A DNA stretch of 29,240 nt, taken from positions 1-29,240 of the IMG/VR virus record IMGVR_UViG_3300042907_001652, one strand, 5' to 3'. This DNA comes from a virus. The notes beneath the pieces were generated by a model. The model made no database searches, had not been told where the DNA came from, and saw only the letters and a program-made list of their open reading frames with translations. Below, piece by piece: positions 1 through 29,240 of this stretch. The translations under genes were made by a program, and so were the position numbers. Every line of letters begins with the position of its first letter. Within the stretch, counting starts at the first letter, position 1.

Positions 1-27
1 TCACAGGGGGTGGAGTCTGTGTAGAAT
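1..27 (-). promoter_or_regulatory. Left-edge copy of the GC-region promoter family (truncated)
   Basis: Read on the minus strand this stretch gives the -35-like TACACA followed by a 17-nt spacer that begins GACTCC and ends TGTGA exactly at base 1. The other copies in this segment carry TACAAT right after that spacer, so the -10 and the gene it serves should lie just outside the window to the left. The -10 cannot be seen, so this rests on the spacer match alone. Confidence 0.55.
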
Positions 28-88
28 TAGTCCACGATTTTTTTGAATCTTTTTGCCGTCCTATAACGTCCACCGTCCCCCTGTCCTG

Positions 89-147
89 GGCTACTATCAG
101 GTGGCGCATAAAAATCAGATTCCCTCTGAGGGAATCTGATAGTAGCC
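89..147 (-). terminator. Terminator hairpin nested in a GGCTACTATCA inverted repeat
   Basis: On the minus strand, just after the stop of the WYL_2-like gene, a 13-bp perfect stem (ATCAGATTCCCTC at 114-126 with GAGGGAATCTGAT at 128-140) is followed by TTTTTAT, which is the form of an intrinsic terminator. It sits inside a longer inverted repeat, GGCTACTATCAG at 89-100 and CTGATAGTAGCC at 136-147. The same outer arms recur at 1492-1556 and 2578-2636. The right arm shares its CTGAT with the terminator stem, so the two pairings compete. Confidence 0.75.
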
Positions 148-156
148 TCCATATTT

Positions 157-453
157 CTAGTTCATGTTCAGCATCTTCTCCGTCTTCTTGGAGTATGCTG
201 CGATCCCGTCAATCTTATCCTCACCGATCAGGATCCAGTCCTTCTTGAGAATGTCGAAGGCGCAGATGTAGCCCTCGGTGGTGTGACGAGTCCCGGTAGG
301 CAGGTTGCCTCCCAGTTGCTTGATGAACACGGGGTCAGCCGTGATCTCACGCGAGGTTGAGGTGCCGTCCTTCTTCCTGAACGACACGAACAGCGTATCG
401 TTGTTGGCGAGAGCAAGACGGAGAATCGTGGACATCGGAAGTTCGTTGATCAT
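157..453 (-). CDS. WYL_2/Sm-like SH3-barrel small protein
   Basis: This encodes 98 residues. The central stretch has the pattern VSFRKKDGTSTSREIT, followed about 25 residues later by FDILKKDW. That layout fits the small phage family called WYL_2 (formerly DUF2693), in which a strand pair around a KxDGT turn is followed by a strand ending in a W-S-F-like motif. The product at 2996-3349 and the C-terminus of 10560-11231 show the same layout. The ATG at 453 is chosen because AACAAT, a variant of the -10 used by the neighbours, lies exactly 6 nt before it. A second ATG six codons in is possible. It is the last gene of the segment, with a terminator 15 nt downstream. Its role is unknown; family members are short early proteins of unknown function. 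The family call is a reading of motifs, not a search. Confidence 0.65.
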   Translation of the reverse strand: MINELPMSTILRLALANNDTLFVSFRKKDGTSTSREITADPVFIKQLGGNLPTGTRHTTEGYICAFDILKKDWILIGEDKIDGIAAYSKKTEKMLNMN

Positions 454-480
454 GTTCGTATTGTTCCTTGTGTTTGGGTG
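454..480 (-). promoter_or_regulatory. Variant leaderless promoter for the 157-453 gene
   Basis: On the minus strand the sequence reads CCCAAACACA, a spacer, then AACAAT and GAACNN-type spacing of 6 nt to ATG at 453. The -10 (plus-strand ATTGTT at 460-465) departs from the TACAAT of the other copies, and the CACTCCC block is not recognisable. This is the weakest member of the promoter family. Confidence 0.4.
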
Positions 481-485
481 AACTT

Positions 486-514
486 CCTCCCGGCCCCACA
501 GTGGGGCCGGGAGG
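486..514 (-). terminator. Perfect GC-rich hairpin after the 532-921 gene
   Basis: A 14-bp perfect stem, CCTCCCGGCCCCAC at 486-499 with GTGGGGCCGGGAGG at 501-514, has a one-base loop. It lies 18 nt after the stop codon of the minus-strand gene at 532-921 and before the promoter of the next gene. There is no U-run, so it may be a barrier or 3'-end protecting hairpin rather than a standard terminator. Confidence 0.5.
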
Positions 515-531
515 CTACATGCACCACCATG

Positions 532-921
532 TTAGATCGGAAAGTTGACCTTGCCAAACTCGGCCAAGTGTCGGCGCAGGCATTCCTCCACGATGTCCTG
601 CAGCGGCATCACACGGATGCCCGTTTCGCGGAAAGAGGTGTCCGATGCCTTGGCGTAGTAGGACACAGATCCGTCACGGATGCTGTCCACGAACTCCTGC
701 CAATCCAAACCCAGTTCCGTCACGATCATGTGAACGAGGGTCTTCTCGGCATCGGTGAACCAGTCGAACGGCAGGGACACGGTGATCTCGCACAGGGCGA
801 GGGCCGCGTTGATCTCGGCGGGTTCGTGCTTGAACCGCTCGGAATCGTTGGCGGTGAGGATGAGGGACAGAACGAGGTCATCAATCTTGGCGAGGCGGAC
901 GGGCTTGGTGGTGTTCTTCAT
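532..921 (-). CDS. Hypothetical small protein, 129 residues
   Basis: I do not recognise this protein. It starts MKNTTKPVRLAKIDDLVLSL, is acidic, and looks mostly helical, with amphipathic segments such as FTDAEKTLVHMIVTELGLDW. There is no signal peptide, membrane segment or metal-binding motif. The ATG at 921 is supported by TGATACAAT ending 6 nt upstream and by the start AAGAACACCACC, which is shared with the neighbouring gene at 1003-1401 although the two proteins are otherwise unrelated. It is monocistronic, with its own promoter and a hairpin after the stop. Codon use is GC-rich like its neighbours. Confidence 0.7.
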   Translation of the reverse strand: MKNTTKPVRLAKIDDLVLSLILTANDSERFKHEPAEINAALALCEITVSLPFDWFTDAEKTLVHMIVTELGLDWQEFVDSIRDGSVSYYAKASDTSFRETGIRVMPLQDIVEECLRRHLAEFGKVNFPI

Positions 922-957
922 GGTGGTATTGTATCAGGTCGGGGGGAGTGTGTGTAG
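922..957 (-). promoter_or_regulatory. GC-region promoter, copy for the 532-921 gene
   Basis: On the minus strand: TACACA, a 17-nt spacer starting CACTCCCCCC and ending in TGA, then TACAAT (plus-strand ATTGTA at 928-933), then ACCACC and ATG. With transcription starting about 6-7 nt after the -10, the first base of the RNA would be at or next to the A of the start codon. Confidence 0.7.
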
Positions 958-960
958 AAA

Positions 961-993
961 GGGGGAGAAAGATTTCCAGTTTCTTTCTCCCCC
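961..993 (-). terminator. Hairpin between the 1003-1401 gene and the next promoter
   Basis: A 12-bp perfect stem, GGGGGAGAAAGA at 961-972 with TCTTTCTCCCCC at 982-993, lies 9 nt after the stop of the minus-strand gene at 1003-1401. It separates that gene from the promoter of the 532-921 gene. No clear U-run follows it on the minus strand. Confidence 0.5.
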
Positions 994-1002
994 CACAGGG
1001 GC

Positions 1003-1401
1003 TCACATGCGGATCTTCGATGCCTGTTCCTTCACGATTTCGTAGGCGAAGCGAACGGCCTCCTCGTCCAAGTAATCGAAGAAGATCTTCGGGCAAGCGA
1101 TGGAGAGCGGGACGATGTTGTACTGCGCGTCCTCTCCGGCCATGATGGCGTTCCCGTAGATCGGGCGACCTGCGAGACAGGAGGCGCGGACGTTGAGCGG
1201 GGCGCCCTTGAGCATGGCCTCCTCGTCAACCCACAGGCAGGAGTTGTAGTTCTCGTTCAGGGGCACACGCGCCACGATGTCGCAACCGCCACCGATGACG
1301 CCGTACATGGACGACAGGCTGTCGGTGATTTCGATGACGGAGACCTTGGTGGCGGTGTTGACGAGGATGAGAGCGGCGGGGATGTTGGTGGTGTTCTTCA
1401 T
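1003..1401 (-). CDS. DUF3846-like protein
   Basis: This encodes 132 residues. The middle of the protein, roughly residues 25-95, carries YGVIGGGCDIV, then LWVDEEAMLKGAPLN, then LAGRPIYGNAIM. That order (an xVGG turn, a DEE...LKG stretch, and a G-x-P-I-x-G-x-A/V end) is the hallmark of DUF3846, a small domain common in phages and plasmids and often next to antirestriction genes. Its biochemical role is not established. The ATG at 1401 lies 6 nt after TACAAT and begins with AAGAACACCACC, like the 532-921 gene. It is monocistronic, with hairpins on either side. The family assignment is by motif recognition only. Confidence 0.7.
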   Translation of the reverse strand: MKNTTNIPAALILVNTATKVSVIEITDSLSSMYGVIGGGCDIVARVPLNENYNSCLWVDEEAMLKGAPLNVRASCLAGRPIYGNAIMAGEDAQYNIVPLSIACPKIFFDYLDEEAVRFAYEIVKEQASKIRM

Positions 1402-1437
1402 ACGAAGATTGTATCACACGAAGGGGAGTGTGTGTAG
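1402..1437 (-). promoter_or_regulatory. GC-region promoter, copy for the 1003-1401 gene
   Basis: On the minus strand: TACACA, a 17-nt spacer starting CACTCCCC and ending GTGTGA, TACAAT (plus-strand ATTGTA at 1408-1413), then CTTCGT and ATG at 1401. It has an extended -10 (TGATACAAT). The block CGTCCCATAACGTCC at 1468-1482 lies further upstream, as it does in the copy upstream of 2487 and the copy at the left edge. Confidence 0.7.
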
Positions 1438-1491
1438 AATTGAGAACGAATTATTTCATTTCTTTGGCGTCCCATAACGTCCAGGGCCGGC

Positions 1492-1556
1492 GGGCTACTA
1501 TCACGCGCCGTCCTATAATAAAATCAAGCAGGTCCTAGGACCTGCTTGATAGTAGC
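1492..1556 (-). terminator. Terminator palindrome nested in a GGCTACTATCA inverted repeat
   Basis: A perfect 28-nt palindrome, with arms ATCAAGCAGGTCCT and AGGACCTGCTTGAT, covers 1523-1550. On the minus strand it is followed by TTTTATTAT. This is a strong intrinsic terminator immediately after the stop of the 1557-1697 gene. The outer arms GGGCTACTATCA (1492-1503) and TGATAGTAGC (1547-1556) repeat those at 89-147 and 2578-2636, while the inner palindrome is different in each copy. Confidence 0.75.
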
Positions 1557-1697
1557 TCAGCCCTCGCTGGCCACTTCCCTTTTCCCCTCCCTCCGCGCCT
1601 TCCGGGGGTCTCGGCTCTTCTTGCCCCAGGTCTTGGGGCGCAGCCGGATTCCTTCGCGGAAAGCATCGTGGACGAATTTGCCGGGTCGGTGGTTCAT
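1557..1697 (-). CDS. Small basic hypothetical protein, 46 residues
   Basis: A short gene starting MNHRPGKFVHDAF and ending EVASEG. It is very rich in Arg and Lys (for example KKSRDPRKARREGKR), which suggests nucleic-acid or ribosome contact, though that is inference. Its ATG overlaps the TGA of the upstream gene (ATGA) exactly as that gene overlaps the one before it, so the three form a translationally coupled operon read from the promoter at 2488-2523. A strong terminator begins right after its stop. The coupling and the terminator are the reasons for calling it real despite its length. Confidence 0.6.
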   Translation of the reverse strand: MNHRPGKFVHDAFREGIRLRPKTWGKKSRDPRKARREGKREVASEG

Positions 1698-1924
1698 TGT
1701 CGTAGCGTCCTTTCTATCTTGGCCTGCAGGCTCTGTAGCGTCCTGCGTTCATCGTTGGCCTCGGTGCGGAAGTCATCATGCCGCTCTTCCGTGTAGGTGT
1801 TGATTTCTAGCATCGTGTCCACGAGGCCCCGAAACACGAGGCGATCTAGGACAATCAATTCTTTCCTTGTCAAGCCCACCCCGATGGTCGGGGTGGGCTT
1901 GATCCGTTCGATGGTCGGGATCAT
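1694..1924 (-). CDS. Hypothetical coiled-coil-like protein, 76 residues
   Basis: It starts MIPTIERIKPTPTIGVGLTR and continues with a highly charged, probably helical C-terminal half containing EERHDDFRTEANDERRTLQ and SLQAKIERTL, which could form a coiled coil. The start is fixed by the ATGA overlap with the stop of the 1921-2487 gene. A perfect hairpin in the coding DNA (CAAGCCCACCCCGA with TCGGGGTGGGCTTG, around 1871-1901) falls just inside its 5' end and would sit over the early codons of the mRNA. Function unknown. It is the middle gene of a three-gene coupled operon. Confidence 0.6.
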   Translation of the reverse strand: MIPTIERIKPTPTIGVGLTRKELIVLDRLVFRGLVDTMLEINTYTEERHDDFRTEANDERRTLQSLQAKIERTLRQ

Positions 1925-2487
1925 TCGGCCTTCCCCCGGACGATGATCCACAGCAGGGCTTGCAGCGTGGCGGGGGCCATGCAGACGGCACCCGTTCCGG
2001 CGATGGTGCGGATCGCGTCCGCAATGGCCCGGTACTCGGTCGCGTTGGGCGCATCCTTGCCCAGTCCCGCAGCGCGGCACATCCACACATCCACCACCAC
2101 CGCGTCACGGTCCCCGGCGATGGCACGGGCAAACGCGTTCGTCTTGGGGCCGCGCAGACCGTTGAAGCCCTGCCGGACGCAGCGGTCGGCAGCGTCCACG
2201 TGGGAGCGGAGGCCCTTCGGCGTGATGCCCTGCGCGTACTGGTACGCCTTCGCCTTATTGTGCGCCCAAGTGACGCGGGGCGAGAACGCGGAGACAACGG
2301 ACGCGGACACTTCCATGCTCCACTCGGGGCGCAGGACGCGCAGCGACTCCGCGAAGTCTCCGGCCTCAACGTACCACTTCTGCGCGGCAGCGTAGTCGAA
2401 GAGGGTAGCCGATGCGAGGTGGCTGATGAACGACTCGATGGCGCGGGTGCGGACGGTTTCGTAGCGGTTGGTGCGGGTGGTGCTCAT
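1921..2487 (-). CDS. DUF7178-like conserved phage protein
   Basis: This encodes 188 residues counted from the ATG at 2487. A longer reading upstream to 2604 exists but would run through the promoter. Around residues 60-140 it carries FSPRVTWAHNKAKAYQYAQG, then RGPKTNAFARAIAGD and VVVDVWMCRAAGL. I know this arrangement from a family of phage proteins (DUF7178, frequent in actinobacteriophages) that looks like a helix-hairpin-helix fold related to base-excision glycosylases. No catalytic function is established. The start is supported by TACAAT 6 nt upstream and by the first codons AGCACCACC. It is the first gene of a three-gene ATGA-coupled operon. The family name comes from memory of its motifs. 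Confidence 0.6.
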   Translation of the reverse strand: MSTTRTNRYETVRTRAIESFISHLASATLFDYAAAQKWYVEAGDFAESLRVLRPEWSMEVSASVVSAFSPRVTWAHNKAKAYQYAQGITPKGLRSHVDAADRCVRQGFNGLRGPKTNAFARAIAGDRDAVVVDVWMCRAAGLGKDAPNATEYRAIADAIRTIAGTGAVCMAPATLQALLWIIVRGKAE

Positions 2488-2525
2488 GCGTACATTGTAA
2501 CACATGATGGGGAGTGTGTGTAGAA
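2488..2525 (-). promoter_or_regulatory. GC-region promoter for the 2487-1557 operon
   Basis: On the minus strand: AATTC, TACACA, a 17-nt spacer starting CACTCCCC, TGTTACAAT (plus-strand ATTGTA at 2494-2499), then GTACGC and ATG. It differs from the promoter of the 2996-3349 gene by one base in the spacer. The upstream module includes CGTCCTATAACG at 2555-2566 and the nested inverted repeat at 2578-2636. Confidence 0.75.
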
Positions 2526-2577
2526 TTGGTGGCGAGAAATTATAAATTCTTTCGCGTCCTATAACGCATCCAGGGCC

Positions 2578-2636
2578 GGCTACTATCAGGCGCAGACCAT
2601 CCAATCCTCACAAATGCGCGCATTTGTGATAGTAGC
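2578..2636 (-). repeat. Nested inverted repeat, third GGCTACTATCA copy
   Basis: The outer arms GGCTACTATCA (2578-2588) and TGATAGTAGC (2627-2636) enclose a perfect 22-nt palindrome with arms TCACAAATGCG and CGCATTTGTGA at 2608-2629. Unlike the other two copies there is no U-run after the palindrome on the minus strand, so terminator function is uncertain. The outer arms hold consecutive stop codons TGA TAG TAG. Confidence 0.6.
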
Positions 2637-2644
2637 TGCCCCCA

Positions 2645-2696
2645 AACAACCTAGCCCCGAACGAATCGGGGCAGGGACGAATCCTCTTCGGTTGTT
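2645..2696 (-). terminator. Two-step hairpin after the membrane-protein gene
   Basis: An outer stem, AACAACC (2645-2651) with GGTTGTT (2690-2696), encloses an inner stem, GCCCCGA (2654-2660) with TCGGGGC (2666-2672). It lies between the stop of the 2713-2943 gene and the nested repeat at 2578-2636. It is probably a 3'-end structure. There is no long U-run. Confidence 0.4.
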
Positions 2697-2712
2697 AACA
2701 AGCACCACCTCG

Positions 2713-2943
2713 TTATTTGCGAGTGTTGCCCCGGTGGCCGTAGGCCACAAACAGAATCCCATCCGGGCTTCCTGCAAACAGCATCGTGAAGAAACAGAGG
2801 AAGCAGGTGGAGGGCAGGAGCGCCCACCACAGCCATGCGTGGGGAGCGGGCTGGGTCAGCGCCCAGACCATCACGCCCGAAACGAATGAGCCGAGGAGGA
2901 TGACGAGGGCAGAGAAGAGACGATTGCGAATGGTGGTGTTCAT
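2713..2943 (-). CDS. Small membrane protein, two predicted membrane segments
   Basis: This encodes 76 residues starting MNTTIRNRLF. Two hydrophobic segments are plain: roughly residues 9-29 (ALVILLGSFVSGVMVWAL) and 36-56 (AWLWWALLPSTCFLCFF), separated by a short turn with prolines, with a charged C-terminal tail. It is likely an inner-membrane protein. No family is recognised, but its size and topology would fit phage immunity, holin-like or superinfection-exclusion roles; none is shown here. The start is supported by TACAAT 6 nt before the ATG and the shared AACACCACC codons. It is monocistronic. Confidence 0.65.
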   Translation of the reverse strand: MNTTIRNRLFSALVILLGSFVSGVMVWALTQPAPHAWLWWALLPSTCFLCFFTMLFAGSPDGILFVAYGHRGNTRK

Positions 2944-2978
2944 GTGCGTATTGTACCGTATGAGGGGGAGTGTGTGGG
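2944..2978 (-). promoter_or_regulatory. GC-region promoter for the membrane-protein gene
   Basis: On the minus strand: CCCACA in the -35 position, a 17-nt spacer starting CACTCCCCC, TACAAT (plus-strand ATTGTA at 2950-2955), then ACGCAC and ATG at 2943. The -35 hexamer is the most degenerate of the well-aligned copies, while the CACTCCC block and the 6-nt spacing are kept. Confidence 0.65.
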
Positions 2979-2995
2979 AAAGTATTCCCGAAAGT

Positions 2996-3349
2996 TTAGT
3001 GATTGTTCTCCACGCAGTCCGCGTCGATTCCGCAGACTTCCACCTGCGACACGCGGAAGGAACGCAGTCCGCCGCTCATGTAGTCGAAGTAGACGATGTT
3101 GTAGTTTGCGAGGTCGGCGGACTCGGATTCGCGGATGGAGCGGATATCGGACTCCGTACCGTACTTGCCCACGAGCGTGGGGTTACGGGTGCAGACTCGG
3201 CTGGTGCGGGTACCGTCATTCTTGATGTACTGGACGCGCACCCACCCGGAGTCGAGCGCGGTGTAGAGGAACGCAGCGCGCTCCCACACGGGGAGGGTAC
3301 GGGCGGGGAGGGGGAGGACGATGAGGTTACGGGTGGAGGTGGTGTTCAT
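2996..3349 (-). CDS. WYL_2/Sm-like SH3-barrel protein
   Basis: This encodes 117 residues from the ATG at 3349. After a variable N-terminus, residues about 35-55 read VRVQYIKNDGTRTSRVCTR and residues about 90-110 read NIVYFDYMSGGLRSFRVSQV. The KxDGT-T-SR-T turn and the late D...RSFRV strand are what I associate with the WYL_2 (DUF2693) Sm-like SH3-barrel family of phages. It resembles the 157-453 product in layout, suggesting a diverged duplication within the segment. The start is fixed by TACAAT 6 nt upstream; the longer reading to 3397 would consume the promoter. It is the first minus-strand gene and is divergent from the 3463-3720 gene. Function unknown. Confidence 0.65.
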   Translation of the reverse strand: MNTTSTRNLIVLPLPARTLPVWERAAFLYTALDSGWVRVQYIKNDGTRTSRVCTRNPTLVGKYGTESDIRSIRESESADLANYNIVYFDYMSGGLRSFRVSQVEVCGIDADCVENNH

Positions 3350-3387
3350 GCGTACATTGTAACACATGATAGGGAGTGTGTGTAGAA
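3350..3387 (-). promoter_or_regulatory. GC-region promoter for the 2996-3349 gene
   Basis: On the minus strand: TACACA, a 17-nt spacer starting CACTCCC, TGTTACAAT (plus-strand ATTGTA at 3356-3361), then GTACGC and ATG. It is divergent from the plus-strand copy at 3428-3462, with about 45 nt between the two -35 regions. Confidence 0.75.
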
Positions 3388-3427
3388 TTGGCAGCAAATA
3401 TTTCGGTGGAAAGTTTGGAGGTATTTA

Positions 3428-3462
3428 AACACACACTCCCCCAAGTGTGATACAATACTCGC
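3428..3462 (+). promoter_or_regulatory. GC-region promoter, only plus-strand copy
   Basis: AACACA at 3428-3433, a 17-nt spacer starting CACTCCCCC and ending GTGTGA, TACAAT at 3451-3456, then ACTCGC and ATG at 3463. Finding the same element in front of a gene on the other strand shows that it travels with gene starts and is not a strand-specific repeat. Confidence 0.75.
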
Positions 3463-3720
3463 ATGAGCACCCCCACTACCAACCACGAGCACGAACACTT
3501 CCCCTGCGACTGCCACCGCCCCGAGCACGCCTACACGGACAGCCTCTGCCCGATGTGCGAGGAGCAGCGCGAGCGCGAGCGCGAGGAGCGCAGGGCGCAG
3601 GATGACGCGGAGCGCAAGGCCAATAACGATGCGTTCAGCGATGCGGCTAGCCGGATGAGCCGCGAAGATTGGGACGCCGATAACGACTGGCTAGCAAGCG
3701 CGGGATGGGGCGAGATGTAA
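3463..3720 (+). CDS. Small Cys/His-containing charged protein, 85 residues
   Basis: It starts MSTPTTNHEHEHFPCDCHRP. The N-terminal 32 residues hold CDC, several His and CPMC, which could bind one zinc ion. A very charged helix follows (QREREREERRAQDDAERK), then an acidic, Trp-containing end. No family is recognised. The promoter with TACAAT 6 nt before the ATG supports the start. It is the only plus-strand gene of the GC-rich segment, and the last before the composition changes. Confidence 0.6.
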   Translation: MSTPTTNHEHEHFPCDCHRPEHAYTDSLCPMCEEQREREREERRAQDDAERKANNDAFSDAASRMSREDWDADNDWLASAGWGEM

Positions 3721-4025
3721 GCCCACCGCCTACCCACCAGCCACACGCCGGCCCCGAAGCACGCCCCTACCCGTTACACGGGTCGAATGATGGGCAGCAG
3801 AGGGCCGGCGATGTTATTAATAAAGAATTAACATAGGGGGGTAGGCCCTGGGGGTGTGTCCGAGTAGTAATTTGGGTCCCATACACGGGGGGGTTATCGG
3901 ACGGGCTAGCCACACCGACCCCTTCTAATTTTCTCTAATATTCTCAAAAAAACTTTTTGGCCCCCTAAGCCTCTCAAAGTCCATTTATAAAACGACCCCC
4001 TTTTTCAAAATACATGGTATGGCAT
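3721..4025. other. Gene-free junction with structured GC-rich half
   Basis: No convincing gene is present. The first part can fold: GCCGGCCC near 3747-3754 pairs with GGGCCGGC at 3802-3809, enclosing ACCCG/CGGGT at 3769-3783, and ATGTTA/TAACAT follows around 3811-3835. This could be a long terminator for the 3463-3720 gene or a structured RNA. From about 3815 onward the base composition shifts from GC-rich to AT-rich, with some G- and C-runs still present to about 3990. Confidence 0.45.
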
Positions 4026-4058
4026 AAAAAAAATTTGGGCCCCCGAAGGAGCCCAAAA
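4026..4058 (-). terminator. Intrinsic terminator of the 4104-4682 gene
   Basis: On the minus strand, TTTGGGCTCC, a TTCG loop and GGGGCCCAAA are followed by TTTTTTTT (plus-strand A-run at 4026-4033). It is a textbook intrinsic terminator closing the leftmost late minus-strand gene. Confidence 0.8.
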
Positions 4059-4103
4059 GTTTATGATAAAATTTTTAAGTTATTTTAATCTTTGATTGTA
4101 TGA

Positions 4104-4682
4104 TTAACTTCGTCTAACTGGTTTAACTTTGCTGGAATCGACTAGTATTGTGGTAGGACTGTCACCACCTTGATCATACCAAGCATCAAAAAGAGGATTG
4201 CCGGGAGATTTTCTTCCTTTCATAAAATCTTCGACATGATCTGCAACATCATGATAGTGTATGCCGGGAAAGGCATGTATTGGTATATGAACTTCCGGTC
4301 CTCTGCTTCCATCTGGTCTGACATGTCTTCCAGAAATGTTTATATCGCTTGGATCCCAGTGGGTTTTACCAAATTCAAATGGTGCGTCTATATCTAAAAT
4401 TTCAAAAGGAAGATGTTGTGGTTTCTTTTTTATTCTTTCTTCTTTTATCTCTTCCTTTTCTTTTATTATATCAGATGATACTACTTTGCCTTTTCCAAGT
4501 TTCATTGCTTTAGGATCAGATTTTTTTGTCTCATCTTCATTATTATTTTCTTTAGAAGAAGGAATTATTCCACCTTCTCCAAATTCTGTTTCTTGGACTT
4601 CATTTAAAGTTTTTTGAAGACAAATAATTTTTTCTTGAAGGTTTTCACAAAGATTTTTATAATAGTTTGTTAGGTAGTCCAT
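4104..4682 (-). CDS. Candidate capsid-targeted internal protein, 192 residues
   Basis: The first 28 residues (MDYLTNYYKNLCENLQEKII and then a segment ending TLNE) closely match the start of the 6713-8578 product and resemble that of the 8607-9995 product. The bodies of the three proteins differ. An amphipathic N-terminal helix ending in LxE fits the capsid-targeting sequences of T4 internal head proteins, which the gp21 protease cuts after LxE or IxE. The middle is charged and low-complexity (about residues 35-85). The C-terminal ~100 residues look folded and His/Asp-rich, with no known domain. TATAAATA lies 5 nt before the ATG. Packaging is inference; the shared leader is seen directly. Confidence 0.7.
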   Translation of the reverse strand: MDYLTNYYKNLCENLQEKIICLQKTLNEVQETEFGEGGIIPSSKENNNEDETKKSDPKAMKLGKGKVVSSDIIKEKEEIKEERIKKKPQHLPFEILDIDAPFEFGKTHWDPSDINISGRHVRPDGSRGPEVHIPIHAFPGIHYHDVADHVEDFMKGRKSPGNPLFDAWYDQGGDSPTTILVDSSKVKPVRRS

Positions 4683-4695
4683 AAAATTATTTATA
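4683..4695 (-). promoter_or_regulatory. T4-type late promoter, 5 nt before the ATG
   Basis: TATAAATA on the minus strand (4688-4695) followed by ATTTT and ATG. The 13 bases are identical to those upstream of the 6713-8578 gene. T4 late RNAs start about 6 nt past this box, so the message would have essentially no leader and no Shine-Dalgarno site. Confidence 0.75.
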
Positions 4696-5206
4696 ATATT
4701 GTCGTGTAATCTCTGTGAGGTCTGCCTTTTGATGAAATAAACCGATCTACATGCTCTGGTTCCATGAGTTCATGTGATATGCTCTTTGCGGTTGCATGTA
4801 CACTTCGTGGGTCAGCGATGTCGATTCGATATGTTGCATCTGGAATCTTGTTTGCATGACGACGAACTGTTTCGTGAACCTGACGAGTGTTTCCTTCAAA
4901 ATTTATGTCCTTGCCGTCAGCATAGCTACGAACCCATCCAGCATCAAAAAGAAATTTGAGTGGATGTCCTTCAATGGTATCAACACTGTCCTTTACATCT
5001 TTCAAATTTGCCTTTAAAATTTGGGGATCAATTCCAAAATTTTTATGATTTTTTATGAAGTAAGTTTGATGACTGAAATCATCTTCATCAAACGCCAATA
5101 CCTTTCCAGTCTCTGGATGATACCACGAAGATCCCTGTACCTCTGAGATATGAGGGTCTACGGGTTTGGCTTTGGCTTCTGTGAGGAATTCAATGAAGGA
5201 TAGCAT
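4691..5206 (-). CDS. Candidate capsid-targeted protein with FIEFLTEA leader
   Basis: This encodes 171 residues from the ATG at 5206, starting MLSFIEFLTEAKAKP. An upstream ATG at 5221 lies inside the late promoter and is not used here. The hydrophobic FxxFLxEA start is typical of many T4-like head and internal proteins and contains the gp21-type cleavage motif LTE|A. The body carries WYHPETGKVLAF, then FGIDPQIL, then DAGWVRSYADG, a pattern I associate with a widespread phage protein of unknown function. GATAAATA lies 5 nt upstream of the ATG. The gene ends 8 nt before the 4682 start, so the two probably share transcripts. Packaging is inference. Confidence 0.65.
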   Translation of the reverse strand: MLSFIEFLTEAKAKPVDPHISEVQGSSWYHPETGKVLAFDEDDFSHQTYFIKNHKNFGIDPQILKANLKDVKDSVDTIEGHPLKFLFDAGWVRSYADGKDINFEGNTRQVHETVRRHANKIPDATYRIDIADPRSVHATAKSISHELMEPEHVDRFISSKGRPHRDYTTIL

Positions 5207-5219
5207 AAGAATATTTATC
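5207..5219 (-). promoter_or_regulatory. Late promoter variant GATAAATA
   Basis: GATAAATA on the minus strand (5212-5219), TTCTT, ATG. It has the same 5-nt spacing as the 4682 and 8578 starts. It settles the start codon choice, because the upstream in-frame ATG overlaps the box. Confidence 0.65.
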
Positions 5220-5276
5220 AAAACCGAAAAAACGGAGGGGTGGCGGGTGACCTAAATAGTCTTTTAAGGAGATACT

Positions 5277-5435
5277 ATGCTAGATAAGATTAAGAATTTT
5301 GTGAAGTCTGTTTCGTCCACCACTTGGATCGTCGTTGCCGTGGGTGTATTGGCTGTGGTTATTTTGACCCTATCAAGCCAGAGCAAGGGCAAGGAGGCTG
5401 GTCCTGCAGCCGTAGAGACTCCTGCTACCAAGTGA
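5277..5435 (+). CDS. Single-pass membrane microprotein, 52 residues
   Basis: This small plus-strand gene lies between two minus-strand blocks. It starts MLDKIKNFVKSVSSTTW and then has one hydrophobic segment at residues about 18-33 (IVVAVGVLAVVILTL), followed by a Lys/Ala/Pro-rich tail ending ETPATK. An AAGGAG Shine-Dalgarno site sits 6 nt before the ATG, and CTAAATAG (5252-5259) upstream resembles a degenerate late promoter. A strong terminator follows at 5457-5490. It is probably an inner-membrane peptide. A lysis or virion accessory role is possible but unproven. Its codons are more GC-rich than those of the flanking genes. Confidence 0.65.
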   Translation: MLDKIKNFVKSVSSTTWIVVAVGVLAVVILTLSSQSKGKEAGPAAVETPATK

Positions 5436-5456
5436 GTCTATAAGTCACTGTAGAAC

Positions 5457-5492
5457 AAAAAGAGATCCAAGAAATTGGATCTCTTCTTATTT
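5457..5492. terminator. Bidirectional intrinsic terminator
   Basis: A 10-bp perfect stem, AGAGATCCAA (5461-5470) with TTGGATCTCT (5475-5484), has a GAAA tetraloop. It is flanked by AAAA on the left and TCTTATTTT on the right, so it can terminate the microprotein gene and transcripts from the opposite strand. Confidence 0.8.
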
Positions 5493-5577
5493 TAAATTTT
5501 ATTTAATTTTTATGCTCTTGGATTCAGCAATCTATTAGTTTGAGCATATTTTTTTTATATTGCATTTCAGCAAATGT

Positions 5578-6708
5578 TTAAGACCTTGTATTGTCGTATG
5601 GTGTCATGCCATATTTTCTGTATTGTTCTGGAGTTTGTGGAATTAGTCCCATGGGAACATCTTCTCTTTTTTCTTGTGGAATTCCATATCTTCTTCTTTG
5701 TTCTGGAGTTTGTGGAATGATACCGTATTTTTCTGATTCTGGTGTCATTCCATATCTTCTTCTTTGTTCTGGAGTTTGTGGAATGATACCGTATTTTTCT
5801 GATTCTGGTGGAAGTATATTAATACCATCATCATATGAAACAGATTCTGGATCCAGATCTGGACTATATGGAAGTTTAAATGGACTAGGCATTTTTTGCT
5901 TGGAATTAAATTTTCCAAATTGATTTACCATATCAACATGGTTTGAATCTAATTTTCCATTTTCCCTGAACTGGCGAAGACCTTCTTGATACATAGCATC
6001 ATTCATTGCCAATTTTTCTCTATCTGTTCTTACAGCCATGCTTTTTTGTGTTCTAAGACTTGTTGGATCTTCTTGCCAACTTCTGGCAAAACTACCAGCA
6101 GCAGCCGGTCCACCCATTGCATTATTTTTTCTAGAATCGATAGTGGCATTGATTGTATTGAGAGCACTTACCTTTGAAGCCCCCAAAGCAGCACCGCCTC
6201 TTCCTTGTCTAACTGCATCTTGGCTATTTGAATATTGTGCGGCTCGCATGTCTTCTAGTCTTTTGGTGTTCAAAGTTGGTGCAACTCTTGCCTGATCTTC
6301 TGCAGACAATGTGGACATAGCATTTATATCTGAATAACGTGTAGATCCACCTTGGCCTGCCACTCCAGTTACTGCTCCTGGAGCTGCACTTCTGGCAATT
6401 GATTGACTACTAAATCTTGCTCTGGCTGCAAGATTGGGTGCAGTTTTTGCAAGTTCATCATAATTTTCTCTAGATCTTGCACGATCTAAAGAATCTTTAG
6501 TTGCTTGGTTAGCAACATCCAAATAACTTTTACCAGTTGTTGGATTTACTTTATTTTGACGTGCAGCACGATCTGCATCCATTTTTGCAATAGTATCCAA
6601 TAAAGCTTTGCTATCATCTTTTGTTTTTTGAGATAACGCTTCGTGTAGACGAAGTTGGTTTGCAGCGTCTTGAAGATTGTTTGAAAATATTAGGTGGTCT
6701 TTGAACAT
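5578..6708 (-). CDS. Putative virion/cargo protein with C-terminal YGIIPQTPEQ repeats
   Basis: This encodes 376 residues, rich in Ala, Gln, Arg and Asp, and probably largely disordered. The last 80 residues contain a tandem 22-residue repeat with the core SEKYGIIPQTPEQRRRYGM: two near-identical copies and two degenerate ones (ending MGLIPQTPEQYRKYGM). The underlying DNA repeat is exact over 64 nt with a period of 66. It starts 4 nt after the stop of the 6713-8578 gene and has no clear Shine-Dalgarno site, so it is probably expressed by coupling from the same late promoter. Its N-terminus (MFKDHLIFSNNLQDAANQL) is helix-forming but lacks an early LxE motif. Function unknown. A cargo role is suggested only by location. 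Confidence 0.65.
   Translation of the reverse strand: MFKDHLIFSNNLQDAANQLRLHEALSQKTKDDSKALLDTIAKMDADRAARQNKVNPTTGKSYLDVANQATKDSLDRARSRENYDELAKTAPNLAARARFSSQSIARSAAPGAVTGVAGQGGSTRYSDINAMSTLSAEDQARVAPTLNTKRLEDMRAAQYSNSQDAVRQGRGGAALGASKVSALNTINATIDSRKNNAMGGPAAAGSFARSWQEDPTSLRTQKSMAVRTDREKLAMNDAMYQEGLRQFRENGKLDSNHVDMVNQFGKFNSKQKMPSPFKLPYSPDLDPESVSYDDGINILPPESEKYGIIPQTPEQRRRYGMTPESEKYGIIPQTPEQRRRYGIPQEKREDVPMGLIPQTPEQYRKYGMTPYDNTRS
5619..5810 (-). repeat. 66-nt tandem coding repeat
   Basis: Two copies at 5681-5744 and 5747-5810 are identical over 64 nt, with a degenerate partial copy near 5619-5660. They encode the 22-residue YGIIPQTPEQRRRYG repeats at the C-terminus of the 5578-6708 product. Exact DNA identity points to recent duplication or homogenisation. 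Confidence 0.85.
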
Positions 6709-6712
6709 TTTT

Positions 6713-8578
6713 TTATCTTTTGACTTTACTTTGATTATATTGCATTAACATCAAGTTACGTTGTTTTGGTGACATTGTATTAAATTTTTCTGCACCATAG
6801 AGACGCAAGAACAATTTATCTAAATTATTTTGATCCATGGTAGATTTATCTTTAGATAAAATAATTTCTTGATCTTTAGGAGGTACTGGTGTTGGGGTTG
6901 GAGTGGGTGCCTTGGAGTATCTTCTGCCCATTCTATTCGCGTACATCTGAGCAAGTTTTCTTGCATTTTCTAATTCTGCTGAAGAAGATTGTTTATCTGT
7001 ATCTTCATCATCAGGAAAATCTGCAAGATCCATGGGTTGATTCATTCCACCAGTGGATATAGTTTGTCCAGAAAGTTCAGCTTCCCGAGCCTTACGTTGT
7101 TGGGTATCTCTTTGTCCTTGTTTTTCTCTTTCGGCCATCATTTGATTTAACATTTTGGCTTGACGATTTAGTCTCGCAGTTTCTTCTGGGGTTTGTCCAC
7201 TGTTATCTTCTGAAAATCTAAAATTTTCAGGATTTGTTGTAAAACCCATTTTACCACTTTCTTTGTCAAAAGCAGTATCGGCTAAACGTCCTCCAAAAAA
7301 TTTATGAACTTCGTTATTGCTTATGGCAGAAGTCATCATTTCATGTTGTTCTTCTGTAGTAAGATTATTCCAAGCCTCTGATTCGGGAACAACATATGTT
7401 GTTCTTCTAGATTGGGCTCTTCCCATTTCAGGAATTTTAGTTTCTGTTGCATCTGGTTCTGGTGTATTTTGGTTCATACCAGTTAGTTTCATGATCGTAT
7501 CAGTAACTTCTTTTGAATTTAATGAAGTAGCTGGTGTTGGTTCGGGGTTATCAGACGCAGAAGGCTCATTTTTTGTTGAGTCTTTTTGTGGTCTTGTTAA
7601 AGACAGAAGTGCTTTATTTTTAAAAAACTTGGCTGCCAATGGATTTTTAAGTTGATTCCAAGCATCCAATACATTTGGGTTTCGCATATCTTCACTTCCA
7701 TATACTCCTTGAGTACCTTCACCTTCTAAATAGCGATTACCTCTAAAATCTGGGTTATCTGGTATAAAACCTCTCTCCCTTGCCTTTGCGACTCTTTCAG
7801 CAAATTGTGGGCTATCTTTAAAAGTAGAAAAATTACGAGTAGTGGCTGTTGGTTCTGCTGTTGGTTCTGCTGTTTGAGAAGGCTTAGCACCTTTTCTTCC
7901 GGGACCTACAGGCTGTGCTTCACCACTTCCCTGACGGGCTTTTTCAACTTCCAATTCTCTATCATATGCTGCCAAAGACTTAACTGGTTGCGCAGATGTT
8001 GTTGGAGCGGATGATGGAGTGGAAGAAGGAGCAGCTTCTTTTGCTTGATTTTGCAAGCCTACAGCATATTCCTGTGCTCGTTTGTAAGCATCAACTCCTC
8101 TTTGAGCAACTTGATTTGATGTCATGGAAGTATCCATTGGCTTTCCAGCATCACCACCCAATGTGTCAATGACTCCACGGCGCATTGCTTCAATCTTACG
8201 AGGATCTTCTCCAAGTTTTTGTGCATATCTTTCAACCCAGTCACCAGCAACGCGATCAGTTTTATAATCTGATGATTGTTTTATGGATGGATCTAATTCT
8301 ACCTTAGCACTTGCACCTTGTCTTCTGGCTAGTTCTGCCTGAGCATCTCTATATGCTTGATTTTGCTTATCATCTGGAATTGCTGGACCAAATGCATTTG
8401 ATCTCTTATTTTGTTTCATCTGATCACGAAGTTGTTCATCACTGAAAGTTTGCTGCCCTTGGCCAGTACCACTAAAGGTTGATGCAGGAGCATCTTCATT
8501 TAATAAATTTTGAAGAATGTTAATTTTGCTTTGATATTGTTCGCACAAATTTCTATAGTGGTTAGTTAGATAATTCAT
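6713..8578 (-). CDS. Candidate capsid-targeted large disordered protein
   Basis: This encodes 621 residues from the ATG at 8578, chosen because TATAAATA lies 5 nt upstream; the open frame continues to 8665 but that would remove the promoter. Its first ~30 residues (MNYLTNHYRNLCEQYQSKIN... LLNED) match the leader of the 4104-4682 product. The rest is rich in Gln, Glu, Asn, Pro, Thr and charged residues, with PTPTPVPP and repeated TAEPTAEPT stretches, which implies long disordered regions. LLNE|D resembles a gp21 cleavage site. No enzyme motif was seen. It is probably the first gene of a late unit with 5578-6708. Possible roles are an internal head protein, an ejection protein or a scaffold-like protein. 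Confidence 0.7.
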   Translation of the reverse strand: MNYLTNHYRNLCEQYQSKINILQNLLNEDAPASTFSGTGQGQQTFSDEQLRDQMKQNKRSNAFGPAIPDDKQNQAYRDAQAELARRQGASAKVELDPSIKQSSDYKTDRVAGDWVERYAQKLGEDPRKIEAMRRGVIDTLGGDAGKPMDTSMTSNQVAQRGVDAYKRAQEYAVGLQNQAKEAAPSSTPSSAPTTSAQPVKSLAAYDRELEVEKARQGSGEAQPVGPGRKGAKPSQTAEPTAEPTATTRNFSTFKDSPQFAERVAKARERGFIPDNPDFRGNRYLEGEGTQGVYGSEDMRNPNVLDAWNQLKNPLAAKFFKNKALLSLTRPQKDSTKNEPSASDNPEPTPATSLNSKEVTDTIMKLTGMNQNTPEPDATETKIPEMGRAQSRRTTYVVPESEAWNNLTTEEQHEMMTSAISNNEVHKFFGGRLADTAFDKESGKMGFTTNPENFRFSEDNSGQTPEETARLNRQAKMLNQMMAEREKQGQRDTQQRKAREAELSGQTISTGGMNQPMDLADFPDDEDTDKQSSSAELENARKLAQMYANRMGRRYSKAPTPTPTPVPPKDQEIILSKDKSTMDQNNLDKLFLRLYGAEKFNTMSPKQRNLMLMQYNQSKVKR

Positions 8579-8606
8579 AAAATTATTTATATACATAAAT
8601 ATCTTT
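8579..8606. promoter_or_regulatory. Bidirectional late promoter, 28-bp divergent gap
   Basis: The whole gap between two divergent genes is 28 bp. On the minus strand TATAAATA (8584-8591) is 5 nt from the ATG at 8578. On the plus strand CATAAATA (8594-8601) is 5 nt from the ATG at 8607. The two boxes are nearly back to back, and both messages would be leaderless. Confidence 0.75.
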
Positions 8607-9995
8607 ATGGACCATATCACTAAATTATACCAGAATCGTGCCAAAGTTTTACAAGAAGAAGTCAATCGTCTTGAAGGATTGTTAGAGGCTGTGGTCGATG
8701 CTCCTCCAATAAAAATGAGTCAGCGTACAAGAAATGAGGCTGCTTCAAACGCAAAAGCAGCTGCAGATGCGCAAGCAGCCGCAAAAGCAGCTGCAGATGC
8801 AGAAATTAAAAAAACTGAAGAAGCTAGAAAAGATATTGAAGAAAGACCAATTTTAGGTCGTATTGAATCGGGATTAAACTCAACTGGAGAGGCAATTAGT
8901 AATATAGGAAATGTTTTTGATAATCCATATGTACAGGCAGCAACAATCGGAACTCTAGGAAGTGTTGCTTATGGATTGGCAACTCCACGTATAATACCCG
9001 GTGCTCCAATGGATAAAACTGCTTCCAGTATATTTCATACACATAAATGGGATATGGGTGTAAATAAATATACTGGTCTTCCAGATACTTCTTATTCAAC
9101 AGTAGTACCAAAAGGAAAAAGATCTTGGAATATATTTACAAATCCATTAGGTTTTAGAGGAACATTAATGGATCGTATTGTGTCTAAAATAGGAAAACAA
9201 AAAGGTTTACAACAAGAAATAGCTAGCATAAAAGCCGTTGAAGAAGCTAAAGCAATTGCAGCCGCTAATGAACTTTCATTAGAAAGAACACAAAAAAAAT
9301 TAATTAGTCGTACTGCAAACAATATTCAACCCGGAGAAGTTGGGTTAAGTGGAGAGTTGTTGCGAGATCCAAATCTCAAAATTGGAGAAAGAGGATCCAT
9401 GAAAGATGCTGGTATAGATGTAGTACGCGAAAGAGTCAAAGCTGCAACTGCAACAGAAAGTGGTGTTGAGGGTGGTAGATTGACAGCTGGTGCAGAAAAA
9501 ATGTTAAGACAAAAAAATTCACCAGTATTAAGATCTATTGGAGCAATAACTCCAGAAGATGTAGAGATGGCAATGCAAGGCGCAAAAGATATTGCAATGA
9601 CTGGTAAAGAAGTTGCAGGTAAAGTTGGTAGAGCAGCAACTACACCTCTCCCCGGTTCTTCCAGTGCTGTTGTATCTGGGCTTTCTAAACTAGGTGCTGG
9701 AGTTGTAGGTGGATTGGCAGGAGAATATCTTGTTAAACCTGCAGCAGAAAAAGCAGGAGTATTTAAAGCCGTTGAATCTGGAACTAGATCAGCACTATCT
9801 GCTGCTCCTGATTGGGTAGCCAAAGTTGCAGATCCTGCTTTAGGTGCAGCTCAAGTTATACTAGATCCTCTTTCTTCGGCAGTGTCTGCTATGCAAAAAC
9901 CAATGGAACAAGGTGCTGAAAAAGAAGCAGAAGAATTAGTTAAAAGAGCAGGGTCACCTTCAAAAATTAGATTTACTGGAAAATCAAAAATTTAA
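8607..9995 (+). CDS. Candidate capsid-targeted Ala/Gly-rich protein
   Basis: This encodes 462 residues. The N-terminal helix MDHITKLYQNRAKVLQEEVN ... LLEA is related to the leaders of the 4104-4682 and 6713-8578 products and ends in a perfect gp21-type site, LLE|A. An Ala-rich coiled-coil-like stretch (AKAAADAQAAAKAAADAEIK) follows at about residues 48-75. Weakly hydrophobic Gly/Ala segments lie near residues 108-125 (VQAATIGTLGSVAYGLA) and 353-376 (GLSKLGAGVVGGLAGEYL), which might contact membrane. No enzymatic motif was found. It is read from a late promoter 5 nt upstream and is followed 4 nt later by the 10000-10185 gene. A role in DNA ejection or as an internal protein is plausible but inferred. 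Confidence 0.65.
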   Translation: MDHITKLYQNRAKVLQEEVNRLEGLLEAVVDAPPIKMSQRTRNEAASNAKAAADAQAAAKAAADAEIKKTEEARKDIEERPILGRIESGLNSTGEAISNIGNVFDNPYVQAATIGTLGSVAYGLATPRIIPGAPMDKTASSIFHTHKWDMGVNKYTGLPDTSYSTVVPKGKRSWNIFTNPLGFRGTLMDRIVSKIGKQKGLQQEIASIKAVEEAKAIAAANELSLERTQKKLISRTANNIQPGEVGLSGELLRDPNLKIGERGSMKDAGIDVVRERVKAATATESGVEGGRLTAGAEKMLRQKNSPVLRSIGAITPEDVEMAMQGAKDIAMTGKEVAGKVGRAATTPLPGSSSAVVSGLSKLGAGVVGGLAGEYLVKPAAEKAGVFKAVESGTRSALSAAPDWVAKVADPALGAAQVILDPLSSAVSAMQKPMEQGAEKEAEELVKRAGSPSKIRFTGKSKI

Positions 9996-9999
9996 TATT

Positions 10000-10185
10000 A
10001 TGAAAAGACTAGAAGATACAGTAAAAAAAGTATTGAACGAGAATGCCAACAAACCTTCTCCTCTTGCAGAGATCTATAAGAGATCTGCAGAGAGAGTAAA
10101 GTTTTTAGATCCTGCTGCACAGACTGCTGATACTATTGCAGCCAAGTATGGTAATATGTTCAAAAAGAAATCTAAGGATACTTAA
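10000..10185 (+). CDS. Small hypothetical protein with VLNEN leader motif, 61 residues
   Basis: It starts MKRLEDTVKKVLNENANKPS and is basic and helical throughout. The first 14 residues form an amphipathic helix ending LNE, like the leaders of neighbouring candidate cargo proteins, though the match is short. It begins 4 nt after the stop of 8607-9995 without a visible Shine-Dalgarno site, suggesting coupling. No family is recognised. Confidence 0.55.
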   Translation: MKRLEDTVKKVLNENANKPSPLAEIYKRSAERVKFLDPAAQTADTIAAKYGNMFKKKSKDT

Positions 10186-10305
10186 GGTTACTCTATAGTA
10201 ACTTTAAATATACTTCTGTAGTATTTTTTTATAATTTATCTATAGTAACTTTAAAGTTTCTGTAAGTATATCATGTACTTCAAGGCCGTCAAGTAACAAT
10301 AAATA
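10186..10305 (+). repeat. AT-rich gap with a 16-bp direct repeat
   Basis: CTATAGTAACTTTAAA occurs at 10193-10208 and again at 10240-10255. The first copy is part of a small hairpin, GGTTACT/AGTAACT, that may act as a weak terminator after the 10000-10185 gene. AATAAATA at 10298-10305 ends 9 nt before the next ATG and may be a degenerate late promoter. Confidence 0.45.
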
Positions 10306-10314
10306 CTTTTGGCG

Positions 10315-10560
10315 ATGATTAACAAAACCGAGAACAAAATTGGAACTTTCTTGACTCTGACTTACAACAGTAAGAACGAGGACAAAATGATTGCAGATTA
10401 CATTGGTGAAATTCAAAAATTAAAGAAGTATCCCTTCAGCAATGTGTTTATCAAAATTCCAATATATGTTCTTGAGAAGTTTTTGAATAAAACCAAAGAA
10501 TGTGATTTAATGTATAAAGAGCTTCAATTAAAAGATAAAATTGCAGTAATACATTACTAA
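10315..10560 (+). CDS. Hypothetical protein, 81 residues
   Basis: The ATG at 10315 is preferred over a TTG two codons upstream. The product starts MINKTENKIGTFLTLTYNSK and is Lys/Ile-rich, with mixed strand and helix character (NVFIKIPIYVLEKFL). It is not recognised. AATAAATA lies 9 nt upstream. Its stop overlaps the start of the next gene by one base (TAATG), so the two are translationally coupled. Confidence 0.55.
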   Translation: MINKTENKIGTFLTLTYNSKNEDKMIADYIGEIQKLKKYPFSNVFIKIPIYVLEKFLNKTKECDLMYKELQLKDKIAVIHY

Positions 10561-11231
10561 TGCCAATACAAAAACGAACAACTGGTGCTGATAATCAACT
10601 ATATTCAAATTATAGCATTGAGCCTTCACGTTTAAATCAAGTTGAGTATGATCAAGAAGATCAACAAAAAAACCTCATGGCTTCTATTCAAGAAGCAATG
10701 AAAAATGATTTGTTTGTTAGTAAATTTAATCTTGGTGAAAAACAAAAATACAATGGTTCTGATGAACAGCTTAAGACATATGAAAATCTTGAAGATTCAG
10801 ATCCTGCATATGCAAGGTACATTGTATCCCAATATGGCTCTTATCAGAATTTTTTGTTTGTAAATCAAATTCAAAAAAATTTTGATAGTGTGTTTGATCC
10901 AAGATATGATGTCAAAACAGATGTTACTGTTAACACAAAAGAAAAAACATATAAAAGTGACCACATATCACCAAATGAAATAATCATGGAAGGTCTTTCT
11001 GGAATTTGCACAATTGATTATTTGAAGAAAAATGGAAACAGTGATAGGTTTATCGGTACTTTGAACAAAAATATTATTGATTCTAACAAATCTTCTGAAA
11101 GAGTTCTATTTTTCAGTCCTTTACAAGGAAATAGAATTGTAATGTGGAATTTAGTTAAAAAAGATTGGTCATCATTTTTTGTTAGTGGTTTAATTCGATT
11201 TGTCCGTGATGACACAATTGGAATTGAATAA
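10560..11231 (+). CDS. Protein with C-terminal WYL_2-like domain
   Basis: This encodes 223 residues. The N-terminal half is polar and unrecognised. The C-terminal ~80 residues repeat the layout seen in the two GC-region WYL_2-like proteins: SGICTIDYLKKNGNSDRFIG, a gap, and IVMWNLVKKDWSSFFVSGL. That is the KxNG turn followed by a strand ending W-S-F. The assignment is therefore an Sm/SH3-barrel-like domain attached to a longer N-terminus. It overlaps the upstream stop by one base. Function unknown. Codon use is AT-rich, unlike the GC-region relatives, so similarity is at the fold or family level and is not a recent copy. Confidence 0.6.
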   Translation: MPIQKRTTGADNQLYSNYSIEPSRLNQVEYDQEDQQKNLMASIQEAMKNDLFVSKFNLGEKQKYNGSDEQLKTYENLEDSDPAYARYIVSQYGSYQNFLFVNQIQKNFDSVFDPRYDVKTDVTVNTKEKTYKSDHISPNEIIMEGLSGICTIDYLKKNGNSDRFIGTLNKNIIDSNKSSERVLFFSPLQGNRIVMWNLVKKDWSSFFVSGLIRFVRDDTIGIE

Positions 11232-11240
11232 ATAATATTG

Positions 11241-11414
11241 ATGTCGAATGATTCCAAAAGTTCTGATCATTTACATGCAATCCTTTTCCGAGAAGCGAAG
11301 ATTATTCTTTCAAAATACGAAGACTATCTTCGGGATAAAATTACATCTAAAGAATTAGCAAACAAAATGTTAAGTCTTCGTGATGCAGTAAAAAGAATAG
11401 AAGAATCAAAATAA
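11241..11414 (+). CDS. Small helical protein, 57 residues
   Basis: It starts MSNDSKSSDHLHAILFREAK and ends VKRIEESK. It is almost wholly charged amphipathic helix, compatible with a small helical bundle or coiled coil. There is no Shine-Dalgarno site; GAATAAATAA lies about 10 nt before the ATG and may be a degenerate late box. It lies between the WYL_2-like gene and the guaC promoter. No family is recognised. Confidence 0.5.
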   Translation: MSNDSKSSDHLHAILFREAKIILSKYEDYLRDKITSKELANKMLSLRDAVKRIEESK

Positions 11415-11417
11415 TTA

Positions 11418-11453
11418 TTGACCAGTAGTTTGTGTGTGCTATTATTGTTCGCC
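11418..11453 (+). promoter_or_regulatory. Sigma70-like promoter for guaC, near-leaderless
   Basis: TTGACC at 11418-11423, a 16-nt spacer, TATTAT at 11440-11445, then only 8 nt to the ATG at 11454. There is no Shine-Dalgarno site in those 8 nt, so the RNA would start at or within a base or two of the start codon. Confidence 0.7.
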
Positions 11454-12468
11454 ATGATAGTAAACTACGAACCAAAACTAGATTATTCAGACGCACTTAT
11501 TGAACCAAGACTTTCAGATGTTAAGTCTCGCAAAGATGTAAATCTTGAAGTTGGTACTACTTTTAATTGTGGGTCTTTTTGGAATGGTGTACCAGTGATG
11601 GCCGCAAACATGTCCACTGTTGGAACACATCAGATGGCTCTTGTATTGTCAGAGTACAAGATGATTACTTGTTTGAAGAAGGGTGGTGAATACTATGTTA
11701 CTTTTGCCACTAGTTATCCAGACAAAGAAAAATATGTTTCGTTGACTCTGGGTTTGGATCCCGAAAGTAAATTGTTTGTTGATAATGCAAATATAAATGA
11801 TCCAACTTTTGTTTGTGTGGATGTTGCAAATGGTTACATGACAGAATTTCATAACTTTGTAAAGAAAGTGAGACAGAAATGGCCGAAGTCAATATTGATT
11901 GCAGGGAATATAGTAACCCCAGAGGGGGTCGTGGCATTGTCAGATGCTGGAGCCGATCTAGTAAAAGTGGGAATAGGGTCGGGGTCGATGTGCCTGACAC
12001 GCAGAGTAGCAGGAGTGGGATATCCCCAACTCTCGGCGGTCATAGAGTGTGTGGAAACCGCTGCAGCGTTAGGTATTGGGATCGTATCTGATGGAGGGAT
12101 TGTACATTGTGGCTGGGGCTGCATTTGTTATGGCTGGAGGTGCATTTGCAGGCCATGACGAGTGTGGTGGAGAAATTCGCCACTCCAATAATAACGCATC
12201 ACTCACGATGCTTCATTATGGTATGTCCAGCAAAACCGCAAATGAAAAATACAACGGAGGACTTAAGGATTACCGTGCTTCCGAGGGCCGCACTGTGGAA
12301 GTACCTTATCGTGGATCTGTACACCATACCGTTCAAGAAATTCTTGGTGGATTGCGCTCTGCTTGTTCGTATGTGGGCGCTTTTAATTTGCCTGAACTGT
12401 ATTCACGTGGTACAATGGTTAAGGTCAATCGTACTATAAACAATATTTTTGAGAATCACGAAATATGA
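11454..12468 (+). pseudogene. guaC: GMP reductase gene broken by an internal out-of-frame deletion
   Basis: GMP reductase converts GMP to IMP with NADPH. The first frame, from the ATG at 11454, carries VPVMAANMSTVGT, VCVDVANGY, IAGNIVTPEGV and the active-site loop GIGSGSMCLTRR with its catalytic Cys, then SDGG at 12087-12098. It then runs into a stop at 12156-12158. The rest continues in the +1 frame: GAAFVMAGGAFAGHDECGG, GMSSKTA, YRASEGRTVEVPYRG and ILGGLRSACSYVG, to the TGA at 12466-12468. Against known GMP reductases, about 13 residues should separate DGG from GA(D)FVM, but only 16 nt are present. That implies loss of 23 nt, including the conserved PGDVxKA stretch. Restoring 23 nt gives 345 residues, the length of human GMPR. 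A pseudogene, a strain variant and an assembly error are all possible. Confidence 0.85.
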
Positions 12469-13022
12469 ACATTTTTGTTTTGGACAATGACGCCGCCACT
12501 TCCGCTCGTATGATGTGCGACAAGCATGTCGTAAAAATGATTCTTGAGTCTTGTCAGTTGCTTTCAACTGCCCACCATGTTTTGGATGGTGATCCGTTGG
12601 AAGTCAATACTGGTAAGCGTAGATATGTTACTCATATCTGCACAAAAAAAAATATTTGCAAGGCTGCAATGATTAATCATCCATGCAATATTTGGACTCG
12701 CACTACTCAAGAGAATTATATTTGGCTTTGGAAACATGCATATGCATTGTGCAAGGAATACACTCGCCGTTATGGCAAAGTTCATTCTATGGAATCTATG
12801 TTGTTGAATGAACTGTATGATTGTCCTGTGAATTTGCCAAAAGGTAAGTTGACTACCTTTGTTCAAGCAATGCCGGAACAGTATAAGAATGAAAATGCAG
12901 TAGTTGCTTACCGAGAGTATTACCTCAATGAAAAAGCCCGATTTGCAAAATGGGCTTATTCAGAAACTCCTGATTGGTTTATTGTAAAAGATTCTTCTAT
13001 TAAAGAACTTGTAGCTTTTTAA
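12465..13022 (+). CDS. Conserved phage protein, sometimes annotated pyrimidine-dimer glycosylase-like
   Basis: This encodes 185 residues starting MNIFVLDNDAATSARMMCDK. The pattern continues HVVKMILESCQLLSTAHHVL, NHPCNIWTR, CKEYTRRYGKVH, LTTFVQAMPEQYK and YREYYLNEKARFAKW. I recognise this as a well-conserved phage family. Some genomes label it as a DNA-glycosylase/UV-repair-like enzyme because the early helix resembles T4 endonuclease V, but the activity is not demonstrated and I would treat it as unknown. It starts inside the guaC stop (ATGA), so its translation may depend on ribosomes finishing guaC; the guaC frameshift could therefore affect it. It is tail-to-tail with the metallopeptidase-like gene. 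Confidence 0.65.
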   Translation: MNIFVLDNDAATSARMMCDKHVVKMILESCQLLSTAHHVLDGDPLEVNTGKRRYVTHICTKKNICKAAMINHPCNIWTRTTQENYIWLWKHAYALCKEYTRRYGKVHSMESMLLNELYDCPVNLPKGKLTTFVQAMPEQYKNENAVVAYREYYLNEKARFAKWAYSETPDWFIVKDSSIKELVAF

Positions 13023-13901
13023 TTAAGCCATCATTTCACCAGTATCGCGTTTATTTGTTTGAGCAATTTGTTTTAAGAATTCTTTTGCTTGTTCTCCTTT
13101 TTTTGGATCTTTGAATAATTGTAAAAGAATTGATGATTGTTTACTTTTATCGGTTTCTAGAAAATTTTTATATTTTTCAAAATCTTCATCTCTAAAATTA
13201 GGATCTAATAAAATTCCTGTTTTTTCAAAAAATCTCATTTTATTTTCACTCATGTGTGCCGCCAATTCTCCGGGAGATGTTACATACTTAGACATTTCAG
13301 ATGGTATGATAGGATCTTTATCACTATAATCATATCCTTTAGCATCTAAAGAAGAAGCTGGTCTATTTTTTGTTTTAAAAGTTTTTAATGCTAATGCATG
13401 TTGAAACTCATGCCAAAGAACATCGCTTAATGCACCAGTATCTTTTTTGTATTTTTCATTAGGTTGTAATTCATTTGATACTTTAGTTAAATCTTTTTTT
13501 ATTGCTTCCATGCCTTCAGGGTATGGAGATCTAGCATTTGTATTAACTACAATTTGTGGATTTTGTTTTTTATAATCTACAATATTATTAGTTTTTTTAT
13601 CTATCATTACTGTGCTTGGCGTTATTCCCAATGGATCAGTTGGTCTACGTGGTTGTAAAGCAACATCTATTTTTTCAGAATAATCATCCAATTCTATTGA
13701 TGGAAGATACCAATCTGGGTCAATTTCAGATGAATGTTGTGCTCTTCTTTGTTTTATACTTTCCAAATAATCTAATGCTTTTTGTGTTGATCCTAATCTA
13801 TTGGATAAAGCATCCATTGCGGAAATTTTATAAGTGCCATTTATTATACCTGTAGTATCTGATTGATTATTTTCTATAAGGTATTGTTTAAATCGAAGCA
13901 T
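13023..13901 (-). CDS. HExxH metallopeptidase-like protein with leader-like N-terminus
   Basis: This encodes 292 residues. Residues 164-168 form a zinc-binding HEFQH in the context LWHEFQHALALK. A downstream SPGELAAHMSE (Glu about 212) is a good candidate third ligand, as in gluzincins. The N-terminus MLRFKQYLIENNQ has the aromatic/hydrophobic FxxYLxE form found at the start of many T4-like head-packaged proteins, with LIE as a possible gp21 cleavage site. So the protein may be a protease carried in the head and delivered to the host, but no substrate or packaging evidence exists. AAAGG lies 9 nt before the ATG, and no TATAAATA box is visible. It is divergent from the Sm-deaminase gene. Confidence 0.65.
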   Translation of the reverse strand: MLRFKQYLIENNQSDTTGIINGTYKISAMDALSNRLGSTQKALDYLESIKQRRAQHSSEIDPDWYLPSIELDDYSEKIDVALQPRRPTDPLGITPSTVMIDKKTNNIVDYKKQNPQIVVNTNARSPYPEGMEAIKKDLTKVSNELQPNEKYKKDTGALSDVLWHEFQHALALKTFKTKNRPASSLDAKGYDYSDKDPIIPSEMSKYVTSPGELAAHMSENKMRFFEKTGILLDPNFRDEDFEKYKNFLETDKSKQSSILLQLFKDPKKGEQAKEFLKQIAQTNKRDTGEMMA

Positions 13902-13905
13902 TTAT

Positions 13906-13953
13906 TTGCCTTTGTTATTTTTTATGTTATAGTGTATCTAACAAAGGATACCT
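13906..13953 (+). promoter_or_regulatory. Sigma70-like extended -10 promoter and RBS
   Basis: TTGCCT at 13906-13911, a 16-nt spacer, and TGTTATAGT, with TATAGT at 13928-13933 as an extended -10. A short leader follows, with AAGGATA 6-7 nt before the ATG at 13954. This is a conventional early-type promoter with a leader, unlike the leaderless ones. Confidence 0.6.
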
Positions 13954-14640
13954 ATGAACGTAAAACTATTTAGACTAAACTCGGGTGAAGAAATTCTCGC
14001 AAGATTTGAAGAGCAAACAGATTCTTGGCTCCTCAAGGATCCAGCAATTCTTATCCCAGTTGGTGAAGGTAATATTGGTCTAATGCCTTGGCTTATGTAC
14101 AGCAAGGCTTCTAAGGGTGTAACTATTCCCAAGACTTTTATTGCTTTTACTGTTGAGCCTCTTGATGAACTCAAGACTCAGTATGATTCCAGTCTCAATA
14201 GAGGACTCGTTACTCCGTCCAAGGCCGTCGATAAGACGGGTGGACTGAAGCTGACGTTGAAAAATATGAATATAGATCATGTGATTGAAAATTATCTTCC
14301 TATTGCCAAGCCACTGTCGATGGCAATGGAAAGACAAAAGAAGCACATATCTTTGATCATCTATAAGCGCAAGATTATCGCGGTGGGTCAAAATGTTTTT
14401 AAGACCCACCCCGATACTGTGCGTTTGGGATATCGTTGCGCAGACATGCATTCTGAATTAGATGCATACAGAAAAGTTCCAAAGAGTCTACGTGGAGAAA
14501 AGTTGGTTTTGTTGAATTTTAGATTCAATAGATTTGGGTCTTTTAGAAACTCTAAACCCTGTCCAGTATGCACTAAATGGTGTGCAGAAATTTTTAATAA
14601 AATATACTATACCACAGATCAGGGAATACAGATTCTATAA
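13954..14640 (+). CDS. Sm-like domain fused to a deoxycytidylate/cytidine-deaminase-like domain
   Basis: This encodes 228 residues. Residues 1-75 (MNVKLFRLNSGEEILARFEE, LLKDPAILIPV, IGLMPWLMYSKA) match the 25016-25288 protein in layout and fit the small Sm/LSM-like barrel proteins common in T4-like marine phages. Residues from about 120 form a deaminase-like domain: HISLIIYKRKIIAVGQN, then H166-S-E168 (the HxE zinc/proton-shuttle site), then PC203-P-V-C206 (PCxxC), and IYYTTDQGI. The Sm part in relatives usually stops after a G-L-K-L-type end, which here (residues 97-101) runs straight into the deaminase without a stop. The internal ATG at 14266 has no Shine-Dalgarno site. The substrate could be a nucleotide or RNA. 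The deaminase call is by motif. Confidence 0.7.
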   Translation: MNVKLFRLNSGEEILARFEEQTDSWLLKDPAILIPVGEGNIGLMPWLMYSKASKGVTIPKTFIAFTVEPLDELKTQYDSSLNRGLVTPSKAVDKTGGLKLTLKNMNIDHVIENYLPIAKPLSMAMERQKKHISLIIYKRKIIAVGQNVFKTHPDTVRLGYRCADMHSELDAYRKVPKSLRGEKLVLLNFRFNRFGSFRNSKPCPVCTKWCAEIFNKIYYTTDQGIQIL

Positions 14641-14643
14641 ATA
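14636..14643 (+). promoter_or_regulatory. T4-type late promoter for the virion operon
   Basis: A perfect TATAAATA that begins inside the last codons of the Sm-deaminase gene. The ATG at 14663 is 20 nt downstream with a GAGG site, so this late message has an ordinary short leader. Confidence 0.8.
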
Positions 14644-14662
14644 TGTTTGAGGAATAAAACAT

Positions 14663-15334
14663 ATGGGTGTAGGAAAATCAATGAAAATTTTTATGGAAGG
14701 TGTCCAAAATTCCATGAATAGTACTTCAACTGGTGGTAAAATATTAAATACCCCAATGGGTCCATTTGCTTGGAATGATAACCTTCAAATGTGGGTTAAC
14801 GTAAATAATGGTTTTTCAATGCCAAATATTTCTATGCAAGATATGATGGCAATTGGATATGATACTTTAAGTGGAGATAATATTTCTGACGAATTCCCTC
14901 CAGAACCAATACAAATATGTACTGATCTTATTCCTGCAATTTCTGCAACTACTCTAAATGTGTACCCCACTTCTATTGTATTTTTACCAGATTCTGTTAC
15001 TACACCAACATTAAGTTGTTCTCCGTATATATATCTAACTGATAATAATGCAGGTGGTGCACTAGTACATCAGATACAATTTCAATACACTGTTAATTCT
15101 GGAACAAATTATACTAGTTATGTTCCACGTGCAGAAGGTGAGTATCGAACATTAATTCCATTTCCTGTTGAAGGTTCTTTAGGATCAACAGTTAGATTTA
15201 AAGCATTTAAAAAGGAGACTACTTTAAATTGGACTACTCCAGGTTCATATAGTTTTACTATAAAAAATGGATATGACAGGAGTACAATTGGTGCAGTAAC
15301 TCTTATTACAATAAATATTGAACCTCCTGAATAA
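14663..15334 (+). CDS. Virion appendage protein with GPFAWN-type N-terminal motif and Ig-like body
   Basis: This encodes 223 residues. The N-terminal part carries LNTPMGPFAWNDNLQMWVN followed by NNGFSMPNISMQDMMAIGYD, a motif block I know from structural (baseplate, neck or fibre) proteins of uncultured T4-like marine phages. The remaining ~140 residues are rich in Thr, Ser, Tyr and beta-strand-forming residues (TVNSGTNYTSYVPRAEGEYR), consistent with an Ig-like domain. It is the first gene of a late operon, with TATAAATA and a GAGG site upstream. Its exact place in the virion is unknown. Confidence 0.6.
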   Translation: MGVGKSMKIFMEGVQNSMNSTSTGGKILNTPMGPFAWNDNLQMWVNVNNGFSMPNISMQDMMAIGYDTLSGDNISDEFPPEPIQICTDLIPAISATTLNVYPTSIVFLPDSVTTPTLSCSPYIYLTDNNAGGALVHQIQFQYTVNSGTNYTSYVPRAEGEYRTLIPFPVEGSLGSTVRFKAFKKETTLNWTTPGSYSFTIKNGYDRSTIGAVTLITINIEPPE

Positions 15335-15347
15335 AGGAAATTATTAG

Positions 15348-15674
15348 ATGACAACTAAAATTGGAGAATTTGGACCACAATCATTTGGTGATATTATTGT
15401 TCCTTGTGTAGTATATTCTGGATGTGTTACAACTAATTTTGAAAATGGATTGGACGGACCAGTAACATTAGAATTTCAAAATTTAAATGGAATTCTTCCT
15501 TACTTTGATAATGAAGTTTTATGCGATGGACCATTTAATATTGAAAAAAATGCATCATTAAAATTTAAATTTTATATTCCAGATACTATTTCACCTAGTA
15601 TAATACAAGGAACATTAATGAATATTACACATAACGAAAAAGTATATGATTTAATATTTGGTATTGAAGGATAA
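15348..15674 (+). CDS. Small beta-rich virion-associated protein, 108 residues
   Basis: It starts MTTKIGEFGPQSFGDIIVPC and appears all-beta: alternating hydrophobic strands such as VTLEFQNLNGILPYF and ASLKFKFYIPDTISP, with GTL(M)NI and YDLIFGIEG at the end. An Ig-like or BACON-like sandwich would suit, but no family is recognised. AAGGAA lies 9 nt before the ATG. It sits between two probable structural genes, 13 nt after the previous stop and 3 nt before the next start. Confidence 0.55.
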   Translation: MTTKIGEFGPQSFGDIIVPCVVYSGCVTTNFENGLDGPVTLEFQNLNGILPYFDNEVLCDGPFNIEKNASLKFKFYIPDTISPSIIQGTLMNITHNEKVYDLIFGIEG

Positions 15675-15677
15675 TTT

Positions 15678-16490
15678 ATGCCATATGCAATAACAGGATA
15701 TCCAACTACATCTCCAAATGAATTAAGATTTAATGGAGTTACAAGTTATCACGGAAGATATGCAGATTCTTATATTTTAGGAAGTACATTAAGTACTACT
15801 GATCATACTTTTGGAAGTATATACAATAAAATATTTACTAGTGAGATATTTATTAATGAAGGATTGGCAGCAGCAAATCCTAGTGGTGTCAAATCAGCAT
15901 CTGATAAATTAATTTTTGGAATTTTAGAAAGTAAAAATAATCCCGTGGGGCTTACAACTGCTGCTCTACGAGGATATACTCTTTTTATCAAATATGGAGA
16001 TGAAGGAGCTGCTGCCAATGTTGTACCTTATGATAATATTAGAGAAAAATCTACATCATGGACTGCATATATTGGCGTAACTAAAAATGGATTTACGTTC
16101 ACAATGAATAGATATTCGGCATTTGCATTGGGATTTAGAGATTTTGGAAATAACTCTAGTGGTTTAACTGGTCAATATGTTTATTATCTTATAAATGCAG
16201 AACCTAATAATAATGGTGAATTGATATGGAGAATGGCATTTTCTTTTGGAGGAACAAGTGGTACATTATATAATGGTCCGCCAGTATGGCATGATGGCTA
16301 TTCAGCTTGGTTTGATTATACTAAACCTCAAGGTCCATCTTTTTGGATAAATAATGATGGATGTATGCAGGGTGCTCTGTTAGATGCCACCAATTCTAGA
16401 CAATCATCAAACTATCCACCACCAAATCCATCAAATCCAGCTGATGGTTTATATGATCCATTTCCAATGCCAGTTGATTACGTACGATAA
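15678..16490 (+). CDS. Putative tail/appendage protein, 270 residues
   Basis: Rich in Gly, Asn, Ser, Tyr and Trp, typical of a phage fibre or receptor-contact protein. It contains SYHGRYADSYILGSTLSTTD near the N-terminus and GPSFWINNDGCMQGALLDA near the end, with no recognisable enzymatic motif. The ribosome site GAAGGA lies in the end of the upstream gene. It is the third gene of the late operon. The annotation rests on composition and neighbours. Confidence 0.55.
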   Translation: MPYAITGYPTTSPNELRFNGVTSYHGRYADSYILGSTLSTTDHTFGSIYNKIFTSEIFINEGLAAANPSGVKSASDKLIFGILESKNNPVGLTTAALRGYTLFIKYGDEGAAANVVPYDNIREKSTSWTAYIGVTKNGFTFTMNRYSAFALGFRDFGNNSSGLTGQYVYYLINAEPNNNGELIWRMAFSFGGTSGTLYNGPPVWHDGYSAWFDYTKPQGPSFWINNDGCMQGALLDATNSRQSSNYPPPNPSNPADGLYDPFPMPVDYVR

Positions 16491-16499
16491 ATCATAATA

Positions 16500-16781
16500 A
16501 TGTATCGTGGTGAATATAAAAAATTTTCTGCTGATGGAACTCTGAACGTATATTCAGCAGGAGATTATGTTTTATATCAAGGAAAACTTTGGAAAGCACA
16601 GTCTAATACAAACAGTGCTCCATGGGAAACAAACAATCCTTGGGAATTTACAGGTACTACTGAAACTTATATTTCAGACAGTATACCAATTAATCCCGTC
16701 AAAGGTCAGTTTTGGGTTACAAATGGCCGGATGTATGTTTACTATTATGATGGAAACGGTTATTCTTGGGTAGAAATGTAA
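16500..16781 (+). CDS. Small carbohydrate-binding-like fibre-tip protein
   Basis: This encodes 93 residues. Residues 1-50 read like a type-3 chitin-binding/CBM5-12 module: YSAGDYVLYQGKLWKAQSN, then WETNNPWEFTG, with the aromatic spacing (Y...GDYV.Y.G..W.A...W) that lines such glycan-binding surfaces. Residues 63-93 carry PVKGQFWVTNGRMYVYYYDG and SWVEM, the short G-x-(L/F)W...G-x-x-Y-(I/V)YY-D-G...WVE motif seen at the ends of many phage fibre and tail proteins. It probably binds glycan on the host surface. It is in the late operon, and its stop overlaps the next start by one base (TAATG). Confidence 0.6.
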   Translation: MYRGEYKKFSADGTLNVYSAGDYVLYQGKLWKAQSNTNSAPWETNNPWEFTGTTETYISDSIPINPVKGQFWVTNGRMYVYYYDGNGYSWVEM

Positions 16782-16987
16782 TGGCCAAGAAAAAAATTAA
16801 AAATCTCAATCGTAAACCAAATGAAAATGCCAGTTATTATTTTGTAGCACACGTTGATTCGGAGGGAGAAGTCACTCCTCTTCTCCTTACAGATGTAGAA
16901 TACAAAAAAGCAAAACAAAGAGCAAACAAAAATAAGGAAGATGTGCCAGAAGACTTTATAGTATTCAAACAAGCACATCGTTTATAA
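16781..16987 (+). CDS. Small basic hypothetical protein, 68 residues
   Basis: The start at 16781 overlaps the previous stop (TAATG), which fixes it. It begins MAKKKIKNLNRKPNENASYY and continues FVAHVDSEGEVTPLLLTDVE and a Lys/Arg/Asn-rich helix. The layout (a basic N-terminus, a short beta hairpin and a helix) occurs in many small phage proteins of unknown role. No family is assigned. The last codons contain the late promoter for the next gene. Confidence 0.55.
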   Translation: MAKKKIKNLNRKPNENASYYFVAHVDSEGEVTPLLLTDVEYKKAKQRANKNKEDVPEDFIVFKQAHRL

Positions 16988-16990
16988 ATA
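16983..16990 (+). promoter_or_regulatory. T4-type late promoter, 7 nt before the ATG
   Basis: TATAAATA overlapping the stop codon of the 16781-16987 gene, then TTATACT and ATG at 16998. The message would start at or within one or two bases of the start codon, and there is no Shine-Dalgarno site. Confidence 0.75.
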
Positions 16991-16997
16991 TTATACT

Positions 16998-17360
16998 ATG
17001 TCCATCATCAAAACCATTTTAAATTTTCAAAATGAACTTAGACTCCATCACTGGGGTACTAAATCCTATGCTGCACACAAAGCCCTAGGAAAGGCTTATG
17101 AGTCTATTGATGCTCTTTTGGACACTTTTGCTGAGACCTATATGGGTGCTCTAGGCAAGGAAGAACTAAAACAAATTAGTGAACTTCAACTAAATGGTCC
17201 TTATCGCACAACTGCAAATCAAGTATTAAATTCTTTTGAAGATTATTTGATGAATGAACTTCCAAAAGAAATAGATGACTCGCAAACAGAACTGTTAAAT
17301 ATACGAGATGAGATGCTTGGAGTGGTACAACAAACCAAGTATCTCCTAACGTTAAGTTAA
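16998..17360 (+). CDS. DUF5856-like helical phage protein
   Basis: This encodes 120 residues. The start MSIIKTILNFQNELRLHHWG, followed by TKSYAAHKALGKAYESIDAL, matches what I recall of DUF5856, a four-helix, ferritin/Dps-like family in T4-like phages in which a conserved H-W-x-T-x-S-x-A-x-H motif opens the bundle. Whether it binds metal is not known. The rest is all helical, with ELPKEIDDSQTELLNIRDEM near the C-terminus. It is expressed from its own TATAAATA promoter and followed 10 nt later by the next gene. Confidence 0.65.
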   Translation: MSIIKTILNFQNELRLHHWGTKSYAAHKALGKAYESIDALLDTFAETYMGALGKEELKQISELQLNGPYRTTANQVLNSFEDYLMNELPKEIDDSQTELLNIRDEMLGVVQQTKYLLTLS

Positions 17361-17370
17361 GGAGTTACAG

Positions 17371-17736
17371 ATGAAAATTTCAGAGCTAGTTTACGAAATT
17401 CGCAACTTGGCTCGCAAAGAAGAAGATCCCGTCAAAAAGGATCTTTTTTATCAATGCGCCAAATCAATGGAAATTCTTGGCAATCTTGCAAAGATATCCG
17501 ACCTTGCTGTTGCAGAACATAATGCTGCTGAAAATCCAGCAGTAAATGAAGACGACAACATCAAATGGAATATTGATGATGTAACTTTAAAAATGCTTGA
17601 AGAGTACATAGATGACTTGGTGCACTATGGATTTATGGATAAAGATGATAGATGGCCCTATGGCGAACAACCATTTACAAAATTTGTATCAAAATATTTA
17701 AAATCTCAAATTGTAAACGATTCTAATACCGAATAA
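17371..17736 (+). CDS. Hypothetical helical protein, 121 residues
   Basis: It starts MKISELVYEIRNLARKEEDP and is acidic and mostly helical, with DDLVHYGFMDKDDRWPYG in the C-terminal third. No family is recognised. A strong AAGGAG sits 6 nt before the ATG. It follows the DUF5856-like gene closely and probably shares its transcript. Its 3' end overlaps the 3' end of the opposing metallopeptidase-like gene by 31 nt, which is unusual for real gene pairs but possible in compact phage genomes; a small hairpin (ACCGAA/TTCGGT) around 17728-17745 lies in the overlap. Confidence 0.6.
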   Translation: MKISELVYEIRNLARKEEDPVKKDLFYQCAKSMEILGNLAKISDLAVAEHNAAENPAVNEDDNIKWNIDDVTLKMLEEYIDDLVHYGFMDKDDRWPYGEQPFTKFVSKYLKSQIVNDSNTE

Positions 17737-18305
17737 ACCTTCGGTGGGATTGTTTTGTGACTCAAAACAGCCATATTTGATGGCATAATCTTTAAAACAT
17801 ACTTGCTATAGTATGGATTTCGCTTGTATGAGTGAAATTTACGAGTTTTTTCCATCAAAAAGTGGCTGTAGATGTACACATGGGCTCGTTTTGCGTACAT
17901 TTTGCTGTTAATGGCTAGGTTGAAGTCCTTGATGATCTTCATAGCTCGTCTTTCGCAGTCTCTCTCCATGGCTCGTACAATGAAAAAAGCTCGTTTTACC
18001 TTTTTGAGAGGATAATTTTTGCCTTTTAACCACGCATCGACGATGGTTGATGCCTCATAAGATTTGTTATAAATTTTAGAGCTGTTTATATATTGCAAAA
18101 AATGGCAATATTCGTGTACCAGAACCTGCATAAATTCATTTGCTTTGCCCGCAACGGCAATAGCCTTGCCAGATTCATCAAAATAGCCAGAACAACGGAA
18201 ACCATCTACATTTACATGTTTTCCACGGCCAATAATAAGTTTCATACCGTATTCTGCGAGATGTTGCCTCACAAATTTTACGAACTGACGATTGCTCTGA
18301 GCCAT
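17706..18305 (-). CDS. HExxH zinc-metallopeptidase-like protein
   Basis: This encodes 199 residues. Residues 64-68 form HEYCH in the context FMQVLVHEYCHFLQYINSS, and RAMERDCERRAMKI at about residues 111-124 offers a downstream Glu as third zinc ligand. This arrangement is known from small phage and bacterial gluzincin-like proteins of unknown substrate. There is no leader-like N-terminus (MAQSNRQFVKFVRQ), unlike the 13023-13901 protein. A strong AAGGAGG site precedes the ATG, and CCTAAATAA upstream may be a weak late box. The C-terminal ~70 residues are basic and aromatic. Confidence 0.65.
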   Translation of the reverse strand: MAQSNRQFVKFVRQHLAEYGMKLIIGRGKHVNVDGFRCSGYFDESGKAIAVAGKANEFMQVLVHEYCHFLQYINSSKIYNKSYEASTIVDAWLKGKNYPLKKVKRAFFIVRAMERDCERRAMKIIKDFNLAINSKMYAKRAHVYIYSHFLMEKTRKFHSYKRNPYYSKYVLKIMPSNMAVLSHKTIPPKVYSVLESFTI

Positions 18306-18341
18306 AGGGCCTCCTTCAGTCAGAATTATTTAGGGAATTGC

Positions 18342-18399
18342 TTGACAGTTGAGATATAGGGTGTATATTATGGCAACTTCTTATAAGAAAGGAAAGTTT
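18342..18399 (+). promoter_or_regulatory. Strong sigma70 promoter and RBS for the winged-helix gene
   Basis: A perfect TTGACA at 18342-18347, a 16-nt spacer and TATATT at 18364-18369. Transcription would begin near 18376, after the in-frame ATG at 18370, so that codon cannot be used. The next ATG at 18400 has AAAGGAAA in front. The promoter therefore decides the start. Confidence 0.75.
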
Positions 18400-18636
18400 A
18401 TGGAAATTACTACTGTTGATCGTCCGACCAAGATTCAGAGAGTGTTTGATTTTATGCGCAGCGGTGCGTCTTTGACTGCTGGCGAGGCTCGCAAGCGTTT
18501 CCGCGTTACTAATATGCGCGCAACGATGCATGATCTCCGTGAGGCTTTTGATCGCTTTGACATGAACTACACCGTAGTTCGTGAGACAAAGAATGGTCGT
18601 TCGTACTACCGTGTAGTCCGTAATCGGTCTCGTTAA
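18400..18636 (+). CDS. Winged-helix-like small DNA-binding protein
   Basis: This encodes 78 residues starting MEITTVDRPTKIQRVFDFMR. Residues about 10-48 fit a helix-turn-helix: IQRVFDFMRSGASLTAGEAR, then KRFRVTNMRATMHDLREAF. A probable wing follows (NYTVVRETKNGRSYYRVVR). Small proteins like this in T4-like phages are probably DNA-binding, although targets are unknown. The protein is strongly basic. It is monocistronic, with a near-consensus sigma70 promoter and an intrinsic terminator, implying strong early expression. Codon use is more GC-rich than in the virion genes. Confidence 0.65.
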   Translation: MEITTVDRPTKIQRVFDFMRSGASLTAGEARKRFRVTNMRATMHDLREAFDRFDMNYTVVRETKNGRSYYRVVRNRSR

Positions 18637-18655
18637 ATTTTAGTAAAGTTTGTAG

Positions 18656-18692
18656 CAACAAAAGCTCCTTTTAGGAGCTTTTGTTGTATTTG
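18656..18692 (+). terminator. Intrinsic terminator
   Basis: A perfect 13-bp stem, CAACAAAAGCTCC (18656-18668) with GGAGCTTTTGTTG (18674-18686), and a TTTTA loop. It ends the winged-helix gene just before the TATAAATA at 18695-18702. Confidence 0.8.
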
Positions 18693-18694
18693 CG

Positions 18695-18702
18695 TATAAA
18701 TA
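18695..18702 (+). promoter_or_regulatory. T4-type late promoter for the Cys-rich virion genes
   Basis: A perfect TATAAATA, 17 nt before the ATG at 18720. The leader has GTGTGAGA but no strong Shine-Dalgarno site. Confidence 0.75.
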
Positions 18703-18719
18703 TAGTGTGAGATCTTCAT

Positions 18720-18953
18720 ATGCCTAAAAAAGCCTGTTGTCAATGTGTCGCCAAACGTTCTTGCTGCAATCCAACATTATATGAGAATTTTATTACATTG
18801 TATGGAAATACAATGATAACTGCATCTCCCGTACATCCTACTGACATTCTAGTTTTAAGAATGAACAGACCGGGAGTACAACGAAATCCTGCATTAGTGT
18901 ATGATCCACCAGTCAGTGGAACAGACCCTTGTCAATGTGACTGTTCCGGTTAA
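18720..18953 (+). CDS. Cysteine-rich small protein, 77 residues
   Basis: It starts MPKKACCQCVAKRSCCNPTL and ends DPCQCDCSG, with nine Cys in 77 residues, all near the two ends. The middle (ITASPVHPTDILVLRMNRPG) is ordinary. Paired CC and CxC motifs suggest metal binding or a disulfide knot. It precedes a giant Cys-rich protein by 24 nt on the same late transcript, so the two are likely to act together, perhaps with this one as a structural cap or assembly partner. No known family is recognised. Confidence 0.6.
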   Translation: MPKKACCQCVAKRSCCNPTLYENFITLYGNTMITASPVHPTDILVLRMNRPGVQRNPALVYDPPVSGTDPCQCDCSG

Positions 18954-18977
18954 TTAATAAATTTATTTTGGTATAAA

Positions 18978-21900
18978 ATGGCATCTATTTTTTCAAATAA
19001 TAATCAATCAAACTTTAAAGATACTCCACCTACAATAAGGTATGAGCCTAAACTTTATCAAGACACTTTACAAAAGTGTTCAGACATATACCCGCAAGAA
19101 TGTTGCGATTGTATGTTTAAAAATGATACAAGTAATGATTGTTATCAACAATTTGGAATTGGTTGTGAGCAATTAGCAAAATCAAAATGTGCCGAGTGTG
19201 GTGGTGCTTGCTCAAATATATGTGATCCAGATTACGGATCTGATTTGGTTCCTCCACCAAATCGTTCTTTGGCTACTTGCAATGAATTAATTGGTAATAA
19301 TTGTATTAATTATTTAAGAGATCTAAATGTTATTCCTACCCCACAATTGGGTTCAAGTAATGAAATTGTTGGGATTGAATGCAGTCGTTTGATTGGATTA
19401 TTATGTGGAAATAGTCCTTTTCAAACATGTAATGGTACTAGTGGATTGTGTTCAAGACCCGATCTACCCCCAATAAAAGACAGCCCATGTATAGATTTTT
19501 GTAATAGATGTCATCCTTGTCCTTCAGGTGGTTCAAATCCAGTAGGAGACTCAACCGAACAAACAGATAATCCTGGAGGTTCTTCAGGAGAAGATAATGG
19601 CAATAATAATGGATGTGCCGGACAACCATGTGATCCCCCAGATCCAAATGACTGTAGGCAATGTATAGCTGGATTGGGAGTACCTAGATCAGAACCTCTA
19701 GATATAATGTATAGACATACTGCATGCCATTTTATATGGTATCCCCCGGAATATGCTTTTGGTGGAGATCCAAATGTCACGCAATGTCAGGGATTTCAAT
19801 CACGTGGACAAGGTGGCGGAAATTCACGTGTTTTATCATGCAATCCAGATGCTACTCCAACTGGTAACGGGACTGTTGGAGCTTCTCCAAGTTTAAGTTT
19901 ATTTGATAGAAGCTGTGAAGCTGGTTATAGTCCTGAATTGTGGCCTCTTAGACCTTGTAATTGTCGTAAATTTGCACATTTAAAAGGAGGATTGACAGAC
20001 ACTGTATTTAAGAGAGAAAATATTTCAACAAAACCATTTAGTTATGGTTATTTGCCTTTTATGAATCCCTTTGCAACACCAATGAATATAAGTGAAATTG
20101 GGTGTTGTTGGTGTGCATCCCCAGATAAATTGCCCAGTTCAGATTCTGTAAATGATAGAATTTTTACCACATCATGGCCAAAGGCTGCTCAAAAATATGG
20201 TGCAGGAAATTTTGGTGCTGCTGGTGCATCATGTACGCCATACACACCGGGGGAAAATAATGATCCAGTAACATATAATTCAAAATATCAAAAATCTTGT
20301 TTTGCTTATGGTATATCACCTTATTTACAGCGCCTTGCACTACTGGGTGATCCAAATTATGGGCCATATAAATCAGGGTTTGATATTTGGACTTTTGGTG
20401 GTACTGATCAAATAAGAGATTTGGGACCTTTATATTCTGTATATCAGTTTTTAAATATTACACAACCAGGTAGTGTAAATGAATATACTATAAAATATAG
20501 AGAAATTACTGGTCAAAAATCAAGATTAAGAGATTCTTTAGTTGGTTTTATAACACTAGAACATCATTTTGAAGCATGGGCACACAGATCAAATGATGGT
20601 GCTCTTCATCCAGATTTAGTACCTAATTTAAATCATGCAAATGTTTTAACAACTCCTTTTGAACGTGCTTATTCAGGATACATAACACCAGTTGGTTCTG
20701 CATCACAAGGAATATCAGCTAAATTTAGATATCATCCAGAAGAGGCTTTAAGATGGTCTTTAATGAGAACTACACCGAGAAGATTTATGTATGTTGGTTC
20801 TCAAATACCACTATTTCATTTTGATTTATATGCATTTCAAGATTATTCTATAAATAATAATTACGTTGTTGGTGGCGGATATTTTGATTCGGCTAGATTT
20901 TTAAAAGCTTATTATAATTATTTTTATAGTTTATCTGAAAATCCTTCACAATCTGCTACAAATGCTTCTACACCAATAAAAATTGGAGGTACGGTTTTAA
21001 TTGATGATTATAACTATGTAATAGAATCATTAGAGGGAATGGTTGTTGCTGGAATACTTAGAGTAAAAGATCATGCTATTGATATAGCAACTGAAACAAC
21101 TCAGATAATACAGTCAGCGAGTTATGATAATGATGGTGAACTTGTTTTAAATCCTTATGTATCTGCAGTTGTTGGTGGTGCATCTGGTTATATGGCTTTA
21201 GTAGAGTTTTTAGGAGTTGAACCTATCACAGGTTCAGTAACTCCAAAAATTATTAAACAAAAATTACTTCCAAATTTTAATGGAACTGGTAGTGAACCTA
21301 CTAAAGATATGTTTATGTTTCCACGTAGAGCAACTTTGCCAGTATATCTTGAAGGAAATCGAGTAGCAGCATGGGGATGCAAAAATAATAGTTGCTCTGA
21401 TTTTAATTATAATCAAAGTGTTGTGCCCGGGCGCCTGATACCGGGTGGATCTAATATTCCAGCCAATGAACAGTGGATAACAAAATCAATAGTAAGCGTA
21501 TATAGCGGTTTAAATACCAACTATTTCATAACATATAATGGAAAAATTGCAGCATCTGGATATTCTTTAGATGGTTTAGCTGAAATTCCGGAAGATATTG
21601 GTGTACAAATTGATAATGAAACAGCTAATAGTGATACTAAAAGTGGATTTGTTAAAAAATTAGGTGGTAAAGGTATAGGTTTTGAAATTGCTTTAATAGA
21701 ATATCCTGAATTTTATGATTACAATTATTGTAATGTTAGTGGTAGTCCCTGTGAGTATTCTAATGGTGGTGATATATGCGGTCCTGGTTTTCCACCACCA
21801 GAGCGTGATCCAAATGCTCCACTACCTCAATATAAATTAAGATCATGGGGTGATAATCACTGCGAATATGGCACATTTATTATTGGTAATAATGATCTTT

Positions 21901-24503
21901 TAAACAAAACCCATAGATGGGCTGATGTTGCAAATGGCGGATTACATACTTCAGCAATATCATCATATGGTAACTTATATACTGTAGGTGATAATGCATA
22001 TAACCAATTAAAATATGGCAATCAATCTGAAACTCTTTTTCTTGGAGCTCTATCAACACATCTTGCAAAACCAGGATTTGTTTCTGATAATGAATTTGAT
22101 GTTGCAATTGATCCTAATAATATTAATTCATTTGCAGTAGAACTAAATGGTATAACCTATGTTAATTTAAACAGATGGTGTCAATATTCATCGACTCAAG
22201 AAGTTCCACCCGCAGATAAAAGATGTAAATTACTTGATCCAGAAAATTTAGATGTTGATCTTCCTATTTTTACAAATATTGGTTCTGGTAATTATCACAG
22301 TGTTGCTATTCAAAGTGATAATCAAGTTAGAGTGTGGGGAAAATACTTATATTTAAATCCACTTGGAACACCATATGGCACTCCATATGATACTTTTGTT
22401 CCAGCTGAAGTTAAAGCATTGGCTGACAAATGGGATGTTTCATATTATGGGGCATCAGAATTGCCTTCGGGAGATTATAGTTATATCTCTAAAGGTGCTA
22501 CACTAGCATCTATACACAGTGAAAATGATACATTTCTTTTTGCTGATGGTGGTCCAGATTATAGTATGGTTGCAAATAACAATACAGTATATGTCTGGGG
22601 TAGAACGGAAATGCTCCCAACTTGGAAGTCTACGGATACTGAATCAACTTTTGGTAGTTGGAGTAAATCATTTGACGGAGAAATTATAAGAATTACTGCT
22701 GGTGCAAATGGATTTGCTGTTTTATATAAATTAAATAATGAAACTTCAAATGCTGGTTTTGGAAATAATAATTATAGAGTAAATAAAACTTATATATGGA
22801 CTCGTAAAGGACAAGAAACTCCACCCGATGGTGATAAATATGGTTTAATACCAACAGATGATGAAGATATAAGTGAATTTGGTTATAGTGATATAGCATT
22901 TGGTTACGGGCATGCAATAGCACTAAAATATGCTAATATTGCAGCACCCACATGGGATTACGATGACTTTAAAGATCCAGAGGCAAAAAAGAATCAATTT
23001 TTAGCTGGATCTTCAAATATTCCAAAATATTTTAAAAGACAAGCATTTTTTAGAGCAGTTCCCGGAGCTTGGGATTTTTCAAAATGGTTATGGGGTGGAT
23101 ATTGTAGTTTTGCAGCAGAAGGATTCGAAGCAAATAACCCAGTACTGGCCAGAGATCTTTGTAGTGTATTGGGTGAACCAGATCCAACAGATGCAACTGG
23201 TTTAAGAAATGACAACTATTCATATAGTGGTCATCCTGAATATTATTGGATGAGTCCTTTGTTAAGACGTTATCAAAACTTTGTTCCCAACCACAGTGTG
23301 CAACCATCTCCCGAGACAAATGAATGTTTAACATATGCTGCATTTGGTAGCGCTATTACTAATCCAGATCTTGCTGGAATGAATAGTGGAGTAAACGGAG
23401 CAGCATCTTCATGTCCTGAAAAAGCAGACGTTTGTTGGCAGGCAACCGGATTACCTCAACAGAGAACAAGTACATATTGGGCACCGCAAAACCCAGACTG
23501 TAATGGTGTGTGTGATAATTCGTGTGATAGAAGTGCTTGTATTAGAAATTGTTGTCCCCTTGCATCAGAAACTACTCTAGCTGCTACATGTACACAGTGT
23601 ATTGGTAGAATAGGATTTAATTCTAGTAAAGATTACTTTATACAATCGTATAAAAATTTTAGTAAACAAAGGGAATGTTGTAGAGTAATTTATACAAATA
23701 TAAGTTATGTTAATTATGCATCACGATTAACATATTTTGGATGGGATAGTGCATCTGCTACTTTTAAAATATTTTTTACAAAAGATCCATATAGATTTAG
23801 TGATCTTATTCCAAGTAATGCCAATACTTCATATAAACTTGCTAATGGTTTAATATATCCTTATGTATATCTTGGTGGTGAGATATTAAGAAAATTATGG
23901 TCATCTTTTTTTACTGCTATATATGGAGATGATGGAACTGGAAGAACATGTGAAAATACTGGAGATGTATGTTTAGCAAGAAATCCAAAAGAAACAATTT
24001 TGGGACCAGGTGGTTGGTTATGGGCGAGTACTAATAGTCCAACTGGAAGACCTTCGACAAACGAACAGGGTGATTTTGTCAATAGCATATGGTCTTATCC
24101 TGTAGCTGCTCCATTAGTATCACCTTATGCTCTTTTAGGTGCATATACATATGGTGGTACATCAACCGGTGCAATAGTACCAGATGGATCTACAATACCA
24201 ACTGACATAAAAATATTTAATCCAGATAATCCAAATGCATATGCTCCCGTTTATGGTAGTCCATCATCAAAGAAATGGCATAAAATAAATGTAACTAGAC
24301 CAAATATTTATGCTGCCGGCGATAATGAATTCTCAAATTTTGATCCTATAGCATTTCAAGGTGGTGTGGAAGAAGGAGATATAACTGGCACGGCAAATAT
24401 TGTATTTTATGAATATTATGAAACAGATAAAGATGGTAATAGAGTAAGAAATATAATTATAAAATCTGGTAATATAAATTGCATTGGCATTGACGACGGA
24501 TAA
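18978..24503 (+). CDS. Giant Cys-rich virion protein with RCC1-like beta-propeller repeats
   Basis: At 1841 residues this is the longest gene here. Residues 1-260 are packed with Cys (PQECCDCMFKND, CAECGGACSNICD, CNRCHPCPSGG). Residues about 790-1315 contain RCC1-type repeats: RVAAWGCKNN, LHTSAISSYGNLYTVGDNAY, NYHSVAIQSDNQVRVWGKY, YSMVANNNTVYVWGR and FGYGHAIAL. The alternating (H/Y)S-x-A-(I/L)...(V/L)-x-x-WG pattern defines the RCC1 seven-bladed propeller. A second Cys cluster lies near residues 1510-1545 (CNGVCDNSCDRSACIRNCC). No signal peptide is seen. A tail-fibre or adhesin role follows from size, late expression and neighbours and is not proven. TATAAA next to the ATG replaces a visible Shine-Dalgarno site. 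Confidence 0.7.
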   Translation: MASIFSNNNQSNFKDTPPTIRYEPKLYQDTLQKCSDIYPQECCDCMFKNDTSNDCYQQFGIGCEQLAKSKCAECGGACSNICDPDYGSDLVPPPNRSLATCNELIGNNCINYLRDLNVIPTPQLGSSNEIVGIECSRLIGLLCGNSPFQTCNGTSGLCSRPDLPPIKDSPCIDFCNRCHPCPSGGSNPVGDSTEQTDNPGGSSGEDNGNNNGCAGQPCDPPDPNDCRQCIAGLGVPRSEPLDIMYRHTACHFIWYPPEYAFGGDPNVTQCQGFQSRGQGGGNSRVLSCNPDATPTGNGTVGASPSLSLFDRSCEAGYSPELWPLRPCNCRKFAHLKGGLTDTVFKRENISTKPFSYGYLPFMNPFATPMNISEIGCCWCASPDKLPSSDSVNDRIFTTSWPKAAQKYGAGNFGAAGASCTPYTPGENNDPVTYNSKYQKSCFAYGISPYLQRLALLGDPNYGPYKSGFDIWTFGGTDQIRDLGPLYSVYQFLNITQPGSVNEYTIKYREITGQKSRLRDSLVGFITLEHHFEAWAHRSNDGALHPDLVPNLNHANVLTTPFERAYSGYITPVGSASQGISAKFRYHPEEALRWSLMRTTPRRFMYVGSQIPLFHFDLYAFQDYSINNNYVVGGGYFDSARFLKAYYNYFYSLSENPSQSATNASTPIKIGGTVLIDDYNYVIESLEGMVVAGILRVKDHAIDIATETTQIIQSASYDNDGELVLNPYVSAVVGGASGYMALVEFLGVEPITGSVTPKIIKQKLLPNFNGTGSEPTKDMFMFPRRATLPVYLEGNRVAAWGCKNNSCSDFNYNQSVVPGRLIPGGSNIPANEQWITKSIVSVYSGLNTNYFITYNGKIAASGYSLDGLAEIPEDIGVQIDNETANSDTKSGFVKKLGGKGIGFEIALIEYPEFYDYNYCNVSGSPCEYSNGGDICGPGFPPPERDPNAPLPQYKLRSWGDNHCEYGTFIIGNNDLLNKTHRWADVANGGLHTSAISSYGNLYTVGDNAYNQLKYGNQSETLFLGALSTHLAKPGFVSDNEFDVAIDPNNINSFAVELNGITYVNLNRWCQYSSTQEVPPADKRCKLLDPENLDVDLPIFTNIGSGNYHSVAIQSDNQVRVWGKYLYLNPLGTPYGTPYDTFVPAEVKALADKWDVSYYGASELPSGDYSYISKGATLASIHSENDTFLFADGGPDYSMVANNNTVYVWGRTEMLPTWKSTDTESTFGSWSKSFDGEIIRITAGANGFAVLYKLNNETSNAGFGNNNYRVNKTYIWTRKGQETPPDGDKYGLIPTDDEDISEFGYSDIAFGYGHAIALKYANIAAPTWDYDDFKDPEAKKNQFLAGSSNIPKYFKRQAFFRAVPGAWDFSKWLWGGYCSFAAEGFEANNPVLARDLCSVLGEPDPTDATGLRNDNYSYSGHPEYYWMSPLLRRYQNFVPNHSVQPSPETNECLTYAAFGSAITNPDLAGMNSGVNGAASSCPEKADVCWQATGLPQQRTSTYWAPQNPDCNGVCDNSCDRSACIRNCCPLASETTLAATCTQCIGRIGFNSSKDYFIQSYKNFSKQRECCRVIYTNISYVNYASRLTYFGWDSASATFKIFFTKDPYRFSDLIPSNANTSYKLANGLIYPYVYLGGEILRKLWSSFFTAIYGDDGTGRTCENTGDVCLARNPKETILGPGGWLWASTNSPTGRPSTNEQGDFVNSIWSYPVAAPLVSPYALLGAYTYGGTSTGAIVPDGSTIPTDIKIFNPDNPNAYAPVYGSPSSKKWHKINVTRPNIYAAGDNEFSNFDPIAFQGGVEEGDITGTANIVFYEYYETDKDGNRVRNIIIKSGNINCIGIDDG

Positions 24504-24506
24504 AGA

Positions 24507-24514
24507 TATAAATA
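24507..24514 (+). promoter_or_regulatory. T4-type late promoter
   Basis: A perfect TATAAATA, followed by a leader with GGAG about 8 nt before the ATG at 24531. Confidence 0.75.
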
Positions 24515-24530
24515 AAAATGGAGTGTATAT

Positions 24531-25019
24531 ATGTTTATTGATAGATTTACTTTTAATACTAATGTAACTGAAGATGGAAGAGGTTCTACGGTAGCGATAC
24601 CAAACTATGAAAATCCAAAAGATAAAATGTATCCAAATTTTATCTTTAAAAAACGATTATCATATGAATTTAAAATTGAAAAAATGTTTGGTATTGTAAA
24701 GAAGTATGTTGGATTTGGTGATATAATTGAATATATAACCAAACATACTGGAATAAAATACCTTATTGTTAAAATAACAAAAGGCAATTGTGGTTGTGAA
24801 AAAAGAAGAAAACGTTTTAATGCGTTGCTGCAAATACCTTATTTTTCTTTTTATTATAAAGATACCACTATTTTAGATGTTGACAATTCAATAAAACATG
24901 TTAATATGTTTACATCAAACACCCCGCCAATGGATGAAAATATGCAAAAAGAAATTCTTTCCAAAAGAAAACCATGTGGATGTGGTGCTAAAATGACACG
25001 ACCTGTGGAGACAAAGTGA
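24531..25019 (+). CDS. Late protein with CGCEKRRKRFN motif, 162 residues
   Basis: It starts MFIDRFTFNTNVTEDGRGST. The middle holds GFGDIIEYITKHTGIKYLIV followed by CGCEKRRKRFNALLQIPYF. A short Cys pair followed by (E/K)RR-x-x-(L/F)N is a motif I have seen in many phage virion-associated proteins of unknown function. The C-terminus ends KRKPCGCGAKMTRPVETK, giving a second Cys pair. Together these could form one zinc site. TATAAATA and GGAG lie upstream. Its stop overlaps the GTG start of the next gene. Confidence 0.6.
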   Translation: MFIDRFTFNTNVTEDGRGSTVAIPNYENPKDKMYPNFIFKKRLSYEFKIEKMFGIVKKYVGFGDIIEYITKHTGIKYLIVKITKGNCGCEKRRKRFNALLQIPYFSFYYKDTTILDVDNSIKHVNMFTSNTPPMDENMQKEILSKRKPCGCGAKMTRPVETK

Positions 25020-25288
25020 AAATTAAATTTATAAAAATATCGCAAAGTGAAGAGATAATTGCCGAGTGCACAGATAAAAACAACGGTGTCTTTATTAAAG
25101 ACGCTGCTGTCATTGTATCTTTAGAATTGGGAAAAATTAATCTTGTAACTTGGTTACCTTATACAAAAGTACAAGATGGTTTTTTTCTTCCAGAAAAAGC
25201 CTACTTGTTCATAGCAGATGTTCAAGATGACATGGCTGAGTATTACAATAAATGGCGTACTGAACCTTTTGCACTTAATAAAAATTAA
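25016..25288 (+). CDS. Sm/LSM-like barrel protein, 90 residues
   Basis: It starts with GTG overlapping the previous TGA (GTGA), with GGAG about 7 nt upstream. The protein (KIKFIKISQSEEIIAECTD, FIKDAAVIVSL, INLVTWLPYTKVQDGFFLPE) aligns strand by strand with residues 1-75 of the 13954-14640 fusion: a G/SEE(I)(I/L)A turn, a (L/I)KD(A/P)A(V/I) strand, then the (I/L)-x-W-L/M-x-Y-(S/T)K strand. It fits the Sm-like small proteins of T4-like phages, whose RNA binding is presumed but not shown. It provides the stand-alone version of the fused domain. Its last bases overlap the stop of the opposing gene. Confidence 0.65.
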   Translation: MKIKFIKISQSEEIIAECTDKNNGVFIKDAAVIVSLELGKINLVTWLPYTKVQDGFFLPEKAYLFIADVQDDMAEYYNKWRTEPFALNKN

Positions 25289-26595
25289 GCAATATTTATT
25301 CTAAGAACATTTGTTGTGTTCTTTTTAATTTGCATGAATATGGTCTTTGAAGAGTATGCTCTGTCTACCATATAGATAAAGGATGCTCCTTCGTAGCCAG
25401 GTTCGCCTAAAAGATAATAATTTTCAATTAAAGGTTGAGTGCAGTTACTGTCTAAAAATAGATTTATTACAGCACTTTTATTTTCCGCATGTGAAAGATC
25501 AATTTTAATTGGAGCAACTGCAGTATTACTGTTAATTGATAATGTTTCCGTTTCACTATTATCAATATAAATTACATCATTATATTGGTTGGTTCCAAGA
25601 AACTCTGAAATATTAAAACCATCAGTATTAAAAGAAATAAAATACGAAGTTTTGATTTTTAATATAAAGATATTTGAGTAAGAAATAGAAATATTTTTAT
25701 AATCTACAATGCTTTCTGTATTGGCATTGATTGTCTTTAATGTGCTATTCGGATAATAGTAATATACATTTGCAGTATCTAGTTGTTGTCTTAATGCATG
25801 TTGTAAAATGTTTTGGTTTTCCAATAACATTGAAACAATACCAGAAGTTGCTCCAGCAATTTTAATTACACCATTTTGCAATGGATTCGTAGCCAACACA
25901 GCTAGCGAAGGAAGACCTCTGTGCAATATATCAACTTGAGATTTATTAAAAAATCTATTTTCATTGGTTACTGGATTTGTAAGATAAATTACTTCTGTAT
26001 TATCATTTAACTTTACGTAATTTTTTACTTTAAGTCTTCCAGAGTTTAATGTACTACCAATAACTTCTACGTATTCTTCAAATCCATAATCTGAACCATA
26101 TACTCCAAAGAAATCAAAATTTAATGGACTGCTTCTAGGTGTATTTGATATTAACATATGGGCAGTATTGCCCGTTGTTGCAGTAAACTGTATAGGATTT
26201 GTAAAATTTTTACTTACGTAATATCCACCAGTAAGAGCTGCAGTGCCCGTAACACCAGAGCACGAGATATATTGTTTAAAAGTTCCAGATACACTTTGTA
26301 ACTGCAATGTACCATTCCAGTTTATACTGGAAGAAGTAGCATCGTTGTAATATACTCCACTAGAAAAATTAAAAGTACTTCCAGTTGTAAGCCCATTGAA
26401 GAATTTATTTAAAAACTTTAAATCATTTCCAGTTTTTACTTCAGAATAATCAAAGAACAACGAGTTACCAGTAACAAAAATATTAGCAGAACCATTCAGA
26501 TTACCTTTTGTAAAACAAGGATCTGCCGTATTACCAACAAATTGTGTTGTGTATGAATACGATGTTTTTGCTGTATTTAACGAAAATAAAGACAT
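25285..26595 (-). CDS. Virion-type beta-rich protein, 436 residues
   Basis: It starts MSLFSLNTAKTSYSYTTQFV and is very rich in Ser, Thr, Asn and Tyr, with many short strands (for example GSTFNFSSGVYYNDATSSS), the composition of fibre or appendage proteins. No enzymatic motif was seen. It starts one base after the stop of the 26597-27544 gene, so it is the second gene of a two-gene unit. It ends tail-to-tail with the Sm-like gene, overlapping it by 4 nt (TTAA). The assignment rests on composition and context. Confidence 0.55.
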   Translation of the reverse strand: MSLFSLNTAKTSYSYTTQFVGNTADPCFTKGNLNGSANIFVTGNSLFFDYSEVKTGNDLKFLNKFFNGLTTGSTFNFSSGVYYNDATSSSINWNGTLQLQSVSGTFKQYISCSGVTGTAALTGGYYVSKNFTNPIQFTATTGNTAHMLISNTPRSSPLNFDFFGVYGSDYGFEEYVEVIGSTLNSGRLKVKNYVKLNDNTEVIYLTNPVTNENRFFNKSQVDILHRGLPSLAVLATNPLQNGVIKIAGATSGIVSMLLENQNILQHALRQQLDTANVYYYYPNSTLKTINANTESIVDYKNISISYSNIFILKIKTSYFISFNTDGFNISEFLGTNQYNDVIYIDNSETETLSINSNTAVAPIKIDLSHAENKSAVINLFLDSNCTQPLIENYYLLGEPGYEGASFIYMVDRAYSSKTIFMQIKKNTTNVLRINIA

Positions 26596-26596
26596 G

Positions 26597-27544
26597 TTAG
26601 GTCGCTAGATAACTAATAATTTGAGCACCTGATTTTGCTCTGTGGGCCAAAAGACTAGAATTTATTATGTCGATGAATAGCGATTCTCCGGGATCTAGTT
26701 CATATCCAAGAGATGTAGTAGATACAGTTGTATCAGTAGTAATGTAAATTACATCGGTATTTGTGGATGCAGCTTTTACATTTATTCCGCTCATGCAAGT
26801 AAATCCAACAAATTGTGATGATGTTGTTGTGCTTGTTAACCTATAAGCAGTGCCACCAGTTGGACGAATAACAGCAAATCCACCAAGATCACTTCTTAGA
26901 CCTACGACCTGACCATAGATGGCAGTCATACCACTTAGAATATTTGTGTCATTAATTCCAACAGTGTTGCCTACGTTAACTCCTACAGCAGTAGCACCGG
27001 AAAGACCAACTACAGTAACAGTAGAAGGAATGGTGGCAGTAATTGTTGCACCAGCAACGTTAACGTTTAGTGCACCATTGGTGTAACTTAAAGAATTTCC
27101 GGCTTGATCTACTAGATTTACATAGATGTATGTAAGACCGCTGGGCCCCCATACAGAAACCGAATCTGTAGATTTTCCTAGATAACGACCACCAGTGACT
27201 TCTACTTGTGATCCTGTAAAAGTTCTAACAAATAATGGAGATGAAGTTAGACCAGTTGTGACTACTGAACCAGACACCACCACCGCAGCACCACCTATAC
27301 CACGTACATCAATGGTTCCTGTGAATCCAGAAATAGTGGCAGTCATTCCAGTGGCAATTGTTACTGGAAGTGGATTTGCTGAATTTACAACTGTCGCAGA
27401 TCCATCGACACCATACCCAAGTTTAATGAGTTGGTAGTGACCTGTAATACCGCCTGTACCGACAAAATCGGTCGCAATATATGCGGTTATACCTGCTGTT
27501 TGAATTGGAATCGCATCTGATGTTACGCCTGTTCCTGATGGCAT
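26597..27544 (-). CDS. Virion appendage protein, Gly/Thr/Val-rich, 315 residues
   Basis: The N-terminus (AIPIQTAGITAYIATDFVG, HYQLIKLGYGVDGSA) and C-terminus (YELDPGESLFIDIINSS, IISYLAT) match an architecture I know from phage structural proteins: an I-P-(L/I)-Q-T-AG start, a body of short Val/Thr/Gly strands, and a (L/V)xPGESLFI(D/E)I end. It is probably part of a tail or decoration appendage. AACGAGG lies about 8 nt before the ATG. Upstream CTAAATAT on the minus strand (about 27571-27578) may be a degenerate late promoter. It is the first gene of a two-gene minus-strand unit. Confidence 0.6.
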   Translation of the reverse strand: MPSGTGVTSDAIPIQTAGITAYIATDFVGTGGITGHYQLIKLGYGVDGSATVVNSANPLPVTIATGMTATISGFTGTIDVRGIGGAAVVVSGSVVTTGLTSSPLFVRTFTGSQVEVTGGRYLGKSTDSVSVWGPSGLTYIYVNLVDQAGNSLSYTNGALNVNVAGATITATIPSTVTVVGLSGATAVGVNVGNTVGINDTNILSGMTAIYGQVVGLRSDLGGFAVIRPTGGTAYRLTSTTTSSQFVGFTCMSGINVKAASTNTDVIYITTDTTVSTTSLGYELDPGESLFIDIINSSLLAHRAKSGAQIISYLAT

Positions 27545-27593
27545 GGATTAGACCTCGTTAATTAGTTCATGAATATTTAGATGTATTTAATTA

Positions 27594-27627
27594 TTGATTA
27601 TTGGAATATAACGTATATAATAAAACC
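27594..27627 (+). promoter_or_regulatory. Sigma70 promoter for the gp33-like gene, leaderless
   Basis: TTGATT at 27594-27599, a 16-nt spacer, a perfect TATAAT at 27616-27621, then AAAACC and ATG. The 6-nt distance is the same as in the GC-rich segment promoters, although the -35 and spacer are different. No Shine-Dalgarno site is present. Confidence 0.75.
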
Positions 27628-27861
27628 ATGTATATAGATGAAGCAGCAAAAGAAAAATTTTCAAATAAAGTTTTAGATAGAGTAAAATCTACAAAACTAA
27701 GTTTTATGGATTGTATACTTGAATTATCTGAAGAAATGAATATTGACCCAAGTACGGCTGGTAAACTTATTACTAGACCAATAATTGAAAAAATTCAAAT
27801 TGAAGCCAGAGACCGCCATTTGCTAAAGAATGGCAAAACCAAGAAACTCCCAATTGACTAA
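27628..27861 (+). CDS. 33: gp33-like late-transcription co-activator
   Basis: This encodes 77 residues starting MYIDEAAKEKFSNKVLDRVK. It is helical, with TKLSFMDCILELSEEMNIDP and IEKIQIEARDRHLLKN. In T4, gp33 bridges the host RNA polymerase beta flap and the sliding clamp gp45 so that late promoters (TATAAATA) fire. The helix layout resembles gp33 of T4-like cyanophages, and its place next to gene 32 matches the T4 order. It is shorter than T4 gp33 (112 residues), as cyanophage forms tend to be. The many TATAAATA boxes in this window imply that such a factor must exist. The ATG at 27628 is set by TATAAT 6 nt upstream. Confidence 0.7.
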   Translation: MYIDEAAKEKFSNKVLDRVKSTKLSFMDCILELSEEMNIDPSTAGKLITRPIIEKIQIEARDRHLLKNGKTKKLPID

Positions 27862-27881
27862 CCATTTAGTTGGGCTATAAT
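27854..27881 (+). promoter_or_regulatory. Sigma70 promoter for gp32
   Basis: TTGACT at 27854-27859 (inside the last codons of the gp33-like gene), a 16-nt spacer and a perfect TATAAT at 27876-27881. It is among the strongest promoters in the window, fitting the high demand for gp32. Transcription would start near 27888. Confidence 0.8.
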
Positions 27882-27894
27882 TAGAATAGAAAGG

Positions 27895-27911
27895 CCGAGG
27901 TAGGTCCTCGG
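27895..27911 (+). promoter_or_regulatory. Leader hairpin in front of gp32, possible autoregulatory operator
   Basis: CCGAGG (27895-27900) and CCTCGG (27906-27911) form a 6-bp stem with a TAGGT loop, 9 nt before the ATG and within the expected ~33-nt leader. T4 gp32 represses its own translation by binding its leader next to a structured element; the placement here is suggestive. There is no other obvious Shine-Dalgarno site than the purines in and after the stem. Confidence 0.5.
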
Positions 27912-27920
27912 GAAAATACT

Positions 27921-28778
27921 ATGTCAAACTTTGCAGATTTTAAGAAGAAGAGTAAGAACTCAGTCGCATCTCTAACCGAGCGTATGGATAAGCTCACCTC
28001 TAAGGAGAGTTACAAGGACGAACGTATTTGGAAGCCCGGTATCGATAAGTCAGGTAATGGATACGCTGTAATCCGCTTCCTGCCCGAAATTCAGGGTGAA
28101 GATACCCCCTTCGTATCAATGTACAGCCATGCCTTCAAGGGCAAGGGTGGTTGGCTGTTTGAAAACTGCCCCACTACGATTGGTGAGAAGTGCCCAATTT
28201 GTCAGGGTAACACTGAACTCTGGAACAGTGGTATTGAAGATGACAAGAACATTGCACGGAATCGTAAGCGTAAGTTGGCTTATATCTCCAATATTCTTGT
28301 AATCGAAGATCCTGCCAATCCAGAGAATAAGGGAAAGGTTTTCCTTTACCAGTATGGCACCAAGATCTTCCAGAAGATTCAGAGCCTCGCTCACCCTGAG
28401 TATCAGGATGAGGTTGCAGTTGACCCATTCAACTTCTGGACTGGTGCAGACTTTAAGATCAAGATTCGTAATGTCGGAGGTTACGTCAATTATGATCGGT
28501 CAGAATTTGCATCTCCTGCTCCCCTTCTTGGTGGAGATGACAAGAAGCTAGAGGAACTTTGGAAGAAGCAGTATCCTCTGAAGCCATTTATTGACAAGAG
28601 CCAGTTCAAGAGTTACGCAGAACTCTCTGAGCGTTACAAGAAGGCTGTTGGTGATGATATTCGTGCTCAGTTTACTGAAAGCAAGAGCATTGAGGATGAT
28701 GTGGCAGACACAGTGGTGTCTGAAGACATTGAGGAAAAGGATCCTTTAAAGTACTTCTCCGAGATGGAGAACGATTGA
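27921..28778 (+). CDS. 32: gp32-like single-stranded DNA-binding protein
   Basis: This encodes 285 residues. It coats single-stranded DNA in replication, recombination and repair. The order matches T4 gp32: a basic N-terminal segment (MSNFADFKKKSKNSVASL) for cooperative binding, a core with the zinc site, and an acidic tail. Zinc ligands are His70 (SMYSH), Cys83 and Cys91-x2-Cys94 (CPTTIGEKCPIC), close to the H-x12-C-x9-C-x2-C of T4. Aromatic and basic DNA-contact stretches follow (RNRKRKLAYISNILVI, NFWTGADFKIKIRNVGGYVN). The tail SEDIEEKDPLKYFSEMEND is the protein-interaction acidic end. Codon use is more GC-rich than in the virion genes, as expected for a highly expressed gene. Confidence 0.95.
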   Translation: MSNFADFKKKSKNSVASLTERMDKLTSKESYKDERIWKPGIDKSGNGYAVIRFLPEIQGEDTPFVSMYSHAFKGKGGWLFENCPTTIGEKCPICQGNTELWNSGIEDDKNIARNRKRKLAYISNILVIEDPANPENKGKVFLYQYGTKIFQKIQSLAHPEYQDEVAVDPFNFWTGADFKIKIRNVGGYVNYDRSEFASPAPLLGGDDKKLEELWKKQYPLKPFIDKSQFKSYAELSERYKKAVGDDIRAQFTESKSIEDDVADTVVSEDIEEKDPLKYFSEMEND

Positions 28779-28779
28779 G

Positions 28780-28807
28780 AAAAGCCCCCGCAAGGGGGCT
28801 TTTTTTA
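28780..28807. terminator. Strong bidirectional intrinsic terminator
   Basis: AAAAGCCCCC, a GCAA loop, GGGGGCTTTT and a run of T, starting right after the gp32 stop. On the minus strand the A-run becomes a U-run, so it also closes the gene at the right edge. Confidence 0.9.
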
Positions 28808-29240
28808 TGCCCAATTTGGGGCTGATGATGTTTTAGTTGCTCTATCTAAAAATATTAAATTTGTTGGAGCGATTGTAGGTCTTTCTACCAAATCAGTATT
28901 ATGATTCTTAGTAGATACATTCATGTCATTTACTTGCTGTGCAATCTTCTGAAGAGATGGCATGATATTATCTTTAATTTGTTTTTCAATATTTGAAGTT
29001 TTAGAATTATCCATGAAACCGGTATTAGCCTGCATTGGAATTATTCTGGATTGATTTGGTGCAGCAATAACTGGAGAAACATTTACACTGGTATCCATGG
29101 ACATCATGGACAGATTTTGAGTACTAAAAGGAGAAGGAGTGACTGAATATGATGGTTCTGTCATTTCTAGTTTTTGCTCAGATCTTCCTATGGCATCACT
29201 GAATACAGTTTTTTCTGCTTCAATGTTTATTTTTGCTTCA
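28805..29240 (-). CDS. Partial virion-type protein, runs off the right edge
   Basis: The reading frame is open from the stop near 28805 to the window edge, so the ATG at 29164 is probably internal and the N-terminus lies outside. The visible part reads ...EAEKTVFSDAIGRSEQKLEM, a Ser/Thr/Pro/Asn-rich disordered stretch (YSVTPSPFSTQNLSMMSM), a helix (NIEKQIKDNIMPSLQKIAQQ) and a short C-terminus ending TSSAPNWA. It is probably a structural or scaffold-type protein; no family is recognised. Confidence 0.5.
   Translation of the reverse strand, partial: EAKINIEAEKTVFSDAIGRSEQKLEMTEPSYSVTPSPFSTQNLSMMSMDTSVNVSPVIAAPNQSRIIPMQANTGFMDNSKTSNIEKQIKDNIMPSLQKIAQQVNDMNVSTKNHNTDLVERPTIAPTNLIFLDRATKTSSAPNWA

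Follow-up and report, generated by a model that had tools for sequence, protein, structure and literature searches.

Exchangeable N-terminal leaders ending in an (L/I)xE motif on candidate head cargo proteins of uncultured T4-like phages

A block of genes with shared N-terminal leaders

The window, the whole stretch of DNA analysed here, is a 29,240-base record of an uncultured virus. It contains a block of putative cargo genes whose products begin with related leader peptides. Two minus-strand genes carry a long leader, referred to here as class II: a gene for 192 aa at positions 4104-4682, with leader MDYLTNYYKNLCENLQEKIICLQKTLNE (4599-4682; predicted cut after E28, then V), and a gene for 621 aa at 6713-8578, with leader MNYLTNHYRNLCEQYQSKINILQNLLNE (8495-8578; then D). 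Short, T4-CTS-like leaders, referred to as class I, were found on two further minus-strand genes, one for 171 aa at 4691-5206 (MLSFIEFLTE, 5177-5206, predicted cut before A11) and one for 292 aa at 13023-13901 (MLRFKQYLIE, then N), the latter with a conserved HExxH in its body. These four leaders had been named in the original prediction and were present as described. The plus-strand gene at 8607-9995 (462 aa; leader MDHITKLYQNRAKVLQEEVNRLEGLLE, 8607-8687, predicted cut before A28), also part of that prediction, does belong to the long-leader class, as a divergent and distant member only (class II HMM E ~0.002-0.004).

The earlier proposal of two leader classes proved too few, as at least three were seen. 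The minus-strand gene at 5578-6708 (376 aa), which starts 4 nt downstream of 6713-8578 and was absent from the earlier list, joins the set through a class III leader, MFKDHLIFSNNLQDAANQLRLHE, followed by A (6640-6708, predicted cut before A24). Leader lengths were about 10 residues in class I, 23-35 in class II and about 23-34 in class III. The predicted mature N-termini are VQETEFGEGG (4104-4682), AKAKPVDPHISEVQGSSWYHPETGK (4691-5206), ALSQK (5578-6708), DAPASTF (6713-8578) and AVVDAPPIK (8607-9995). The bodies in the window matched no meaningful Pfam or PHROGs family. The C-terminus of the 5578-6708 product (window 5606-5810) contains PESEKYGIIPQTPEQRRRYG repeats, seen as self-matches.

The plus-strand gene at 10000-10185 (61 aa) had been listed as a member of the set and was rejected as a leader protein. 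Its family reads LEDTIRxVQQKYKNRPSPL, and in a comparison of about 31 relatives its 'LNE' occurred only in those closest to the window. This LEDTIR...PSPL gene is better described as a conserved neighbour and locus marker, being found in 35 of 78 class II loci and mostly adjacent to the leader genes.

Phage group and variability of the locus

A 91,461-base contig (G001) was 99.87% identical to the window across their overlap, so that more of the same phage could be read from it. It contains a T4-like core, with gp32 and the gene order portal-gp21-gp22-gp23; gp23 shares about 54% identity with its cyanophage counterpart. The window and G001 differ at 11418-12158, where an ORF that by eye looks like IMP dehydrogenase/GMP reductase is shortened in the window and 357 aa long in G001, and at 13954-14640, a single ORF in the window and two in G001; both differences probably reflect small indels introduced when one of the records was sequenced or assembled. 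Window positions 18978-24503 encode a protein of 1841 aa with RCC1-like repeats (Pfam), kept in the related contig G002, which is likely a virion or adhesion protein.

When the window was compared with its relatives, the flanks were about 83-96% identical and the cargo block was partly replaced, with cargo exchanged at a constant position bounded by flanks of 83-94% identity. In relative L002 the place of 4104-4682 is taken by three class II genes in tandem, and the body of 4104-4682 is a fusion of two bodies, each encoded by a separate leader-bearing gene in L002. At the site of 13023-13901, two relatives carry class I phage-lysozyme genes, which would be odd as cytoplasm-bound cargo.

Spread of the long leader

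The class II leader has the consensus form MNYLTNYYKNLSEQLQ...LNE, followed by A. A leader alignment scan of IMG/VR recovered 76 loci, and a leader HMM detected 171 leader ORFs across 78 stretches of uncultured T4-like phages, 47 of which contained two to six leader ORFs each. BLAST grouped 152 class II bodies into 66 families, so the occurrence of one leader on different bodies in related phages, as the original prediction anticipated, was borne out. Class I assignments rely on position and shared bodies, since across whole genomes a class I regex discriminates weakly by itself (3 matches vs 1.0 expected in G001, 7 vs 1.1 in G002).

Searches of cultured phages recovered no long leaders. A profile, used beside BLAST because BLAST masks low complexity, gave no match in the whole genomes of T4, P-SSM2, S-SKS1, S-SRM01, S-CRM01 and HTVC008M. 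A tblastn search of 50,697 phage records likewise gave no leader, and tblastn against cultured phages recovered no relatives of the leader, queried both as its consensus and as one individual sequence, or of six cargo proteins; one of these searches returned two Gordonia helicase matches only, at chance level (E=3). Among GTDB genomes, 72 pattern matches were found and none was confirmed as a leader. No description of the long leaders was found in open-access literature.

Body function was examined with 65 representatives searched against Pfam, PHROGs and PADLOC, which returned only Dockerin_1 (three times), EF-hand and DUF7178, with no PADLOC match. AlphaFold gave an unreliable model of the 13023-13901 product (pLDDT 42) and a fair one of the commonest cargo body (pLDDT 76); Foldseek matched the latter model to no known fold at E<=0.001. 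Neither AlphaFold nor Foldseek searches pointed to an injected function for any body.

Some ORFs combine leaders. The composite proteins at L065 3885, L079 3868 and L063 6001 each join two leaders in a single ORF, either a class III-like one and then a class II one or both of class II, with LxE after each leader; cleavage may yield two cargo proteins from each. What may be a fourth type of leader, KYSWIHxLNxAAxxAxLLNE followed by A, was observed at L061 1297, L023 2838, L064 2205, L024 1455 and G002 29297-29950.

A conserved cut motif and a gp21-type protease

A motif [LI]xE was present within residues 20-38 of 136 of 138 non-redundant class II leaders, as compared to 49.9 +/- 5.1 in shuffled sequences (maximum 66; z ~17). 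The same motif was found in 40 of 211 (19%) other genes of the two larger, related contigs, and in 7 of 134 cases at residues 61-79 of the same proteins. In class II the predicted cut site has L or I at P3, E at P1, a free P2 and most often A at P1', and the motif E lies mostly at residue 23/24, 27/28, 31 or 34/35, tracking leader length. LSE13 and LQE17 also occur inside class II leaders, so that LxE is in part a property of the helix; these two may be additional sites of cleavage or may just reflect what the helix is made of. Helix periodicity as the whole explanation of LxE was rejected, as the motif position tracks leader length and the start of the body.

The matching segment of gp23 from the same phages reads HL[TIYAV]E/D or YLTE/I (a slash marks the cut, predicted or known), as compared to FLTE65/A in T4 gp23. 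A gp21-like protease elsewhere in the genome, which the original prediction had called for, was found in G001 at 52433-52870 (Peptidase_S77, E 4e-40). All 17 uncultured leader records with gp23 also contained gp21, and the other records searched contained neither gene, as expected of fragments. As far as is known, every T4-like phage has gp21 and gp23; finding them here is thus necessary for the proposed cleavage and not specific to it. In addition, a 508-aa protein at L013 4665-6188 (G002 24665-26191) was observed to have a copy of the capsid cut-site region, IELLEDMSAGGMAVAGDSAGYNTGGVSGFDPVMAPMQRRKP, the remainder being unlike the capsid protein.

Exchange of leaders in front of one body

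The strongest evidence is that a single body can be found with more than one kind of leader. Class I leaders precede the GLKKAL body in G002 and L078 (MKSFIQYLQE/SGLKKAL, MKSFKQHLHE/SGLKKAL) and class II leaders precede it in most cases (...VDLLE/AGLKKAL, ...RYLSE/AGLKKAL, ...VLEAQLNE/GGLKKAL). The body of 5578-6708 was found behind all three classes: class I in L057 (MQSFKQFLLNE/APLSPAT), class II in L028 (NLIE/AELSKKT) and class III in the window (RLHE/ALSQKT). Classes II and III alternate on the bodies RPTFIPLT and ETEDVIIDD, and classes I and II on DPEFLEKK. In the counted body pairs the switch of leader falls exactly after LxE; a few weaker pairs, in which the alignment stops short of the junction, were left out.

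T4 IPII and IPIII start with MKTYQEFIAE/A. The class I leaders of 4691-5206 and 13023-13901 resemble this CTS, with the likeness extending over a short motif only, and classes II and III have no sequence similarity to it. The targeting role of the T4 CTS has been established by fusion and mutation (PMC9026906). Given that class I resembles a leader with a proven targeting role and that bodies are shared across classes, classes II and III likely do the same job.

We therefore consider it probable that the leaders are exchangeable capsid-targeting propeptides, removed by gp21, that feed a large and hypervariable set of head cargo proteins. An unlikely alternative is that they are uncut docking helices which fix proteins in the virion, for example in the inner shell, neck or tail. 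AlphaFold gives residues 3-30 as a single helix, and virion proteins commonly dock through an N-terminal helix attached to a variable body. Uncut docking is disfavoured by the pattern of fixed P3 and P1 with variable P2 and P1', as at the gp23 cut site, and by body exchange exactly after LxE.

A late-promoter motif five nucleotides from the start codon

The motif NATAAATA-N5-ATG occurs at four sites on both strands of the window (shuffle mean 0.36), all of them the starts of 4104-4682, 4691-5206, 6713-8578 and 8607-9995 and none elsewhere. On the minus strand, TATAAATA lies 5 nt upstream of the ATG of 4104-4682 (4688-4695) and of 6713-8578 (8584-8591), and GATAAATA 5 nt upstream of that of 4691-5206 (5212-5219); on the plus strand, CATAAATA lies 5 nt upstream of the ATG of 8607-9995 (8594-8601). 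The genes at 6713-8578 and 8607-9995 are divergent, and the 28 nt between their start codons hold two back-to-back promoter motifs. Over all leader loci the promoter-to-ATG spacing was 5 nt in 104 cases, with every other spacing at 14 or fewer. The genes at 5578-6708 and 13023-13901 have no late-promoter motif of their own; the former is probably co-transcribed with 6713-8578, which lies 4 nt upstream.

The sequence TATAAATA is the T4 late promoter, positions -13 to -6 (PMC1524935), and NATAAATA is the late promoter named for S-PM2 (PMC2984593). T4 numbering places the A of the ATG at +1, and the late mRNAs are thus predicted to be leaderless. The KYSWIH-type genes of L061, L023, L064 and L024 also have TATAAATA-N5-ATG at their start. 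Another promoter-like arrangement was observed in an early-looking, high-GC stretch at window 1-3850 (G001 1-9300; GC 0.55-0.63 vs about 0.35), where a cassette ACACACTCCC...TACAAT/TATACT-N6-ATG recurs with many small, mostly minus-strand ORFs downstream. Its commonest distance to ATG is 6 nt (n=11), and early mRNAs may therefore also be leaderless.

The constant distance of exactly 5 nt, together with a codon bias in the leaders (ACA at codon 5 in 43 of 52, TAC at codon 8 in 44 of 52), would fit a role of the shared N-termini in expression or inside the cell, for example in the efficient start of a leaderless late mRNA or in binding a host factor, with the proteins acting outside the virion. 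We regard such a role as improbable, given that other leader codons vary synonymously (six codons are used for Leu11), that three unrelated leaders interchange, a feature for which a signal for translation has no need, and that the promoterless genes 5578-6708 and 13023-13901 retain a leader. That the shared 5' ends are recombination landing sites with a functionless peptide fits the rapid turnover of bodies between close relatives and is nonetheless very improbable, as leader codons change synonymously with the peptide preserved, the pattern and cut motif persist in divergent leaders (8607-9995, for instance), and purifying selection on the peptide in independent lineages is already indicated.

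Proposed route of the cargo proteins

Under the capsid-targeting propeptide reading, each cargo protein would be made late in infection with an N-terminal helix, which would attach to the core of scaffold inside the prohead as it grows. Cleavage by the gp21-type protease after the terminal (L/I)xE of the leader would then release the cargo within the head, and at infection the released cargo would exit together with the DNA. As modules, leaders and bodies exchange independently of one another, which would let cargo be added or swapped at the locus. The original prediction of head-targeting leaders cut after (L/I)xE agreed with all sequence-level checks; from these we infer that the genes are expressed late and that their products bind the scaffold, are cleaved, packaged and injected.

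A broader interpretation, which we offer tentatively and hold to be possible rather than probable, is a general plug-in code for virion cargo, in which a late promoter, a start codon at +1, one of several unrelated address helices and an LxE site would make up a portable module to which nearly any protein could be joined by recombination. Leader classes may in that case bind different sites on the scaffold and so set the dose of a cargo or its place in the head.

The collection of about 170 genes in 66 families provides a listing, drawn from sequence only, of putative head-packaged and probably injected proteins in uncultured T4-like phages. The families are a plausible store of counter-defence and takeover proteins for the first minute of infection, and the exact mature N-termini predicted here are open to a check by virion metaproteomics.

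Comparison with known systems

In T4, the CTS-bearing internal proteins IPI-IPIII and Alt are similar to the proteins described here in having a short N-terminal leader, in our case a predicted propeptide, that ends in (L/I)xE/A and unrelated, hypervariable bodies. The T4 CTS system also shares the gp21-type protease, and class I resembles the CTS over a short motif. Unlike T4, the uncultured phages have leaders of class II (23-35 aa) and of class III without likeness to the CTS, many more cargo families, and a late promoter whose position makes the ATG the predicted +1. T4 and the cultured cyanophages and pelagiphage searched gave no match to the long leader.

In giant phages of the phiKZ/SPN3US type, ejection proteins are described as cut by a gp21-like prohead protease, which removes the N-terminal propeptides of many head cargo proteins behind a Glu motif (PMC9026906; PMC5694885). 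The proteins described here resemble them in this arrangement, the cut being predicted in our case. The phages studied here differ in being T4-like with gp23, and in having a few leader classes that are reused and swapped over tens of bodies. The leader set suggests that the T4 capsid-targeting principle reaches unrelated and mutually replaceable leader sequences.
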